DNA of 64,000 nucleotides. Source: an uncultured Clostridia bacterium (GTDB taxonomy: Bacteria > Bacillota > Clostridia > UMGS1883). Below are positions 1-64,000 of the stretch, piece by piece. The stretch covers positions 194,339 through 258,338 of the forward strand of contig CANQRB010000002.1 of assembly GCA_947626145.1 (NCBI GenBank). Direction: 5' to 3'. Each line of letters starts with the position of its first letter. The first letter of the stretch is position 1. The notes beneath the pieces are model-generated. The model had not been told where the DNA came from and made no database searches. It saw only the letters and a program-made list of their open reading frames with translations. Made by a program: the position numbers and the translations under genes.

Positions 1-447
1 ATCGAGCTCGCCCCCTGGACGGTGACCGTCATGAACCCTGACGGCGTGGTGTATATTCCCCAAAATGAGCGCAAGACAGGCTTCTTCCCCAACAAGTGGG
101 TCTGCTACTGGGACTATACCCCCATGAACGACAGCCGCATTAATTTGGGTAAGGACTATATCACCCTCTCCCTTGATCCTGAGAATGATGTGGCCGCCAA
201 GATAGGCGTCCTCAACGAACACGGCTGGATGGCCTATCTCAGCAAGGGCAACGCTTTCATCAAAAGGTTTGGCTTCACCGAGGGCGCCAATTATCCCGAC
301 AACGGCTGTAACTGCGAGAGCTACACCTGCAAAAAGTACACCGAGATGGAGTGCCTTTCTCCCATGGCTAAGCTGGCTCCCGGAGCGGGGGCCGTCCATG
401 TTGAGAACTGGATACTGAAAAAGGCTTCGAGTATAGAGGAAATATAA
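1..447 (+). CDS. DUF4380-like protein, C-terminal part
   Basis: The reading frame is open from the first base, so the gene begins upstream of the window; a GTG at 22 and an ATG at 31 are internal. The visible end contains the phrase IELAPWTVTVMNPDG, followed by many aromatic and Gly residues and a short Cys-rich stretch (CNCESYTCKKY). An 'ELAPW..TVM.P.G' phrase is, from memory, typical of DUF4380, a beta-sandwich family related in fold to aldose 1-epimerase-like sugar-binding proteins. No catalytic function is established for the family and none can be assigned here. The gene ends 12 bases before a strong terminator, so it is the last of its transcript. Assignment rests on a short motif and is moderate. 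Confidence 0.55.
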   Translation: MELAPWTVTVMNPDGVVYIPQNERKTGFFPNKWVCYWDYTPMNDSRINLGKDYITLSLDPENDVAAKIGVLNEHGWMAYLSKGNAFIKRFGFTEGANYPDNGCNCESYTCKKYTEMECLSPMAKLAPGAGAVHVENWILKKASSIEEI

Positions 448-459
448 ACGTACAAAAAT

Positions 460-496
460 GCCGGGGCAGCCGGAAAAGCTGCCTCGGCGTTGTTTT
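460..496 (+). terminator. Rho-independent terminator
   Basis: An 11-bp stem with one mismatch (GCCGGGGCAGC paired with GCTGCCTCGGC) and a short loop is followed by GTTGTTTT. It ends the DUF4380-like gene. It lies directly before the end of mgtE on the other strand, where the stem is followed by a weaker T tract, so it may serve both. Confidence 0.85.
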
Positions 497-1871
497 ATAT
501 CTTTAAAATCAACTTTGCAAACTGGAAATATATAAGCAGCGAAATCGCATCCACAATGGTGGTTATGAAGGGGCTGGCCATTACCGCCGGATCGAAGCCG
601 ACCTTTTTCGCCAGCATGGGCAGGACACATCCCACGATTTTTGCCACGCATACGACAAATACCAAAGTCATGCAGACGACGGCGGCCACAGTCAGGGTGA
701 GCGAGTCGTTCCCCAGCACCAGCCGGTCAAAGAGCATTATCTTGGCGAAGTTGGCCGCCGCCAGCACCAAGCTGCACATCGCCGCCACCCGCAGCTCCTT
801 CCATATGACCTTGGGCATATCGGCGAACTCTATCTCTCCAAGGGAAATACCGCGTATCACGGTTACGCTGGATTGGCTGCCGCAGTTGCCGCCGGTGTCC
901 ATGAGCATGGGGATAAACGCGCTCAGGGCCATTTGAGCCGCCAGAGCGTCCTCAAATGAGGTGATGATCATGCCGGTGAAGGTGGCGGAGATCATCAGGA
1001 GCAGCAGCCACGGGATGCGGCTCTTAAAGGTCTCAAAGACGCCGGTCTTTAGGTACGGCCTGTCCACGGGCACGATAGCGGCCATCTTTTCGATGTCCTC
1101 CGTTACCTCCTCTTCCAATACGTCCATGACGTCGTCGAAGGTTACTATGCCCACCAGCCGTTTTTCCTCATCCACAACCGGCATTACGATGAGGTCGTAT
1201 TTTGAGAAGCTTTGGGCCACAAGCTCTCTGTCCTCGCCGGTCTCGGCGTAAATTATGTTTTTGTCCATGATCTCGCCCACGAGCTCGTCCTCGTCGGCGA
1301 GGATTATGTCCTGAATGGTGATCTGCCCCAGCAGCATCCGGGAATTGTCGGTGACAAAGCAGTTGTTGATGGTCTCCTTGTCCACGCCTATGCGGCGTAT
1401 GCGCTTGATGGCCTCGGCAATGGTCATTTTCGGCCGCAGAGACACATACTCGGTGGTCATTATGCTGCCGGCGCTGTCCTCGGGGTACTTGAGTATTTCG
1501 TTGATGGACTTCCGTGTTTCGGGGTCGGCCTGCTTAAGGATTCGCTTTACCACATTGGCGGGCATTTCCTCAATGAGGTCAACGGCGTCGTCCACGTACA
1601 TTTCGTCCAGAACGGCCTTCAGCTCGCTGTCGCTGAAGGAGCGGATGAGCAGCTCCTGCGCGTCCTCATCCATTTCCACAAAGGTCTCGGCCGCCTGTTC
1701 CTTTGGCAGAAGGCGGAAAAGCACCGACAGATTTTCCGGCCCGAGCTCATCGAACATTGCCGCCACGTCGGCGGGCTTCAGCGTACCGAAAATGTCCTTT
1801 ATGGAGGCATAGCGCTTGTTTTCAAGCAGAGCCATAATAGTTTTCATTACCGCGTCAAATTCTTCCTGCAT
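495..1871 (-). CDS. mgtE: Magnesium transporter MgtE
   Basis: A 458-aa MgtE-family Mg2+ channel/transporter, the usual length for the family. In order it has an MgtE_N superhelical domain (about residues 10-125, with the repeated 'L.P.DVA.MFDEL' and 'LIEEMPA' helices), two CBS domains (about 130-255, including 'DSAGSIMTTEYVSLRPKMTIAEAI'-like phrases) that sense cytosolic Mg2+ in known members, and a C-terminal membrane domain of about five helices (about 285-458) with the family phrase 'MLMDTGGNCGSQSS'. The start has an AAGGAGG ribosome site 8 nt upstream. A separate leader ORF and an overlapping RNA structure lie upstream (1872-1996) and probably control translation. Monocistronic apart from that leader. 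Confidence 0.95.
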   Translation of the reverse strand: MQEEFDAVMKTIMALLENKRYASIKDIFGTLKPADVAAMFDELGPENLSVLFRLLPKEQAAETFVEMDEDAQELLIRSFSDSELKAVLDEMYVDDAVDLIEEMPANVVKRILKQADPETRKSINEILKYPEDSAGSIMTTEYVSLRPKMTIAEAIKRIRRIGVDKETINNCFVTDNSRMLLGQITIQDIILADEDELVGEIMDKNIIYAETGEDRELVAQSFSKYDLIVMPVVDEEKRLVGIVTFDDVMDVLEEEVTEDIEKMAAIVPVDRPYLKTGVFETFKSRIPWLLLLMISATFTGMIITSFEDALAAQMALSAFIPMLMDTGGNCGSQSSVTVIRGISLGEIEFADMPKVIWKELRVAAMCSLVLAAANFAKIMLFDRLVLGNDSLTLTVAAVVCMTLVFVVCVAKIVGCVLPMLAKKVGFDPAVMASPFITTIVDAISLLIYFQFAKLILKI

Positions 1872-1879
1872 GAAAAAAA

Positions 1880-1917
1880 CCTCCTTATTTTTATGTTATG
1901 TAAAAACACAAAGGAGG
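1880..1917 (-). promoter_or_regulatory. mgtE ribosome site and its upstream complement
   Basis: Reading in the mgtE direction, CCTCCTT (1911-1917) is a perfect 7-nt complement of the mgtE ribosome site AAGGAGG (1880-1886), separated by a 24-nt A/U-rich loop. If formed, this hairpin would hide the mgtE ribosome site. The same CC at 1916-1917 also closes a competing stem with the leader ORF (CCGACGCC 1916-1923 with GGCGTCGG 1971-1978), so the two structures exclude each other at that edge. Pairing is seen; a switching role is inferred. Confidence 0.55.
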
Positions 1918-1930
1918 CGTCGGTATAGGG

Positions 1931-1996
1931 TTAGGCGAGGGCGGTCTCACGGACCGCCATACCTCGTCTGCCGACGCCGTTACTGCCGCCGTCCAT
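1931..1996 (-). CDS. 21-aa leader peptide of mgtE (candidate)
   Basis: A short ORF that begins MDGGSNGVGRR and ends in VRETALA-stop. It has a strong ribosome site of its own (AAAGGAGTGGTTTC before the ATG), which argues for real translation. The coding bases themselves form nested stems: GGCGGTC/GACCGCC (1940-1946 with 1952-1958) inside a GGCGTCGG/CCGACGCC stem (1971-1978 with 1916-1923) whose distal arm lies past the stop codon and overlaps the sequence able to mask the mgtE ribosome site. Known precedent for Mg2+ transporter leaders is MgtL of enteric mgtA, but the sequences are unrelated. I do not recognise the peptide. An RNA-only riboswitch reading is possible but the ribosome site favours translation. 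Confidence 0.6.
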   Translation of the reverse strand: MDGGSNGVGRRGMAVRETALA

Positions 1997-2105
1997 GAAA
2001 CCACTCCTTTCGGTCAAAAATTTAAAAATACAATACAAATTGTACAATATGATATAAAAGGACCATTCTTGCGAACAGCCCTTCCTATACAATTATGCAC
2101 GAATA

Positions 2106-2369
2106 TCAGTCAGCAAAATTGGATGCGATGAGCGCGTCAAGGGCGTCTACAGCCTCCTGCTCGTCAGGTCCCTCGGCGGTCACGGTGATAGTCGTGCCTC
2201 TTGTAACACCGAGAGAGAGGACGCCCAACAGACTTTTTGCATTAATTCTGCGGTCATCCTTGGTAACCCAAATAGATGACTTGAACTCAGTGGCCTTCTG
2301 GATAAAGAATGTGGCGGGGCGCGCATGAAGGCCGACCTGATTTTGAACAACTATCTCTTTAGATACCAT
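2106..2369 (-). CDS. ptsH: Phosphocarrier protein HPr
   Basis: An 87-aa HPr. It carries the GLHARPA motif with the phospho-accepting His15 (from enzyme I and PEP) and Ser46 in NAKSLLGVLSLGV, the residue phosphorylated by HPr kinase in Gram-positive carbon catabolite control. Having both residues argues for HPr rather than Crh, which lacks His15. The gene stands alone with its own promoter (2415-2443) rather than next to ptsI, a layout common in Clostridia. The ribosome site is GGAG 8 nt before the ATG. Confidence 0.96.
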   Translation of the reverse strand: MVSKEIVVQNQVGLHARPATFFIQKATEFKSSIWVTKDDRRINAKSLLGVLSLGVTRGTTITVTAEGPDEQEAVDALDALIASNFAD

Positions 2370-2414
2370 GTCAAATACTCCTATTCATAATGTATTCATA
2401 AAAAACATAAATAT

Positions 2415-2443
2415 ATTTTACTACTTTTTTATGGATTAGTCAA
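2415..2443 (-). promoter_or_regulatory. Promoter of ptsH
   Basis: On the minus strand, TTGACT (2438-2443), a 17-bp spacer and TAAAAT (2415-2420), followed by an A/T-rich leader of about 40 nt to the ptsH start. Confidence 0.7.
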
Positions 2444-2559
2444 CCACATATATTGAAGAAAATATGCTAATTTGAATGTTTTTTTTGTTGATTTTTGCTA
2501 TAAATCTGTGCTAAAGGTACCCATTTCACTTCAAATATTTCACAAAAAGAACCTTTGAC

Positions 2560-3204
2560 CTATCTTTCCACATAGGTCTCGGGCACGCCGCCGACTATCA
2601 GGGTGTGGCCTATGGGAATGCTGGCGTCCACGCTTTCGATACGGTTCTTAAGCGGGAGCAGCACCTCTATATCCACCGATATATCGAGAAAAATTGTATG
2701 CAGCGTCTGATTTATCCCCTGAGTTTCAAATTCGTGGCGCACCTGGACGTTCACGATGTTAAGCGGAAAGAAATGCACCTTTATCCATGGGCCCGCCCCC
2801 GCGAAAACGTCCGTCCCCAGCAGCACGTTCAGAGGGATGGAGGTTTCCATGAGCTTTTCCTCCAGCTCGTTGCCTATCTCGTCGTCCATGCGGGCGATCA
2901 TGACGTCTATGCGGGCCGTGTCCGCCGTCACCGACGTTATGTCTCCGGCCCCGTCAAAGCGCATATCCACCAGCTCGCCGTAGGTGATGCTGTTGGTGTC
3001 CATATAATTTATTATCGCCTCGTCAATTTCGGCGCTGGCTTTGGTTCGGGCGGCGCTGGCGATTATGCCGCTCATCCTGGGCACCGCCCGGGCGAAGATC
3101 ACCGCCGCGGCCAGCGTCAGGCCGCAGATAAGGAAAAGCGGTATTAACAGGAGTTTTTTCCACAGCCGCATCGGCTTTTTCGCCGGCTCGAAGCTCTCCG
3201 CCAT
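2560..3204 (-). CDS. yunB: Sporulation protein YunB family
   Basis: A membrane protein of 214 aa from the ATG at 3204 (a TTG four codons earlier, at 3216, is possible but has its ribosome site touching the start). It has one N-terminal transmembrane helix (about residues 18-42, LLLIPLFLICGLTLAAAVIFA) and an extracellular domain. The features I recall for YunB are present: 'INYMDTNSITYGELVDM', 'ITSVTADTARIDVMIARM', 'IPLNVLLG' and 'GPWIKVHFFPLNIVNVQVRHEFETQGINQTLHTIFLDI'. YunB is needed for proper sporulation in Bacillus and is one of the better signs here that the host is a spore former. Divergent from yqhQ. Confidence 0.85.
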   Translation of the reverse strand: MAESFEPAKKPMRLWKKLLLIPLFLICGLTLAAAVIFARAVPRMSGIIASAARTKASAEIDEAIINYMDTNSITYGELVDMRFDGAGDITSVTADTARIDVMIARMDDEIGNELEEKLMETSIPLNVLLGTDVFAGAGPWIKVHFFPLNIVNVQVRHEFETQGINQTLHTIFLDISVDIEVLLPLKNRIESVDASIPIGHTLIVGGVPETYVER

Positions 3205-3293
3205 GAACAGCCTCAATCCTCAGCACCCCCTTGCTATTATTTTATTCGCCCGTATTTTTTTGGTGAATTTTTTATTAACTTGGCTCAAAGCTA

Positions 3294-3322
3294 TTGCAAA
3301 ATCCGGTTCCATGTGTTAATAT
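3294..3322 (+). promoter_or_regulatory. Promoter of yqhQ-prmC-PAP2 operon
   Basis: TTGCAA (3294-3299), a 17-bp spacer and TAATAT (3317-3322), 22 bases before the yqhQ start. Confidence 0.55.
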
Positions 3323-3344
3323 ATTATGAGAGAGGATTGATTAC

Positions 3345-4304
3345 ATGAAGGAAAAAAATAAAGAAAAATCACAGCAGCATATAACCTCCATTGGCGGCAG
3401 CGCCATCATGGAGGGCGTTATGATGCGCGGGCCAAAGGAGATAGCCTCGGCGGTACGCAAGCCCGACGGGGAGATCGTGGTGGATAAAAGGCCCATCAGC
3501 AGCCTTGTCACAAAGTACCACGTTGACAAAATACCCATTATACGCGGAGTTTTTGCGTTCTTTGATTCCCTGATATGCAGTATGCGCGCCCTGATGTGGA
3601 GCGCGGAATTTTTCGACATTGAGGACGACGAGCCGGAAAAACAGTCCAGGTTCGACAAGTGGCTCACGGATAAGCTGGGCGACAAGCTTAAGGATTATGT
3701 CATTTATTTTTCGGTGATAGTTTCCCTTATTTTTTCCATCGGACTGTTCTTTATACTGCCCAACCTTGTGACCGGGCTGGTGCGGAAGGTCACCGAGCAG
3801 AAGGTTTTGCTCACCCTTATTGAGGGCCTTATCCGTATCGCCATCTTCCTCGGCTATATCATTCTTGTCTCCCGCATGGAGGAGATAAAGCGGGTGTTTC
3901 AGTATCACGGGGCCGAGCATAAGACCATATTCTGCTACGAGGCCGGGCTCCCCCTGACGGTGGAAAACGCCCGTGGAATGAAGCGTCTCCATCCCCGCTG
4001 CGGCACCAGCTTTCTGGTGTTCGTAATGATAATCAGTATAATCGTGTTCTCCTTTGTGTCCTGGGACAATATGTTCATGCGTATCTTTTTGCGGCTTTTG
4101 CTGCTGCCCGTGGTGGCGGGGCTGTCCTATGAAATTATACGCTGGGCCGGACGCAGCCAGAACAAAATAGTCTGCCTTATCTCAAAGCCGGGAATGTGGC
4201 TCCAGATGATAACCACTCAGGAGCCCGACGACTCCCAGCTCGAGGTGGCGATAGCCTCCATGTCGGCGGTCATCACCGGCAATCCGGAGGACGACAAATG
4301 GTGA
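3345..4304 (+). CDS. yqhQ: DUF1385 membrane protein YqhQ
   Basis: A 319-aa protein of the DUF1385 (YqhQ) family, of the usual length. The N-terminus has the family phrase 'GGSAIMEGVMMRGP' (about 16-29). Four likely membrane helices follow (about 110-140, 155-175, 215-235, 240-260), and 'YHGAEHKTIFCYE...RLHPRCGTSFL' (about 186-225) is the signature region, with conserved His, Glu and Cys that look metal- or substrate-binding. The biochemical role is unknown. It is the first gene of an operon: its stop overlaps prmC by 7 nt, and in many Firmicutes YqhQ and PrmC lie together before prfA. Confidence 0.92.
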   Translation: MKEKNKEKSQQHITSIGGSAIMEGVMMRGPKEIASAVRKPDGEIVVDKRPISSLVTKYHVDKIPIIRGVFAFFDSLICSMRALMWSAEFFDIEDDEPEKQSRFDKWLTDKLGDKLKDYVIYFSVIVSLIFSIGLFFILPNLVTGLVRKVTEQKVLLTLIEGLIRIAIFLGYIILVSRMEEIKRVFQYHGAEHKTIFCYEAGLPLTVENARGMKRLHPRCGTSFLVFVMIISIIVFSFVSWDNMFMRIFLRLLLLPVVAGLSYEIIRWAGRSQNKIVCLISKPGMWLQMITTQEPDDSQLEVAIASMSAVITGNPEDDKW

Positions 4305-5116
4305 CGGACAGCGTGCTGCGCCGGGCGGCGGAGCGCCTGACAAATTCAGAAACACCCCTGCTCGACGCAAGGGTGCTTCTTTCCTATGTGGTAAAATGTG
4401 ACAGCCGAACACTGTTCCGTGAACTTACGGAGGAGGAAGAGGCGCGTTTCGACGCGCTTGTGGGCCGTCGGGCCGCCGGGGAGCCGGTGGCCTATATAAC
4501 GGGCGAAAAGGAATTTATGGGCCGCAGATTTCTGCTTAATCGGGACTGCCTAATACCGAGGCCCGACACCGAGACCGTGGTCGAAGACCTTATCGAAACA
4601 AATAAGCTGCCCGAACCGAGGATCCTTGACCTGTGCTGCGGCAGCGGCTGCATAGGCCTGAGCCTGGCATTTTTTATAAAAGGCTCAAGGGTCAGCCTTT
4701 GCGACATTTCAGAGGGGGCGCTGGACATGGCACGGAAGAACGCCGGACTCCACGGCCTTGAAAAGCGGACGGAGATTTTTCGTCTGGATGTGATCAGTGA
4801 GCCTTTTCCGAAGGGCTTTGACATAATAGTATCAAATCCGCCCTACATTCCCACGGCGGTGGCCGACGGACTTGAAGTGACAAAGACCGAGCCCCGGCTG
4901 GCGCTGGACGGGGGAGAGGACGGACTGGACTTTTACCGCGCCATAACGCCGAAGGCTTTTGCCGCCTTGAACTCCGGCGGGGTTCTGGCCTTCGAGACAG
5001 GCTATGATCAGGGGAGGGCCGTAAGCGCCATACTCCGGAACAGCGGCTTCATAAATGTGACGGTAAAGAAGGACTACGGCGGCAACGACCGCCTTGTCCG
5101 GGGAGAAAAGCCATGA
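4298..5116 (+). CDS. prmC: Release-factor glutamine methyltransferase PrmC
   Basis: A 272-aa SAM-dependent methyltransferase that modifies the Gln of the GGQ motif in release factors RF1 and RF2. The N-terminal helical domain (about 1-70) binds the release factor. 'DLCCGSGCIGLSLA' (about 108-121) is the SAM-binding loop, and NPPY (180-183) is the catalytic motif that holds the target Gln amide. Length is normal. The start is the ATG at 4298, which overlaps the end of yqhQ by 7 nt; a longer upstream frame exists but lies wholly inside yqhQ. The end overlaps the PAP2 gene by ATGA. prfA, its usual neighbour, is not in the window. Confidence 0.93.
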   Translation: MVTDSVLRRAAERLTNSETPLLDARVLLSYVVKCDSRTLFRELTEEEEARFDALVGRRAAGEPVAYITGEKEFMGRRFLLNRDCLIPRPDTETVVEDLIETNKLPEPRILDLCCGSGCIGLSLAFFIKGSRVSLCDISEGALDMARKNAGLHGLEKRTEIFRLDVISEPFPKGFDIIVSNPPYIPTAVADGLEVTKTEPRLALDGGEDGLDFYRAITPKAFAALNSGGVLAFETGYDQGRAVSAILRNSGFINVTVKKDYGGNDRLVRGEKP

Positions 5117-5655
5117 TTACCGATTTTGACTTCGCGGTATTGAATGCCCTGCAATCCGTGCGGAGCGTCCTGCTGGATTGGATAATGATCGTTATCACCT
5201 ACATAGGCAGCACCGGCATCGTGTGGATAGTGCCGGGTCTGGTGCTGCTGTGCCGTAAAGGCACCCGTCGTCAGGGAGCGGTAATTTTGGCGGCCATGGG
5301 ACTGGGCCAGCTGCTTGGCACACTGATTTTGAAAAACATCATAATGCGTCCCCGGCCTTTTTCCTATCCGCAGGGACTGCTGTCGCCCGAAACTCTGGCA
5401 ATACCGCTGCCAATGGGGCGTTGGTCCTTTCCGTCGGGGCACACAATAACCTCCTTTGCCGCCGCCACAGGGATATTTTTTGCAAATAAGAAGTGTGGGA
5501 TAGCGGCGCTGGTGCTTGCGGCGCTTATCGGCCTGAGCAGGCTGTATCTGTATGTCCACTTTCCCACCGATGTGCTGGCCGGGGCCGTCCTCGGGGTTCT
5601 GTGCGGTATTGCCATACAATGGGTGAGCATTTGGATAACTCAAAAAAGAAAGTAA
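5113..5655 (+). CDS. PAP2-family membrane phosphatase
   Basis: A 180-aa integral membrane phosphatase with all three PAP2 motifs in order: KNIIMRPRP (about 75-84), PSGHT (about 102-106) and SR-x5-H-x3-D (SRLYLYVHFPTD, about 140-151), the last holding the His that is phosphorylated. About five membrane helices. Families with this layout dephosphorylate undecaprenyl diphosphate (BcrC-like) or phosphatidic acid/phosphatidylglycerophosphate; sequence alone does not separate them. The start overlaps the prmC stop (ATGA), so it is translationally coupled, and a terminator follows directly. Confidence 0.88.
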   Translation: MITDFDFAVLNALQSVRSVLLDWIMIVITYIGSTGIVWIVPGLVLLCRKGTRRQGAVILAAMGLGQLLGTLILKNIIMRPRPFSYPQGLLSPETLAIPLPMGRWSFPSGHTITSFAAATGIFFANKKCGIAALVLAALIGLSRLYLYVHFPTDVLAGAVLGVLCGIAIQWVSIWITQKRK

Positions 5656-5661
5656 AAATTT

Positions 5662-5694
5662 GGCCGCCCCATAACGGAGCGGCCCTTCTTTATT
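5662..5694 (+). terminator. Terminator between convergent genes
   Basis: GGCCGC and GCGGCC arms (with an additional CC/GG pairing inside) followed by CTTCTTTATT. T-rich sequence on both sides suggests it also ends the SLH gene read from the other strand. Confidence 0.75.
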
Positions 5695-5705
5695 AAACTG
5701 ATATG

Positions 5706-7088
5706 TTATTCTATTTTCGCGTCTATTTTTGTTATTTTTCCTCCCTCTACGGTGAGCTCAACGGGGGCGCCAAGCCGCAGGTCGTAAATCGTGGCCCGTG
5801 AACCGTTGACAAGGATAGAGGAGCTGTCGGTCAAAGGATAAAAGCTTTCGGTCACTCCGACCGTAACTCCCAGCTGTGGAGACTGAGTGATAAGTATAGA
5901 GGTCAAGGTTCCGTTCACACTGCCGGAAGAGGCGCTGCTGGAGGCTTTTACGGCCACTATCTCTCCGTTGGCCATTGTCACCAGCGCCGTACAACCGCTG
6001 CTCAGCGCGCCAAAGTCACTGGCGCGTCCGTCCAGCGACACAAGAGGCGTGGCGTCTGGATAGACCTTATATTCAATGCTGCTGCCTGATTGATCACGAA
6101 CCGTAAAGGCCGTGTATTCTTCATTTTGCTGAATGTCAACAATTACGCAGTCAGTGACGCTCATGGCGTTGGGCGAGGAGAGCACATCCACGGAAACCAC
6201 CGCCTCGCCGCTCATGAGCAGAAGAGCATAGCTGCCTGTGGCCACGTTATAGATGTTGGTGTTCATGCCGTCCCGCATGATTTTTGCCGTGCCGAAGTCC
6301 ACGGGGATCACCTCGTCACCGTCGGCGTTCCGATTGTAAAGGGTTAACGTGCCTTTGTCGGGGTCGGCGGCGCTGACCGTGCCCACTTTTACGGAATAGT
6401 TCAGTCTGGACAGAACCCGGTTGAGGATAACTGCCACCTGAGCCCGTGTTACGCTCTTGTTGGGATAAAAGTAGTTGTCGTCCATGCCGCTCATTATGCC
6501 CTGATTGGTCACATATTCCACATAGGCCCGTGCGGAAATGGGGATGTCGGCGTAGTCGTTGTATTCAAGGACGGGGGCGATATTGCTTTTTACCTGCTCC
6601 TCGGCGCCAAGTAGCCGGGTCAGTAGCACCGCAGCTTCATAGCGCCTGACGGGGGCGCCGGCCTCGCTGCCGCCGATGAGGCCGTCAAGCTCGGCGGGAC
6701 TGATAAGTCCCTTGTAGAGGAGGAAGGCCACCTCGGGCTTATAGCGGTTATAGCTCTCGCCCAGATCGTAATTTGCCAGCGTGGAGGCGTAAAGCTGCTG
6801 AGCAAAGGCGCTGAAGGGTGCGTACTCGTCATTGGTGAACTGAGCCGCCCTGGCTACCAGCAGCAGCATTTCTATCTTGCGTATATCGTTGGCCGGGCGG
6901 AAGGTGTAATCCGAATACCCCTTTATTATGCCCTGACGGGTCATGGCCTCGATGTCGTCGACGGCCCAGTCATAGTCCGGACTTATCACATCCGTAAAGC
7001 TGCTCTTGGTCGCGGCAAGGGCGGCCGAGAGCGGCATTGTGCAGGCGACGCACAGAACCAGAATGGCCGAAAGTATTTTTTTCAACAT
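5706..7088 (-). CDS. Secreted SLH-domain protein
   Basis: A 460-aa exported protein. The start is the ATG at 7088, which has AAAGGAG 8 nt upstream and opens a clean signal peptide (MLKKILSAILVLCVACTMPLSAALA); a longer frame to 7163 reads through the promoter. Three SLH repeats follow (about 30-80, 110-160 and 175-225; 'FTDV...W..D.I..M...GIIKGYSDYTFRP', 'YVTNQGIMSGMDDNYFYPNKSVTRAQVAVIL'). SLH domains bind pyruvylated or similar secondary cell-wall polymers. The rest (about 235-460) is beta-rich with no domain I recognise. Likely a cell-wall-attached structural or S-layer-associated protein. Confidence 0.88.
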   Translation of the reverse strand: MLKKILSAILVLCVACTMPLSAALAATKSSFTDVISPDYDWAVDDIEAMTRQGIIKGYSDYTFRPANDIRKIEMLLLVARAAQFTNDEYAPFSAFAQQLYASTLANYDLGESYNRYKPEVAFLLYKGLISPAELDGLIGGSEAGAPVRRYEAAVLLTRLLGAEEQVKSNIAPVLEYNDYADIPISARAYVEYVTNQGIMSGMDDNYFYPNKSVTRAQVAVILNRVLSRLNYSVKVGTVSAADPDKGTLTLYNRNADGDEVIPVDFGTAKIMRDGMNTNIYNVATGSYALLLMSGEAVVSVDVLSSPNAMSVTDCVIVDIQQNEEYTAFTVRDQSGSSIEYKVYPDATPLVSLDGRASDFGALSSGCTALVTMANGEIVAVKASSSASSGSVNGTLTSILITQSPQLGVTVGVTESFYPLTDSSSILVNGSRATIYDLRLGAPVELTVEGGKITKIDAKIE

Positions 7089-7134
7089 ATATTGTTCTCC
7101 TTTCCCGCCGGTGGCGGTAATTATAATTAGATTA

Positions 7135-7163
7135 ATTATAGCATATATAACTTGAAAATTCAA
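7135..7163 (-). promoter_or_regulatory. Promoter of the SLH protein gene
   Basis: On the minus strand, TTGAAT (7158-7163), a 17-bp spacer and TATAAT (7135-7140). The leader carries a small CCGCC/GGCGG hairpin (about 7105-7117) ending just before the ribosome site. Confidence 0.7.
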
Positions 7164-7203
7164 TAAAAAATTATAAATAATCTGTGAAAATTGAAATTTG
7201 GTG

Positions 7204-7233
7204 TTTACTTTTATCTTGTATATATGTTATAAT
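7204..7233 (+). promoter_or_regulatory. Promoter of the ClpE-like gene
   Basis: TTTACT (7204-7209), an 18-bp spacer and TATAAT (7228-7233), 26 bases before the GTG start. I found no clear CtsR heptad repeat (GGTCAAA-type) around it. Confidence 0.65.
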
Positions 7234-7259
7234 ACTATGAAGAATAGGAGATGAAGTAA

Positions 7260-9548
7260 GTGATCTGCACGAGATGCAAAAAAAATGTAGCCGTTCTGTT
7301 CATAACCAAGCTGGAAAACGGTCAGCGTATCAACGAAGGCCTCTGCCTGCCCTGCGCCCGTGAGCTGGGAATTAACCCCATGGGCCAGTTTGCCGGCGGG
7401 ATGGATCTGGATATGGACAGCTTTGAAAATATAGGCGAACAGATGTCGCAGGTCATAGGGGACGAGCCTCCGGCGGACGGGGACAGCCCCAAGGGCTTCG
7501 ACAGCTTTTTCAGAAATATAATGGGCATCTTTGACAAGGGCTCCTCCGCTCCGGAGGATAAGCCGAAGGATGCGGGCAAGGCCGACGGCAAGACCGCCGG
7601 GAACGAAAAAAAGCAAAACGACCAGCCCGCCGACAGTCGCCGCAGGAGCCTTTTGGAGGCCTATGGCACCAATCTGACCCGTCGGGCCGCCGAGGGAAAG
7701 ATCGACCCCTGCATCGGACGGGACGACGAGCTGGAGCGGCTGGTTCAGATACTGAACCGCCGTACAAAAAACAATCCCGTGCTGCTGGGCGAGCCCGGCG
7801 TTGGCAAGACCGCGGTGGCCGAGGGCTTCGCGCTGAGAATAGCCGAGGGCCGTGTTCCGGTGAAGCTCCTAAACAGAGAGGTCTATCTCCTGGACTTTAC
7901 GGCCGTTGTGGCGGGCACTCAGTACCGGGGCCAGTTCGAGGCACGGCTCAAGGGCATAATCGACGAGGCCAGAAATCGGGGCAACGTGATTATGGTGATA
8001 GACGAGCTCCACAATATTGTGGGGGCCGGCAGCGCCGAGGGCGCCATGAACGCCGGCAATATCCTTAAACCGGCCCTTGCCAGAGGCGAGATACAGATCA
8101 TCGGAGCCACCACTCTGGGCGAATACCGCCGCCACATAGAGAAGGACTCCGCATTGGAGCGCCGTTTCCAGCCCATAATGATAGAGGAGCCCTCCGTTGA
8201 GGACACCGTGGAAATACTCAAGGGTCTGAGGGAGAAATATCAGGAATATCACAAGGTAAAGATAACCGACGAGGTCATAAGAGCCGCGGCGGTTCTTTCC
8301 GAGCGTTACATAACAGACCGTTTCCTGCCCGATAAGGCCATCGACCTTATCGACGAGGCCGGCAGCCGCAGCAATCTGAAAAATATGGTGCTTGTGGCGC
8401 TGGAACAGAATAAGAAGGAGCTCGGCGAAATGGACGCCGAGCTTGAGAAGGTGTATGAGGGCGGCGAGCTTACCGAGGCCGACTACGCCCGGGCCGCCGA
8501 GATACGCACAAGAAAGTGCGAGCTTGAAAAGGATAAGGCAAATCTTGAGGAGCAGCTGGAGTCCGTGTACCTCACCGTGGAGGATATAGCCTTTGTGGTG
8601 GAGTCCTGGACTAAAATTCCCGTAATGAAGATAACTCAGGAGGAAACTCAGCGGCTCGTAAATCTTGAGGAGCGGCTCCACCGCCGGATAATCGGTCAGG
8701 ACAAGGCTGTCAGCGCCGTTGCCCGGGCCATACGCCGCAGCCGTGCGGCCCTGTCGAAAAAGCGCCGCCCCGCCAGCTTCATCTTTGCCGGCCCTACCGG
8801 CGTGGGTAAGACCGAGCTGGTGAAGCAGCTGGTCATCGAGCTCTTTGACAGCGAGGAGGCCCTGATAAGGGTGGACATGAGCGAATATATGGAGAAGCAC
8901 TCCGTGGCCAAGCTCATCGGCTCGCCTCCCGGCTACGTGGGCTATGACGACGCGGGCCAGCTCACCGAAAAGATACGCCGCCGTCCTTACAGTGTGGTGC
9001 TTTTTGACGAGATAGAAAAGGCCCATCCCGACGTTACGAACGTGCTGCTCCAGATTTTAGACGACGGCCGCGTTACCGACAGCCACGGCAAGGTTGTCAG
9101 CTTTGAAAATACCGTTGTGGTAATGACCTCCAATCTTGGCAGCGACTGGAAGGGCGAGGGTATAGGCTTCGCCGCCGAGCCCGGCAGGAGAAATGAGGAA
9201 AAACTGGATTCCGCTCTGAAAAACCACTTCCGCCCCGAGTTCCTTAATCGGGTGGACGAGGTGGTAGTGTTCGAGAGCCTGACCCGTGACCAGCTTATGA
9301 AAATACTGGACATTATGTTGGATGAGCTGAATGAAATGCTGGCGGAAAAGGGTATGCGGCTGGAGCTCTCCGATGAGGCCCGGAATTTTGTGCTGGAAAA
9401 GGGTACGGACGAGCGCTTCGGCGCCCGACCCCTGCGGCGGGCCATCAGCCGTTATATACAGGACAAGCTGGCGGACATCATAATTCGCGGCGAACGCAAG
9501 GACGTGCTTCGCGGCGAGTTAAAGGACGGAGAAATAATTATAGAATAG
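7260..9548 (+). CDS. ClpE-like AAA+ unfoldase (Clp ATPase)
   Basis: A 762-aa Hsp100/Clp ATPase with two AAA+ modules. It starts at a GTG with AGGAG 9 nt upstream. The N-terminus is a four-Cys zinc finger (C3, C6, C29, C32), as in ClpE, in place of the double Clp-N repeats of ClpC. A flexible acidic/Lys linker (about 55-125) leads to AAA-1 (Walker [10 protein letters not shown] about 178-186), a middle coiled segment rich in Lys/Glu (about 375-440; UVR-like) and AAA-2 (Walker [10 protein letters not shown] about 512-520), then the Clp C-terminal domain. It should feed unfolded proteins to ClpP. ClpC is the alternative label; the zinc finger favours ClpE. Confidence 0.88.
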
Positions 9549-9582
9549 CGTGACAAAAAATGTGTCCCAAGGAGGTGAAGGT

Positions 9583-10113
9583 GTGGATGATCTGTTGAAA
9601 AAGCTTAGGCGTGGGGACGAAAAGGCCTTTGAGCGGCTTGTGAGGGAAAAACAGGATAAAATATATTCTGTGTGCATAAATATGCTGAAAAACGTGCATG
9701 ACGCTCAGGACGCCGCTCAGGAGACCTTTATCAAGGCTTACAAGGCCATGAGGTCCTTCAAGGGCGAAAGCAGCCTTGACACCTGGCTTACGAAAATAGC
9801 CGTCAACACCTGCCTGGATGCGATACGCGGCAGGAGGGACACGGTGGATATAGATGAGGCTTACGATGTGGCCGACCCGAACACACCCGAGGGCGAGTAT
9901 GAGGCCGATGTCCGGCGGCGGGTCGTGCGCCAATCCCTGGCCCGGCTGCCGTCCGAGCTGAGGGACGTTATCGTACTGAAGGACATAGAGGGCTGCAGCT
10001 ACGAGGAAATATCGGAAATACTTAATCTCAACCTTGGCACCGTGCGGTCGAGACTGCATCGGGCCCGTGAAAAAATTAAAAAAATTTTTTTGGAAAACCG
10101 GGAACTTTTTTAG
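9583..10113 (+). CDS. ECF RNA polymerase sigma factor
   Basis: A 176-aa sigma-70 factor of the ECF group. The GTG at 9583 is chosen because AAGGAGG lies 7 nt upstream; the frame also opens at 9550. Region 2 (about 10-75, 'LVREKQDKIYSVCINMLKNVHDAQDAAQETFIKAYKAM') binds the -10 element and core enzyme. Region 4 (about 115-165, 'LPSELRDVIVLKDIEGCSYEEISEILNLNLGTVRSRLHRAREKI') holds the helix-turn-helix for -35 recognition. The next gene is its likely anti-sigma factor, so the pair probably answers an envelope signal. Which promoters it reads cannot be told from the window. Confidence 0.93.
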   Translation: MDDLLKKLRRGDEKAFERLVREKQDKIYSVCINMLKNVHDAQDAAQETFIKAYKAMRSFKGESSLDTWLTKIAVNTCLDAIRGRRDTVDIDEAYDVADPNTPEGEYEADVRRRVVRQSLARLPSELRDVIVLKDIEGCSYEEISEILNLNLGTVRSRLHRAREKIKKIFLENRELF

Positions 10114-10230
10114 AACCTTGTGCGTCTAAACTATAGAAGGATATAATGAGGAGACGAAGCAGCGGATTTTCCGCACAGACCGTTTGGGATTAATGTATAT
10201 TAGCATAAGTAATGGAAAGGAGGCGGCATC

Positions 10231-11706
10231 ATGAATTGCGACGAGTTCAGAAATGTGGTATTTGAACTGACAGCAGGGGAGCTTGACGAAAAAACGGCCG
10301 AAGCGGCAAGGGCTCATATGGCGGAATGCCCCGGGTGCCGCAAGGAATACGAGGCCGTGCAGGAGCTGGCGGCGTCTCTTCGGGAAATGGGAGACCAAAA
10401 GGCCCCGGCTGACCTTTTGCCCAATGTTATGGGCCGTATCAGGGACGAAAAGGCCAGGAGCCGCTTCAATTTAATAAGGTTCGGCACGGCCGCCGCGGCT
10501 GTGGTTCTGGCGGTCGGCGCCGTAAAGGTGCTGCCCGGCATCGTAAAGGACCCGAACAATCTGCATGGGAGCGAAAGTACCGTCCGGGAGACGCAGGACG
10601 ACGGCGGGAACACTGTTGAAGATATTCCCGCCCTGGCCAGCGAAAACGGCGGTGAAGCCGTTGACAGCGGAGCCTCGGCGGAAACCGCTGTGGATCAGGA
10701 TACCGTAGTATCCGCCCCCGAAGGGCAGGCCCTCAATGATAATCAGAGCGATTTGGCGGCGGTCAGCGGCAAAATGTCCGCGGGGCCCGAAACGGAACAG
10801 GATACGGCCGGAACCGCATCGGCGCGCAAGTCCTCCGAAAGCGCTCCTCCGGCACAAAATACCGCGGAAACACCGACTGAAAACGTGAAGCCCGCGGATG
10901 ACGGTGGTCGGGAAAACAGATCGGCAAATTATACCGCCGGCGGTCAGGGAACCACACCGGTGCAGATCGTTCCCGAAAATGTCGTGCCTGCCGGAACGGA
11001 GCAGGCAACCGCCGATAATACGGCCACAGAAGTCAGGACAAACGAACAGACAGAAAAAACCGGCGAAAGTGATTTCGGCGAAATGATGCTTACGGAGCTC
11101 GACGGCGAAGCCGCGGCGGCGGAAGAGATCGCCGACAGTACGGCGGATACCGGCGCGGCGGAAAAAAGCGGCAAAAACGGGAAGGAAACTTCGCCTGACA
11201 ACTGGCTGAGTGAGATATTCGGCGGCATAAAGAGCTCCGGCAGCTCGGACAGCGGCTCCGGAAAAGGCTTCGTCGGAGGCTCCGGCAGAAGTTCAAGCGA
11301 AAGCTCGGGCGGCTCCGGCGGAAATTCCGCAGCTTCCGGTTCAAACGGAGGAACTCCTGATACCGCCGTGACGAAAAAGTCAAATTCCGGTAATGACGAG
11401 GGACTGCAAATAATAACGGCCGGTCTCGGTGACAGCGAGCCGATTGTGGATGTGCCGCGCAGCTATATCCATCGCAGGGTGCGTTTTTCCGTGGGCGCGG
11501 AGTATGCCGAGGCGGTGGCCGGCATAAGCACCTCGGGCAAGTCCATGTCGCAGGTTTCCGGCGAGCTCAGCGCCGCCGGGGTCAAATACGAGGTTTATAT
11601 CATCGAGGACGACTACACCTCCGAATACAGCAAGGCAGGCAGTGAGCGCAGGGCGCAGATCGAGGCCCTGTGCGCCGTGGACGAATGCAGCATAAGCATA
11701 AGATAA
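10231..11706 (+). CDS. Zinc-finger anti-sigma factor with long Ser/Gly-rich exterior
   Basis: A 491-aa single-pass membrane protein. The cytosolic N-terminus is a ZAS-type zinc finger (C3, then H29-x3-C33-x2-C36), which clamps ECF sigma factors. One membrane helix follows (about 87-106, 'TAAAAVVLAVGAVKVLPGIV'). The outside portion (about 110-395) is low complexity: Glu/Asp/Thr/Ala-rich, then Ser/Gly-rich. A folded C-terminal piece (about 405-491, 'IVDVPRSYIHRRVRFSVGAEYAEAVAG...YEVYIIEDDYTSEYSKAG') ends the protein and may be the sensor. The long exterior is much larger than in ordinary anti-sigma factors (about 200-250 aa) and suits reach across a thick wall. Ribosome site AAAGGAGG. Confidence 0.85.
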   Translation: MNCDEFRNVVFELTAGELDEKTAEAARAHMAECPGCRKEYEAVQELAASLREMGDQKAPADLLPNVMGRIRDEKARSRFNLIRFGTAAAAVVLAVGAVKVLPGIVKDPNNLHGSESTVRETQDDGGNTVEDIPALASENGGEAVDSGASAETAVDQDTVVSAPEGQALNDNQSDLAAVSGKMSAGPETEQDTAGTASARKSSESAPPAQNTAETPTENVKPADDGGRENRSANYTAGGQGTTPVQIVPENVVPAGTEQATADNTATEVRTNEQTEKTGESDFGEMMLTELDGEAAAAEEIADSTADTGAAEKSGKNGKETSPDNWLSEIFGGIKSSGSSDSGSGKGFVGGSGRSSSESSGGSGGNSAASGSNGGTPDTAVTKKSNSGNDEGLQIITAGLGDSEPIVDVPRSYIHRRVRFSVGAEYAEAVAGISTSGKSMSQVSGELSAAGVKYEVYIIEDDYTSEYSKAGSERRAQIEALCAVDECSISIR

Positions 11707-11727
11707 AATAAAGAGGAGTTGGGCTGA

Positions 11728-12573
11728 ATGGATACGGTTCGTGTGTCCGGCAGGGACTTTGACCTGAAACACACCTTTGACTGCGGCCAGTGCTTCCGCT
11801 GGAACATGGCCCCGGACGGCAGCTTCAGCGGCGTGGCCGGCGGAAGGGCCGTCCGTCTCAGACAGGACGGGGACGGAATAATTATCGAAAATTGCTCTGC
11901 CGCCGATTTTGAGGATTTCTGGCGGAAATATCTGGATCTTGACCGTGACTACGGCGAAATAAAGCGAACCGTGGCGATCAACGATCTGATGCGGGAGGCC
12001 GTCAGCTACGGCGGCGGCATAAGGATACTCCGGCAGGAGTTCTTTGAGACCCTTATGTCCTACATAATTTCTCAGAACAATTCGATACCCAACATAAAGC
12101 GGGTGGTGGAGCGGCTTTGCGCCGCATACGGCGAGCCGGTGGAGCTGGAGGGAGAGACCCGTTACGCCTTTCCTTCGCCGGAGCGGCTGGCCTCTTTGAA
12201 GGAGGAGGACTTCCGGGCTCTTGGGGCGGGCTTCCGCGACCGCTATCTTGTCGGAGCGGCGCGGCTGGCGGCGGAGGGCGCGCTGGATCCCCTTCGGCTG
12301 GCAGAAATGCCAACAGCCGAGGCCCGGGCCGAGCTCATGAAGATAAAGGGCGTGGGGAACAAGGTCTGCGACTGCGTTCTGCTCTTTTCTCTCGGCAAGT
12401 TCGACCTTTTCCCAACGGACACATGGATAAAAAAGGTTATGGCCGAAAGCTTTTCCGCCGGTTCGGTTTCCGCCGCCAAAAGCGAGGGAGAGCGTATCTT
12501 CGGTCAGTACAGCGGCTTCGCTCAGCAGTATCTGTTTTACTGGCGGCGGGAAAACGACAGGATCAACAAATGA
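11728..12573 (+). CDS. 8-oxoguanine DNA glycosylase (OGG type)
   Basis: A 281-aa bifunctional DNA glycosylase/AP lyase of the OGG1-like HhH-GPD group, which removes 8-oxoguanine opposite C. The N-terminal OGG domain shows 'DLKHTFDCGQCFRWN' (about 13-27). The helix-hairpin-helix 'MKIKGVGNKVCDCVLLFSLGKFDLFPTDTW' holds the Schiff-base Lys212 and Asp231. These are 19 residues apart, the same spacing as K249 and D268 in human OGG1. No 4Fe-4S cluster cysteines are present, which separates it from MutY and endonuclease III. It follows the anti-sigma gene by 21 nt with its own GAGGAG site and runs into the YitT gene. Confidence 0.93.
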   Translation: MDTVRVSGRDFDLKHTFDCGQCFRWNMAPDGSFSGVAGGRAVRLRQDGDGIIIENCSAADFEDFWRKYLDLDRDYGEIKRTVAINDLMREAVSYGGGIRILRQEFFETLMSYIISQNNSIPNIKRVVERLCAAYGEPVELEGETRYAFPSPERLASLKEEDFRALGAGFRDRYLVGAARLAAEGALDPLRLAEMPTAEARAELMKIKGVGNKVCDCVLLFSLGKFDLFPTDTWIKKVMAESFSAGSVSAAKSEGERIFGQYSGFAQQYLFYWRRENDRINK

Positions 12574-12599
12574 TATTTCGTGCAAGGGGGCGCGTTAAT

Positions 12600-13478
12600 A
12601 TGACATTAAAAAGCGGTTTCAGCAGCATGGGCAAGGTAATCATGTCCGTGGCGGGGGCGTTTTTGTACGCCTTCGGAATTAATATGTTCATCGCCGGGCT
12701 GGGACTTTACAGCGGCGGAATAATGGGCCTTTCTCAGCTCATAAGAAATCAGATAAGCGGCCTCATACCTCTCCACGGGGTAAATCTGGCCGGTATCATT
12801 TACTACATAATCAACATACCCATATTCATTCTGGCCTACCGCTCCATCGGCAAAAAATTCCTGCTCCGGACGCTGATCTGCGTTACGGCCATATCCCTGT
12901 TCACGACGCTGATCCCCACTCCGGCCGAGCAGATCGTCAGTGACAAGCTTGTCAGCTGTCTCATCGGCGGCTTTATTTCGGGCTTTGGTCTGGGCCTTGC
13001 CCTGCGCAGCGGCGGCAGCGGCGGCGGTACGGACATCATAGGCCTCTACTGCATCAAGAAGGATTTGCGGGTCAGCGTCGGCACTATAAATCTGGCAGTG
13101 AACGTTGTCCTCTATGCCGTGTGTATGTGGCTCTATAACGTGGAAACGGCCATTTATTCCATACTCTTTGCCGTGGCCAGCTCCATAGCCCTTGACCACA
13201 CCTATTCCCAGAGCATCAACGCCGAGGTCACCGTCATAACCAAGTCCCACGGCAAGGAAATCGCCGAGGCGGTGAACCACCGCCTTGTCCGCGGCGTGAC
13301 GTCGTGGAACGGCAAGGGCACCTATACCGATCAGGAAACTGAGGTTCTGTGCATTATACTCAGCAAGTATGAGCTCACGGCCCTGCGGAACATAATTCAC
13401 GAGACCGACCCTCACGCCTTTGTCATAGTCAAGGAGGGCGTGAAGATTGACGGAAATTATTTGAAAAAGGTAGGATAA
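12600..13478 (+). CDS. YitT-family membrane protein
   Basis: A 292-aa YitT-family protein: five to six membrane helices of DUF161 (about residues 10-180, with the motif 'LRSGGSGGGTDIIGLYCIKK' near 140) and a C-terminal cytosolic DUF2179 domain (about 220-285, 'RGVTSWNGKGTYTDQETEVLCIILSKYELTALRNIIHETDPHAFVIVKEG'). The function is unproven; transport is often proposed. The start at 12600 has a GGGGG ribosome site 9 nt upstream; an in-frame ATG at 12570 overlapping the glycosylase stop is the alternative. A strong terminator follows. Confidence 0.9.
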   Translation: MTLKSGFSSMGKVIMSVAGAFLYAFGINMFIAGLGLYSGGIMGLSQLIRNQISGLIPLHGVNLAGIIYYIINIPIFILAYRSIGKKFLLRTLICVTAISLFTTLIPTPAEQIVSDKLVSCLIGGFISGFGLGLALRSGGSGGGTDIIGLYCIKKDLRVSVGTINLAVNVVLYAVCMWLYNVETAIYSILFAVASSIALDHTYSQSINAEVTVITKSHGKEIAEAVNHRLVRGVTSWNGKGTYTDQETEVLCIILSKYELTALRNIIHETDPHAFVIVKEGVKIDGNYLKKVG

Positions 13479-13491
13479 TTTGAAGATGATC

Positions 13492-13535
13492 AAAAGGCCC
13501 GTCGGAGCGCTCTCGCTCCGGTGGGCCTTTTGTTA
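13492..13535 (+). terminator. Terminator after the YitT gene
   Basis: A long stem (AAAAGGCCC, then GTCGGAGCG paired with CGCTCCGGT, then GGGCCTTTT) around a CTCT loop, with A and T runs on either side. It is symmetrical and overlaps the stop codon of the DUF6514 gene on the other strand, so it should stop transcription both ways. Confidence 0.9.
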
Positions 13536-13757
13536 TTGATCGAGCTCGTCGGAGATTACATCCATAAGATGCTCCGGCTCAAGCTCGAATTTGTTGCATC
13601 TGGAAATCAAATCCAGAGTTTCCCGCTTGCCGCAGAAAACATCGGGAACAGACATTATGAGGCGGTCGGCGTCCCATACGTCGATGCCGTAAACAGTGAA
13701 AAACTGTCCCTCTCCGTCGGATACCCGGTCAGATCTAATCGTGTATTTACAACTCAT
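13533..13757 (-). CDS. DUF6514 family small protein
   Basis: A 74-aa protein from the ATG at 13757, with the pattern I associate with DUF6514: an N-terminal beta strand, 'YGIDVW', 'LIMSVPDVFCGKRETLDLISRCN' and the end 'ELEPEHLMDVISDEL'. Function unknown; small and cytosolic. Neither the ATG nor a TTG at 13787 has a ribosome site, but the ATG overlaps the end of a short upstream ORF (13747-13932) in GATGAGTTGTAA, so translational coupling is likely. The stop lies in the shared terminator. Confidence 0.65.
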   Translation of the reverse strand: MSCKYTIRSDRVSDGEGQFFTVYGIDVWDADRLIMSVPDVFCGKRETLDLISRCNKFELEPEHLMDVISDELDQ

Positions 13758-13932
13758 CGTTTCGGCGGTTTTGGCTTGTGCAGGCAAATCCGAGACGGTA
13801 TGCCCCTAAATGCGGCTGTGTAAGCCCCGGCCCGTCCCCGGGCCGCGTTTTTCGGCAAAAGTCTCCCGGGCTTCGCGGACGGTATTGCGGAGCCCTTTTT
13901 ATATTTGCTGACAAAGCCTCAATTTTCGTCAC
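13747..13932 (-). CDS. Possible short ORF before the DUF6514 gene
   Basis: A 61-codon frame from a GTG with GAGGAGAGGAG just upstream and a possible promoter (TGTACA-17-TATAAT) about 30 nt before that. The product is Arg/Pro-rich with no recognisable fold. Its stop overlaps the DUF6514 start, which would explain why that gene lacks a ribosome site. The stretch also holds a GC-rich hairpin (CGGCCC/GGGCCG near 13830), so it could be a structured leader instead. Low confidence as a protein. Confidence 0.25.
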   Translation of the reverse strand: MTKIEALSANIKRAPQYRPRSPGDFCRKTRPGDGPGLTQPHLGAYRLGFACTSQNRRNDEL

Positions 13933-14064
13933 CTCCTCTCCTCTTTGTACAAAATTATACACGGATTTTGTGCCCTTGTACAGGGATTACATTCCGAATT
14001 CGGAAAATTGCAGAAAAAATTTTTTGTGTATTGTTTTGCGGCCGAATATATTTTTTCACATAAC

Positions 14065-14135
14065 AAAAACGGAACCTTTCGGCTCCGTTTTTGTTTGGCT
14101 CGGGCCGCCCTGTGGTCGAGGCAGGGCGGCCTTTT
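14065..14135 (-). terminator. Tandem hairpins ending surface cassette 1
   Basis: In the direction of cassette 1, a perfect 10-bp stem (GGCCGCCCTG with CAGGGCGGCC, 14103-14131) is followed by an AAAAACGG/CCGTTTTT stem (14065-14092) with a T run. The same pair occurs, inverted, after cassette 2 at 50781-50848. The second hairpin is the efficient terminator. Confidence 0.8.
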
Positions 14136-14331
14136 GCCATATTAAGGAAGAAATTATAACCACGCTTTCTTTCCGTCTAAGACTCCGGGCGGCAGCTTCC
14201 TCGCGCATACCGCCTTTTTTCTGTCCGGCACCGCTGCAGACGGGCGGATCAGGGGTGGCCTCGCCCTTGGAAAGCGGCGGTTAACTTAGGTTGGGGTGGC
14301 CGGTCGGCCACGGTGTGAGTGAAATCAGTTA
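14136..14331 (-). other. Conserved 3' non-coding region of cassette 1
   Basis: About 195 bases between the 56-aa gene and the terminators that match 50546-50780 after cassette 2 closely for most of their length, including the CTGCAG-containing centre and the stretch AAGCGTGGTTATAATTTC. Single-base length changes between the copies break any shared reading frame, so it is better read as a conserved 3' untranslated or spacer sequence than as coding DNA. Confidence 0.5.
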
Positions 14332-14502
14332 TTACCGATTTTTTCTCCACTGCTTATAATCTTCTTTTACAGTTGCATCAACGGGAATTAATGTTTCACC
14401 GTTTATGCCGTTAGTGCTTATAAGCATGGCGCCGTCCATTACGCTTTTAAGAACATTAAGTTCTCTTGCCTCGACAATCGGGGCTTTAAATTCTTTTTTC
14501 AT
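14332..14502 (-). CDS. 56-aa partner protein of surface cassette 1
   Basis: A small gene with an AAGGAGG-like site (AAAAAGGAGGAACGATC before the ATG). The product begins MKKEFKAPIVEARELNVLKS, contains VMDGAMLIST and ends in DYKQWRKNR. It matches the 56-aa product at 50375-50545 in length, start, middle and end, and sits just after the same kind of large surface-protein gene. No signal peptide or membrane helix. The 'MKK.F.AP.VE' opening is shared by many short Firmicute peptides of unknown role; a leader-plus-core peptide (RiPP-like) or a small adaptor are both possible, but no modifying enzyme is nearby. Confidence 0.75.
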   Translation of the reverse strand: MKKEFKAPIVEARELNVLKSVMDGAMLISTNGINGETLIPVDATVKEDYKQWRKNR

Positions 14503-14520
14503 TTTGATCGTTCCTCCTTT

Positions 14521-17500
14521 TTACAGTTCAGGAATGAAGTCGGCTTCCGCGTCGGCACCGTTAGCTTCAGCTTCCTCGATAAGGGTCTCGACAAATTCGA
14601 TGTTCACAGCGTCAAGAGTGATTACTGTACCGTCAGCGGCGGAAAGAATAACAGCACTCGCAGATGTTACATTGCCATCAGTGAGAGTAATAGTAAGTTC
14701 ATCGTAAGTTGTACCTGTTGCAGTTTGTCCATTTGCATGGGCTTCCGTTTCCTTATTACTGCTACCGAAATAAATTTTGTTATTCTCATCGAGAACAAAT
14801 CCAAGGCCGAAGCCCTTATAAGAATCTTTAATTTTGGCGGTAAGAGTATCAGTTGTAACATTGACTTCAATTATTTTTGCCGTTACAGTGTCTGCCTTGT
14901 CGTTGCCGGCTTCGGTGTAATAGAATCCGCCATGAGAGATAACCTTGTTGGCGGCGGCTATACGGTCAGCGCCTATAGTTACATCTCTGCCATTATAACT
15001 TATAGCATTGTCATAGATGTCGTCAACAACCAGTTCATAAACGCTCTTTGTGGCCGGAGCGCTCTTTACAACGCCGTCAGCAACAGCTGCATAAGCAGTA
15101 ACAGCTGTATTTGTCATATTGCCGACCTTTATAACAGCGGTGTCATTTTCGCCCCATGCGGTAGACTTGTCGTCTACAAGGATGGCGTCGCCGGGCTTAT
15201 CAGTGGCCTTTGTGAAGTTAAGGGTGAACTGTTTGCTGTCGCTGTCCCATCCGAGAGAGGGAGTGGGGGCGGTGGGGTATTCAATTTCAGCCACACGGAA
15301 GTTTTCAACAACAATGTCGCCATCGTCTCCGGTTCCATGATCGTTTGTTGATACGCATATACTATTTATGGTATCAACATTTTTACGATAACTCAATGCT
15401 TTATCGGCAGTTTTATAAATCAAATTGCCCTTGCTGTCATATACAGTAGCTTTATAAATATGCTGTGCAATATCCGTATAAATTAAAACCCTGTATTTTT
15501 CACCTTCCTGTGCCTGAAATTCATCGTAATTATCGCCATTTCTAAAGCCAACCTTTTTTTTATTGTCTCTGCCCTGCAAGCCTATTGCATTGCCTGTCTC
15601 TTGGAAAGCGGGGCTAGCTTTATCTGTTGTTTGTCCAAGAAAAACACCCAAACTGCCGGCATCCGCATTACTCGGCCGCGTAGCTGCATACATAGACACA
15701 TAAGTTAAATCAAATTCAAAGTATGCTCCGCCGGAAATTGCAGTGAACTGCTTTGCATAATCCTTATAACCACTATTTAGATTTGATGATTCTATCTTCC
15801 CGCTTTGTGTATTATCTGAACAAGAAAGAACGGTTAAATTGATTTTGGCGGTAATATTGGCGTTCGCATCATTATCTGCTTTTACCTTTACGATAATTTC
15901 ATGGGGCTGTCCGTCAGTATACCTAAGCTGTGCGTTCACAAAATCCCAATCAATAACACCGTTGATTTTGGTTATCTCACTATCCTTTGTTTCGAGTTCA
16001 ATGTACTTTGCGGCGGGAACATTGCCCTCAATGATGGTTTCACTGCCGAGATCATATACCTTTTCAGGCTCCTTAAGCTCAAGATTCTTTTTAGCGTAAT
16101 TTACCGTAAATGTTTCGGCATAACCTTTCTTGTTTGAGCCTTCGGTAATGTCATCGGAGGACTGAAGCTCATAAACCACACTATTGTAAGTAATAGTTTT
16201 GGGAGCTTCAAAAGTGACAGTATCAGTAAATGTATCTACACTTGCTGTGTCGATCTCCTGATCACCGGCCATATACTTGATAGTTGATACTCTATGCACA
16301 CCCATCAGTGCGGCGACTTCCTCGGCGGTAAGAGCACTGTTGTATATGCGCACATCGGCTATGCTGCCGTTGACAGAAGGATTGCCGCCTTCCTGCCCAC
16401 TTACACATGCCCATCTGCTACGACCAAGGTGGAACGCCTGAGCGCCGGCATTGGCGTCATAGACTTTTGAGGGGGCGGCAGCTTCATTCCACCAACCATT
16501 ATTTCCTTTACCGTCGGATTCGACAGGTGTTCCGTTAACATATAACGTTGCAATCTTATTAGTCAAATCAATTGAAGTAGTTACAAGAGCCCATTTGCCG
16601 GTTGCATCATTAAATTCATCTGTTGCTGTAGTACCGGAGCTGTTGACCATTCTGTTATTAACGTTGAGTTTACCATTGTTTATTTTAAGATAAACCCTGT
16701 TTGTTTGTCCTGCTCCCGAAGAACTTGTGTCTGTATCATCCTTGCACATATCCCAAAAGACGGCACTATTACGCTCATTAAGATTTACCCACATGGATAC
16801 TGTGAAGCTTCCGGTCAAATCTTGGGCTATATTAGCCGGCAGGTCTACATAACCAACATCTTTGCCCGCATGACTGCCATTATTGCCTTTGTATGTGACG
16901 AAGCCGTTATCGCTGAAGGATAGATTTCCTTCATTTTTCAGAGTACCGTCGCCATATGTGTCCTTTACAGCCTTAGCCTTGCTTTCGGTGCTGAAAGCAT
17001 ACTGTGCCATGGCGTCAACTTTTACCATTTTAATATTAATATTCTTATCACCTTGTATCTCCTCAGTGCTTGCGGTGTGCTTCCAACTTTTGACAACAGC
17101 GTTTGCACCGGTTCCGTCAAGTACGGCATAAGCGGGAATGTCAACTGTCGTACCGATGGGAGCCTTGTAAGTGAAGTTCTTATCGGCCATAGAATCACCG
17201 TAAGTAACAGTGAGAGTTTTACTTTCACTGACAACACCTGCATTTGTAATCTTCATATCGGTGAGGTAATTGCAGATAGTCTTAGACGTTAAGGCGTCAT
17301 TCCCCGCGCCGGGGTCGCCATATGCTATCCATTTTTCTGGCGTGGCTATTGGACCGGCCGTTCCATCGGTATATGTTCGGGAAACCGTGTATCCAGTAAG
17401 AGGATCACTTGATGATGGCTTTATTGCTTGATCAGTCGAGTACGTTACAGTATAGGAATTGCTACTGGTATCATTAGTGACTTTGATGGTAATTCTTGTC

Positions 17501-17859
17501 TCTTTATCGGTATACCAAATGCCAACCTTTTTTCCATGGGAATAATTAGGTATACTTGCGCCCTCAAACTCTTTTATATCTCCTTGAGTTCCAGCAAGGG
17601 ATTTTCCATCGTTATGTGCACTTTCTTCCTCCCTTACAAATGGAAAGAAGCCATCATTGCTTACCGCAATGCAAAAACCTGTTATAATTTTTCCATTTGT
17701 GTCGGTAATTTTGATATCCTTGTAACATTTATCCATGTGCAACGTGAATTCAACCTCGTAGGTCTCATCCGCCGCGCTGGCTGTCAGCCCAAACATGGGC
17801 ACTACTGTCAATACCATGGCCAAAACCACGGCCAATGACAGAACCTTTTTGATTCTCAT
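14521..17859 (-). CDS. Large secreted LamG-type surface protein, cassette 1
   Basis: A 1,112-aa exported protein. A signal peptide (about 1-29, ending LTASAA) is nearly identical to that of the protein at 47143. After an N-terminal region shared with that paralogue (30-290), a LamG/concanavalin-like jelly roll spans about 295-520 ('GYVDLPANIAQDLTGSFTVS', 'WALVTTSIDLTNK', 'GSIADVRIYNSALTAEEVAALMG'). A second, more divergent beta-rich domain (about 680-880) and a conserved C-terminus ending ADFIPEL follow. No LPXTG, SLH or membrane anchor is visible, so attachment is unclear. The start has AAGGAGG 8 nt upstream. Its promoter lies in an invertible segment (17941-18220) and now faces away, so the gene should be silent in this orientation. 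Confidence 0.85.
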   Translation of the reverse strand: MRIKKVLSLAVVLAMVLTVVPMFGLTASAADETYEVEFTLHMDKCYKDIKITDTNGKIITGFCIAVSNDGFFPFVREEESAHNDGKSLAGTQGDIKEFEGASIPNYSHGKKVGIWYTDKETRITIKVTNDTSSNSYTVTYSTDQAIKPSSSDPLTGYTVSRTYTDGTAGPIATPEKWIAYGDPGAGNDALTSKTICNYLTDMKITNAGVVSESKTLTVTYGDSMADKNFTYKAPIGTTVDIPAYAVLDGTGANAVVKSWKHTASTEEIQGDKNINIKMVKVDAMAQYAFSTESKAKAVKDTYGDGTLKNEGNLSFSDNGFVTYKGNNGSHAGKDVGYVDLPANIAQDLTGSFTVSMWVNLNERNSAVFWDMCKDDTDTSSSGAGQTNRVYLKINNGKLNVNNRMVNSSGTTATDEFNDATGKWALVTTSIDLTNKIATLYVNGTPVESDGKGNNGWWNEAAAPSKVYDANAGAQAFHLGRSRWACVSGQEGGNPSVNGSIADVRIYNSALTAEEVAALMGVHRVSTIKYMAGDQEIDTASVDTFTDTVTFEAPKTITYNSVVYELQSSDDITEGSNKKGYAETFTVNYAKKNLELKEPEKVYDLGSETIIEGNVPAAKYIELETKDSEITKINGVIDWDFVNAQLRYTDGQPHEIIVKVKADNDANANITAKINLTVLSCSDNTQSGKIESSNLNSGYKDYAKQFTAISGGAYFEFDLTYVSMYAATRPSNADAGSLGVFLGQTTDKASPAFQETGNAIGLQGRDNKKKVGFRNGDNYDEFQAQEGEKYRVLIYTDIAQHIYKATVYDSKGNLIYKTADKALSYRKNVDTINSICVSTNDHGTGDDGDIVVENFRVAEIEYPTAPTPSLGWDSDSKQFTLNFTKATDKPGDAILVDDKSTAWGENDTAVIKVGNMTNTAVTAYAAVADGVVKSAPATKSVYELVVDDIYDNAISYNGRDVTIGADRIAAANKVISHGGFYYTEAGNDKADTVTAKIIEVNVTTDTLTAKIKDSYKGFGLGFVLDENNKIYFGSSNKETEAHANGQTATGTTYDELTITLTDGNVTSASAVILSAADGTVITLDAVNIEFVETLIEEAEANGADAEADFIPEL

Positions 17860-17912
17860 TTTTGTTACCTCCTTAAAATTTTACTAAATAATAAATTCTC
17901 GATTTCATGAGC

Positions 17913-17940
17913 ACTTCCTATAAGAAATACTATCGGAAGT
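17913..17940. repeat. Inversion site 1L (gene-proximal)
   Basis: ACTTCCTATA, the 8-bp core AGAAATAC, then TATCGGAAGT. It is an inverted match of site 1R at 18221-18248, differing at one base of the outer arm. The 10-8-10 layout of inverted arms around an asymmetric core is that of tyrosine-recombinase sites such as loxP-type targets. Confidence 0.8.
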
Positions 17941-18220
17941 AAATTTATGCCGTTTTACGGCAATATTTACAGCATAAAAATGAAAATTAGAAATTATTTG
18001 TTGAAATTGCACAATTACTCACAACAATTTTGTACATTATGGATAAGGGAAAGATATTGACTTTTTTATGGCAAAAGTAGTATAATTAGATTATAAAATT
18101 TCATGTGCCGATCATAGGAAAGCCTCGGAAAAAGGCCGTGTTAAGCCGGATTTGCCCGGTTGATGGCGCAGAGGTCGACTGCAAAGCCAGCCTTGGAGCA
18201 ATGAATGGCCGCTCGGTTTT
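17941..18220. promoter_or_regulatory. Invertible promoter segment 1 (now OFF)
   Basis: A 280-bp segment bounded by inverted 28-bp sites. It contains TTGACT (18057-18062), an 18-bp spacer and TATAAT (18081-18086), pointing right, away from the surface gene at 14521-17859. The -10 lies at the centre of the segment. Downstream of it, about 18092-18220 holds a leader-like sequence conserved in segment 2. Flipping the segment would direct the promoter at the surface gene, giving a leader of roughly 210 nt. In the present orientation the transcript would leave the segment and meet the terminator at 18271-18316. Confidence 0.75.
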
Positions 18221-18248
18221 ACTTCCGATAGTATTTCTTATCGGAAGT
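18221..18248. repeat. Inversion site 1R (gene-distal)
   Basis: ACTTCCGATA, the 8-bp core GTATTTCT, then TATCGGAAGT. The core is the reverse complement of that in site 1L, which fixes the pair as inverted, and the arms are perfect inverted repeats. Confidence 0.8.
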
Positions 18249-18270
18249 TTACCAAAATTAAATAAAAGTA

Positions 18271-18316
18271 CGCCGCCGCAAGTCTTTTTTCGCAGACTTT
18301 TGGGGGCGTTTTTTTG
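18271..18316 (+). terminator. Terminator outside invertible segment 1
   Basis: A CGCC...GGCG outer stem with an AAGTCT/AGACTT inner stem, followed by TTTTTTTG. It lies where the promoter of segment 1 would read in the OFF orientation, so it would limit that transcript to about 220 nt. The rest of the gap to 18551 is A/T-rich with no gene I can support. Confidence 0.75.
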
Positions 18317-18551
18317 TTTTTCCGCCGGAAAAACGGCGCAAATGTACTTTTGACGGTATCTTTTCCCGTTCCCTTAATGAAATTAAATTTGCCGAAACCG
18401 AACGCAAAATATCAAAAAAAGTCCGAAAGCCCGGCGGATTTTATAAACGGATTGGTTAAAGCGTTCGCCCGCCGGAAATTTTATTCTTTGAGGGATTTGG
18501 TGCGCGTCTGTTTTTTCCGTAGAAATATTTAGCTTAAAACGGTAAAATATC

Positions 18552-18580
18552 TTGACATATCAAATAAAATATGTTAAGAT
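18552..18580 (+). promoter_or_regulatory. Promoter of livK
   Basis: TTGACA (18552-18557), a 17-bp spacer and TAAGAT (18575-18580), 55 bases before the livK start. Confidence 0.8.
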
Positions 18581-18635
18581 ATTATACGGGAAAAGTTTTC
18601 CCGAAATTATTTTTAATGAAAGAGGGACAGTAAAA

Positions 18636-19859
18636 ATGAGAAAATTCGCAAAAATCACAAGTCTTATCCTGAGTGTCGCTCTGCTCGTGTTCTGCTTCGC
18701 AGGCTGCGGCGGCAAAGACAACACCACCGGCGGCGGCGCGACAGGCTCCGACCCTGCCGAAAACGTTCAGAGCTCCGGCGAGGCCTCGGCTCCCATTAAG
18801 ATCGGCGGTATCGGCCCCATCACCGGCGGCGCCGCTATCTACGGCCAGGGCGTAAAGCTTGGCGCGGAAATCGCCGTTGAGGAAGTAAACGCCATGGACG
18901 GCGACATCAAGTTCGAGCTTCAGTTCCAGGACGACGCCAACGACGCCGAGCAGGCGGTCAACGCTTACAACAAGCTTAAGGACTGGGGTATGCAGATCTC
19001 TCTCGGTACCGTTACCACTCAGCCCTGTATAGCGGTCAGCGCCGAGATCGACGCGGACGGCATATTTGCCCTCACGCCTTCGGCTTCCTCCACTGACGTT
19101 ATCGAAGGCAAGACCACCATGTACCAGATGTGCTTCACCGACCCCAACCAGGGTATAGCTTCCGCAAGGTACATTTCCGAGCAGAATTTGGGTGAGAAGA
19201 TCGCCGTTATCTACAATAACTCCGACGCTTATTCCACCGGTATTTATCAGAAGTTTGACAGCGAGGCCAAGGAGCTGGGCCTTAACGTGGTTTGCGTAAA
19301 GACCTTTACCGACGACTCAGCCAACGACTTCACCTCTCAGCTCAACGAGATTAAGGACGCCGGCGCGGATCTTGTGTTCCTGCCCATCTACTACACTCCC
19401 GCTTCGCTTATCCTTTCTCAGGCCAACAAGATGCAGTACGCGCCCAAGTTCTTCGGCGTTGACGGCATGGACGGCATACTCACTCTCGACGGCTTCGACA
19501 CCTCTCTGGCCGAGGGCGTAATGCTCCTGACCCCCTTCACCGCCGACGCGGAGGACGAGATGACCCAGAGCTTTGTTGAGAAGTATAAGGCCCGCTCCGA
19601 CGGCGGCATAGAGCCCAACCAGTTCGCGGCCGACGCTTACGACTGCGTAATGGCTATCTACGAGGCCTGCAAGAGACAGAATATCACCTCCGACATGAGC
19701 GCCGCCGAAATAGCGCCCAAGATGGTCGAGGCCTTCACAAGTCCCGACTTCGTTATCGACGGTCTTACCGGCGCCGGTATGACCTGGTCCGCTACGGGCG
19801 AGGTTTCCAAGGATCCCAAGGGTATGGTTATCCATAACGGCGCTTACGAGGGTATGTAA
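18636..19859 (+). CDS. livK: Branched-chain amino acid ABC transporter, substrate-binding lipoprotein
   Basis: A 407-aa lipoprotein that captures Leu/Ile/Val (or a related amino acid or amide) outside the cell and delivers it to LivHM. The signal peptide ends in a lipobox (VFCFAGC, Cys near residue 25), followed by a Gly/Thr/Ser linker and a periplasmic-binding-protein type I fold (about 48-400; 'IKIGGIGPITGGAAIYGQGVKLGAEIAVEEVNA'). The start at 18636 is chosen because it opens the signal peptide; the frame runs further upstream only into the promoter. First gene of livKHMGF. A hairpin after it may raise its yield over the membrane parts. True substrate is not certain from sequence. Confidence 0.92.
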   Translation: MRKFAKITSLILSVALLVFCFAGCGGKDNTTGGGATGSDPAENVQSSGEASAPIKIGGIGPITGGAAIYGQGVKLGAEIAVEEVNAMDGDIKFELQFQDDANDAEQAVNAYNKLKDWGMQISLGTVTTQPCIAVSAEIDADGIFALTPSASSTDVIEGKTTMYQMCFTDPNQGIASARYISEQNLGEKIAVIYNNSDAYSTGIYQKFDSEAKELGLNVVCVKTFTDDSANDFTSQLNEIKDAGADLVFLPIYYTPASLILSQANKMQYAPKFFGVDGMDGILTLDGFDTSLAEGVMLLTPFTADAEDEMTQSFVEKYKARSDGGIEPNQFAADAYDCVMAIYEACKRQNITSDMSAAEIAPKMVEAFTSPDFVIDGLTGAGMTWSATGEVSKDPKGMVIHNGAYEGM

Positions 19860-19924
19860 GGTATTGCGCGGATAAGTTAAAAGCTGAGGGGAGGAGTCCC
19901 CTCGCCTGAAATACCGTAAAACAC

Positions 19925-19959
19925 AAAGGCGTGCCGAGGCTGTGTTTCGGCGCGCCTTT
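19925..19959 (+). terminator. Hairpin between livK and livH
   Basis: AAAGGCGTGCCGA pairs imperfectly with TCGGCGCGCCTTT, followed by GAGG rather than a T run. It is likely an mRNA-stabilising or partly terminating hairpin that lets livK be made in excess over livHMGF, a usual arrangement for binding-protein operons. Confidence 0.6.
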
Positions 19960-19979
19960 GAGGTAATAGAGGTGAAAAC

Positions 19980-20861
19980 ATGACATTCATTTCAAATCTT
20001 ATCAACGGAATAAGCCTCGGCAGTGTTTACGCCATCATAGCCCTGGGCTATACCATGGTTTACGGCATAGCGAAGATGCTCAACTTCGCCCACGGCGATG
20101 TTATTATGGTGGGCGCCTATATGGCGTTCTGCGCCATGTCTTATCTCAGCCTGCCTCCCATAGCGGCGATCCTGCTGGCCATGGTCGTGTGTACGGTTCT
20201 GGGTATAGTGATTGAGGCGCTGGCGTACAAGCCCCTGAGGAAGGCCAGCTCCCTTGCGGTGCTCATTACGGCCATCGGCGTGAGCTACCTTTTACAGAAT
20301 ATCGCTCTGCTCATTTGGGGCAGCGCGCCCAAGAGCTTTAACTCGGTAGTTGGCTTCGACTCGATCTCGCTGTTTGACGGCAGGCTGATAATCACGTCCG
20401 AGACGGTTGTCACGGTCATTGCCTGCATAGTTATTATGCTGGGGTTGACGCTGTTCACGAAAAAGACCAAGATAGGTAAGGGAATGCGGGCCGTGTCCGA
20501 GGATAAGGACGCCGCGGAGCTCATGGGCATCAATGTGAACGTGACCATTTCGGTAACCTTCGCTATCGGCAGCGCCCTTGCCGCCATAGCGGGCGTGCTG
20601 CTTTGCTCCGCCTATCCGACCCTCATGCCAACAACCGGCTCGATGCCCGGCATAAAGGCTTTTACGGCGGCGGTGTTCGGCGGTATCGGCTCGATACCGG
20701 GGGCCATGCTCGGCGGAATACTGCTGGGACTGATAGAGATATTCAGCAAGGCCTATATTTCTACGGCGCTCTCTGACGCCATAGTTTTTGCGGTACTTAT
20801 AGTTGTGCTCCTTGTCCGTCCCACGGGTATACTTGGCAAGAAAATTGCGGAAAAGGTGTGA
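19980..20861 (+). CDS. livH: Branched-chain amino acid ABC transporter permease LivH
   Basis: A 293-aa permease with about eight membrane helices. The opening 'LINGISLGSVYAIIALGYTMVYGIAKMLNFAHGDVIMVGAY' is the LivH signature. The cytosolic coupling region 'GKGMRAVSEDKDAAELMGINVN' (about 162-183) contacts the ATPases, and 'IKAFTAAVFGGIGSIPGAMLGG' near 225-246 is conserved in the family. It pairs with LivM to form the channel. Ribosome site GAGGTG 5 nt before the ATG. Confidence 0.95.
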   Translation: MTFISNLINGISLGSVYAIIALGYTMVYGIAKMLNFAHGDVIMVGAYMAFCAMSYLSLPPIAAILLAMVVCTVLGIVIEALAYKPLRKASSLAVLITAIGVSYLLQNIALLIWGSAPKSFNSVVGFDSISLFDGRLIITSETVVTVIACIVIMLGLTLFTKKTKIGKGMRAVSEDKDAAELMGINVNVTISVTFAIGSALAAIAGVLLCSAYPTLMPTTGSMPGIKAFTAAVFGGIGSIPGAMLGGILLGLIEIFSKAYISTALSDAIVFAVLIVVLLVRPTGILGKKIAEKV

Positions 20862-20869
20862 GGCGCGGT

Positions 20870-21955
20870 ATGGAAAGAATAAAGAATATGAGCAAATTCA
20901 CACGCACGAACATCGAGTGCTACGGTATGGTGCTGCTGGCCTTTGTGATACTGCTGCCCCTTCAGAATGCGGGACTTATCAGCTATTCCATAGCGGGCCA
21001 GCTGGTTCCCATATGTACGTATATAGTTATGGCCGTGTCCCTCAACCTTACGGTTGGCTTTTTGGGCGAACTGAGCCTTGGCCACGCCGGATTTATGAGC
21101 GTCGGCGCCTTCAGCGGCGTTATAGCGGTGGCCTGTCTCAAGGGCAGCGCGGCCCCCGACTGGACAAAGCTCCTTGTGGCCATAATCGTCGGCGGTATTC
21201 TCGCCGGTGTCGCCGGTCTGATCGTGGGCGTGCCCGTAATACGGCTGCGAGGCGACTATTTGGCCATAGTTACTCTCGCTTTCGGCGAGATAATCAAAAA
21301 CATCATTAACTGTCTGTATGTCGGCGTGGATAAAAACGGCCTTCATTTCAGCATGACCAGCGCCGACGAGCTGGGGCTGGTGGACGCTTCGCCGGTGCTG
21401 AAGGGCCCCCAGGGCGCCACGGGCATACCGAAAATATCAACCTTTACCTCCGGCGTGCTGCTGATACTGTTTACTCTTTTTGTGGTTCTGAACCTGATAA
21501 ACAGTAAAACGGGCCGCGCGGTCACCGCCATCCGTGACAACCGGATAGCGGCCGAATCGGTGGGTATCAATATCACCAGATACAAGCTGACGGCGTTCGT
21601 TATTTCGGCCATACTCGCTGGCATGGCCGGGGCGCTGTACGCAATGAATTTCTCGTCTATCGCCGCCCGCAAGTTTGACTTCAACACCTCCATACTCGTG
21701 CTGGTGTTCGTGGTGCTGGGCGGAATGGGAAATATCCCCGGCACGATCATAGCGACGACCCTTTTGTATATGCTGCCCGAGCTTTTGCGCCAGTTCGCGG
21801 ATTACAGAATGCTGATATACGCTGTCGTCCTGATAGTCGTTATGATAGCCACAAACAGCGAGAGGATAAAGCTTTTCGCGGACAGGATAAGGTCCGTGTT
21901 CAGGCGCGACGATGACGTCCCTGACGCGGCGGGGAAGGGAGGCGGCGCAAAATGA
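20870..21955 (+). CDS. livM: Branched-chain amino acid ABC transporter permease LivM
   Basis: A 361-aa permease with eight to ten membrane helices, of normal length. Family phrases: 'MAVSLNLTVGFLGELSLGHAGFMSVGAFSG' (about 57-86), 'IRLRGDYLAIVTLAFGEI' (about 122-139) and the coupling loop 'AVTAIRDNRIAAESVGINITRYKLTAFVISA' (about 214-245). It starts 8 nt after livH; a second ATG at 20888 is possible. The C-terminal tail is charged and overlaps livG by ATGA. Confidence 0.93.
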   Translation: MERIKNMSKFTRTNIECYGMVLLAFVILLPLQNAGLISYSIAGQLVPICTYIVMAVSLNLTVGFLGELSLGHAGFMSVGAFSGVIAVACLKGSAAPDWTKLLVAIIVGGILAGVAGLIVGVPVIRLRGDYLAIVTLAFGEIIKNIINCLYVGVDKNGLHFSMTSADELGLVDASPVLKGPQGATGIPKISTFTSGVLLILFTLFVVLNLINSKTGRAVTAIRDNRIAAESVGINITRYKLTAFVISAILAGMAGALYAMNFSSIAARKFDFNTSILVLVFVVLGGMGNIPGTIIATTLLYMLPELLRQFADYRMLIYAVVLIVVMIATNSERIKLFADRIRSVFRRDDDVPDAAGKGGGAK

Positions 21956-22795
21956 GCAAGGACAAAATGGTTCCCGTTCCCAGCAACGCGATAATGCCGG
22001 AGCGTGACATAAATAAAGTGCCGATTTTGGAAACTCACCACCTGGGTATAGACTTCGGCGGACTCACGGCGGTGGACGAGTTCTCGATAACCGTGGGCAG
22101 AACCGAGATAGCCGGTCTCATCGGCCCCAACGGCGCCGGTAAGACCACGGTGTTCAACCTGTTGACCAACGTGTACCAGCCCACCCGCGGCACCATACTG
22201 CTGGACGGAAAGAGCACCGCCAAGAAATCCACCGCTCAGATAAACAGGATGGGTATCGCCCGAACCTTCCAGAACATACGGCTTTTCTCGAATATGTCGG
22301 TCATAGACAATGTGAGGGTCGGTCTGCACAATTCCATAAATCAGCCCCTGGCCGCGTCGCTGACAAGGCTTTTCGGCTACAGGGCGTCGGAGCGTAAGTC
22401 CCTGGATGAGGCCATGGAGCTGCTGGTTTTCTTCCACATGGACGATATGGCCAACCGTCAGGCGGGGTCGCTGCCCTACGGCGCGCAGCGCCGCCTTGAA
22501 ATAGCGAGGGCGCTGGCCACCCGTCCGGGCATAATCCTTTTGGACGAGCCCGCCGCGGGCATGAACCCTTCCGAAACGGTGGAGCTTATGGAGAATATCC
22601 GCAGGATACGCGACAGCTTCAACATCGCGGTGCTGCTGATAGAGCACGATATGAACCTTGTCATGAATATCTGCGAGGGAATATGCGTCCTCGACCACGG
22701 CAAGGTGATAGCCAAGGGCTCGCCCGATGAAATACGGTCAAATCCGAAGGTCATAGAGGCGTATCTGGGCAAAAAGAAAGGGGGCGTCGAAGGCG

Positions 22796-22806
<11 letters not shown>
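21952..22806 (+). CDS. livG: Branched-chain amino acid ABC transporter ATPase LivG
   Basis: A 284-aa ABC ATPase. Walker A is GPNGAGKTT (about 60-68), the signature is 'SLPYGAQRRLEIARALATRP' (about 170-190, the YGxQ form usual in LivG), Walker B is 'IILLDEPAAGMNP', and the H-loop is 'IEHDM'. The C-terminal 'AKGSPDEIRSNPKVIEAYLG' is typical of the LivG/BCA_ABC_TP_C tail. An unusual N-terminal extension of about 20 residues precedes the ATPase fold. It forms the asymmetric motor with LivF. Confidence 0.95.
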
Positions 22807-23509
<703 letters not shown>

Positions 23510-23542
23510 TTTTCCGCGCCGTAAAGCAAAACAGAGAAAATG

Positions 23543-23568
23543 AGCGTGCCGTGAAAATCCGGCACGCT
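23543..23568 (+). terminator. Hairpin after livF
   Basis: A 9-bp perfect stem (AGCGTGCCG with CGGCACGCT) and an 8-nt loop without a T run. A weak or Rho-assisted terminator; some read-through into the alpha-galactosidase gene, 20 nt further on, is likely. Confidence 0.5.
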
Positions 23569-23587
23569 TCAAAGTGAGGAATTTGAT

Positions 23588-25657
23588 ATGTCAACATATA
23601 AAATCGGCGATATGGTTCTGGAATATCCGGAAAAGGAGGGGCAGCGGTTCGGCATGAGGCTGAGGACGGCTGACGAGCCAAATCCGGGAAAAAAGCGTGA
23701 CCGTATAGAACGTCCGGTGATCCAGTGCAAGATAATTGGGGACAAATACCCCTCCAACTATCTGAGCGGCAGCTCCATGCTGGAGTCCGATACCTCTTAC
23801 CGGTTCCGGTTCGACAGGGAGGAAAGGGAAGAGAAGGACGGAAAAACCGTAATCAGAACCGTTATGAAAACCGAAAACGGAATCGAGGCCGCCGCCGTCA
23901 ACGAGTTTTATTCCGACGGGCGCTATATGACCGCCTATACCGAGATAGTCAACAATTCCGACGGGGAGATCACCCTTGAAATGCTGGCGAGCTTTGCCAT
24001 GTACGGGATTTCTCCTTACAATGACGGCCCCGCGCCGGAGAGCTATGTGCTGCACCGCGCCCGCAGCAAATGGAGTCGGGAGGCCCGCTTCGTTGAGGAG
24101 CCGCTGGAGGATCAGCTCCTTGAGGACAGCTGGAACGTGTGGCATATGCGGAGCCTGCGTTTCGGACAGGTGGGCTCCATGCCAGTGAAGGATTACTTTC
24201 CCTTCGTCGCCGTGGAGGATCGGAAAAACGGCCTGATATGGGGCGTTATGATGGAGTGCCAGTCCTCGTGGCAGCTTGAGGTGTTCCGTGACGACGACGG
24301 CGTCGGCGTCAGCGGCGGCATAGCCGACCGGGAGTTCGGCCACTGGATGAAACGGCTGGCCCCCGGCGAAAGCCTGACCTCCAACAGAGCTTATATTTCC
24401 GTGTGCCGCGGCGGGCTGGACGACATAGCCGACCGTTTGCTGGACGCCCAGCGGGACGCGCTGAACGTGCCGCAAAGCGAGGAAAGTCTGCCGGTCATTT
24501 TCAACGAATACTGCACCACCTGGGGCAATCCCTCTCAGGAGAATATCTTCTCAATTCTTGAAACGATAAAAAACAAGGGTATAGACTACTTTGTGGTGGA
24601 CTGCGGCTGGTTCAAGGAAGAGGGCATAAGCTGGGACATAAGCATGGGCGACTATATCCCCTCCAAGGCGCTGTTCCCCGACGGGGTCGAGAATGTGGCG
24701 AAAAAGATACGCTCTTATGGTATGCTGCCGGGCATCTGGTTCGAGCCCGAAAACATCGGCCGGGCGGCGAAGGCTTATGAGCTTTACACCGATCATATGC
24801 TGAAGCGGGACGGCCTGACCCTCACCACTAAGGCAAGGCGCTTCTGGGACATGAACGACCCATGGGTTCGGGACTACCTTCGGGAGCGGGTTATAAATTT
24901 CCTTCGTGATAAGGGCTTCGGCTATGTGAAAATTGATTATAACGAAACCATTGGCCTCGGCTGCGACAACGGGGACTCCCTGGGCGAGGGACTGCGGCAA
25001 AACATGAAGGCCTTGGCGGACTTCTTTAAAGAAATGAAAAGAGCCATTCCCGATTTGGTCATAGAAAACTGCGCCTCGGGCGGCAACCGCCTTGAGCCGG
25101 GCTATATGTCTCTCTGTTCCATGGCCTCCTTCTCCGACGCCCACGAGTGCGTGGAGATACCCATAATCGCCGCCCAGCTTCAGCGGCTCATTCTGCCCCG
25201 CCAGTCTCAGATATGGTGCGTGATACGTAAGAGCGACAGCCTCCGGCGCATAGCCTATTCCATAGCGGCCACCTTCCTCGGCCGGATGTGCCTCAGCGGC
25301 GACGTCACCGACCTTTCACCGGAGCAGTGGAAAATGATAGACAGCGGCATAGCCTTCTATAAGGAGGCCGCCCATGTAATAAAGGAGGGACGCAGCCGCC
25401 TGATTTCCCATCGGGGCCTCAGCGACCGTCACCCCACCGGCTGGCAGGCAAGTGTGCGCACCGGCGTTGACGGCGATGTGCTGGTGACGGCCCACAGCTT
25501 CGCAAATCCTCCGGAGTACGGAGAGATAGATGTGCCCGAGAGCGTTAAGATCAAATCGGTTTACGCTCTGGACAAAGACGCCGTGACCCTTGAGGAGAAT
25601 AAGCTCAGGATAAGGCTTGACGAAATGTCGGGCTATGGCGTTCTTCTGTGCCGTTAA
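23588..25657 (+). CDS. Alpha-galactosidase, GH36
   Basis: A 689-aa glycoside hydrolase of family GH36, which releases terminal alpha-galactose from raffinose-type sugars, melibiose or galactomannan. An N-terminal beta-supersandwich (about 1-300) precedes the catalytic TIM barrel ('FVVDCGWF', 'GMLPGIWFEPE'). The nucleophile is Asp450 in KIDYN and the acid/base is Asp517 in FSDAHE, followed by a C-terminal beta domain. No signal peptide, so the enzyme is cytosolic and needs imported oligosaccharide; no sugar transporter is adjacent. Ribosome site GAGG 7 nt upstream. Related alpha-N-acetylgalactosaminidases share the fold, so substrate is probable rather than sure. Confidence 0.9.
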   Translation: MSTYKIGDMVLEYPEKEGQRFGMRLRTADEPNPGKKRDRIERPVIQCKIIGDKYPSNYLSGSSMLESDTSYRFRFDREEREEKDGKTVIRTVMKTENGIEAAAVNEFYSDGRYMTAYTEIVNNSDGEITLEMLASFAMYGISPYNDGPAPESYVLHRARSKWSREARFVEEPLEDQLLEDSWNVWHMRSLRFGQVGSMPVKDYFPFVAVEDRKNGLIWGVMMECQSSWQLEVFRDDDGVGVSGGIADREFGHWMKRLAPGESLTSNRAYISVCRGGLDDIADRLLDAQRDALNVPQSEESLPVIFNEYCTTWGNPSQENIFSILETIKNKGIDYFVVDCGWFKEEGISWDISMGDYIPSKALFPDGVENVAKKIRSYGMLPGIWFEPENIGRAAKAYELYTDHMLKRDGLTLTTKARRFWDMNDPWVRDYLRERVINFLRDKGFGYVKIDYNETIGLGCDNGDSLGEGLRQNMKALADFFKEMKRAIPDLVIENCASGGNRLEPGYMSLCSMASFSDAHECVEIPIIAAQLQRLILPRQSQIWCVIRKSDSLRRIAYSIAATFLGRMCLSGDVTDLSPEQWKMIDSGIAFYKEAAHVIKEGRSRLISHRGLSDRHPTGWQASVRTGVDGDVLVTAHSFANPPEYGEIDVPESVKIKSVYALDKDAVTLEENKLRIRLDEMSGYGVLLCR

Positions 25658-25673
25658 AACATATACACCAAAC

Positions 25674-25710
25674 AATAATATGCCCCCGGCGCTTTGGGCG
25701 GCATATTATT
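25674..25710 (+). terminator. Terminator after the alpha-galactosidase gene
   Basis: A perfect 11-bp stem AATAATATGCC/GGCATATTATT with a GC-rich loop, followed by TTTTTG. Confidence 0.85.
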
Positions 25711-25747
25711 TTTGTGCATTTTTTTTCAAAATTTATCAAAATAACTC

Positions 25748-25776
25748 TTGACAAATTTTTATTAGTATGCTAATAT
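25748..25776 (+). promoter_or_regulatory. Promoter of the marR-ABC operon
   Basis: TTGACA (25748-25753), a 17-bp spacer and TAATAT (25771-25776). Its -10 is covered by the repeats at 25762-25787. Confidence 0.8.
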
Positions 25777-25787
25777 TAGTATGCTAA
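25762..25787. promoter_or_regulatory. Tandem operator for the MarR regulator
   Basis: Two direct copies of TTAGTATGCTAA (25762-25773 and 25776-25787), each with inverted TTAG/CTAA arms. They overlap the spacer and -10 of the promoter. MarR repressors commonly bind 12-20 bp palindromes over their own promoters, so autorepression relieved by a ligand is the likely mode. The link to the adjacent MarR gene is inferred. Confidence 0.65.
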
Positions 25788-25891
25788 ACTTATAGTAATA
25801 TTAAACCTTCTTAAAAGCGTCAGCCGAGGGGTAAAAAAGGCCGCCGGGAATTGATGATTTTAATTGGGAATAGTATAAGGAGGGATATATT

Positions 25892-26347
25892 ATGGAAAGG
25901 ATTGGCAAAATCTTCGTGGACGTCACCCGTTATCACCGTTATATGGTTCAAAACGCCGTGAGCAAGCTGGGTCTCGGCCGCGGTATGCCTCCGGTGCTGG
26001 AGTATGTTATCCACCACAACGGCTGCCGCCAGTCGGACATCAGCCGTGAGGGACACATGACCCCCGCCACCGCTACGGTAATGCTCCAAACTCTGGAGAA
26101 AAACGGCTACATTACCCGAAAAAGCGATGAGAGCGACCAGCGCTGCATACGTCTGTATATCACCGACGAGGGCCGCCGGGTCGCCGCGCTGAGCAAGCGG
26201 GCCGTGGAAAGCTTTGACGACGAGTTTTTCGGCATCCTCAGCGAGGAAGATCGGGAGACGTTTGCGGCGCTGCTGATGAAGCTCCATGACGCCATTGACG
26301 AAAGAATTGAAAAGAGTAAAAATTCAGGAAAGGAAAAACAGGCATGA
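25892..26347 (+). CDS. MarR-family transcriptional regulator
   Basis: A 151-aa winged-helix regulator. The recognition region is 'GCRQSDISREGHMTPATATVMLQTLEKNGYITRKSDESDQRCIRLYITDEGR', with the beta-wing around DQRCIR. The N- and C-terminal helices form the dimer and ligand pocket. It leads an operon with two ABC exporter half-transporters, its stop overlapping the next start (ATGA), and probably represses it through the tandem repeats at 25762-25787. Ribosome site AAGGAGG. Confidence 0.93.
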   Translation: MERIGKIFVDVTRYHRYMVQNAVSKLGLGRGMPPVLEYVIHHNGCRQSDISREGHMTPATATVMLQTLEKNGYITRKSDESDQRCIRLYITDEGRRVAALSKRAVESFDDEFFGILSEEDRETFAALLMKLHDAIDERIEKSKNSGKEKQA

Positions 26348-28074
26348 AAAGATTTCTTAAGTATCTCAACGGCGCGTGGCTGGCGGTGTTTCTCGCTCCG
26401 GCCATGATGATCCTTGAGGTCTACTGCGATCTGCGCCAGCCGGATATTATGGCTAACATCGTGGATGTGGGTATTAAGGGAGGCGCCGGAACCGGTTACA
26501 TACTTAATCAGGGCATACGAATGGTGCTCACGGCCCTTGTCGGCTTTGTGGGGGGTTCCGGAAGTCTGTACTTCGCCACCAAGGCCAGCCAGCACTTCGG
26601 CTACAGGCTGCGTAAGGACGTGTTCCATAAAATTCAGGAATTTTCCTTCGCCAATATCGACCACTTTTCCAGCGCCTCGCTGGTGACGAGAAACACCAAT
26701 GACGTTGTGACTTTGATGATGATAGTGGGCATGGCCCTGCGTATGCTGGTTCGGGCGCCCATGACATTTTTGGGCGGCATAGCTCACGCTATCCAGATAA
26801 ACGCCGAGCTGGCGCTGGTTCTGGCGGTGGCCATACCGCTGCTGCTCATTACGATTTTTGTCGTTGTGCGCAAGACCTTCCCCCTGTTCAGCCAGGTACA
26901 GTACAAGCTGGACCGGGTAAACGCCGTTATTCAGGAAAACCTCACCGGCATCCGTGTGGTAAAGGCCTTTGACCGGGCCCAGCACGAGAATGAGCGCTTC
27001 GGCGAGGCCAACAATGAGTACGTTCAGCTCTCCATCAAGGCAAACCAGATAATGTCCTTCATGATGCCTATCATCAATATGATAATGAATGTCACCATCG
27101 TGGCCGTCCTTTGGCTGGGAGCCAGACTTGTGGGCGCGGGCGACATGATGGTCGGCGAGGTAAACGCCTTTATTCAGTATATAGGCCGTATTCTTGGCTC
27201 CCTGACCATGATGAGCATGATGTTCATGTCCGTGTCCCGCGCTCAGGCCAGCGCAAGGCGTATTTCCGAGGTGCTGGACGAGGAGATAGACATCGTTTCC
27301 CCCGACAGACCCAAGGCCGTGAAGGTTGAAAAAGGCGGCGTGGAATTTAAGGACGTGTCCTTCCGTTACCGTGGCGCCGGCGGCGATCCCGCCATCAGGC
27401 ACATCAGCTTTAAGGCCGAGCCCGGCGAGATAGTCGCCATTCTCGGCTCCACCGGCAGCGGAAAGTCCACCCTTGTCAACCTCATTCCCCGGCTCTATGA
27501 CGCCACCGAGGGCGAGGTGCTCGTGGATGGCATAAACGTAAAGGATTACGACGTGGAGGGCCTGCGTATGGGTATAGGCATGGTGCTCCAGAACGTTATC
27601 CTCTTCACCGGCACCATAGCCGACAACCTCCGCTGGGGCAAGGCGGACGCCACCGACGAGGAGGTTCGCGAGGCGGCGGCCATGGCTCAGGCCGAGGAAT
27701 TTATCAGCAAGAATCCTGACGGCTACGACGCCATGCTGGGCCAGATGGGCGTCAACTTCTCCGGCGGTCAGAAGCAGCGGCTTTCCATCGCCAGAGCTTT
27801 GATAAAGAAGCCGAAGATACTCATTCTGGACGACAGCACCAGCGCTGTGGACACCGCCACCGAGGCGAAGATACGCGCCTGCTTCAACCACCAGCTCAAG
27901 GACACCACGGTAATAATCATAGCTCAGCGCATTTCCAGCGCCCGCAACGCCGACAAAATACTTGTCATGGAAAACGGCGAAATAGTTGACGTGGGCAATC
28001 ACGACAGCCTTATGAAGTCCAGCGCCGTTTATCAGGAGATTTATTATTCTCAGCTTGAAAAGGAGGATGAGTGA
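26344..28074 (+). CDS. ABC exporter half-transporter, degenerate-site subunit (pair 1)
   Basis: A 576-aa fusion of a six-helix membrane domain (about 1-320) and an ATPase (about 335-576). Walker A is GSTGSGKST and the signature FSGGQKQR is canonical. The Walker B is ILILDD, with Asp where the catalytic Glu normally is. This is the pattern of the degenerate-site subunit in heterodimeric exporters such as TM287/288 or BmrCD. The partner is the next gene, which has the catalytic Glu. Likely role: drug, toxin or peptide efflux under MarR control. Confidence 0.92.
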   Translation: MKRFLKYLNGAWLAVFLAPAMMILEVYCDLRQPDIMANIVDVGIKGGAGTGYILNQGIRMVLTALVGFVGGSGSLYFATKASQHFGYRLRKDVFHKIQEFSFANIDHFSSASLVTRNTNDVVTLMMIVGMALRMLVRAPMTFLGGIAHAIQINAELALVLAVAIPLLLITIFVVVRKTFPLFSQVQYKLDRVNAVIQENLTGIRVVKAFDRAQHENERFGEANNEYVQLSIKANQIMSFMMPIINMIMNVTIVAVLWLGARLVGAGDMMVGEVNAFIQYIGRILGSLTMMSMMFMSVSRAQASARRISEVLDEEIDIVSPDRPKAVKVEKGGVEFKDVSFRYRGAGGDPAIRHISFKAEPGEIVAILGSTGSGKSTLVNLIPRLYDATEGEVLVDGINVKDYDVEGLRMGIGMVLQNVILFTGTIADNLRWGKADATDEEVREAAAMAQAEEFISKNPDGYDAMLGQMGVNFSGGQKQRLSIARALIKKPKILILDDSTSAVDTATEAKIRACFNHQLKDTTVIIIAQRISSARNADKILVMENGEIVDVGNHDSLMKSSAVYQEIYYSQLEKEDE

Positions 28075-28075
28075 T

Positions 28076-29941
28076 ATGGGACCCAGAGGACCGAGACCCG
28101 GCGGCCCCGGCAGAGGGCCGGGACCCGCAATGAACACCGAAAAAGCCAAAAACTCAAAGGGCACCATTCTCCGCCTTTTGAAATACCTTGCCAAGTTCAA
28201 AGGCAGCCTTGCTCTCGTAATAATACTTGTCTGCCTGAGCACCGTTGCCAACCTGGGCGGAACCTACTGCCTGCGGCCCGTAATCAACTCCATAAGCCTG
28301 ATAGGCGACGTGGATAAGACCACCGGCGCCGTCATAACCCTTGCCGACATGAGCGGCGACATAACCCGCGGACTAATCGCCCTGCTGGCCCTGTACTTTC
28401 TGGGCGCGCTGGCCAACTGGGGCCAGAGCTATCTCCTCGCCTCAATATCTCAGAACACCGTCAAGGAGATCCGCATGGATATGTTCCAGAAGATGGAAAA
28501 GCTCCCCCTGCGATTTTTTGACACTAACACCCACGGCGAGCTTATGAGCCGTGCCACCAACGATGTGGAGACCATCAGCCAGACCCTGAGCATGAGCGTG
28601 GCCCAGATCTTCTCCAGCGTGATAACCCTTATCGGCACACTTATAATGATGATAATCCTTAGCATTCCGCTGACGGTTGTAACTCTTATTATCGTGCCTA
28701 TAATGCTCTTCCTGACCCGTACCATCGCCAAGTACACCCGCCGCTATTACAGCAGGCAGCAGGCGGCTCTGGGCGAGATGAACGGCCATATCGAGGAGAC
28801 CGTCAGCGGTGAGTACGCCGTAAAGGTGTTCTGCCGTGAAAAGCAAGCCGAGGAAAAGTTCGACGCTCTCAGCCAGGGCTACTATAAAAACGCCGTTCGG
28901 GCCCAGGTGGTTTCCGGCGTTGTGGCGCCTCTGATGGGTATGTTCAACAACCTGAACTACGCCGTCACGGCCTTTATGGGCGGATATTTCGCCGTCGTAA
29001 GGCTTTTCGGGGTATTCGCGACCATGGATATAGGCTCGGTTGCGGCTTTCCTCAATTACAGCAATATGTTCTCCCGTCCGGTGAACGAGCTGGCCAATAT
29101 GTTCTCCCAGTTCCAGTCGGCTCTGGCCGGTGCCGAGCGTGTGTTCGCCATCATGGATGAGCCCAACGAGTACATCGGCGACGCCGCAAAGCCCGTCCTC
29201 GGCCCAGTCAAGGGCGAGGTTGTCATGGATCATGTTAACTTCGGCTACGACGACAGCCGCCTTATACTCAAGGACATCTGCATTCACGCCAAGCCCGGCG
29301 AGACCATCGCCCTTGTGGGCCCCACCGGCGCGGGCAAGACCACGATAGTTAACCTGCTGACCCGCTTCTACGACGTGAACGACGGCAAGATTACCGTGGA
29401 CGGCATCGACATTTCCACGGTGCAGAAGGATTCTCTCCGTCAGCGCATCGCCATAGTTCTCCAGGATACTCATATGTTCAGCGAGACCGTCCGCGAGAAT
29501 ATACGCTACGGCAAGCTGGACGCCGGCGACGATGATGTGGAGAACGCCGCTTATCTGGCTAACGCCCATGAGTTCATCGAGCGTTTACACGACGGTTACG
29601 ACACCATGCTCAACGACGACGCCTCCAATATCAGTCAGGGCCAGCGCCAGCTGTTGTCCATAGCCCGGGCCATGATAGCCGATCCGGATATACTGATATT
29701 GGACGAGGCGACCAGCTCCGTCGATACCCGTACCGAGCTGAAAATTCAGGAGGCTATGAAGAACCTGATGTATGGCCGCACAAGCTTTGTAATCGCTCAC
29801 CGGCTCTCCACCATTCGCGAAGCCGACAAGATACTTGTACTTGTGGACGGCCGTATTGTGGAGCAGGGCAGCCATAAGGAGCTTATCGCTCTTGACGGAA
29901 TGTACGCCAAGCTGTACAACGGCCAGTTTGAAAACGCCTGA
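28076..29941 (+). CDS. ABC exporter half-transporter, catalytic-Glu subunit (pair 1)
   Basis: A 621-aa partner of the preceding subunit. The ATG at 28076 is chosen because AGGAGG lies 9 nt upstream; an in-frame ATG at 28067 touches the ribosome site. An unusual Gly/Pro/Arg-rich tail (about 1-25) precedes the membrane domain, which has a large insert (about 85-105) in the first outer loop. The ATPase has Walker A GPTGAGKTT and Walker B ILILDE with the catalytic Glu, but its signature reads ISQGQRQ rather than SGGQ. That combination complements the LDD of its partner, so one ATP site is active and one degenerate. Confidence 0.92.
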   Translation: MGPRGPRPGGPGRGPGPAMNTEKAKNSKGTILRLLKYLAKFKGSLALVIILVCLSTVANLGGTYCLRPVINSISLIGDVDKTTGAVITLADMSGDITRGLIALLALYFLGALANWGQSYLLASISQNTVKEIRMDMFQKMEKLPLRFFDTNTHGELMSRATNDVETISQTLSMSVAQIFSSVITLIGTLIMMIILSIPLTVVTLIIVPIMLFLTRTIAKYTRRYYSRQQAALGEMNGHIEETVSGEYAVKVFCREKQAEEKFDALSQGYYKNAVRAQVVSGVVAPLMGMFNNLNYAVTAFMGGYFAVVRLFGVFATMDIGSVAAFLNYSNMFSRPVNELANMFSQFQSALAGAERVFAIMDEPNEYIGDAAKPVLGPVKGEVVMDHVNFGYDDSRLILKDICIHAKPGETIALVGPTGAGKTTIVNLLTRFYDVNDGKITVDGIDISTVQKDSLRQRIAIVLQDTHMFSETVRENIRYGKLDAGDDDVENAAYLANAHEFIERLHDGYDTMLNDDASNISQGQRQLLSIARAMIADPDILILDEATSSVDTRTELKIQEAMKNLMYGRTSFVIAHRLSTIREADKILVLVDGRIVEQGSHKELIALDGMYAKLYNGQFENA

Positions 29942-29958
29942 TATTTATTGACTCGTTT

Positions 29959-29995
29959 AAGGGGGCCGTAGTTTTTTACAGCCCCCATTTTTTAT
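29959..29995 (+). terminator. Terminator after ABC pair 1
   Basis: GGGGGC/GCCCCC stem with a T-rich loop, followed by ATTTTTTATT. Confidence 0.85.
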
Positions 29996-29997
29996 TG

Positions 29998-30026
29998 TTG
30001 ACATCTATAGTTAAATAATGTATAAT
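29998..30026 (+). promoter_or_regulatory. Promoter of the secreted metallopeptidase gene
   Basis: TTGACA (29998-30003), a 17-bp spacer and TATAAT (30021-30026): a full consensus promoter 22 bases before the start. Confidence 0.85.
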
Positions 30027-30048
30027 TAAGAAAAAAGAGGTGAGCTGT

Positions 30049-33000
30049 ATGAAAAAATTTTGCGGCGTTATACTGACGCTTTGTCTTATAATTTCATGCG
30101 TTACCGCTTTTGGAGCGAGACTCCGAGTTGAGTGGGGCGGCGGAACCCTTGCCTCCGGCGAGGTGAGCGTTCAGCTGTTCGGGGCTGACGACGGGCAGAG
30201 GGCAATTTTGGCCGTATACGGCCCTGACGGCCTTACCGCCGTGAAAACCGTCGAGGTGGAGGATGCCCGGGCCGGGCTTGAATTACTTTTGGAAGATATT
30301 GGCCCGGACAGCCGTGCAAAGCTCTTTCTTTGGGATTACGGTAAGCGGGGGCCGGTCTGCGGAACTCTTTCCACCCTTACGCCCGAAGGCGTAATTGACG
30401 GTGCGGCCTACAGCGGGCCGGCACTGGGTTCGGTCAGCGGCACAGTAAAGGGCTCCGAAGGGACGCCCCTTGAAAATGTGGAGATAAGCCTTTCCGCCGA
30501 AGGGTACACCACAAAAACCGCTCCCGACGGTACATACAGTTTTTCTAATGTGCCGGTGGGCGAATACACCGTGACCGCAGCTGTTCCTGCCGATATGGAG
30601 CCTGTGGGGGAAACCGCTTTGACAGTTACGGTGGAGGAGGATAAGACCGCCGTTGCGGACTTCACGTTTAAGGCGATAATACATTACGGTTCGGTCAGCG
30701 GCACCGTGAAGGACTCCGAAGGAATGCCCCTTGAAAATGTGGAGATAAGCCTTTCCGCCGAAGGGTACACAACCAAGACCGCTCCCGACGGCACATACGG
30801 CTTTTCCGGTGTACCGGTGGGTGAATACACTGTTACCGCCGTTGTTCCTGCCGATATGGAACCGGTGGGGAAAACCGCTTTGACGGTTACGGTGGAGGAG
30901 GATAAGACCGCCGTCGCGGATTTCACGTTTAAGGCGATAATACATTGCGGTTCGGTCGGCGGCACGGTGAAGGACTCCGAAGGAACGCCACTTGAAAATG
31001 TGGAGGTAAGTCTTTCCGCCGAAGGGTACACCACAAAAACCGCTCCCGACGGCACATACAGCTTTACCGATGTGCCGGCGGGCGAATATACCGTTACCGC
31101 CGCTGTTCCTGCCGACATGGAACCGGTGGGGGAAACCTCTGTCAATGTTACGGTAACGGAAAATCAAACTTCCACAGTGAATTTTATTTTCGGCCCCAAG
31201 GAACCGGAGCCCGAAAAGTGGTACAGTGACGATCAAAAAGGAAACTACGCCTCCAGCATTGGCTACCACGGCTTCGAGGCTCTCACCGGAGAATACGAGA
31301 TCGAGTTTGAACTGACCGTCGTCAAAAAGGGCAATAACGCCATAATGCTCCATGACAGCTCTAAAAGTCCGTTGGACTACGAGAAATCTTCGGTAATACT
31401 TCTGTTCAACGGTGATAATTTTGCCGTCAGAAACGGAAACGGATCGGGAGCTTATACGGCCGAAGCGGTAAACCTCTGTGCCGTAAAGGAAAACGAGACT
31501 TATAAAATAAAAATTTACGGCGATGTGTCTGCGAACAGCTATACCGTTTCCATCACCGATAAGGACGGCCGGACATATACAAGCGGCCTGATGAAGGCCC
31601 GAACCAACGGCTCAAAGCTGGATTCACTGGCCTTGATCAGCAACGGCCACAAAACGGCGGTGAACGGCGGCGGCTATTCCGATTACTATTTTTATGTGAC
31701 ACGCTTCATGGCTGAGCCCATCGTGGACGATCCGGTCTATGACGGCTTCGCAGGCAGGTACTACGGTATAAAGGTCAACGGAAAATATGTCCGCGGCAAC
31801 AACGGCAAGCTCTCTGCCGACCTGAGCAGAGTGAGCGAGGACGCCGCCAAGTTCCTGCCCCGCGATATGGGCGACGGCAGCTATGCTTTCATGTGCCTTT
31901 CCTCCAAGAGGAGGATAACCGCGGCGGACAGCGGACAGCTTCCCAGCGCGGACTATGACTGTAACGGCGACAGTCAGCACTGGCTCCTTGAAAAAGGCCC
32001 GAATTACAGCGACGCGGCCCCGTCCTACTACCTCAAAAGCCTTAAAAATCAAAAATACATAGGCTTAGTAAACGGATTCCTGTCCGCGGTTGACGAGGCT
32101 GATAAGGTGGAGCTCACCTTTGAGCCTTTGAATGACGACAGTCCACTTTATCTCATTTCCGTATCTCCGGCCTATGCCCGCCTGAGCAAACAGCAGCGGG
32201 AACGCATCGAGATGATTTACGAGACAGTGGCCGGCGACGTGTTTGACCGCTACGGCAACGATATAATAAACGCGGAGTGGACGCCCCGGCTCCGAATAGA
32301 TAATATCTATAAGGAGACAAAGGGTAAGGATGAAGAGCTTTACAACAGGCTCGGGAAGTTCATTAGCGGCGATGATGCCTACCTTATAACCGACAGTATC
32401 ATAGCCAACGAATATTCCGTTACCACCCCGCTCCCCGGCACCGCAGGCGAAACCTGCAAGCTGGACGGCGGCGCCGAAGGTGAGTATGACTTCTGGCGGG
32501 GCACCATGCTCAAAGGCACGAAGTACAGGCTCACTGTCTGCGCCTCCGACGGCAGTGTACAGCAAACCGTTGACCTCTACGTCCAAAACGACGCCACGGC
32601 TCAGGCCAACGGACGAACCTTTGTGGAAATTTTCAGTAAAATACCTTATATTTACAGAAAGAACATCACTAACGTTAAGATTAGGAGCGACACCGCCAAC
32701 AGTTACAACTGCGGCCTGAGCGATCTGTACATCCGACTGAATTGGGATCCAAACGCGGCCCAGATGCTCTGCACCGTTTGTCACGAGCTGACCCACAGCA
32801 ACTCCGCCGGCAGCGGCAGCTGGGCCGAGGGAGACGGCTGGAGAAGCGCTATGACTGACGATATGATATATGTCAGCCCATACGGAAACTCCAACGCCAC
32901 CGAGGACTTTGCCGAGTTCGGACGCCTGTACTTCATTTCCTACGGTAACCGTGACCGCCAGCGGGCGATACAGCTCCTGTTCCCCAACCGCTATGCCTCA

Positions 33001-33081
33001 TATTACCGCATGAGACATAACAGCTTGGGCGGCTTCGAGCTTTGGGAGGATACAGAATATCCGGAATATAGTAATGAATAA
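30049..33081 (+). CDS. Secreted multi-domain protein with HELTH metallopeptidase motif
   Basis: A 1,010-aa exported protein. The ATG at 30049 opens the signal peptide (MKKFCGVILTLCLIISCVTAFGA) with GAGGTGAG upstream. A short beta region is followed by three 87-aa repeats (30427-31209) of the carboxypeptidase-regulatory/Cna-B type ('SVSGTVK.SEG.PLENVEISLSAEGYTTKTAPDGTY'). Next come a jelly-roll-like domain (about 390-560), a beta-trefoil-like region (about 570-690, 'YYGIKVNGKYVRGNNGKLSAD') and a C-terminal domain with HELTH (His912) and a downstream EDFAEFGR (near 950) that fits a third zinc ligand. I infer a zinc peptidase acting outside the cell; no named family is certain. No wall anchor seen. 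Confidence 0.7.
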   Translation: MKKFCGVILTLCLIISCVTAFGARLRVEWGGGTLASGEVSVQLFGADDGQRAILAVYGPDGLTAVKTVEVEDARAGLELLLEDIGPDSRAKLFLWDYGKRGPVCGTLSTLTPEGVIDGAAYSGPALGSVSGTVKGSEGTPLENVEISLSAEGYTTKTAPDGTYSFSNVPVGEYTVTAAVPADMEPVGETALTVTVEEDKTAVADFTFKAIIHYGSVSGTVKDSEGMPLENVEISLSAEGYTTKTAPDGTYGFSGVPVGEYTVTAVVPADMEPVGKTALTVTVEEDKTAVADFTFKAIIHCGSVGGTVKDSEGTPLENVEVSLSAEGYTTKTAPDGTYSFTDVPAGEYTVTAAVPADMEPVGETSVNVTVTENQTSTVNFIFGPKEPEPEKWYSDDQKGNYASSIGYHGFEALTGEYEIEFELTVVKKGNNAIMLHDSSKSPLDYEKSSVILLFNGDNFAVRNGNGSGAYTAEAVNLCAVKENETYKIKIYGDVSANSYTVSITDKDGRTYTSGLMKARTNGSKLDSLALISNGHKTAVNGGGYSDYYFYVTRFMAEPIVDDPVYDGFAGRYYGIKVNGKYVRGNNGKLSADLSRVSEDAAKFLPRDMGDGSYAFMCLSSKRRITAADSGQLPSADYDCNGDSQHWLLEKGPNYSDAAPSYYLKSLKNQKYIGLVNGFLSAVDEADKVELTFEPLNDDSPLYLISVSPAYARLSKQQRERIEMIYETVAGDVFDRYGNDIINAEWTPRLRIDNIYKETKGKDEELYNRLGKFISGDDAYLITDSIIANEYSVTTPLPGTAGETCKLDGGAEGEYDFWRGTMLKGTKYRLTVCASDGSVQQTVDLYVQNDATAQANGRTFVEIFSKIPYIYRKNITNVKIRSDTANSYNCGLSDLYIRLNWDPNAAQMLCTVCHELTHSNSAGSGSWAEGDGWRSAMTDDMIYVSPYGNSNATEDFAEFGRLYFISYGNRDRQRAIQLLFPNRYASYYRMRHNSLGGFELWEDTEYPEYSNE
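30427..31209 (+). repeat. Three tandem 261-bp in-gene repeats
   Basis: Copies start at 30427, 30688 and 30949, exactly 261 bp apart, and are nearly identical in DNA as well as protein, including silent positions. That points to recent duplication or ongoing gene conversion, and makes copy number prone to change. The third copy diverges at its end ('SVNVTVTENQTSTVNF'). Confidence 0.9.
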
Positions 33082-33085
33082 AAAT

Positions 33086-33118
33086 AAGGCAGCTGCTAAT
33101 TGAGCGGCTGCCTTTTTA
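33086..33118 (+). terminator. Terminator after the metallopeptidase gene
   Basis: AAGGCAGC...GCTGCCTTTTT stem-loop just after the stop codon. Confidence 0.8.
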
Positions 33119-33124
33119 CCTATT

Positions 33125-33151
33125 CTATTGTAAGTATTCGTTGAAAAACGC
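33125..33151 (-). pseudogene. Remnant of a second hydrolase 3' end
   Basis: On the minus strand this reads A-F-F-N-E-Y-L-Q-stop, against E-A-F-F-N-E-Y-L-K-stop at the true end of the hydrolase gene 120 bases on. Eighteen bases are identical between the two spots (33134-33151 and 33280-33297). It looks like the tail of a decayed or deleted tandem copy, or a small duplication. Nothing else of the gene is left in the gap. Confidence 0.45.
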
Positions 33152-33270
33152 CCCACAAAAAACGGCGGTTTTTCTGCATCAATTCATAAGTTTGATCTTA
33201 TTGTTTGGTTTAACAACATATAAATTAAACTTTTTTGCCCTTGAACGATCTGCGCCATTTTGGGAACAGC

Positions 33271-34260
33271 TCATTTCAGGTATTCGTTGAAAAACGCTTC
33301 GATTTTGTCGAAGGGGATCACGTTCACATTGTCATACAGATCGGTGTGGACGGCGTCGGGAATTATGAGCAGCTCTTTGTTGGCGGCGTCGGGGTTGTCC
33401 TTAACCATCGCCGCGAAGGCGTCCCTGCTGAAGTAGCAGGAGTGGGCCTTTTCGCCGTGGATAACCAGAACCGCGCTGCGTATTTCGTTGCTGTAGCAGA
33501 GTATGGGCTGATTGAGGAAGGACATGCAGCCGATTTTATTCCATCCGTTATTGGAGTTAAGGGACCGCGGATGATAGCCCCGTGGAGTTTTGTAATAGGC
33601 GTGATAGTCCTTTACGAAGAAGGGAGCGTCCTCGGGCAGGGGATCGACAACGCCGCCGCCCGGCTCATAGCAGCCCTTGCGGAAGTCCTCGGTTCGCTGG
33701 GTGTTCAGGGCCTTGCGGGCCTCATAGCGGGCCTCGGGACTGTCGGCGGAGTCAAAATAGCCCTTGGCGTTCACCCTGCACATATCGTACATGGTGGAGG
33801 CCACCGTGGCCTTGATTCTCGTGTCTATGGCCGCCGCATTGAGGGCCATTCCGCCCCAGCCGCAGATGCCGGTTATGCCTATTCTTTCGGGGTCAACGTT
33901 GTCCTGCACGCTGAGGAAGTCCACCGCCGCCTGGAAATCCTCGGTGTTGATGTCGGGGGAGGCCATATACCTGGGGGTGCCGCCGCTCTCTCCGGTGAAG
34001 GAGGGATCAAAGGCCAGAGTCACGAAGCCACGCTCCGCCATAGTCTGGGCATAGAGGCCCGACGCCTGCTCCTTTACCGCCCCAAAGGGGCCGCAGAAAG
34101 CGATGGCGGCCATTTTGCCGCCGCCGTCCGTGGGATCGTAGAGGTCGGCCGCCAGAGTTATGCCGTAGCGGTTGGGAAAGGTCACCTTTCGGTGGTTCAC
34201 TTTTTCGCTTTTCGGGAAGGTTTTGTCCCATTCGGTAGAGAGTTGAAGTTTTTCCGCCAT
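33271..34260 (-). CDS. Alpha/beta hydrolase with Cys nucleophile (dienelactone-hydrolase/YcjY-like)
   Basis: A 329-aa cytosolic alpha/beta hydrolase. The nucleophile elbow is GICGWGG, so Cys133 takes the place of the usual Ser, as in dienelactone hydrolase and YcjY-like proteins. The catalytic His is in 'IPDAVHTDLYD' near the end, and 'FDPSFTGESGG' is near the oxyanion side. The ATG at 34260 is chosen for its AAAGGA ribosome site; a TTG at 34278 lies inside it. It is divergent from the LysR gene with overlapping promoters, a classical LysR target layout. Substrate unknown; an ester, lactone or thioester is likely. Confidence 0.8.
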   Translation of the reverse strand: MAEKLQLSTEWDKTFPKSEKVNHRKVTFPNRYGITLAADLYDPTDGGGKMAAIAFCGPFGAVKEQASGLYAQTMAERGFVTLAFDPSFTGESGGTPRYMASPDINTEDFQAAVDFLSVQDNVDPERIGITGICGWGGMALNAAAIDTRIKATVASTMYDMCRVNAKGYFDSADSPEARYEARKALNTQRTEDFRKGCYEPGGGVVDPLPEDAPFFVKDYHAYYKTPRGYHPRSLNSNNGWNKIGCMSFLNQPILCYSNEIRSAVLVIHGEKAHSCYFSRDAFAAMVKDNPDAANKELLIIPDAVHTDLYDNVNVIPFDKIEAFFNEYLK

Positions 34261-34292
34261 AGTCAATCGTCCTTTCAATAGCTTTTTTCTTT

Positions 34293-34321
34293 ATTATACA
34301 CTCTTGACATTTATTCCGCAA
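34293..34321 (-). promoter_or_regulatory. Promoter of the hydrolase gene
   Basis: On the minus strand, TTGCGG (34316-34321), a 17-bp spacer and TATAAT (34293-34298). It overlaps the lysR promoter on the other strand. Confidence 0.65.
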
Positions 34322-34332
34322 ATTGATATAAT
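34304..34332 (+). promoter_or_regulatory. Promoter of lysR and ABC pair 2
   Basis: TTGACA (34304-34309), a 17-bp spacer and TATAAT (34327-34332): a full consensus promoter. Confidence 0.8.
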
Positions 34333-34339
34333 TTATATC
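34325..34339. promoter_or_regulatory. Likely LysR operator
   Basis: GATATAATTTATATC, a 15-bp palindrome (7+1+7) that fits the T-N11-A rule for LysR-type regulators. It covers the -10 of lysR and lies just upstream of the -35 of the divergent hydrolase gene, where a LysR protein would repress itself and activate its target. Confidence 0.6.
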
Positions 34340-34377
34340 GTGATATTCCATTTTAGAATATTATGGAAGTGATTTTT

Positions 34378-35274
34378 ATGGAAATACGGACCCTGCGGTA
34401 TTTTTTGGCCGCGGCCCGGGAAGAAAACATGACCCGCGCGGCTCAGCTGCTCCACGTAACTCAGCCCACCTTGTCCAAGCAAATTCAGGCGCTGGAGGAC
34501 GAGTTGGGCAAAAAGCTGTTCGAGCGCCACAGCTTCAGCATCACCCTCACTGAGGAGGGGATGCTGCTGAAAAAGCGGGCCGAAGATCTGGTGAATATGG
34601 TGGATAAGATAGCCGGCGAGTTCCGCAGTCTGGACGATTTGACCGGCGGCGACATCTATTTCGGCCTTGCGGAGTCCAGCCGGATAAGGTATCTGGCACG
34701 GGAGATAAGGGATTTCAAAAGTACCTGCCCCGGTTTGCGCTACCACATTACCAGCGGCGACACCGAGCAGGTCACCGAATTACTGGATAAGGGACTGTTG
34801 GACTTCGCGGTGCTGGCCGATGAGCCCAACGCCATGAAGTACAGCTTTCTCCCCTTCCCAGAGGCGGACACATGGGTTCTTGCAATGCCGGAGGAACACC
34901 CTCTGTCGGAAAAGGACAGTATAAAATTCGACGACCTTATCGGTCTGCCGCTGTTCTGCTCCGCCCAGGGCTGGCAAAGGGACATTTCCCGCTGGTGCGG
35001 GGGCAGGCTGGACGAGCTGCACCTCGAGGGCTCATTCCGGCTGTCGTACAACGGCTCAATCTTTGTGCGGGAGGGACTGGGCTTCCTTCTGACCCTTGAC
35101 GGACTGTTGAACTCCGGCCCGAACAGCGGCCTCGCCGTCCGTCCCCTCGAGCCAAGGCTGAAAACCGGTATATACCTTATCTGGAAAAAGCATCAGGCTT
35201 TTACGCCAATAGCCAAAAGCTTCCTTGACAAAATTCAGTCCAGCTTCGGCGGAAAAGGGGCGGCTGTATCATGA
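34378..35274 (+). CDS. LysR-family transcriptional regulator
   Basis: A 298-aa LysR regulator of normal length: N-terminal winged helix-turn-helix (about 1-60, 'LRYFLAAAREENMTRAAQLLHVTQPTLSKQIQALEDELGKKLFERH') and a periplasmic-binding-protein-like co-inducer domain (about 90-290). The ATG at 34378 matches the usual start; five residues earlier is possible. It probably controls the divergent hydrolase through the palindrome at 34325-34339 and is co-transcribed with the two ABC genes, whose first start overlaps its stop (ATGA). Confidence 0.93.
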   Translation: MEIRTLRYFLAAAREENMTRAAQLLHVTQPTLSKQIQALEDELGKKLFERHSFSITLTEEGMLLKKRAEDLVNMVDKIAGEFRSLDDLTGGDIYFGLAESSRIRYLAREIRDFKSTCPGLRYHITSGDTEQVTELLDKGLLDFAVLADEPNAMKYSFLPFPEADTWVLAMPEEHPLSEKDSIKFDDLIGLPLFCSAQGWQRDISRWCGGRLDELHLEGSFRLSYNGSIFVREGLGFLLTLDGLLNSGPNSGLAVRPLEPRLKTGIYLIWKKHQAFTPIAKSFLDKIQSSFGGKGAAVS

Positions 35275-36989
35275 AATGGCTGTATGGTTACTTCAGGCCC
35301 CTTCGCGGCAGAATAGGGCTTGAGCTGTTTATAAAGACCGTGGCCACCCTTATGGATCTGTGCATACCGTGGATCCTGGGCCACATAATCGATGTAGTCA
35401 TACCCTCCCGCAGCACGGGCCTCATAGCGGTGTGGGGCACAATGATGATAGTTTGTTCCGTTGTCTGCGTGACCGGAAATATTTACGCCAACCGACTGGC
35501 CTCCTCCATAGCCCGTGACACCACCGAGAGCATACGCCACGACCTGTTCTCCAAGATCATGGCCCTGTCCTCGGTGCGTACGGACAGCTTTACGGCGGCG
35601 TCGCTGGTATCGCGCATAACCGACGACACCTATAACATTAACAACATGACGGGCCGGCTGCTTCGACTTGGCATACGGGCGCCCATACTTTTGGTGGGCG
35701 GTATGGCGATAACGCTGTCCATGGACGCCCCTCTGGCGCTGGTGTGGATAGCGGTGCTGCCCATAGCCATAGGCATATTCATTGCCGTTTCCCTCCGGGG
35801 CATTCCCATGTTTTCCCGCCTGCAAAGCTCTGTGGACAGGATGGTTCAGGTTATCAGGGAGAACATTTCCGGTGTACGGGTGATTAAGGCCCTGTCACGG
35901 ACTGAATATGAAAAGCGGCGGTTTTCACAGATAAACAACGAGGTCTCGGCCAATGAGGAAAGGGCAAACATATCCATGGGTCTGACAAATCCGGCCATAA
36001 ATATGCTGCTGAACATAGCCCTTTCGCTGGTGATTTTCGTCGGAGCCTACCGTGTCAACTCCGGCAGGACGGGCGTGGGAACCATTGTGGCGTTTACGTC
36101 GTATTTTGCGGTAATTCTGAACGCCGTGCTTGGCATAACCCGCATCTTTGTGACCGTGAGCCGTGCCGCGGCCTCGGCTAAGCGTGTAGGCGAAGTACTG
36201 TATGACGAGGCGGATCTGCTCAGGGAGGAGTCCGACGAAACCGCCCGGGCCTTTGTGCGCTTTCGGGACGTGGGCTTTTCCTATAATAAAAACAGGGAAA
36301 ATCTCAGCGATATAAGCTTTGAGCTGAACAGGGGAGAGACCCTCGGCATAATAGGCCCCACCGGCTCGGGCAAGACCACCCTCATAAATCTGCTCATGCG
36401 GTTTTACGACGCCGATCGGGGAGCGGTGCTGATTGACGGCCGTGACGTGCGAACCTATGACAGCGGCGAGCTCCGCGGCAAGTTCGGCGTGGTGTTCCAG
36501 AACGATATGCTTTTCGCCGACAGTATCCGGAGCAACATCGATTTCGGCCGAAATCTGCCGGAGGAGGACATAAACCTCGCCCTTGAATGTGCCCAGGCCA
36601 CGGACTTTGTGAGCCGGCTGCCAAAGGGAATAGACACGGTGCTTAACCCCAAGGGCAACGACCTCTCCGGCGGTCAGAAGCAGCGGCTGCTTATCGCCAG
36701 AGCTTTGGCGGCAAAGCCGGAAATACTGGTGCTCGACGACTCCTCCTCGGCTCTGGATTACGGAACCGACGCCGCCCTCCGGGAGGCGCTGAGGACGAGC
36801 TACGCCGGCTCCACGGTGATAACCGTGGCCCAGCGGATAAGCTCGGTCAAGGACATGGACAAGATTATCTTTTTGGACAACGGAAAAATCGTGGGCCTCG
36901 GCACACACGACCGGCTCATGGAGAGCTGCGAAATGTACCGCGAGACCGCCGAGCTTCAGATGGGGAGGGATATAAATGCCGCTGAGTGA
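35271..36989 (+). CDS. ABC exporter half-transporter, degenerate-site subunit (pair 2)
   Basis: A 572-aa fused membrane/ATPase half-transporter. Six membrane helices (about 1-310) precede the ATPase (Walker A GPTGSGKTT, signature LSGGQKQR). Walker B is ILVLDD, again lacking the catalytic Glu, so this is the degenerate-site subunit. Same design as pair 1 but a separate lineage by sequence. Overlaps the lysR stop by 4 nt and the next gene by 14 nt. Confidence 0.92.
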   Translation: MKWLYGYFRPLRGRIGLELFIKTVATLMDLCIPWILGHIIDVVIPSRSTGLIAVWGTMMIVCSVVCVTGNIYANRLASSIARDTTESIRHDLFSKIMALSSVRTDSFTAASLVSRITDDTYNINNMTGRLLRLGIRAPILLVGGMAITLSMDAPLALVWIAVLPIAIGIFIAVSLRGIPMFSRLQSSVDRMVQVIRENISGVRVIKALSRTEYEKRRFSQINNEVSANEERANISMGLTNPAINMLLNIALSLVIFVGAYRVNSGRTGVGTIVAFTSYFAVILNAVLGITRIFVTVSRAAASAKRVGEVLYDEADLLREESDETARAFVRFRDVGFSYNKNRENLSDISFELNRGETLGIIGPTGSGKTTLINLLMRFYDADRGAVLIDGRDVRTYDSGELRGKFGVVFQNDMLFADSIRSNIDFGRNLPEEDINLALECAQATDFVSRLPKGIDTVLNPKGNDLSGGQKQRLLIARALAAKPEILVLDDSSSALDYGTDAALREALRTSYAGSTVITVAQRISSVKDMDKIIFLDNGKIVGLGTHDRLMESCEMYRETAELQMGRDINAAE

Positions 36990-38739
36990 CAAAACCGAAA
37001 AGCCGAAGGATATAAGATACGTGCTGCGTCGGCTTTGGTCCTACCTGATGAAGTACAGGCTGTGGCTGTTGGCCGCGCTGGGGCTGAACGCCCTGTCCAA
37101 CCTTTTTAACCTGATCGGGCCGGTGCTCTCCGGCTCGGCCATCGACGCCATAAGTCCCAACGGCGGCACGGACTTTGCCGCAGTTGGCAGGTATGTGGCG
37201 CTGATGATTGTATTTTACATACTTTCCTCCCTGCTGTCCTATCTCCTCTCGGTGCTGATGATTCATCTTGGACGGAAGATAACCTACGCCATGCGCCAGG
37301 ATGCATTCGATTCCCTGGCTTCGCTGCCAGTGAACTATTTTGACCAAAGCTACGCCGGCAACATCATCAGTAAGCTTTCCTACGACATCGACACGGTGAA
37401 CACCTCCCTTTCCTCCGATCTGATACAGATCTTTACCAGCGCCATAACCATTGTGGGCGCCTTCGTGATGATGCTCACCATAGCTCCGGTCATGGTGGCG
37501 GTGTTCGCCGTCACGATTCCGCTCTCCGTGGGGGTCACGGGCTTTATTACAAAAAAGGTGCATCCGCTGTTCAAAAGGCGCTCGGCTGCTCTGGGCGAGC
37601 TCAACGGCTATGCCGAGGAAATGATAACCGGACAAAAGACCGTCCGTGCCTACTGTGCCGAGGAGGAGATAACGGGCCGCTTCGACGTAAAAAACGGCGA
37701 GGCCTGCCGTTCGTTCTATAACGCCGAATACTACGGCAGTATGTCCGGCCCGTCGATGAATTTTATAAACAACCTTTCCCTTTCGTTTATAAGCATTTTT
37801 GGGGCGGTGCTGTATATGCTGGGCCGGATAAGCATAGGCAAGATATCCTCCTTCGTTCTTTATTCCCGCAAATTTGCCGGCCCCATCAACGAGGTGGCCA
37901 ACATCATCAACGAGCTCCAGTCCGCCTGTGCCGCGGCGGAGCGTGTGTTCCGGCTCATCGACGAGGAGAAGGAGGACGCTAATGATACCGTTGATAAGGA
38001 CGCATCCGTCAGCCGTACCGACGTTAGCATTGATCGGGTTCGTTTCGGTTACGCTCCCGACAGGCCGGTAATACATGACCTCAGCCTTGAGGTGGGCGAG
38101 GGAGCGATGATAGCCATCACCGGCCCCACCGGCGCGGGAAAGACCACTATAATCAACCTGCTCATGCGGTTCTACGATCCGGACAGCGGCACAATATCCG
38201 TGGACGGCGTGGATATCCGCTCCGTCAGCCGTGGCGACCTGCGTCGGCTTTATGCCATGGTGCTTCAGGACACATGGCTCTTCAACGGCACCGTCTACGA
38301 AAATATTGCCTATGCCCGGCCCGAAGCCTCGGCAAGCGAGGTGGAGGCCGCCGCAAGGTCGGCCATGATACACGAGTTCATTGTTCGGCTGCCTCAAGGG
38401 TATAACACCGTCCTCAGCGAGAACGGCATAAATATTTCAAAAGGACAGAAGCAGCTCCTGACCATAGCAAGAGCCATGCTCTGCAACGCAAAAATGCTTA
38501 TTCTGGACGAGGCCACCTCCAATGTGGACACCAGAACGGAAAAATACATTTATACCGCCATGCGTAAGCTGATGCGTGACAAGACCTGCTTCGTCATAGC
38601 CCACCGGCTTTCCACCATCAGGAACGCCGACAAAATACTCGTAATAAACAACGGCGACATCACCGAGACCGGCACCCATGACGAGCTCATGGCGAAGCGC
38701 GGCGACTATTACAGGATGTATATGTCGCAGTACAAATAG
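36976..38739 (+). CDS. ABC exporter half-transporter, catalytic-Glu subunit (pair 2)
   Basis: A 587-aa partner of the preceding gene. Walker A is GPTGAGKTT, Walker B LILDEAT has the catalytic Glu, and the signature is ISKGQKQ in place of SGGQ. The pair therefore has one active and one degenerate ATP site. The start has GGGAGG upstream within the previous gene. Efflux of a small hydrophobic compound or peptide is the likely role. Confidence 0.92.
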   Translation: MPLSDKTEKPKDIRYVLRRLWSYLMKYRLWLLAALGLNALSNLFNLIGPVLSGSAIDAISPNGGTDFAAVGRYVALMIVFYILSSLLSYLLSVLMIHLGRKITYAMRQDAFDSLASLPVNYFDQSYAGNIISKLSYDIDTVNTSLSSDLIQIFTSAITIVGAFVMMLTIAPVMVAVFAVTIPLSVGVTGFITKKVHPLFKRRSAALGELNGYAEEMITGQKTVRAYCAEEEITGRFDVKNGEACRSFYNAEYYGSMSGPSMNFINNLSLSFISIFGAVLYMLGRISIGKISSFVLYSRKFAGPINEVANIINELQSACAAAERVFRLIDEEKEDANDTVDKDASVSRTDVSIDRVRFGYAPDRPVIHDLSLEVGEGAMIAITGPTGAGKTTIINLLMRFYDPDSGTISVDGVDIRSVSRGDLRRLYAMVLQDTWLFNGTVYENIAYARPEASASEVEAAARSAMIHEFIVRLPQGYNTVLSENGINISKGQKQLLTIARAMLCNAKMLILDEATSNVDTRTEKYIYTAMRKLMRDKTCFVIAHRLSTIRNADKILVINNGDITETGTHDELMAKRGDYYRMYMSQYK

Positions 38740-38748
38740 GAGGATATT

Positions 38749-39246
38749 ATGCCAAAGGTAACGCTTATGTGCGGCAGGATATGCAGTGGAAAAAGCACCT
38801 ATGCACAAAAACTGAGGAGGGAAAACAGGGCCGTTCTGCTTTCGGTCGATGAGATAATGCTGACCCTTTTCGGCCAGCACACCGGCGACAGGCACGACGA
38901 GTATGTGGAAAAGCTGGAAAGCTACCTTTTCGCCAAGTCGCTGGAGATTGTGGAGACAGGCACGAATGTGGTGTTCGACATCGGACTTTGGACAAGAAGC
39001 GAACGCGATTGCGCAAGGGAATTTTACCGCTCGCATAATGTGGAATACGAGCTGGTATATATCGACGTGGACGACGGCGAGTGGCGGCGGCGCATCGAGA
39101 AAAGGAACAGGGCGGTGCTGGCCGGGGAGACCGACGCTTATTACGTGGACGACGGTTTGGCGGCCAAGTTCGCCGGAATGTTCGAGAAGCCCGGCCCCGA
39201 CGAGCCGGATATAAATTTTATAAAATGGAGGAACGGCAATGAATGA
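38749..39246 (+). CDS. P-loop kinase-like ATP-binding protein
   Basis: A 165-aa single-domain P-loop protein of the AAA_33/zeta-toxin-like kinase group. Walker A is GRICSGKST (about 9-17), 'LLSVDEIMLTLFG' (about 30-42) is the nucleotide/substrate Asp region, and 'NVVFDIGLWTRSERD' (about 75-89) is the Walker B-like strand, with an Arg-rich lid (about 112-118). Proteins of this kind phosphorylate small molecules, nucleotides or antibiotics; the substrate here is unknown. It lies 9 nt after ABC pair 2 and overlaps the MazG-like gene, so all three belong to one transcript. Confidence 0.78.
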   Translation: MPKVTLMCGRICSGKSTYAQKLRRENRAVLLSVDEIMLTLFGQHTGDRHDEYVEKLESYLFAKSLEIVETGTNVVFDIGLWTRSERDCAREFYRSHNVEYELVYIDVDDGEWRRRIEKRNRAVLAGETDAYYVDDGLAAKFAGMFEKPGPDEPDINFIKWRNGNE

Positions 39247-39559
39247 CAGTAAGACTACGGTTTCGGAGATAAAGGAGCTTATCCGTGATTTCTGCACAAA
39301 AAGAAATTGGAAAATGCGGGTCCTTAACACCGCCATAAGCGTAAATCTTGAGGCGGCCGAGCTGCTGGAGATCTTCCAGTGGTGCGACAAAAGCGAGGCG
39401 GAAAAAATCGCGAGAGAAACGGACAGGGAGCACTTCCGCGAGGAGCTGGCCGACGTTATGATATACTGTATGCAGCTGGCGATCGCCTGCGACGTGGATA
39501 TAGCTTCGGCGATAGAGGATAAGATGGGGAAGAACGCCGTAAAATATCCTCTGGATTGA
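39239..39559 (+). CDS. MazG-like nucleotide pyrophosphohydrolase
   Basis: A 106-aa all-alpha NTP pyrophosphatase of the MazG/dCTP-pyrophosphatase-like group. The metal-binding layout is E-x3-E in 'LEAAELLEIFQW' (about 36-47) and E-x3-D in 'FREELADVMIYCMQLA' (about 71-86). It cleaves dNTPs or odd nucleotides to the monophosphate and pyrophosphate, a house-cleaning role. Starts inside the end of the kinase gene and ends the operon. Confidence 0.85.
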   Translation: MNDSKTTVSEIKELIRDFCTKRNWKMRVLNTAISVNLEAAELLEIFQWCDKSEAEKIARETDREHFREELADVMIYCMQLAIACDVDIASAIEDKMGKNAVKYPLD

Positions 39560-39575
39560 CCCGAAAATATATGTC

Positions 39576-39604
39576 TTGACTAAAAGGGTTAAAAGTGGTA
39601 TAAT
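39576..39604 (+). promoter_or_regulatory. Promoter of the HD-GYP gene
   Basis: TTGACT (39576-39581), a 17-bp spacer and TATAAT (39599-39604), 39 bases before the start. Confidence 0.8.
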
Positions 39605-39643
39605 AAACAGATGTAAACATATATAATGTGAGGTGTGGGAGTT

Positions 39644-40324
39644 ATGTGGTTCAACGACAAGAACGCTCTTGTGGGCAAGCGGTTCCGGACTACGGCGGAC
39701 ACAAAAGAGCTGCTGGAGCTCCACGGCTTTCTGGCGGAAAGCTTTGCTTCACGGGCGGAGGATCGGGCCGGCAACGCCGCCGGGCACATCCGGCGGATAA
39801 AGCAGCTTACCGGAATTTTGGTTCGGGCCATGCTGGAAAACGACTACCCAGAATTTACGGCGGAGTATGCCGACAATATAATACTGGCGTCCCCCCTTCA
39901 CGACATCGGCAAAATAACCGTCCGTGACGAAATACTTAAAAAGGGCGACAAGCTCACCTCCGGAGAGAGCGGGGAGCTTATGAACCACACCCTCGCCGGC
40001 AGCGAGATACTGCACGAGCTGGCGGAGGCGGTGGGCGGCGGCACATATATTGCCGTCGCGGCGGTGATAGCCCGTTACCACCACGAGCGCTGGAACGGCT
40101 GCGGCTATCCCGACCGGCTTCGGGGCGAGGCCATACCCCTTGCCGCGCGTATCGTGTCCATAACCGACAGCTTCGACTGTCTCGCCGCCGGCAGCCCTTA
40201 CAGCAAAAAGGTGGGCGTCGACGGGGCGGCGGAGCTGCTGCGCAGATTTGCCGGCGAATATTACGATCCGGCGTTGACGGACATATTCCTGTCCAAGAAA
40301 AACGCTATTGCCGAGCTTTATTGA
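39644..40324 (+). CDS. HD-GYP domain protein
   Basis: A 226-aa protein from the ATG at 39644 (a GTG three codons earlier is possible). It is almost entirely an HD-GYP domain: a metal-binding HDIGK (about 86-90), then 'HHERWNGCGYPDRLRGEAIPLAARIVSITDSFDCL' (about 146-180) with the GYP and the second metal cluster. Known members hydrolyse cyclic di-GMP. There is no receiver, PAS or membrane sensor domain; the first 60 residues are a short helical region of unknown role. Monocistronic. Confidence 0.88.
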   Translation: MWFNDKNALVGKRFRTTADTKELLELHGFLAESFASRAEDRAGNAAGHIRRIKQLTGILVRAMLENDYPEFTAEYADNIILASPLHDIGKITVRDEILKKGDKLTSGESGELMNHTLAGSEILHELAEAVGGGTYIAVAAVIARYHHERWNGCGYPDRLRGEAIPLAARIVSITDSFDCLAAGSPYSKKVGVDGAAELLRRFAGEYYDPALTDIFLSKKNAIAELY

Positions 40325-40359
40325 TTTTTGTTAATTTTTATTAAAAAGGGTGATAAAAT

Positions 40360-40974
40360 ATGAAGGTATTGCTTGTTAACGGCAGCCCCCACAGGAATGG
40401 CTGCACCTATACGGCCCTCTGCGAGGTGGCCAAGGGCCTGACCGAGGGCGGAGTGGAGAGCGAGATTTTTCAGGCCGGAGCCACGGCCAAGGGCTGTCTG
40501 GGCTGCGGCTACTGCCGCAAGGCCGGCAAATGTGTGACAGATGACTGCGTGAACGAAATCCTGCCCCGCCTTGAGGAGTTTGACGGCCTTGTTATCGGTT
40601 CGCCCGTTCACTACGCCGCCGCCGGAGGAGCCGCCACGTCCTTTATGGATAGGCTTTTCTACGCCGGCGGAGGAAAACTGAAATTTAAGGTGGGCGCCGC
40701 CGTTGCCAGCGCCCGGCGGGCCGGCACTACCGCCACGGTAGACCAGCTTTTGAAATATTTCACTATCAACAATATGCCCGTGGTCAGCTCCAACTACTGG
40801 CCCATGGTTCACGGCAACAGCCCCGCCGAGGTGGCTCAGGACATTGAGGGGCTTCAGACTATGCGGATATTGGGCCGGAACATGGCCTGGCTGATAAAGT
40901 GCATAAAGCTGGGCGAGGAAAACGGCCTGACGCCTGAGCTTGAGGATAAGATCTATACTAACTTTATAAGGTGA
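40360..40974 (+). CDS. Flavodoxin-fold NAD(P)H-dependent oxidoreductase
   Basis: A 204-aa FMN-binding reductase of the NADPH-dependent FMN reductase/iron-sulfur flavoprotein group. 'LLVNGSPHRNGCTYTAL' (about 4-20) is the FMN phosphate loop. 'CLGCGYCRKAGKCVTDDC' (about 46-64) is the Cys cluster that in Isf-type proteins holds a 4Fe-4S centre, though its spacing is loose here. 'VIGSPVHYAAAGG' is the second flavin loop. Likely a cytosolic electron-transfer or detoxifying reductase. It is 4 nt before murD and probably co-transcribed. Confidence 0.85.
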   Translation: MKVLLVNGSPHRNGCTYTALCEVAKGLTEGGVESEIFQAGATAKGCLGCGYCRKAGKCVTDDCVNEILPRLEEFDGLVIGSPVHYAAAGGAATSFMDRLFYAGGGKLKFKVGAAVASARRAGTTATVDQLLKYFTINNMPVVSSNYWPMVHGNSPAEVAQDIEGLQTMRILGRNMAWLIKCIKLGEENGLTPELEDKIYTNFIR

Positions 40975-40978
40975 AATT

Positions 40979-42346
40979 ATGAATGACAAGCTCTCTGACT
41001 TTAAGGCGGAAATGAAGGACAAAAAGGTGACCGTGCTGGGTGTTGGCATCAGCAATCTCCCCCTGATACGGTTCCTGCATAAATTGGGCGCGGACATAAC
41101 CGCCGCCGACAGGCGGACGGAGGAGCAGCTGGGCGACGCCGCCCGGGAGCTGCGCGAAATGGGCGTGATTCTTAAGACCGGCCCGGACTATCTTGAAAAT
41201 CTGGGCGGCGACTGGATATTCAAGACTCCCGGCATCCGCTTCGACGTGCCCCAGCTTTTGGAGGCGGCCCGGCGGGGCAGCCTTATAACCAGCGAGATGG
41301 AGGTGTTCTTTGAGCTCTGTCCGGCGAAAATAATCGCCATAACCGGCAGCGACGGCAAGACCACCACCACCACCCTTGTTTCTGAAATATTAAAGAAAAT
41401 GGGTAAAACCGTACATCTCGGCGGCAACATCGGCAAGCCTCTCCTGCCCGAGATCGAAACCGTAGCCGAGACTGACGTGGCTGTGCTGGAGCTCAGCAGC
41501 TTCCAGCTCCATACCATGAAGCACAGTCCCGACGTGGCGGTCATAACCAACATGACTCCCAATCATCTGGACTGGCATACCTCCTTTGAGGAGTATATGG
41601 ACGCCAAGCGGAACATCTACCTTCACCAGAACGAAAACGGCGTGCTGGTGCTGAATAAGAGCGACGGGCAGTCCTACGCCTGTCGCTCCGGAGCAAAAGG
41701 CGAGGTGCGGCTTTTCGGCTATGACCGTGACTGTGCCGTATATTCCGAGGGCGGCGCGATATACGCCTTCGGCGCCGAGGTGATGAAAACCTCCGACATA
41801 AAGATACCCGGCGAGCACAACGTCCAGAACTATATGGCGGCCATCGCCGCCGTGGGCCCCGGCTGCGAGGCGGCGGCAAGGGAGGTCTCCCGTGAATTTG
41901 GAGGCGTGCCCCACCGCATCGAGCTTGTACGGGTCAGGGACGGCGTCCGCTATTACAACAGCTCCATCGACAGCAGCCCCAACCGCACAATAAATACCCT
42001 CAAGGTTTTTGACAAGGTCATTCTCATTGCCGGCGGCAAGGATAAGGGCATCCCCTACGACGCTCTTGGCCAGTCTCTGGCGGAGAAGTGCAAGGCCCTG
42101 TTCCTTGTGGGCATGACCGCCGGCGTCATCAGCGAGGCTCTGAAAAAATACGCCGAAAAGACCGGTGTTGGCGGGGATATTCCCGTCACATTCTGCGAAA
42201 GCTACGAACAGGCGGTGCGCCTTGCGGCGGAAACGGCCGCTGCCGGCGATGTGGTACTCATGAGCAACGCCAGCACAAGCTTCGATATGTTCCGTAATTT
42301 TGAGGAGCGGGGCGAGCTGTTTAAAAAACTGGTGAACGAACTTTAA
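40979..42346 (+). CDS. murD: UDP-N-acetylmuramoyl-L-alanine--D-glutamate ligase MurD
   Basis: A 455-aa Mur ligase that adds D-Glu to UDP-MurNAc-L-Ala in peptidoglycan synthesis. The N-terminal Rossmann domain (about 1-110) binds the UDP part. 'ITGSDGKTTTTT' (about 120-131) is the ATP loop, 'NMTPNHLDWHTSFEEY' lies near 184-199, and the C-terminal domain has 'YYNSSIDSSPNRTINTLKVF'. Length is normal. It is outside the usual mur/fts cluster, which is not in the window; whether another murD exists cannot be seen here. Confidence 0.93.
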   Translation: MNDKLSDFKAEMKDKKVTVLGVGISNLPLIRFLHKLGADITAADRRTEEQLGDAARELREMGVILKTGPDYLENLGGDWIFKTPGIRFDVPQLLEAARRGSLITSEMEVFFELCPAKIIAITGSDGKTTTTTLVSEILKKMGKTVHLGGNIGKPLLPEIETVAETDVAVLELSSFQLHTMKHSPDVAVITNMTPNHLDWHTSFEEYMDAKRNIYLHQNENGVLVLNKSDGQSYACRSGAKGEVRLFGYDRDCAVYSEGGAIYAFGAEVMKTSDIKIPGEHNVQNYMAAIAAVGPGCEAAAREVSREFGGVPHRIELVRVRDGVRYYNSSIDSSPNRTINTLKVFDKVILIAGGKDKGIPYDALGQSLAEKCKALFLVGMTAGVISEALKKYAEKTGVGGDIPVTFCESYEQAVRLAAETAAAGDVVLMSNASTSFDMFRNFEERGELFKKLVNEL

Positions 42347-42369
42347 GTTAAAGAGGAGGGAAACTTCCG

Positions 42370-43407
42370 TTGAAAATAGAAGAAATTCTTGAAAAATTGG
42401 ACGCCCCCCTGGGCGTCAGCGGCAGTGAGGAGGCCGTCAGGAGCGTGGTCAAGGATCTGCTGGCCCCATGCTGTCAGACCGTGACCGAGGACGCCCTCGG
42501 CAACGTAATGGGCTGGTACCGCTGCGGTCGGGAAAACGCTCCCGCCGTAATGATAGAGGCCCATCAGGATGAGCTGGGCCTCATGGTCAGCGGCATAACC
42601 GACGAGGGGAGCCTGCTCTTCTGTGAGATAGGCGGCTTTGACCCCAAGACCCTTCCCGGCACCGAGGTCACCGTCCACTGCGAAAGCGGGAAATATTTTG
42701 GCGTAATAGGCGCCAAGCCTCCCCATCTGGTGAAAGATGCGGGCAAGGCCCTTGCCGTTGAGAACATGGCCGTAGACATCGGCTTTAAAAAGGAGCAGAC
42801 CGAAAAAATCGTTCGGGTGGGGGACATAATAACTCTCAATACCGGCTATACAAAGCTGGCGGGCTCCGCCGTCGCCGGACGGTGCATCGACGACCGGGGC
42901 GGCCTGACGGCGGTGATACGCACCATGGAGCTCATACAAAAATACCGGCTGTCCTGCGACGTGGTGGCCGTGGCCACGGTTCAGGAGGAGCTTGGCCTTC
43001 GCGGGGCGAGGACGGCTGCGGCGCAGCTTGTGCCCGACGCGGCCATCGCCGTGGATGTCTGCCACGGCACAAGTCCCGGCGTCAGCGACAACGCTTTCCC
43101 CTTGGGTAAAGGCCCCGTCGTAAGTGTTGGCCCCAACCTCCATCCAAAACTGACCCGCCAGCTTCTTGACAAGGCAAAGGAGGCCGGCATCGAGGTGCAG
43201 ATAGACGTGGACAGCGGCGACACCGGCACCGACGCCTGGGAAATACAGGTGGCCGGGGCGGGAGTCCCCACGGCCCTGCTCTCCATACCTCTGCGCTATA
43301 TGCACGCCAATTACGAGGTGGGGGACAGCCGCGACATTGAAAATACGGCCCGGCTCATGGCGGCCTGGCTTTTGAGCTACAAAGGCGGTGATGATCTGTG
43401 CTTCTGA
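42370..43407 (+). CDS. M42-family metallopeptidase 1
   Basis: A 345-aa M42 (glutamyl aminopeptidase/TET-like) co-catalytic metallopeptidase. It starts at a TTG with GAGGAGGG 9 nt upstream. Metal and catalytic sites in order: 'EAHQDELG' (His near 62), 'DDRGGL' (Asp near 176), 'TVQEELGLRGA' (catalytic Glu pair near 205) and the terminal 'RYMHANYEV' His. The dodecameric family trims peptides in the cytosol. First of three tandem M42 genes; it overlaps the second by 10 nt. It has Gln where the others have Met in A-H-M-D-E. Confidence 0.9.
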   Translation: MKIEEILEKLDAPLGVSGSEEAVRSVVKDLLAPCCQTVTEDALGNVMGWYRCGRENAPAVMIEAHQDELGLMVSGITDEGSLLFCEIGGFDPKTLPGTEVTVHCESGKYFGVIGAKPPHLVKDAGKALAVENMAVDIGFKKEQTEKIVRVGDIITLNTGYTKLAGSAVAGRCIDDRGGLTAVIRTMELIQKYRLSCDVVAVATVQEELGLRGARTAAAQLVPDAAIAVDVCHGTSPGVSDNAFPLGKGPVVSVGPNLHPKLTRQLLDKAKEAGIEVQIDVDSGDTGTDAWEIQVAGAGVPTALLSIPLRYMHANYEVGDSRDIENTARLMAAWLLSYKGGDDLCF

Positions 43408-44405
43408 AGGAATTGTGCCAACGCTCCGGCCCCTCCGGCTGGGAGGACGACATAAGGAGCTTTATCCTCAGTCAAATAAAGGCCGACGAGATAACCGTGG
43501 ACACCATGGGCAACATCATCGCCCATAAGCTCGGCGGCGGCAAAAAGGTCATGGTGGCCGCCCACATGGACGAGGTGGGCTTCATCGTCAGCGGCTTCAC
43601 CGACGAGGGCTTTGTGAAGTTCAAAACCGTCGGCGGCATACTGACAACCGTGCTTGTGAGCAAAAAGGTGCTGCTGGGCGAAAAAAAGGTGCCCGGCATA
43701 ATCAGCGCCAAGGCTGTTCACCTGCAAAAGCGTGAGGAGCGTGAGAAGCTCATTCCCATGAGCGAGCTTTATATCGACATCGGCGCAAAGAATAAGGAGG
43801 AGGCCCAGAGCCTTCTGAATTTGGGCGACTACGGAGTTTTCGCCGGTGAGTACACGGAGTTCGGCGACGGCCTTGTCAAGAGCAAGGCCCTTGACGACCG
43901 TGTTGGCTGCGCCGCCCTCATCGAGCTGATGAAGAACGACTACACCAACGATATGTACTTTGTGTTCACCGTTCAGGAGGAGGTCGGCCTCCGCGGCGCG
44001 ATTATCGCCGCCAACCGTATCCGGCCCGACTACGCCCTTGTGATCGAGGGCACCACCTGCAGCGACGTTTACGGCACCAGGCCCCACGAGACCGTCACCA
44101 ACCTTGGCGGCGGGGCGGTCATGACCGCCATGGACAGGGCCGCCGTCAGCGACCGGCGCTATTTTGAAATGATAAAAAGTCTGGCGGAAAGGGAAAACAT
44201 CCCCCTTCAGATCAAGCGCACCAGCAGCGGCGGCACCGACGCCGGCAGCATCCAGCGCAGCGGCGGCGGAGTCAGGACGGCGGTTCTCGCCGTACCATGC
44301 CGCTATATCCATTCCCCCGTCAGCGTAATGAGCAAAAACGACTTTGACAGCGTCTGCCGCCTGAGCGCGGCGGTACTGAAGGAGCTGGAAAGGAGAGAAC
44401 TGTAA
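43398..44405 (+). CDS. M42-family metallopeptidase 2
   Basis: A 335-aa paralogue of the flanking genes, starting at a GTG inside the end of gene 1. Motifs: 'AAHMDEVGF', 'LDDRVGC', 'TVQEEVGLRGA', 'SSGGTDAG' and 'PCRYIHSP'. All metal ligands and the catalytic Glu are present. Divergence from its neighbours (roughly a third of residues shared by eye) suggests different peptide preferences or mixed oligomers rather than recent duplication. Confidence 0.9.
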   Translation: MLLKELCQRSGPSGWEDDIRSFILSQIKADEITVDTMGNIIAHKLGGGKKVMVAAHMDEVGFIVSGFTDEGFVKFKTVGGILTTVLVSKKVLLGEKKVPGIISAKAVHLQKREEREKLIPMSELYIDIGAKNKEEAQSLLNLGDYGVFAGEYTEFGDGLVKSKALDDRVGCAALIELMKNDYTNDMYFVFTVQEEVGLRGAIIAANRIRPDYALVIEGTTCSDVYGTRPHETVTNLGGGAVMTAMDRAAVSDRRYFEMIKSLAERENIPLQIKRTSSGGTDAGSIQRSGGGVRTAVLAVPCRYIHSPVSVMSKNDFDSVCRLSAAVLKELERREL

Positions 44406-45379
44406 TGGAGCTTTTGAAAAAACTCACCGGGTGCTGGTCCCCCTCGGGCCGTGAGGACAACATAAGGAACCTCATCGCCGCCGAGCTGGAACCCTATGTC
44501 ACCGACGTATACACCGACCCCATGGGCAACCTAATCTGCCGCAAAAAGGGCAACGGACGGCGGCTCATGTTCGCCGCCCACATGGACGAGATCGGCTTTA
44601 TGGTGACTAACATCGACGACAACGGCTTCCTTCGCTTCACCAACGTGGGCGGCATTTCGGCCCACAACTGCGTAAATCGCGGCGTTGTCTTTGAAAACGG
44701 CACGGCGGGCGTTATTTCGTACGAAAAATCCGTCAAGGATCTCAACCTTGATAAAATGTATATCGACATCGGCGCGGCTGACAGGGCCGAGGCCGAGAGC
44801 AAGGTCAGCGTGGGCGATATGGCCTGCTGTAACGAGGACTTCACCCTCATGGGCTCCTGCGCCGCGGCCAAATCCATGGACGACCGCGTGGGCTGCTACG
44901 CCCTGATAAAGGCCGTTCAGCGGGCGGCCTCCAACAAAAACGACATTTACGCCGTGTTCACCGTTCAGGAGGAGCTTGGCCTTCGCGGAGCCAAAACCGC
45001 CTCCTTCAACGTGGAACCCGACCTGGGCATAGCCATCGACGTTTCCATGGTGGGCGACACTCCCGAAAGCGCCAGGCGCAGCCTCGCGCTTGGCAAGGGC
45101 CCGGGCATAAAGCTGAAGGACGCCTCCTTTATAATACACCCGAAGGCCCGTGAGTTCATGCTTCAGGCCGCCCGTGCGGCGGAAATACCCTTCCAGCTTG
45201 AGGCGGCGGCCTACGGCGGCACCGACGCGGGGGCCATACACCTCAACGGCGGCGGAGTTCCGGCGGGGACGGTTTCCATACCCACCCGCTACATCCACTC
45301 TCCCCGAGAGGTGGTCAACCTCGCCGATGTGGAAAACACCGTCAAACTTGTGACAAAAATGATAGAAGTTGGTATATGA
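44405..45379 (+). CDS. M42-family metallopeptidase 3
   Basis: A 324-aa third M42 peptidase, its ATG overlapping the preceding TAA. Motifs: 'AAHMDEIGF', 'MDDRVGC', 'TVQEELGLRGA', 'YGGTDAGAIHLNG' and 'IPTRYIHSPREV', complete for activity. In a tight run with the two others and hslO, which together suggest a protein quality and peptide recycling unit. Confidence 0.9.
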   Translation: MELLKKLTGCWSPSGREDNIRNLIAAELEPYVTDVYTDPMGNLICRKKGNGRRLMFAAHMDEIGFMVTNIDDNGFLRFTNVGGISAHNCVNRGVVFENGTAGVISYEKSVKDLNLDKMYIDIGAADRAEAESKVSVGDMACCNEDFTLMGSCAAAKSMDDRVGCYALIKAVQRAASNKNDIYAVFTVQEELGLRGAKTASFNVEPDLGIAIDVSMVGDTPESARRSLALGKGPGIKLKDASFIIHPKAREFMLQAARAAEIPFQLEAAAYGGTDAGAIHLNGGGVPAGTVSIPTRYIHSPREVVNLADVENTVKLVTKMIEVGI

Positions 45380-45380
45380 T

Positions 45381-46268
45381 ATGAAAGACAATATAACAAG
45401 CGCCATAACCCACGATGGGAGCATCCGCGTCATAGCGGCGGACACCACCGGACTTTGCAATCGGGCGCAGGAGCTCCACCGCATGAGTCCGGTCTGCTGT
45501 GCCGCTTTGGGCCGGGCCCTGACCGGCGCGGCGATTTTGGGCCGGATGCTTAAGGGCTATGACGACAGCGTCACCCTTCAGTTCAACGGCGGCGGCCCCA
45601 TAGGCAGGGTCGTGGCGGTCTCCGACGGCCGCAGCAGCGTCAAGGGCTATGTGGACAACCCCCTTGTCGATCTGCCACTGCGTCCCGACGGCAAGCTTGA
45701 CGTGGGCGGGGCGGTGGGCCGCTTCGGTATGCTCAGCGTCATAAAGGATCTGAACATGAAGGAACCCTACGTTGGCCAGACCCCCCTTGTAAGCGGCGAG
45801 ATTGCCGAGGATCTGACCCGCTATTTCGCCGACAGCGAACAGCTCCCCACGGCCGTGGCCCTCGGCGTTCTTGTGGACAGGGATTACAGCGTCAGGGCCG
45901 CCGGCGGCTTTGTGATACAGCTCCTGCCCGGCGCGGCGGAGGAGGACATCAACCGGGTCGAAAAGGTGATTTCCGAAATACCCGCCGTGACGCAGATGCT
46001 CAGCTCCGGCGAGACCCCGCGGGATATTGTGGAGCGTCTCCTTGCCGGATATGAGATCGACTATTTTGAGGATATGGAGACAAAGTACTTCTGTGATTGC
46101 AGCCGTGAGCGCATGGAGCGGGCCCTTATAAGCGTGGGCGAAAAGGAGCTGCGCGCCCTTATCGAGGAGGATGGCCGGGCCGAGCTCTGCTGTCACTTCT
46201 GCAACAATAAGTACGAGTTTGACCGCCCCCAGCTTGAGACCCTGCTTGAGCAGGCAAAGCAAAAATGA
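45381..46268 (+). CDS. hslO: Redox-regulated chaperone Hsp33
   Basis: A 295-aa Hsp33. The N-terminal chaperone domain (about 1-230) has 'GGGPIGRVVAVSDG' and 'GYVDNP'. The C-terminal redox switch holds the zinc-binding cysteines in FCDCSRERM (C-x-C) and CHFCNNKYEF (C-x2-C). Oxidative stress forms disulfides, releases zinc and activates holdase function. The ATG at 45381 is preferred; a TTG at 45369 would overlap the peptidase gene. Last of the murD/M42/hslO run. Confidence 0.95.
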   Translation: MKDNITSAITHDGSIRVIAADTTGLCNRAQELHRMSPVCCAALGRALTGAAILGRMLKGYDDSVTLQFNGGGPIGRVVAVSDGRSSVKGYVDNPLVDLPLRPDGKLDVGGAVGRFGMLSVIKDLNMKEPYVGQTPLVSGEIAEDLTRYFADSEQLPTAVALGVLVDRDYSVRAAGGFVIQLLPGAAEEDINRVEKVISEIPAVTQMLSSGETPRDIVERLLAGYEIDYFEDMETKYFCDCSRERMERALISVGEKELRALIEEDGRAELCCHFCNNKYEFDRPQLETLLEQAKQK

Positions 46269-46275
46269 CAAATTC

Positions 46276-46575
46276 GCCGGTAGGGCGCGCCGCTGTGCCG
46301 GTTTAAGGTAAATATGACAGATGACGCTAAGGCTTCCCCTGGAGGGGAAGCTGTCGGCGAAGGCCGACTGATGAGGTGTAGCCGCTGTGCGGCGTTAGTG
46401 TATACGTATAAGTTTAATTTTATAACGGACGCTACGCACCCTACACCTCATCCGTCGCTGACGCGCCACCTTCCCCTCTGAGGGGAAGGCTTCGGCGTCG
46501 GTTGTCTGTCATTGCTACCTTAAATTTGTACTGCGGCGCAACGGGAGACGCGTCTCCCCATCGCACCCTACCGGC
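46276..46575. mobile_element. Palindromic MITE-like element
   Basis: About 300 bp whose two halves are imperfect inverted repeats. The ends are GCCGGTAGGG and CCCTACCGGC; the next layer is TTTAAGGTA...TGACAGA against TCTGTCA...TACCTTAAA; the inner layer is GGCTTCCCCT...GATGAGGTGTAG against CTACACCTCATC...AGGGGAAGGC. No ORF. Inner phrases of this kind recur between genes in many gut Clostridia (from memory), which fits a non-autonomous mobile repeat. It sits between the hslO stop and the terminator at 46617-46648. Confidence 0.7.
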
Positions 46576-46616
46576 TGTTTTTATATATTTTTAAATTTTT
46601 TTGTTATTTTTTGTAC

Positions 46617-46648
46617 TGAAAAATCCGCTCGTGTGAGCGGATTTTTTC
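46617..46648. terminator. Bidirectional terminator
   Basis: AAAATCCGCTC-GTGT-GAGCGGATTTT, with T runs on both strands. It ends hslO transcription, from which the MITE-like element separates it, and would also stop the leftward transcript from the OFF-state promoter of invertible segment 2. Confidence 0.85.
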
Positions 46649-46756
46649 TTTACATCGGTATTTTTTTGTTGATTTATATTTGCAATCGTACAAAATCAAA
46701 CATAATCCCGTGATATTTGGCGCTGAATTTTCGCCATTACGTTAAAATCTGATTTT

Positions 46757-46784
46757 ACTTCCGATAAGGAATGCTATCGGAAGT
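46757..46784. repeat. Inversion site 2L (gene-distal)
   Basis: ACTTCCGATA, core AGGAATGC, then TATCGGAAGT: perfect arms, same 10-8-10 plan as cassette 1 but a different core (AGGAATGC against AGAAATAC). Confidence 0.8.
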
Positions 46785-47062
46785 AAAGACCGGCGGCCAT
46801 TCGTCGCTCCGGAACCGGTTTCGCAGTCGACCTCTGCGCCGACAACCGGGCAAATCAGGCTTAATACGGCCTTTTTCCGCGGCTCCCAAATACCTGCGCA
46901 TGAAATTCCATAGCTTAATTATACACTTTTGCCATATAAAAGTCAATAACTTTCCCTTATCCATAATGTACAAAATTGTTGTGCGTAATTGTGCAATTTT
47001 AACAATCAACCCCTGATTTTCATTGCTTTGTTGTATAAATTGCCGATATAATGACAAACTTT
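46785..47062. promoter_or_regulatory. Invertible promoter segment 2 (now OFF)
   Basis: A 278-bp segment between inverted sites, homologous to segment 1. On the minus strand it has TTGACT (46941-46946), a 17-bp spacer and TATAAT (46918-46923), pointing left, away from the surface gene at 47143. Past it, 46785-46911 is the conserved leader. A weak rightward candidate (TTGCTT, 18 bp, TATAAT at 47046-47051) exists and could give low basal expression. Inversion would aim the strong promoter at the gene. Confidence 0.75.
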
Positions 47063-47090
47063 ACTTCCGATAGCATTCCTTATAAGAAGT
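47063..47090. repeat. Inversion site 2R (gene-proximal)
   Basis: ACTTCCGATA, core GCATTCCT, then TATAAGAAGT. The core is the reverse complement of site 2L. As in cassette 1, only the outer, gene-facing arm departs from consensus (8 of 10 here). Confidence 0.8.
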
Positions 47091-47142
47091 ACGCATGAAA
47101 TAGGAATTTATTTTTTAGTGAAATTTTAAGGAGGTAACAAAA

Positions 47143-50100
47143 ATGAGAATCAAAAAAGTTCTGTCATTGGCCGTGGTTTTGGCCATGGTTTTGACAGTAG
47201 TACCCATGTTTGGGCTGACCGCAAGTGCGGCCGATGGAACCTATACGGTTGAATTCACGCTCAACATGAACAGCGGTGATTGGTACAAAGACATAAAAAT
47301 TGTCGACACAGAAGGCCAAGTTATAACGGGCTTTGTACTTGCGGAATCAGAAGATGGATTTTTCCCATTTGTCAGAGAAGGTGACGGCTTGGGCGAAAAG
47401 AAACTTATTGGCACCGCCGGAGACGTAACAGATTTTGAAGGCGCGGATGTCCACCGGGATACCAACAACAAAAAGACCCATATATGGTATAAGAACGGCG
47501 AAGCAAAAGTCACAGTTGAAATCACTAACGGCGACGGCTCTTATACAGTTAAGTATAAGGTAGACGGTGCTCTTAAGGTAACCACGAAAGCACCTCTCGA
47601 AGGATACGAGGTTTCTTGCACATACACCGGAGGAACCGTGGCCGGTATTGAAACTCCTGACAAATGGGTCGTAGCCGGAGGTCATGCATGGGTTGCAAAC
47701 AGCGGCAATATCTGCAACTATCTCAAGGATATGAAGATTACCAACGCCGACGCCGCAATTGAGAGCAAGACTTTTACAGCTACATATCAAGGCGCAAAAG
47801 ATGGTAAAACCTATACCTACACCGCGCCCGTGGGTACGACGTTCTCTGTACCAGCATATGCCGAGTTGGACGAAACCGGCGCAATAAAGAGCTGGGCTGA
47901 AACATCGGAAACCATTGTTGCTGATGGCAATTCAGCCGATGTCAGCTCTACTAAGGTTGAAGCCATAGCGCAGTATACTTTTAATGCTACTGACAAAGCC
48001 AAGACTGTAATGGGCAGCTACGGCGATGCTACGCTTAATAACGAACAGTATCTTGAATTCAGCGACAACGGCTATGTAACCTACAAGGGCAACGGTACAG
48101 ACTTCGTAGGAACCGGGGTCGGATACGTAGACTTGCCCGGTGGAATAATTAATGACCTTGACGGCAATTTCACCGTGTCAATGTGGATAAAGCAGAACAA
48201 TGTTTCTGATAGTTCGACAGCTTTTTGGGACATGTGTCAAACAGATGGAAACGGTAGCACAGACAATAGAATTTACCTCAAGAGAGCGAACACCAAAAAG
48301 CTCAATGCAAACCGTCGCAAAAACGGTACATCTGCTGGCCTTGACTTGAGCAGCGGTGACTTTAATGACGCCAAGGGAACATGGGCGCTTGTAACGACTT
48401 CGTTTGATTGGGCAAACAAAAAAGTTACTGCGCACGTCAATGGCGATACCAGAGAAGCAAATATAACCAATAGTGACGCAGCAACCGCTTCTCCGAAAGA
48501 AACAATACCGGATAACGCCATTATTCATCTTGGCCGTGACAGATGGGCAAGCAATGACAACGAAAAGGGCAACAATCCGGCTCTCGACGGCAGTATAGCT
48601 GACGTACGTATATACAATAGTGTGCTTACAGCCGAAGAGGCCGCCGCACTTATGGGCGTACACAAAGTAGCTGCAATTAAGTTTGTGGCCGGTGATCAGG
48701 AAATTGCTGACGCGGTAAACGTAGATACGTTTACCGACACGGTTACCTTTGATGTGCCAAAGACTATTACTAACAACGGCGTGATTTATGAGCTTAAATC
48801 CGGTGACTTTACCGAAGGCGCAAATACAAAGTCTTATGCCGAAACCATTACGGTTAATTACGATAAAAAAGAGCTTAAGCTTAAAGAGCCCTCTAAGGAA
48901 GTTACTCTTGATGCCGAAACCATCATCGAAGGTAATGTTCCCGGAGCCCAATATGTTGAGCTTGAAACTAACGATGAAGAAATAACCAAGATTCAGGGCA
49001 TTATTGACTGGGAGTCCGTAAAAGATCAGTTTAAATATACTGATGGGCAGACACCTACGACTGTTACAGCGGATGTAAAGGTAGACAACGTCGCCGATGC
49101 AAACATTACCGCAAAAATTGATGTAACTGTTCTTCCTTGCAGCTATGGCATGAATGATCAGGGCGCCGATAACGGCGGTAATGTTCATGAAAAGCTTAAA
49201 TCAACAGTAACCAAAGAAGTATATATAGAGTTTGATGTAAAAATAAATGCAGCCGGTGATTACTCTGTAAACTTTGGTAAAGATGGCGGAAGATGGGGTC
49301 AAGCCAATTCCGGCTATTCTGTAAATGTTGATAGTAGAGATGATCAGCATAAAATTAAGGTTACTTATGGTGACGGCAGTACAGGATCAAAAGCTGAAGA
49401 AATGTTCACTGATGCAGCAAAAATTGGAGAAACATATCGAGTACTTGCAAAAGTTGACGCTGAAAATCATAGCGGAGAGGTAGCAATTTTTAGTCCCACG
49501 GGACAAATTAAAACTTTTAGCGGAGTTAATAACTTTAGAGACACTAGTTTGAAAGAGATAAACTCTGTAAACGTTTGCACCAGTGGCAGCGCTGGTAACG
49601 GTATTGTAATTACCAATGTAAAGGTTTATGATCCGAATGTTGCTCCCTCCCAGCCTGTGGCTACCCTTGGTTATGACGGCGGCGCGTTCACAATGGACAT
49701 TGCCTATGGCGAAATCGCCGGCGACTCCATAAAGGTTACTGCCGACTCGTCTTTCGAGAAAACCGAAAAGACTACCGAGGGCGTTACCCTCAAGACCGGC
49801 GCCACAAATCGCAACTACACAATCACTGCCGTTAATGGTTCTACCGATGGAACTCCTTTAACAACCAGCATTTATGAGCTTGTTGTTAAGGCCGTTGCCG
49901 AGGAGGCCGAAGAAATTAAGGCCGACAAGCTCGCGGCGGCTAATAAAGTAATCGCCGAGGGCGGTATCATTACTGTTGATAGCATTGCGGAAGACGGCGT
50001 GAGAAATCAGATCATGAAGAAAATCGAATCCGAGAATGTAAGCGGTATTGAGATCATTGAGACGATCTTTAATAAGGGTATAGGCTTTGTTGTGTCCGAA

Positions 50101-50355
50101 GGTAAAATATATGTCGGCAATGAGCCTCAAACTGCCGCCAATGTTACCACATCCGGTGAAGGCACAAAGGGCGTTTACCGTTACATGAAGATCGACGGTA
50201 TAGCCGTTACCCTGTCCAATGACTCCACATTTACAACAGAGGACGCCGTTACCCTTTCTCTTGACAGCGTAAACATTGAATTTGTAGAAACACTCGTAGA
50301 GGAACTTGAAGCCGAGGGCGCGGACGCCGCTCAGGACTTCATTCCCGAACTTTAA
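47143..50355 (+). CDS. Large secreted LamG-type surface protein, cassette 2
   Basis: A 1,070-aa paralogue of the product of 14521-17859. The first 33 residues differ at one position (DGTY against DETY after the signal peptide). The order is the same: signal peptide, shared N-terminal domain (30-280), LamG-type jelly roll (about 285-510, 'GYVDLPGGIINDLDGNFTVSMWI', 'GSIADVRIYNSVLTAEEAAALMGVHK'), a divergent beta domain (about 670-840) and a conserved end (AQDFIPEL). The middle differs most, as expected for surface-exposed antigens. No wall anchor motif. Ribosome site AAGGAGG 8 nt upstream. Expression is predicted to depend on the orientation of segment 2. Confidence 0.85.
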   Translation: MRIKKVLSLAVVLAMVLTVVPMFGLTASAADGTYTVEFTLNMNSGDWYKDIKIVDTEGQVITGFVLAESEDGFFPFVREGDGLGEKKLIGTAGDVTDFEGADVHRDTNNKKTHIWYKNGEAKVTVEITNGDGSYTVKYKVDGALKVTTKAPLEGYEVSCTYTGGTVAGIETPDKWVVAGGHAWVANSGNICNYLKDMKITNADAAIESKTFTATYQGAKDGKTYTYTAPVGTTFSVPAYAELDETGAIKSWAETSETIVADGNSADVSSTKVEAIAQYTFNATDKAKTVMGSYGDATLNNEQYLEFSDNGYVTYKGNGTDFVGTGVGYVDLPGGIINDLDGNFTVSMWIKQNNVSDSSTAFWDMCQTDGNGSTDNRIYLKRANTKKLNANRRKNGTSAGLDLSSGDFNDAKGTWALVTTSFDWANKKVTAHVNGDTREANITNSDAATASPKETIPDNAIIHLGRDRWASNDNEKGNNPALDGSIADVRIYNSVLTAEEAAALMGVHKVAAIKFVAGDQEIADAVNVDTFTDTVTFDVPKTITNNGVIYELKSGDFTEGANTKSYAETITVNYDKKELKLKEPSKEVTLDAETIIEGNVPGAQYVELETNDEEITKIQGIIDWESVKDQFKYTDGQTPTTVTADVKVDNVADANITAKIDVTVLPCSYGMNDQGADNGGNVHEKLKSTVTKEVYIEFDVKINAAGDYSVNFGKDGGRWGQANSGYSVNVDSRDDQHKIKVTYGDGSTGSKAEEMFTDAAKIGETYRVLAKVDAENHSGEVAIFSPTGQIKTFSGVNNFRDTSLKEINSVNVCTSGSAGNGIVITNVKVYDPNVAPSQPVATLGYDGGAFTMDIAYGEIAGDSIKVTADSSFEKTEKTTEGVTLKTGATNRNYTITAVNGSTDGTPLTTSIYELVVKAVAEEAEEIKADKLAAANKVIAEGGIITVDSIAEDGVRNQIMKKIESENVSGIEIIETIFNKGIGFVVSEGKIYVGNEPQTAANVTTSGEGTKGVYRYMKIDGIAVTLSNDSTFTTEDAVTLSLDSVNIEFVETLVEELEAEGADAAQDFIPEL

Positions 50356-50374
50356 TTGAGGAGGCTGATTTAAA

Positions 50375-50545
50375 ATGAAAAAGGAATTTAAAGCCCCGAT
50401 TGTTGAAACCAAAGAACTCACTGCTGTAAACAGCGTTATGGACGATGTTCTTACCATAAGCGGTAATGTGCCCAGCGGATTAATTCCGATTACTGATGAG
50501 GCCACTAACGCAGATTATAAGCAGTGGAAAAAAGCTACTAATTAA
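50375..50545 (+). CDS. 56-aa partner protein of surface cassette 2
   Basis: A small gene 19 nt after the surface gene, with GAGGAGG upstream. The product begins MKKEFKAPIVETKELTAVNS, has VMDDVLTISG in the middle and ends DYKQWKKATN, matching its counterpart at 14332-14502 in length (56 aa) and in about half its residues. Co-transcription with the surface protein and its retention in both cassettes argue for a linked role. No signal peptide, no membrane helix, no recognised domain. Confidence 0.78.
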   Translation: MKKEFKAPIVETKELTAVNSVMDDVLTISGNVPSGLIPITDEATNADYKQWKKATN

Positions 50546-50780
50546 CTTTAGTTTCAACTGAAATCCAAGTGCAATCTGGCAAATGCACCGTGGCCGCCAC
50601 AGAACGGCCACCCCAACCCAAGTTTAACCGCCGCTTTCCAAAGGTGAAGCCTATCCCTGATCCGCCCGTCTGCAGCGGTGCCGGACAGAAAAAATGCGGT
50701 ATGCGCGAGGAAGCTGCCGCCCGGAGAACCGAGCTGAAAGAAAGCGTGGTTATAATTTCTTCCTTAAATTACAGGCATAA
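50546..50780 (+). other. Conserved 3' non-coding region of cassette 2
   Basis: Counterpart of 14136-14331. A 95-codon frame (50569-50856) crosses it but runs through both terminators and is not kept in the other copy, so I do not call it a gene. Confidence 0.5.
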
Positions 50781-50848
50781 GGCCGCCCTGCCTCGACCAC
50801 AGGGCGGCCCGAGCCAAACAAAAACGGAACCGAAAGGTTCCGTTTTTG
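50781..50848 (+). terminator. Tandem hairpins ending surface cassette 2
   Basis: GGCCGCCCTG/CAGGGCGGCC (50781-50809) followed by AAAAACGGAACC/GGTTCCGTTTTT (50820-50847). Homology to cassette 1 stops right after this point, which marks the duplication end. Confidence 0.85.
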
Positions 50849-50889
50849 TTTGGTAAATTTTTTGCAGGATTTTACACCCTTTTCTCGCT

Positions 50890-50940
50890 AAAATGATATG
50901 CCCCCAAAAATTGTTTGACTTTTGGGGTACATACCATTTT
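50890..50940. repeat. Imperfect inverted repeat upstream of cstA
   Basis: AAAATG.TATG..CCCCAAAA pairs with TTTTGGGG..CATA.CATTTT around a 10-nt centre, about 18 bp in all. It lies 20 bp before the cstA promoter. It could be a regulator site, a hairpin that shields cstA from read-through, or a decayed mobile end. Confidence 0.5.
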
Positions 50941-50959
50941 GGCCTCGTGCAGTTTTTCC

Positions 50960-50988
50960 TTGACAAAACATGAATTTTATATTATACT
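50960..50988 (+). promoter_or_regulatory. Promoter of cstA
   Basis: TTGACA (50960-50965), a 17-bp spacer and TATACT (50983-50988), 48 bases before the start. Confidence 0.8.
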
Positions 50989-51036
50989 TAAATCAGCGAC
51001 AGCCTATACACTGAGATAAACGAAAGGTTGATTTAT

Positions 51037-52497
51037 ATGATGACATTTGTCATTGGCCTTGCCATTCTTTTGATCGGCGGCGCCCTGTACGGAAAAGTTT
51101 GCGAAAAAGCTTTTAGGCCCGATGACCGTGAAACGCCGGCGGTGCGGCTGAACGACGGCATTGACTTTGTACCTATGAAAAAATGGAAAAACTCGCTCAT
51201 TCAGCTTTTGAATATCGCCGGGACAGGGCCGATTTTAGGCCCGATACAGGGCATACTTTTCGGGCCGATAGCCTTCCTGACCATTCCGGTGGGCTGTGTG
51301 ATAGGCGGCGCGCTTCACGATTATATGTGCGGCATGATCTCCGTGCGCAACGACGGCGCGCAAATGCCGTCGCTCATACGAAAGTATCTCGGCAAATACA
51401 CCTATCCCGTCTATAATGTTTTCGTGTCCCTCACAATGCTGCTTGTGGGGACGGTGTTCATTTACACTCCGGGAGATATTTTTATAACACAGATATTAAA
51501 AGCCGATAACGGCGCCGCCAATCCGGTGGTATGGATAGTATACGGCGCCATATTCACATACTATATAATCGCCACGCTGTTCCCCATTGATAAGATAATC
51601 GGCAGAATTTATCCGATTTTCGGCGCCATGCTTGTACTGTCCGCCGTGGGCGTGTTTGCGGGCTTTCTTATAAAGGGCTATCCTCTTGACGAAATATGGG
51701 CCACTGGCGTAAGCGGCATCCATCCGGAAGGGCTGCATTTTATTCCGGTATTCTTTGTGACGGTCGCCTGCGGAATAGTCTCGGGCTTCCATTCTACTCA
51801 GGCCACGCTCATCTCCCGCACGATGCGGAGTGAAAAAGAGGGACGCATGACGTTTTACAATATGATGATAGCCGAGGGCTTTATCGCCATGATATGGGCG
51901 GCGGCGGCCATGGGCGTTATGAAGCTCGGCTTTGCCGGCGCGGAAACAAGCCCTACCGACGTTGTGGGTATTGTGGCCGGGAACTTGCTCGGCAAAGTGG
52001 GCGGCGTTATAGCGCTTATCGGCATAATCGTCCTCCCAATAACCTCGGGCGATACGGCGCTCCGCTCGCTGAGGCTTATAATTTCGGAAGCGTTAAAAAT
52101 AGATCAGTCCAAAAAAAGGAACCGGCTCGCGGTTTCGGTAGTAATATTTGCGGTCGTAGCGGTGATTTTGGTATTTGCTAAATTGAACGCGGGCGGTTTT
52201 AACGTGCTTTGGCGTTATTTCGCTTGGGCAAATCAAACGATCGCCGTATTCGCGTTCGCGATGATAACGGTGTATATGATGCGCCATAAGCAGCCGTTTA
52301 TAATGTCCCTTGTGCCGGGTATGTTTTATATGTTCATTATCTCGAGCTTTATATTAAACGCGGTCATAGGCTTTAATCTCCCATGGACGGCCAGCTATAT
52401 TATCGCCGGAATTCTTACCGCAGGTTATGCCGGAGCCCTGATACGGTGCGGGATATTTGGTAAAAAAGACGCACGGCGATTGGGAAACGATAATTGA
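51037..52497 (+). CDS. cstA: Carbon starvation protein CstA family transporter
   Basis: A 486-aa membrane protein with about 13 helices. 'PILGPIQGILFGPIAFLTIPVGCVIGGALHDYMCGMISVRNDGAQMP' (about 65-112) is the CstA signature. CstA-family members import peptides or pyruvate; this short form (E. coli CstA is about 700 aa) is usual in Firmicutes and lacks the C-terminal extension. The ATG at 51037 is chosen for AAAGG 9 nt upstream; a TTG at 51028 is possible. Single gene with its own promoter and terminator. Confidence 0.88.
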   Translation: MMTFVIGLAILLIGGALYGKVCEKAFRPDDRETPAVRLNDGIDFVPMKKWKNSLIQLLNIAGTGPILGPIQGILFGPIAFLTIPVGCVIGGALHDYMCGMISVRNDGAQMPSLIRKYLGKYTYPVYNVFVSLTMLLVGTVFIYTPGDIFITQILKADNGAANPVVWIVYGAIFTYYIIATLFPIDKIIGRIYPIFGAMLVLSAVGVFAGFLIKGYPLDEIWATGVSGIHPEGLHFIPVFFVTVACGIVSGFHSTQATLISRTMRSEKEGRMTFYNMMIAEGFIAMIWAAAAMGVMKLGFAGAETSPTDVVGIVAGNLLGKVGGVIALIGIIVLPITSGDTALRSLRLIISEALKIDQSKKRNRLAVSVVIFAVVAVILVFAKLNAGGFNVLWRYFAWANQTIAVFAFAMITVYMMRHKQPFIMSLVPGMFYMFIISSFILNAVIGFNLPWTASYIIAGILTAGYAGALIRCGIFGKKDARRLGNDN

Positions 52498-52505
52498 AAT
52501 AAACA

Positions 52506-52546
52506 GAAAAACGGCCGCCGGAATATTCCGGGACGGCCGTTTTTTG
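52506..52546 (+). terminator. Terminator after cstA
   Basis: AAAAACGGCCG...CGGCCGTTTTTT stem-loop with an inner GGAATATTCC. Symmetrical, so it may also serve the convergent GNAT gene. Confidence 0.85.
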
Positions 52547-52578
52547 TGACCCGATTTTCTGTATAATCCGTGGGAACG

Positions 52579-53349
52579 TTATTCTCCGTTAATCTCACAG
52601 ACAATGCTCCCGGGCTTCACGGTCATCTCCGCCCAGGCGGGAAGAAAGCCGCTTTTTATGGCGTTCCTGACGGAGCGGATGTTTGACCATGCGGCGCAGT
52701 AGAAAGGAATCTTTTCCCTATCGAGTATTTCAACGGCAAGCCTGCTTGTAAGGGCGGAAGCTATGCCTTTCCTTCTGTATTCCGGCAGCACGTCAACGCC
52801 TATCTGCCACATTCTTTCGCAGTCGGCGGAGCATCCGGCGAGCCCGACCAGTCTGCCGCCCTCGTAGGCCCCGACGCCAAGCACGTCCAGATGCTTTCTG
52901 TCATTGCAAAGTGCGTTGCTCCACTGCGGCAGGTACAGCTCACGAAAGTCCCGCTGCTCAAGAACCCGCAGTTCATAATCGCAGGGCAGCGGACGAAGAG
53001 CGTCAGTATCGGGAAGAAAGTATTCCGCCATGAAGCATATTCTATACCCCTTGTCTTTAATCCTGTCGCTCAGCCAGTGCATATTCGGCGTTTCAAAAAG
53101 GTGATAAAATTCATATTTGCTTATGTACTCCGCCGCCGTTTCCCGAATATCGTCCGCGGCCGCCGCAACCACATTGTTCCCGTAAGAAACGAAATTTGCC
53201 GTTATCGGTTCCTTGAGGTATTTCCTCGCCTTATCTCCCATGCGGAACGGAACGGTAACGTTCTGATCAAGCAGGAAGTCCTCCGCCATACAGCCGATGT
53301 CCTCGGCGGACTGCTCCATCGCTGTGTATAATATTTCTTTACTAATCAT
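52579..53349 (-). CDS. GNAT-family acetyltransferase
   Basis: A 256-aa protein with a C-terminal GNAT fold (about 145-245). 'MWQIGVDVLPEYRRKGIASALTSRLAVEIL' holds the acetyl-CoA loop (R-R-K-G-I-A), and 'AAWSNIRSVRNAIKSGF' is the usual following motif. The N-terminal half (1-140) is less conserved and may set the acceptor. Substrate unknown. It lies 47 nt after the aldo/keto reductase gene at 53397, same strand. Confidence 0.85.
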   Translation of the reverse strand: MISKEILYTAMEQSAEDIGCMAEDFLLDQNVTVPFRMGDKARKYLKEPITANFVSYGNNVVAAAADDIRETAAEYISKYEFYHLFETPNMHWLSDRIKDKGYRICFMAEYFLPDTDALRPLPCDYELRVLEQRDFRELYLPQWSNALCNDRKHLDVLGVGAYEGGRLVGLAGCSADCERMWQIGVDVLPEYRRKGIASALTSRLAVEILDREKIPFYCAAWSNIRSVRNAIKSGFLPAWAEMTVKPGSIVCEINGE

Positions 53350-53396
53350 TTTCGTTGGGAATTACTGTAATAATCTGTCAGCGGCCATAATTGGCA

Positions 53397-54521
53397 TTAT
53401 TTCCCAAAGACGGCCGCGCACTCCTTTAGCCGGTCAATGACCTTTATATGCTGGGGACAGACGTCCTCACACTGACCGCATTCCACGCAGGCCGAAGCGT
53501 CCGGACCGTTTTTGGCAATTTCGGCGTAGTCCGCGGCGCCGCCCTCGAGCTGGCCAAATATGGTCTGCTTATTCCTTGCCGCGAATATGTCGGGAATTGG
53601 TATCTGCATGGGACAGCCGGCCGTACAGTAGCGGCAGCCCGTGCAGGGAATGGAATTGATGCCGGTAAGTATCTCCTGCGCCTTGCGTATGGCGCCCTGT
53701 TCCACGGCGTTCAAGGGCTTAAATTCACGCATATATGACAAATTGTCGGCCATTTGATCAACGCTCGACATACCGGAAAGCACGGTTATGATACCCTCCA
53801 ACGAGGCCGCGTAGCGTATGGCCCAGGACGCGAAGGACGCGTCAGGATTTGCGGCCCTGAGCACCTCGCGGACATTCTCGGGCGGATTTGCCAGACCTCC
53901 GCCTTTGACGGGCTCCATTACCACGATCGACTTGCCGTGGCGGCGGGCCACCTCGTAGTTGCCACGGGCGGAGACGTTTTTGTCCTCCCAATCGGCATAA
54001 TTAAGCTGGAGCTGCACAAACTCCGCATCGGGATATTTTGTCAGCAGTTCGTCCAGAAATTCCGGCGAGGAGTGGAAGGAAAAGCCCCAGTGCTTTATAA
54101 GGCCCTTGGCCTTCAGCTCCCGCACATAGTCCCAGAGATGATAGTCGCAGTACTTCGGGTAGTTGCCCGGCTGGAGCGAGTGGAGCAGATAATAGTCAAA
54201 ATATCCCGCTCCGGTGCGCTCAAGACTGGTCGTAAACTGACGCTTTGCCTCTTCCTCGTTTTTGCCCTCCCAGGAGCACATTTTTGTGGCAAGGGTAAAG
54301 CTCTCTCTTGGATAGCGGTCCACCAGCGCCAGCTTTGCGGCCCGCTCCGACTCGCCCCCGTCATAGACATAGGCCGTGTCGAAATAGGTCTGTCCGGCCT
54401 CAAGGAACATATCCACCATTTTTTTGGTGTGCTCAATGTCGATCCTGCCGTTTTGATCCTTTGGCAGCCGCATGAGGCCGAAGCCCAGCTTTGGTGTTTT
54501 TTCTCCGAAATAACGTTCCAT
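53397..54521 (-). CDS. Aldo/keto reductase with ferredoxin domain 1
   Basis: A 374-aa protein: an aldo/keto reductase barrel (about 1-275) fused to a C-terminal 4Fe-4S domain with two clusters (CTGCRYCTAGC and CVECGQCEDVC). The barrel has the catalytic Asp-Tyr ('YFDTAYVYDGGESE') and His ('YYLLHSL'). The ferredoxin part suggests electrons come from or go to ferredoxin, as fits an anaerobe. The ATG at 54521 is preferred, since GGGGGA lies 10 nt upstream; the ATG at 54530 touches it. Second of two similar genes in a row. Confidence 0.9.
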   Translation of the reverse strand: MERYFGEKTPKLGFGLMRLPKDQNGRIDIEHTKKMVDMFLEAGQTYFDTAYVYDGGESERAAKLALVDRYPRESFTLATKMCSWEGKNEEEAKRQFTTSLERTGAGYFDYYLLHSLQPGNYPKYCDYHLWDYVRELKAKGLIKHWGFSFHSSPEFLDELLTKYPDAEFVQLQLNYADWEDKNVSARGNYEVARRHGKSIVVMEPVKGGGLANPPENVREVLRAANPDASFASWAIRYAASLEGIITVLSGMSSVDQMADNLSYMREFKPLNAVEQGAIRKAQEILTGINSIPCTGCRYCTAGCPMQIPIPDIFAARNKQTIFGQLEGGAADYAEIAKNGPDASACVECGQCEDVCPQHIKVIDRLKECAAVFGK

Positions 54522-54540
54522 AACGTTCATTCCCCCTTAT

Positions 54541-55722
54541 CTAAAGTTTGACAAAATGTTTGATTACCCATGACGCCGTTTTGTAAACAAAGCCCTCCAT
54601 TTCCTTTGCCGCTCTGTCCAACTCGTCGCGTATCTCTATGCCCTGCGGACAGTGGCGCTCGCACCGGCCGCATTTTTTACAGAGCGAGGCGTTGCTGCGC
54701 TCGCGCTTCAAGGTGGTACACATAATGTATTCCCTCATACCGGAGAACCATCCGTCCACATATTTTTCATTGTAGCAGCGGAACACCCCCGGAATATCAA
54801 CTCCGGCGGGACAGGGCATACAATAGCCGCAGCCGGTGCAGTTTATCTTTACCTTTTCGTTTATGGCCGCAACGGCCCGACGAAAGACGGCGTCCTCCTC
54901 GGGGCCGAAGGCGCCCGCCTCGGCGGTGTCCGCCGCCGCCATGTTTTCCTCCAGCATTTCCATCGAGTTCATGCCCGACAGCACCACCGTCACCGGCTTC
55001 TGGTTCCACAGCCAGCGAAAGGCCCACTCGGCGGGGCTCCGCTTCGGTTTTGCGTTGGCGAAAACCTCCTTTGCCTTCTCGGGCAGGCCGTCGGCCAGTC
55101 TTCCTCCGCGAAGCGGTTCCATTATTATCACCGGAATATTTTTCGCCGCCGCGGCCATCAGACCCCTTCGGCCGGCCTGACTGTGCTCGTCCAGATAATT
55201 ATACTGTATCTGGCAGAAGTCCCACTTTTCGGCGTTCAAAAGAGCGATGAATTTTTCGCTGTTGCCGTGGTAAGAAAAGCCCACGTTGCGTATTTCCCCG
55301 GCGCGGCGCTTTTCCTCGAGCCATTTCGGCACGCCCATGGCCTTGAGCCGGTTCCAAACCGTGACGTCCGGCAGCATATGCATGAGATAGTAGTCGATGT
55401 GGTCGGTTTTGAGCCGACTGAGCTGCTGACGGAAGCACTTTTCAATGCCGTCAATATCCTTCATCAGATAGTGGGGCAGCTTCGTGGCAATTTTTACCTT
55501 GTCCCTCAACCCGTTTTTGTAAAGAATCTCCCCCAGCGCCTCCTCGCTGCCGGGATAGATGTAGGCGGTGTCAAAATAATTTATGCCGCCCTCTATCGCC
55601 CGGAGAAGCTGACGTTCCGTTTCGGCCATATCTATTTTCCCGCCCTTGCGGGGAAATCTCATACAGCCATAGCCCAGCACCGAAAGCTCCTCATTGTTCA
55701 CTTTGTTGAGCCGGTAACGCAT
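54541..55722 (-). CDS. Aldo/keto reductase with ferredoxin domain 2
   Basis: A 393-aa paralogue of the following gene with the same fusion: barrel ('NYFDTAYIYPGSEEALGE', 'YYLMHMLPD') and a C-terminal 4Fe-4S domain (CTGCGYCMPCPAG and CKKCGRCERHCPQG). The first cluster has C-x2-C-x2-C-x-CP spacing, seen in this family. Its start lies inside the end of ogt (32-nt overlap), so ogt-AKR2-AKR1 is an operon. Substrates unknown. Confidence 0.9.
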   Translation of the reverse strand: MRYRLNKVNNEELSVLGYGCMRFPRKGGKIDMAETERQLLRAIEGGINYFDTAYIYPGSEEALGEILYKNGLRDKVKIATKLPHYLMKDIDGIEKCFRQQLSRLKTDHIDYYLMHMLPDVTVWNRLKAMGVPKWLEEKRRAGEIRNVGFSYHGNSEKFIALLNAEKWDFCQIQYNYLDEHSQAGRRGLMAAAAKNIPVIIMEPLRGGRLADGLPEKAKEVFANAKPKRSPAEWAFRWLWNQKPVTVVLSGMNSMEMLEENMAAADTAEAGAFGPEEDAVFRRAVAAINEKVKINCTGCGYCMPCPAGVDIPGVFRCYNEKYVDGWFSGMREYIMCTTLKRERSNASLCKKCGRCERHCPQGIEIRDELDRAAKEMEGFVYKTASWVIKHFVKL

Positions 55723-56251
55723 TACGTCCTCCTGTCTTTAAATTGATGTTTACTTCCTCGTGTTTCAGCAGTTTGATCTTTAAGTCCAGTCCGCCGCCGT
55801 AGCCGGTAAGGCTGCCGTCGGAGCCGATGACCCTGTGGCACGGAATGATTATGGAAATGGGATTGCGGCCCACTGCACCGCCCACCGCTCTGGGTGAAGT
55901 CCGCCTCCCCAGCAGTTCGCCGGCCCGCCGCGCGATCTCTCCGTAGGAAACGGTCGTCCCGTAGGGTATATCCGTAAGGCACGCCCAGACCGTCCGGCGA
56001 AATTCGCTGCCCTCGGGCCTCAGCGGCAGTTCATCCGCAGCGGGCTTTTCCCCGGCAAAGTAGCGTTCGAGCCACAGCCCGAGAGCGTCGAGAGCCCTGT
56101 CTCCGTCTCCCGGAGCGAGGGGCTCGGTCAAGGTGTCCTTATATTTAGTCTGTCCGTCTATCCAAAGCCCCAGAATATTCTCTCCGTCACTGACGCCGGT
56201 CAGCCGTCCCACCGGCGAGGAGTATTCTCTGAAGTAAAACAAGGACTTCAC
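55691..56251 (-). CDS. ogt: Methylated-DNA--protein-cysteine methyltransferase
   Basis: A 186-aa suicide repair protein that takes the methyl group from O6-methylguanine onto its own Cys, in IIPCHRVIGSDG (near residue 138). The N-terminal RNase H-like domain and the 'GTTVSYGEIARRAG' helix-turn-helix before the active site are present. GTG at 56251 is the longest start; a TTG three codons in has a better-placed GGTGAAG site. The C-terminus is 20 residues longer than usual and overlaps AKR2. Confidence 0.93.
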   Translation of the reverse strand: MKSLFYFREYSSPVGRLTGVSDGENILGLWIDGQTKYKDTLTEPLAPGDGDRALDALGLWLERYFAGEKPAADELPLRPEGSEFRRTVWACLTDIPYGTTVSYGEIARRAGELLGRRTSPRAVGGAVGRNPISIIIPCHRVIGSDGSLTGYGGGLDLKIKLLKHEEVNINLKTGGRNALPAQQSEQ

Positions 56252-56426
56252 CTTCTTTCTTTTGGCAGCGCCGCACGGAAGCCGTGCCCGGACTTAGTTC
56301 GTTATTATCTTAATTTTATCACTTAAATGGGCCGATGTCAACACGGACGGCGGTCAAAAAGTGCAATGTTCAAGATAAGTTTACAAAAGCGTACAAAAAA
56401 AATTTACCCGTATCTATATAAAATAT

Positions 56427-56455
56427 TTGACAAATCGGCAATATCGTGGTAATAT
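56427..56455 (+). promoter_or_regulatory. Promoter of the SH3 lipoprotein gene
   Basis: TTGACA (56427-56432), a 17-bp spacer and TAATAT (56450-56455). The rest of the 56252-56535 gap shows no gene. Confidence 0.8.
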
Positions 56456-56535
56456 AAATATATACAAAGTAGACAAAACATCGGTCGGACATTGATGTGA
56501 CGGTAAAAAGATAACTGAAAGGCTGTGACTACCGA

Positions 56536-57636
56536 ATGAAAAAATTGTCGGGCAAGCTTCTGACCTGTCTGGTGCTTTTGCTGACCGCGGTCCTGCTGCT
56601 GTCCTCATGCGGCGGAAAAAGTCAAAATTCCAAGCTGGGGCTTCAGGCCATGAACGAGGGCGACTATGACCGGGCCAAGAGGTTGTACAATTTTGCGATA
56701 GAAAAGGGCGAGGCGGATTCGGAGGACAAAAAAATATATGAGGTCATCTGCGCTTATATCGACGCTCAGCGCTCCCTTAAGGCCGAGGAGTTCACTCAGG
56801 GGCTGGCCATTATCGACGGCTGCGGCTATGACTACAGCTCCCTGTCCATAAAGAACGACATGGATAAGCTTTACAACCAGCTTTCCGACGGCAAGTACGC
56901 CGACGAGCGTATCCGCTCCCTCAGCGAGGTGACGGAGGCCGGCAATCTTGAACGGGCCCGGGGCATGATAGACGAGATAAACCGGCTTAACCTCACCACG
57001 GCCCAGCAGGAACGGCTCGACAAGCTGAGCCAGGAGGTGGCGCAGCTGCTCACCACTGACGAGGCCGGCAAAACGGTCGTATATTATGCCGACAGACCCG
57101 AGGACGGCACCATACCCATGTATTCCGAGGCCGACGAGGAGTCCGACATTATAACCGAGATCCCCGGTATGGAGCCCATCGAGGTACAGGGCTTTGCGGA
57201 GAGCGGATTTATAAGTGTGGTATTCGACAAAAAGAGCGGTTATGTGAAATCCTCTGATATTGTTTCCTCAATGCCGACTTATAAGGAAAATGAAGAGGAT
57301 AAAGAGAATGACGACGGCAAGGACGACGGCAAAACCGATGCTGAAGGTGAAGACTCCGACGGTGAGAAAGACGGCAAAAAGGACGGGGCCGACGGTAAAA
57401 ATACCGATAAGTCCGGCGGCGAAAAGCCGCCCGTAGAGGCAATCAGCGCCGACGATGAGCTCCATGCCATTACCGCCGTAAACCTGCGGACGGAGTCCAA
57501 TACGGACTGCGAGGTGATCGACACGATCCCCGCCGGAGCCGAGGTGACCTATCTTGGAGAGATGGAGCACGGCTTCTACAAGGTGGAATACAACGGCAAA
57601 AAGGGCTACGCCTACAGTGATTATCTGCAAAAATAA
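56536..57636 (+). CDS. Lipoprotein with two SH3-like domains
   Basis: A 366-aa lipoprotein. The signal peptide ends in LLLSSC (Cys about 28). A helical TPR-like part ('GLQAMNEGDYDRAKRLYNFAIEKGE', about 35-175) is followed by a bacterial SH3 domain (about 185-245), a charged Asp/Lys/Gly linker (about 253-305) and a second SH3b domain (about 310-366, 'AVNLRTESNTDCEVIDTIPAGAEVTYLGEMEHGFYKVEYNGKKGYAYSDYL'). SH3b domains bind peptidoglycan or peptides; the protein probably sits on the membrane and touches the wall. No enzymatic domain is seen. Confidence 0.85.
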   Translation: MKKLSGKLLTCLVLLLTAVLLLSSCGGKSQNSKLGLQAMNEGDYDRAKRLYNFAIEKGEADSEDKKIYEVICAYIDAQRSLKAEEFTQGLAIIDGCGYDYSSLSIKNDMDKLYNQLSDGKYADERIRSLSEVTEAGNLERARGMIDEINRLNLTTAQQERLDKLSQEVAQLLTTDEAGKTVVYYADRPEDGTIPMYSEADEESDIITEIPGMEPIEVQGFAESGFISVVFDKKSGYVKSSDIVSSMPTYKENEEDKENDDGKDDGKTDAEGEDSDGEKDGKKDGADGKNTDKSGGEKPPVEAISADDELHAITAVNLRTESNTDCEVIDTIPAGAEVTYLGEMEHGFYKVEYNGKKGYAYSDYLQK

Positions 57637-57685
57637 TTAATAAAAAATACAAATAAAGTAAAGAATAAAGAAAGGATAAGCGAAA

Positions 57686-59440
57686 ATGAGAAAAACAAAA
57701 ATCATCTGCACCCTTGGCCCCGCCACAGACGACCAAAATGTTCTCCGCAGTCTTATGCTCAACGGCATGAACGTGGCCCGTCTGAACTTTTCGCACGGGG
57801 GACATGAGGATCACCTCGTCCGTATGAACGCCGTAAAGGCCCTGCGTGAGGAGCTGGACATTCCCATAGCCCTCATGCTGGACACAAAGGGTCCCGAGAT
57901 CCGAATCAAGACTTTCAAGGACGGTTCCGCCGAAATAAAGACCGGCGACAACTTTACCCTGACCACCAGAGATGTGGACGGCACCGGTGAATCCGTCAGC
58001 ATAACCTATGCCAATCTTCCGGCGGAGCTGAAGCCCGGCAATCGTATACTGATTGACGACGGCCTGATCGAGCTGGAGGTCATGAAGTGTACCGACACGG
58101 ACATAGTCTGCCGCGTAATCAACGGAGGTGTGCTTCGCAACAGAAAGAGCATAAATCTCCCGGGTATCCATATTGAAATGCCCTACATGAACGAATCCGA
58201 CCGGTCGGACATTGTTTTCGGCGTACAGCAGGATGTTGATATTATCGCCGCTTCTTTTGTCCGCAACGCCTATGACATCCTTGAGATCAAGAAAATACTT
58301 GAAGAAAGCGGCGGAGATGACATTAAAATAATCGCCAAGATAGAGAACCGCGAGGGCGTAAACAATATAGACGAAATACTGAATGTGGCCGACGGCGTCA
58401 TGGTGGCCCGCGGCGACATGGGCGTTGAGATCGCGATGGAGGAGCTGCCCAAGATACAGAAAATGCTCATCAAAAAGTGCTGCGCCTGCGGCAAAATCTC
58501 CATCACCGCCACCCAGATGCTGGAGTCCATGATAAACAATCCCCGGCCCACCAGAGCCGAGGTCACCGACATCGCCAACGCTATCTACGACGGGACAAGC
58601 GCCATAATGCTCTCCGGCGAGACGGCGGCGGGCAAGCACCCCGTGGGCGCCGTGGCGACCATGGCCAAAATAGCCGAGACCACCGAAAACTCCATAAATT
58701 ACAGGCAGCTGTTTGCGGAAAACAACCTGAGCGGCGACCTTTCGGTAACAAACGCCCTGAGCCACGCGGCCTGCACCACTGCCATTGATCTTGGTGCCGC
58801 GGCCATAATAACCGTGACCCAGTCCGGCTATACCGCCAGAATGATAAGCAAATTCCGTCCCAACTGTCCCATCATAGCTCCCACCACCATTCCGCGCAAT
58901 TACCGTCAGATGGCTCTTTCGTGGGGCATAATCCCCGCCATGAGCCGGGTGTGCGAAACCACCGACGACCTTTTTGATTCGGCCATTGAGATCGCCAAAA
59001 AGACCGGCCTTGTCAGCGACGGCGACGTTGTCGTAATCACCGGCGGCGCGCCTGTGGGCGTGAGCGGCACCACAAATCTGATGAAGGTTCACCTTGTAGG
59101 CAACGTACTGGTGCAGGGTACAAGTGTGACGAAGCTTGGTACCAGCGGCGAGCTGCTGGTGAGCGACGGCACCGAGGAGGTGCTCACCTCTTTCCGCGAC
59201 GGAATGATACTCTGCGTACCAAAAACCACCAACGCCATGATGCCCATACTCAAGCGCTGCCGCGGCATCATCTGCGAGGAGGACGGCGTGAGCTGCCACG
59301 CCAGCATCGTTGGCCTGACGCTGGACATTCCGGTGCTCGTTGGCGCGAAAAATGCCACCAAGCTCCTCAAGAGCGGCACCGTCGTAACCATCGACGGCAC
59401 ACAGGGAACGGTTTACGGCGGCACCACAAAATTAGTATAA
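57686..59440 (+). CDS. pyk: Pyruvate kinase
   Basis: A 584-aa pyruvate kinase converting PEP and ADP to pyruvate and ATP. 'RLNFSHGGHEDH', 'LDTKGPEIR', 'DGVMVARGDMGVEI' and 'ATQMLESMINNPRPTRAEVTDIANAIYDGTSAIMLSGETAAGKHP' mark the barrel. After the alpha/beta C-domain comes an extra PEP-utiliser-type swivel domain (about 500-584, 'GVSCHASIVGLTLDIPVLVGAKNATKLLKSGTVVTIDGTQGTVYGG'), as in Bacillus-type enzymes of about 585 aa. Its stop codon lies inside an 18-bp palindrome (59432-59449). Starts 49 nt after the lipoprotein gene; a shared transcript is possible. Confidence 0.96.
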   Translation: MRKTKIICTLGPATDDQNVLRSLMLNGMNVARLNFSHGGHEDHLVRMNAVKALREELDIPIALMLDTKGPEIRIKTFKDGSAEIKTGDNFTLTTRDVDGTGESVSITYANLPAELKPGNRILIDDGLIELEVMKCTDTDIVCRVINGGVLRNRKSINLPGIHIEMPYMNESDRSDIVFGVQQDVDIIAASFVRNAYDILEIKKILEESGGDDIKIIAKIENREGVNNIDEILNVADGVMVARGDMGVEIAMEELPKIQKMLIKKCCACGKISITATQMLESMINNPRPTRAEVTDIANAIYDGTSAIMLSGETAAGKHPVGAVATMAKIAETTENSINYRQLFAENNLSGDLSVTNALSHAACTTAIDLGAAAIITVTQSGYTARMISKFRPNCPIIAPTTIPRNYRQMALSWGIIPAMSRVCETTDDLFDSAIEIAKKTGLVSDGDVVVITGGAPVGVSGTTNLMKVHLVGNVLVQGTSVTKLGTSGELLVSDGTEEVLTSFRDGMILCVPKTTNAMMPILKRCRGIICEEDGVSCHASIVGLTLDIPVLVGAKNATKLLKSGTVVTIDGTQGTVYGGTTKLV

Positions 59441-59489
59441 TTATACTAAATACAGTGGAACTAAATTACAATTTTGTGCAAAATTTTTA

Positions 59490-59518
59490 TTGACGAAGCA
59501 CAATTATACGTGTATAAT
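59490..59518 (+). promoter_or_regulatory. Promoter of the SCP2 gene
   Basis: TTGACG (59490-59495), a 17-bp spacer and TATAAT (59513-59518). Confidence 0.8.
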
Positions 59519-59558
59519 GTATATTGTATTAAAGTAAATGTATAAGGAGGATTCACAA

Positions 59559-60065
59559 ATGACATATCAGGAGATATACACAAAAGTGAAGGACGCTCTT
59601 AAGAATGCCGACGGTTCCGTTATCGACGGCAAGCTGGCTATTGAGTTTGACATTACCGGCGAAGGCGAGGGCAAGTTCTATGTGCTCGTTGACGGGGGCA
59701 AAATTTCCGTGGAGCCCTACGACTATGTTGACAACGACGCACGCCTCATTGCCGACGCGGACACCCTCATCAAGATCGCCTCTAACAGACTTAAGGCTGA
59801 GACCGCTTACACCAAGGGCGCGCTCAAGATCGACGGCAACGTCGGCCGGGCTCTTGAGTTCAAGAAGCTTGTAGAGTCAGCGGCTCCCGCCCGCAAGCCT
59901 CGCCGCACAAAAGCGCAGATCGAGGCCGAGAAGGCAGAGAAAGAAGCCGCCAAGGCTGCGAAGGAAGCAGATAAGGCCGCCGCCAAGGCCGCAAAGGAAG
60001 CTGCTCCCAAGAAGAAAGCCGCCGCCATGAAAAAGGCTCCGGCAAAAAAGACTGAGGATAAATAA
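59559..60065 (+). CDS. SCP2-domain protein with Lys/Ala-rich tail
   Basis: A 168-aa protein. The ATG at 59559 has AAGGAGG 8 nt upstream. The first 105 residues form an SCP2 (sterol carrier) lipid-binding domain ('FYVLVDGGKISVEPYDYVDNDARLIADADTLIKIASNRLKAETAYTKGALKIDGN'). Residues 110-168 are a highly basic, Ala-rich, histone-H1-like tail with AAKEA/KKA repeats. SCP2 domains bind acyl chains; the tail could bind nucleic acid or anionic lipid. The combination is uncommon and the role unknown. Confidence 0.85.
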   Translation: MTYQEIYTKVKDALKNADGSVIDGKLAIEFDITGEGEGKFYVLVDGGKISVEPYDYVDNDARLIADADTLIKIASNRLKAETAYTKGALKIDGNVGRALEFKKLVESAAPARKPRRTKAQIEAEKAEKEAAKAAKEADKAAAKAAKEAAPKKKAAAMKKAPAKKTEDK

Positions 60066-60071
60066 GCTGAT

Positions 60072-60104
60072 AAAAGAGCGCGTTCCGCCGAGGGGCGCGC
60101 TTTT
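60072..60104 (+). terminator. Terminator after the SCP2 gene
   Basis: AAAAG-GCGCG paired with CGCGC-TTTT around a GC-rich loop. Confidence 0.7.
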
Positions 60105-60126
60105 GACTAAATAGGGATTGGTACTA

Positions 60127-60146
60127 TACTTCCTTCAAGGTAAGTA
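60127..60146. promoter_or_regulatory. Inverted repeat before the flavin reductase gene
   Basis: TACTTCCTTCAAGGTAAGTA, a near palindrome of the TACTT...AAGTA kind, 20 bp upstream of the -35. Such repeats are bound by HxlR/YodB-type redox regulators in Firmicutes (from memory), and flavin reductases are common targets. No HxlR gene is in the window. Confidence 0.5.
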
Positions 60147-60166
60147 AATAACATTAATGTGCATAC

Positions 60167-60195
60167 TTGTATTCGCACCGCGCCTGTGATATAAT
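60167..60195 (+). promoter_or_regulatory. Promoter of the flavin reductase gene
   Basis: TTGTAT (60167-60172), a 17-bp spacer and TATAAT (60190-60195). Confidence 0.65.
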
Positions 60196-60262
60196 TATAC
60201 AGCAGTACCGCGCAAGGCTTATCAGCGGTATTTGCTAAAAAATAAAAGGAGAGACTTTAACC

Positions 60263-60838
60263 ATGAAGAAAAACTTAGGTGTTATCCCCGCCGTCTATCC
60301 CATGCCCGTGCTCATAGTGGCCGCGTATGACGAAAACGGCAGGCCCAACGCAATGAACGCCGCATGGGGCATGATCTGCGCCATGGACAAGATCGCCCTC
60401 TTTATCGACGAGGATCACAAGACCACACAAAATATTCTGAAAACCAAGGCCTTCACCGTCAGCGTCGCCGACAGGGCTCACATCGAGGCGGCGGACTACT
60501 TCGGCATCGCCACCGGGAACAAGGTTCCCGACAAATTTGAGCGCTCCAGCTGCCACGCCGTAAAGAGCGGGTTCGTAAACGCCCCGGTCATAGAGGAATT
60601 TCCGGTTGTGATGGAGTGCGAGCTTGCGGATATTATTGAAAAGGACAACGTTTACGCCGTTATCGGTAAAATCGTCAACGTTGGGGCGGATGAGGCTGTG
60701 CTCGGCGAAAACGGCAAGGTCGATCCGGAAAAGCTTAACGCCCTCATTTTCGACCAGTTCCGGTCGGGCTACTACGTAACCGGAGAAAAGGCCGGCCAGG
60801 CCTGGAACGCCGGACTCGGCCTTCACGGCGTAAAGTAA
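60263..60838 (+). CDS. Flavin reductase family protein (flavoredoxin-like)
   Basis: A 191-aa FMN-binding split-barrel protein. 'YPMPVLIVAAYDENGRPNAMNAAWGMICAMDKIALFIDEDHKTTQNILKTKAFTVSV' is the family's flavin-binding opening. It either reduces flavin with NAD(P)H or acts as an electron carrier (flavoredoxin). Single gene with its own promoter, an HxlR-like repeat upstream and a GGCCTCCGT/ACGGAGGCC hairpin after it. Confidence 0.9.
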   Translation: MKKNLGVIPAVYPMPVLIVAAYDENGRPNAMNAAWGMICAMDKIALFIDEDHKTTQNILKTKAFTVSVADRAHIEAADYFGIATGNKVPDKFERSSCHAVKSGFVNAPVIEEFPVVMECELADIIEKDNVYAVIGKIVNVGADEAVLGENGKVDPEKLNALIFDQFRSGYYVTGEKAGQAWNAGLGLHGVK

Positions 60839-60859
60839 AAAGCCTGTCATTTAACAAAA

Positions 60860-60892
60860 GGCCTCCGTTATCGGCGACGCCGGACGGAGGCC
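60860..60892 (+). terminator. Hairpin after the flavin reductase gene
   Basis: A perfect 9-bp stem, GGCCTCCGT/ACGGAGGCC, with an inner GGCG...CGCC pairing but no T run. Probably a weak terminator. Confidence 0.5.
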
Positions 60893-60902
60893 GTATTATG
60901 TC

Positions 60903-60931
60903 TTGACATTTCAATAAAAAAATACTATAAT
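60903..60931 (+). promoter_or_regulatory. Promoter of the UvrA-like gene
   Basis: TTGACA (60903-60908), a 17-bp spacer and TATAAT (60926-60931): full consensus, 70 bases before the start. Confidence 0.85.
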
Positions 60932-61001
60932 TATTTTGTCGCATCAAGTATAGTGCGATCTTATACCCGGCAAAAACGGTCGGATAAAAAAGGAGAGCAA
61001 C

Positions 61002-63494
61002 ATGGATATAAAAAACGGACCCAAGGCCATCGAAATTCGCGGCGCGAGGGTACATAATCTCAAAAATATAGACGTGGATATTCCGCTGGGAAAAATCGTG
61101 GGAATAGCCGGAATTTCCGGCTCCGGCAAGTCGTCGCTGGCCTTGGGTGTGCTTTACGCCGAGGGCTCCCGGCGTTACCTTGAGTCCCTGTCCACTTACA
61201 CCCGCCGCCGAATGACTCAGGCCGCTGAAGCTCAGGTGGACGAGGTTCGCTACATTCCGGCCGCTCTGGCCCTGCACCAACGGCCCGGCGTGCCGGGCAT
61301 ACGCAGTACCTTCGGCACCTCCACGGAGCTGTTGAACAGTCTGCGGCTCATGTTTTCACGACTGGCCAGTCACCGCTGTCCCAACGGGCATTATGTCGGG
61401 CCAACGCTGGATGTGGCGGCGGAAAGGGATATTTTCTGTCCGGTATGCGGCGAGAAGGTCATGGCTCCGGGCGCGGAGTCGCTGGCCTTCAACAGTCAGG
61501 GGGCCTGTCCCACCTGCGGGGGGACGGGAGTTGTGCGCACTGTCGATCAGTCTACTCTTGTTCCCGACGAGTCGCTGTCGATTGACGAGGGCGCCGTCGC
61601 GCCGTGGCAGACGCTGATGTGGTCTTTAATGAAGGACATCGCCCGTGAAATGGGCGTCCGTACCGACGTTCCCTTTCGGGAGCTGACCGAGAAGGAGCGG
61701 GAAATCGTTTTCCACGGCCCCGCCGTCAAGAAAAACATAATTTATCAAAACAAGACCAGCGGAGCGGCCGGAGACATGGATTTTACCTACTTCAACGCCA
61801 CCTACACCGTGGAGAACGCCCTTGCCAAGGTCAAAGACGAGAAGGGCATGAAGCGGGTGGAAAAATTTCTGCGTCAGGACGACTGTCCCGACTGCGGAGG
61901 CACACGGCTCTCTGAGGCAGCGAGGGCTCCGAGACTGAGGGGCATATCTCTTGCCGACGCCTGTAAAATGACCCTCGCCCAGCTGATAAAATGGGTGGAG
62001 GGAGTACCCGGTTCCCTGCCGGTCGAAATGCGGCCCATGGCGGAGAGCATCTGCGCCTCCTTCCAAAACACCGCCAAAAGGCTGGTTGATCTGGGGCTCT
62101 CGTATCTGACCCTTGACCGGGCGGCTTCTACCCTGTCCACCGGCGAAAGGCAGCGCACTCAGCTGGCCCGTTCCGTCCGCAACCGTACCACCGGCGTCCT
62201 TTATGTGCTGGACGAGCCCTCCATCGGGCTGCATCCGGCGAATTTGGAGGGCCTCACCGGTGTTATGGACGACCTTGTCGCCGACGGAAATTCCGTGGTG
62301 CTGGTTGACCACGACGTGAACGTCCTGACCCACGCCGACTGGCTCATCGAGCTGGGACCCGAGGCCGGAGCCGGCGGCGGAACGGTAATCGCTCAGGGGG
62401 AAGCCGGCGAACTGGCAGCAGATCCCAAATCAAAAATCGGCCCGTTTTTAAGGCCGGACTCAAGGCCCGTGCTCCGTGAGCGAATAAGGCCCGAAAATCT
62501 CTTTGATCTGGGCGAAATAAAGCTTTCCACCGGACAGATACACACCGTAAAGCCCCTGACGGTTTCCTTCCCCAAGGGCAGACTGTCGGTGGTGACGGGA
62601 GTTTCGGGCTCGGGAAAGACCACCATGGTTCTGGAAAGTCTCGTCCCCGCCCTGTCTGCCATGACCGCGGGTCAGGCTCTGCCGCCCCATGTGCTTTCTG
62701 TTGAGGCCGAGGGTATAAAACAGGTCAAGCTCATCGACGCCACACCCATAGGCATAAATATCCGCTCCACCGTGGCCACCTACGCCGACGTACACGACGA
62801 GCTTCGCAAGACCTACGCCAGAACGCCGGCGGCAAAGGCGCGGGGCTTCAAGGCCGGAGATTTTTCCTACAACACCGGCTCCCTGCGCTGCCCGACCTGC
62901 GACGGCACCGGCAGCATAAGCCTTGACGTGCAGTTTCTGCCCGATGTGGATATACCGTGCCCCGACTGCGGCGGCCGCCGCTACGGCAGGACGGCCTTTG
63001 AGATCTTCCGGGAGAAAAAGGACGGCACAAGGCTGTCCCTGCCGCAGCTCATGGCCATGAGCGTGGACGAGGCCCTGCCGGTCTGCGCCGATCTGAAAAC
63101 CGTCCGCAGCCGTCTGTCGGTGCTCCGCGACGTGGGGCTGGGTTACCTGACTCTCGGCGAACAGACTCCCGGCCTGTCCGGCGGCGAGGCCCAGCGGCTG
63201 AAGCTGGCAAGCGAGATGGGGCGGGGCCAGAGCGACTCCCTCTTTGTCTTTGACGAGCCGACCATCGGTCTGCACCCGCTGGATGTGGCTTCGCTGATGT
63301 CGGTTTTCCAGACCCTCATCAATCAGGGAGCCACGGTGATAGTCATCGAGCACGACCTTGACGTGATACGCAGCGCCGACTACGTGGTTGACATGGGGCC
63401 GGGAGGCGGCGAGGATGGCGGAAGGATAGTGGCCGCCGGGCCGCCGGAGGAAATAAGGGCCGCAAAGGAAAGCATAACCGGTAAATATCTGTAA
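61002..63494 (+). CDS. UvrA-like ATPase, short (UvrA2) type
   Basis: An 830-aa double ABC ATPase of the UvrA family, about 110 residues shorter than excision-repair UvrA (about 940). Walker A sites are GISGSGKSS (about 36-44) and GVSGSGKTT (about 533-541). Zinc fingers are present (CPVCG...CPTCGGTG in the first half, CPTCDGTG...CPDCGGRRYG in the second), as are both signature regions ('STLSTGERQRTQLARS', 'PGLSGGEAQRLKLASE'). The region after 'RYLESLSTYTRRR' lacks most of the UvrB-binding domain. Such UvrA2/DrrC-like paralogues are linked to resistance to DNA-binding drugs. Strong promoter, single gene, ribosome site AAGGAGAG. Confidence 0.85.
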   Translation: MDIKNGPKAIEIRGARVHNLKNIDVDIPLGKIVGIAGISGSGKSSLALGVLYAEGSRRYLESLSTYTRRRMTQAAEAQVDEVRYIPAALALHQRPGVPGIRSTFGTSTELLNSLRLMFSRLASHRCPNGHYVGPTLDVAAERDIFCPVCGEKVMAPGAESLAFNSQGACPTCGGTGVVRTVDQSTLVPDESLSIDEGAVAPWQTLMWSLMKDIAREMGVRTDVPFRELTEKEREIVFHGPAVKKNIIYQNKTSGAAGDMDFTYFNATYTVENALAKVKDEKGMKRVEKFLRQDDCPDCGGTRLSEAARAPRLRGISLADACKMTLAQLIKWVEGVPGSLPVEMRPMAESICASFQNTAKRLVDLGLSYLTLDRAASTLSTGERQRTQLARSVRNRTTGVLYVLDEPSIGLHPANLEGLTGVMDDLVADGNSVVLVDHDVNVLTHADWLIELGPEAGAGGGTVIAQGEAGELAADPKSKIGPFLRPDSRPVLRERIRPENLFDLGEIKLSTGQIHTVKPLTVSFPKGRLSVVTGVSGSGKTTMVLESLVPALSAMTAGQALPPHVLSVEAEGIKQVKLIDATPIGINIRSTVATYADVHDELRKTYARTPAAKARGFKAGDFSYNTGSLRCPTCDGTGSISLDVQFLPDVDIPCPDCGGRRYGRTAFEIFREKKDGTRLSLPQLMAMSVDEALPVCADLKTVRSRLSVLRDVGLGYLTLGEQTPGLSGGEAQRLKLASEMGRGQSDSLFVFDEPTIGLHPLDVASLMSVFQTLINQGATVIVIEHDLDVIRSADYVVDMGPGGGEDGGRIVAAGPPEEIRAAKESITGKYL

Positions 63495-63564
63495 TTATCT
63501 GCGATTTGGAGCGCGGCGGCCGTCAAAAATCATGCGGGACGGACGGCTTCACAAGCTTAGACGG

Positions 63565-64000
63565 TCACTCGTTTTCCTTCATGCGGCGCAGAACGATCTG
63601 CCGCCGTTCCTCGGCCAGCTCGGGATTTTTGGTGGGGGAGTAGGCTGACGGGGCGTTTGGCACTCCGGCCAGCATGGTACACTGGTACTCGTCCATGTCC
63701 CTGGGTTCCACGCCGAAATATCCCTCCGCCGCGTCGTAAATGCAGTAATAGCCGTCGCCGAAGTAAATGCTGTTGGCGTAAAGCTCCAGAATTTCGTCCT
63801 TGGTATAGTTCTTTTCGATTTCAATGGCGAGGAAGGCCTCGGCAATCTTCTTCACAATGTCACGGTTGTTGATGGAATAGAGGTTTTTCGCCAGCTGCTG
63901 GGTGATGGTGCTGCCGCCCTCGTGCAGCTCCTTGTCCCGCAGGTTGACGTAGACCGCCCGTCCGATGCCGATTATGTCCACGCCCCCGTGCTGATAGAAC
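63565..64000 (-). CDS. GT51 peptidoglycan glycosyltransferase, 3' part
   Basis: The last about 145 codons of a glycosyltransferase that polymerises lipid II. The frame is open to the window edge ('FYQHGGVDIIGIGRAVYVNLRDKELHEGGSTITQQLAKNLY'). 'EGGSTITQQLAKNL' and 'KDEILELYANSIYFGDGYYCIYDAAEGYFG' are GT51 motifs. It stops soon after the GT51 domain (LRRMKENE), without a transpeptidase domain, so it is a monofunctional transglycosylase unless a frameshift lies at the end. The start is outside the window. Confidence 0.9.
   Translation of the reverse strand, partial: FYQHGGVDIIGIGRAVYVNLRDKELHEGGSTITQQLAKNLYSINNRDIVKKIAEAFLAIEIEKNYTKDEILELYANSIYFGDGYYCIYDAAEGYFGVEPRDMDEYQCTMLAGVPNAPSAYSPTKNPELAEERRQIVLRRMKENE

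Follow-up and report, generated by a model that had tools for sequence, protein, structure and literature searches.

A putative multi-locus invertible promoter switch carrying a structured leader RNA ahead of large secreted protein genes in an uncultured Clostridia bacterium

The window analysed here is a whole stretch of 64,000 nt from an uncultured Clostridia bacterium (UMGS1883; assembly GCA_947626145.1, contig CANQRB010000002.1, positions 194,339-258,338), whose genome is labelled G000. Two genes for large secreted proteins lie in this window, each preceded by a short promoter-containing segment enclosed between inverted putative recombination sites of the Xer type (Table 1).

Table 1. Features of the two switch elements and of the genes that they would control (window positions)
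Feature	Position	Strand	Remarks
First controlled gene	14521..17859	-	1112-aa secreted protein, Laminin_G_3, shared signal peptide and C-terminus
Ribosome-binding site of the first gene, AAGGAGG	17868..17874	-	read directly
RNA stem P1, 3' strand (GCTCATGAAAT)	17902..17912	-	located in the fixed leader beyond the proximal site; inversion is required to join it to the 5' strand
Gene-proximal recombination site	17913..17940	-	10-bp arms, 8-bp core; TATAGGAAGT as outer arm
Invertible segment, 280 bp	17941..18220	no strand	conserved at 13 loci in three species
Promoter TTGACT-18-TATAAT	18057..18086	+	aimed away from the gene (OFF); conserved across loci
RNA stem P1, 5' strand (ATTTCATGTGC)	18098..18108	+	within the segment
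Structured RNA, conserved core	18143..18210	+	contains GCGCAGAGGTCGACTGC
Distal recombination site	18221..18248	+	inverted relative to the proximal site, core matching
Terminator expected to end the OFF transcript	18262..18317	+	just beyond the distal site; z -4.9
Second switch, distal site	46757..46784	-	core GCATTCCT
Second switch, RNA core	46795..46862	-	
Second switch, promoter TTGACT-17-TATAAT	46918..46946	-	aimed away from its gene
Second switch, gene-proximal site	47063..47090	+	core GCATTCCT
Second controlled gene	47143..50355	+	1070 aa, Laminin_G_3, 46% identical to the first protein

The sites ahead of the first gene (17913-17940/18221-18248) form a 31-nt inverted repeat with 97% complementarity and 274 nt separating its arms. 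The longest inverted repeat in the 1.2-kb region, with one mismatch allowed, measured 25 nt, compared to 15 nt or less in 500 shuffles, so that the two inverted sites 280 bp apart described in the original prediction are present and far exceed what chance would produce. As had been stated, the core AGAAATAC is the exact reverse complement of GTATTTCT, and each site has 10-bp arms around an 8-bp core; the anatomy given for the arms needs only a minor correction, in that the outer arms differ, the proximal site ending in TATAGGAAGT and the distal one in TATCGGAAGT. This difference is also found, in varying form, at the other loci.

The promoter at 18057-18086 matched 11 of the 12 consensus bases. 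Both its direction, away from the large secreted protein gene, and the central position proposed for its -10 hexamer, which falls at the midpoint between the two sites, were borne out. At the exit of the transcript expected in this orientation, where a terminator had been claimed at 18271-18316, folding revealed a terminator-like hairpin at approximately 18262-18317 (-24.3 kcal/mol, z -4.9). The output of a simple pattern scan for terminators did not include this hairpin, probably because its loop and internal loops are beyond the limits of the scan.

The 1112-aa protein starts with MRIKKVLSLAVVLAMVLTVVPMFGLTASA, and Laminin_G_3 was the sole Pfam domain detected in it. The proteins examined in G000 and in the sister species G007 start with MR[IV]KK[VI]LSLAVVLAMV and share the conserved end F[IV][PE]EL, with variable middles between them. 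The first protein of the window was 99.6% identical in a sister species (L024) whereas its switch was much more diverged, a pattern which suggests that gene cassettes may be exchanged behind the switches.

A first site pattern, too strict in the core, gave no matches in the named genomes. Six inverted site pairs were detected in G000: besides the two in the window, its contig has another two and contig 4 the remaining two. At least six copies of the switch stand ahead of related large secreted protein genes in this genome. Together with five pairs in G007 and two in a third species (G002), they make 13, all of which enclose 278-280 bp with a strong predicted promoter inside and have a large secreted protein gene downstream. 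An alignment of 11 elements revealed that the segment is conserved throughout, with similarity being lost outside it on the distal side. The cores vary by locus (GTATTTCT, GCATTTCT, GCATTCCT, ACATTCCT and GTAATACT; ATGTTCCT in G002), and both cores of a pair are identical in 11 of the 13 pairs, the exceptions being differences of one or two bases in G007 contigs 44 and 152. Such agreement within a locus is required for strand exchange between its two sites. The observation is thus larger than originally described, as the other genomic copies, the recombinase and the leader RNA had not been part of it.

A second class of sites, with core ACTTTCCT and variants, was found at or near contig ends (L090, L109, L111, L112, L151 and L159), mostly ahead of surface genes of G000 and G002 that share the signal peptide described above; it possibly marks a shuffling locus that breaks the assembly. 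Another arrangement was seen in G007 (L133, G007:C25:8000-27500, positions 3285-14790), where a pair of large surface genes face one another, their identical sites being inverted and separated by 11.5 kb. Promoter and RNA are present at only one of these surface genes; the two genes between resemble pdxS and pdxT. The arrangement has the appearance of a switch of expression between two genes that would operate by a large inversion.

At all 13 intact loci the promoter was aimed away from its gene; none of them presented both states, and the opposite orientation was seen only at paralogues. In two of these (L095 and L096, on G000 contig 1 at around 152 and 156 kb) promoter and RNA face the gene, so that they are naturally ON, and approximately 260 bp could be aligned with the in-silico-flipped element of the window at around 75% identity. 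In both, the proximal site has decayed and a distal site could not be recognised. On G007 contig 25, at 11.4 kb, the RNA also lies in the ON direction, in this case beside an intact proximal site. The presence of the element in both orientations within one genome therefore indicates inversion on an evolutionary time scale. Inversion of the segment is well supported, and from the sequences we infer that reversible flipping also occurs at present. The uniform OFF state of the assemblies would fit a population in which ON cells are a minority.

When the segment was flipped in silico, its RNA entered the 5' leader of the gene, and ATTTCATGNGC paired with GCNCATGAAAT just outside the proximal site, giving the stem P1. 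The covariation of this stem was analysed in 13 sequences, 11 flipped and two naturally ON. In the ON form 93.6% of the cells were paired and four pairs were changed on both sides; cells with both sides changed amounted to 7, compared to 1.3 in shuffles (0/500), although the two strands of P1 are direct repeats in the OFF form and shared descent could mimic some of this covariation. The many G-U pairs in P1 would fit RNA pairing better than homogenisation of the DNA. Pairing fell to 22-59% when the partner was slid, and at all 13 loci the duplex had z values of -2.8 to -3.8 in the ON form vs. -1.0 to 0.8 with the OFF flank. Further inner helices with compensatory changes were detected by RNAalifold. 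Leaders matched to their segments reached a mean of -12.6 kcal/mol, compared to -10.6 kcal/mol for mismatched ones, and the own segment ranked first at 4 of the 13 loci, a weak indication by itself of preferential pairing within a locus. Terminator-like hairpins similar to that of the first switch follow the RNA at most other loci.

Among 391 genomes of the class, a model of the RNA core (R1) detected it in three species, all of this genus, and a wider spread was dismissed, as there were no matches outside the genus. No Rfam family matched the segment at gathering level, so that a known RNA family was rejected for it, and viral contigs contained one site-like match and no match to the RNA. The consensus of Rfam RAGATH-12 (RF03149) does resemble the proximal site plus leader and ribosome-binding site (window 17866-17932), but its score of 34.8 bits falls well short of the gathering score (75 bits), and its hairpin differs from the one found here. 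With only weak matches elsewhere in the class, RAGATH-12 was rejected as the same family; at its match in G168, by a gene start, no matching site pair was seen. Instead of being a pure RNA motif, RAGATH-12 may itself include a site for Xer-type recombination.

The candidate for the inversion of the segment is a Xer-like tyrosine recombinase of 270 aa (G000:C6:74476-75285). Its gene does not adjoin the switch loci in G000, and the protein scores below the NCBIfam cut-offs for XerC and XerD (95.9 and 84.7 bits vs. 335 and 330). Of eight genomes of the genus, it was found only in G000, G002, G006 and G007, at 67-100% identity, and an independent search detected the sites in exactly the same four (Fisher p 1/70). 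A housekeeping Xer is less likely to be the switch recombinase, since the two common Xer-like gene types of the genus are also present in its genomes without sites. In Lachnospiraceae (L044, L035 and L034), relatives of the candidate with 57-66% identity directly adjoin near-identical sites, thus tying recombinase to site; in L044 and L035 these sites are paired in inverted orientation at a distance of 156 bp, with csrA downstream in both and flagellin also in L035 (genes named by eye). The 270-aa protein is most likely the one that inverts the segment in this genome, its action on these sites being predicted from such associations.

The 156-bp elements were observed in L044 (6811-6994), L035 (7109-7292) and L052 (7812-7995), in all cases upstream of csrA and with a sigma-28-like promoter, identified by eye, aimed away from it; flagellin was seen in L035 and L052, and a related recombinase gene is adjacent in L044 and L035. 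They are probable flagellin phase switches.

The loci thus present inverted sites with matching cores flanking a segment, a promoter inside it that, as judged from its sequence and from the ON paralogues, could drive the gene in one orientation, and in the same genome a candidate site-specific recombinase linked to the sites by co-occurrence and adjacency. The central claim of the original prediction, an invertible promoter captured OFF, is supported by the ON paralogues, the co-occurrence of the recombinase, the adjacency of its relatives to the same kind of site in Lachnospiraceae and an RNA stem specific to the flipped state. We consider it very probable that these elements constitute a multi-locus invertible-promoter phase-variation switch.

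The single orientation of all 13 loci, and the terminator-like hairpin that follows the RNA at nearly all of them, could also be read as the remains of a system that no longer inverts, in which a fixed small-RNA gene is divergent from a silent surface gene and the sites are relics. Such relics would be expected to decay, as they have at the locked-ON copies L095 and L096, whereas matching cores are kept within site pairs, the recombinase persists in just those genomes of the genus that have sites, and P1 is maintained with compensatory changes despite being formed only in the flipped state. An OFF majority also has a precedent in C. difficile, in which CwpV is expressed by around 5% of the cells (PMC2784873). 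We therefore regard the loss of inversion as very improbable. A functional OFF state seems only slightly less improbable. In this reading the terminated transcript would act in trans, its free P1 5' strand pairing with the leaders of expressed family genes and so regulating them. The transcript is compact and structured and ends in a strong terminator, and pairing of its 5' strand with the leaders at other loci is possible. Against this, the pairing is short, around 30 nt separate the target in the leader from the ribosome-binding site downstream, and in the natural ON copies the pairing is retained in cis.

It is somewhat easier to conceive, though still unlikely, that the sites serve chiefly for exchange between loci, through large inversions or cassette swaps that relink surface gene and promoter, instead of local flips. 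The facing genes of G007 contig 25, with their distant sites and with promoter and RNA at only one of the two, would fit such exchange, as would the near identity of the first window gene in a sister species behind a diverged switch and the several contigs that end at sites. Against this, at most loci a promoter segment of constant length lies between close inverted sites, which is the anatomy of a local switch, and the differences between cores would restrict recombination between loci.

Compared to known systems, the local switch proposed here shares with E. coli fimS and the gut 'invertons' the inverted repeats around a promoter, the tyrosine recombinase and the surface gene downstream. In fimS-like switches the promoter is inside the segment; as it is also inside here, the system is of the fimS-like kind, with an RNA added. 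It differs in that at least six copies of one switch precede a family of alternative surface genes, and in that the segment carries a structured leader RNA completed only by inversion. The Mycoplasma agalactiae vpma system (Xer1) and similar shuffling systems likewise combine a Xer-type recombinase with a surface-gene family with conserved 5' ends. Vpma genes are expressed from a common promoter through inter-gene recombination, whereas most genes here have their own promoter segment; the pair on G007 contig 25 resembles the shared-promoter kind. The cwpV and flagellar switches of C. difficile (RecV) are also clostridial switches of surface genes in which one tyrosine recombinase serves several loci and inversion alters RNA structure at the junction, but in these the promoter is located beyond the segment and it is the OFF leader that is terminated (PMC2784873, PMC7446863), whereas in the present system the segment contains the promoter and the structure across the junction is that of the ON form.

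In the mechanism that we propose, the Xer-like tyrosine recombinase would invert the segment between the two sites. In the OFF state, as sequenced, the putative promoter would fire away from the gene into the terminator to produce a short terminated RNA; after inversion it would fire into the gene, with a predicted start around 210 nt upstream of the ATG. The ON leader would then contain the structured RNA closed by P1, in which bases of the segment pair with bases of the fixed leader in this form only. The role of the RNA is perhaps 5'-end protection or regulation through the leader. A plausible extension, proposed tentatively, is that most of a structured 5' leader element is carried by the switch and the missing strand of its closing stem by the fixed flank, so that inversion would both turn on transcription and make whole an RNA on which stable or regulated expression depends, and that in the OFF state the truncated RNA is released separately. 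What is unusual is that inversion appears to assemble a structured leader RNA by closing a stem across the recombination junction.

The same switch ahead of several alternative secreted proteins would allow diversification of the cell surface. These data point to genome-wide promoter switches for alternative large surface proteins in uncultured gut Clostridia, with a likely recombinase and its site named, and, if P1 matters, DNA inversion would control expression at two levels, the direction of the promoter and the integrity of the leader RNA.
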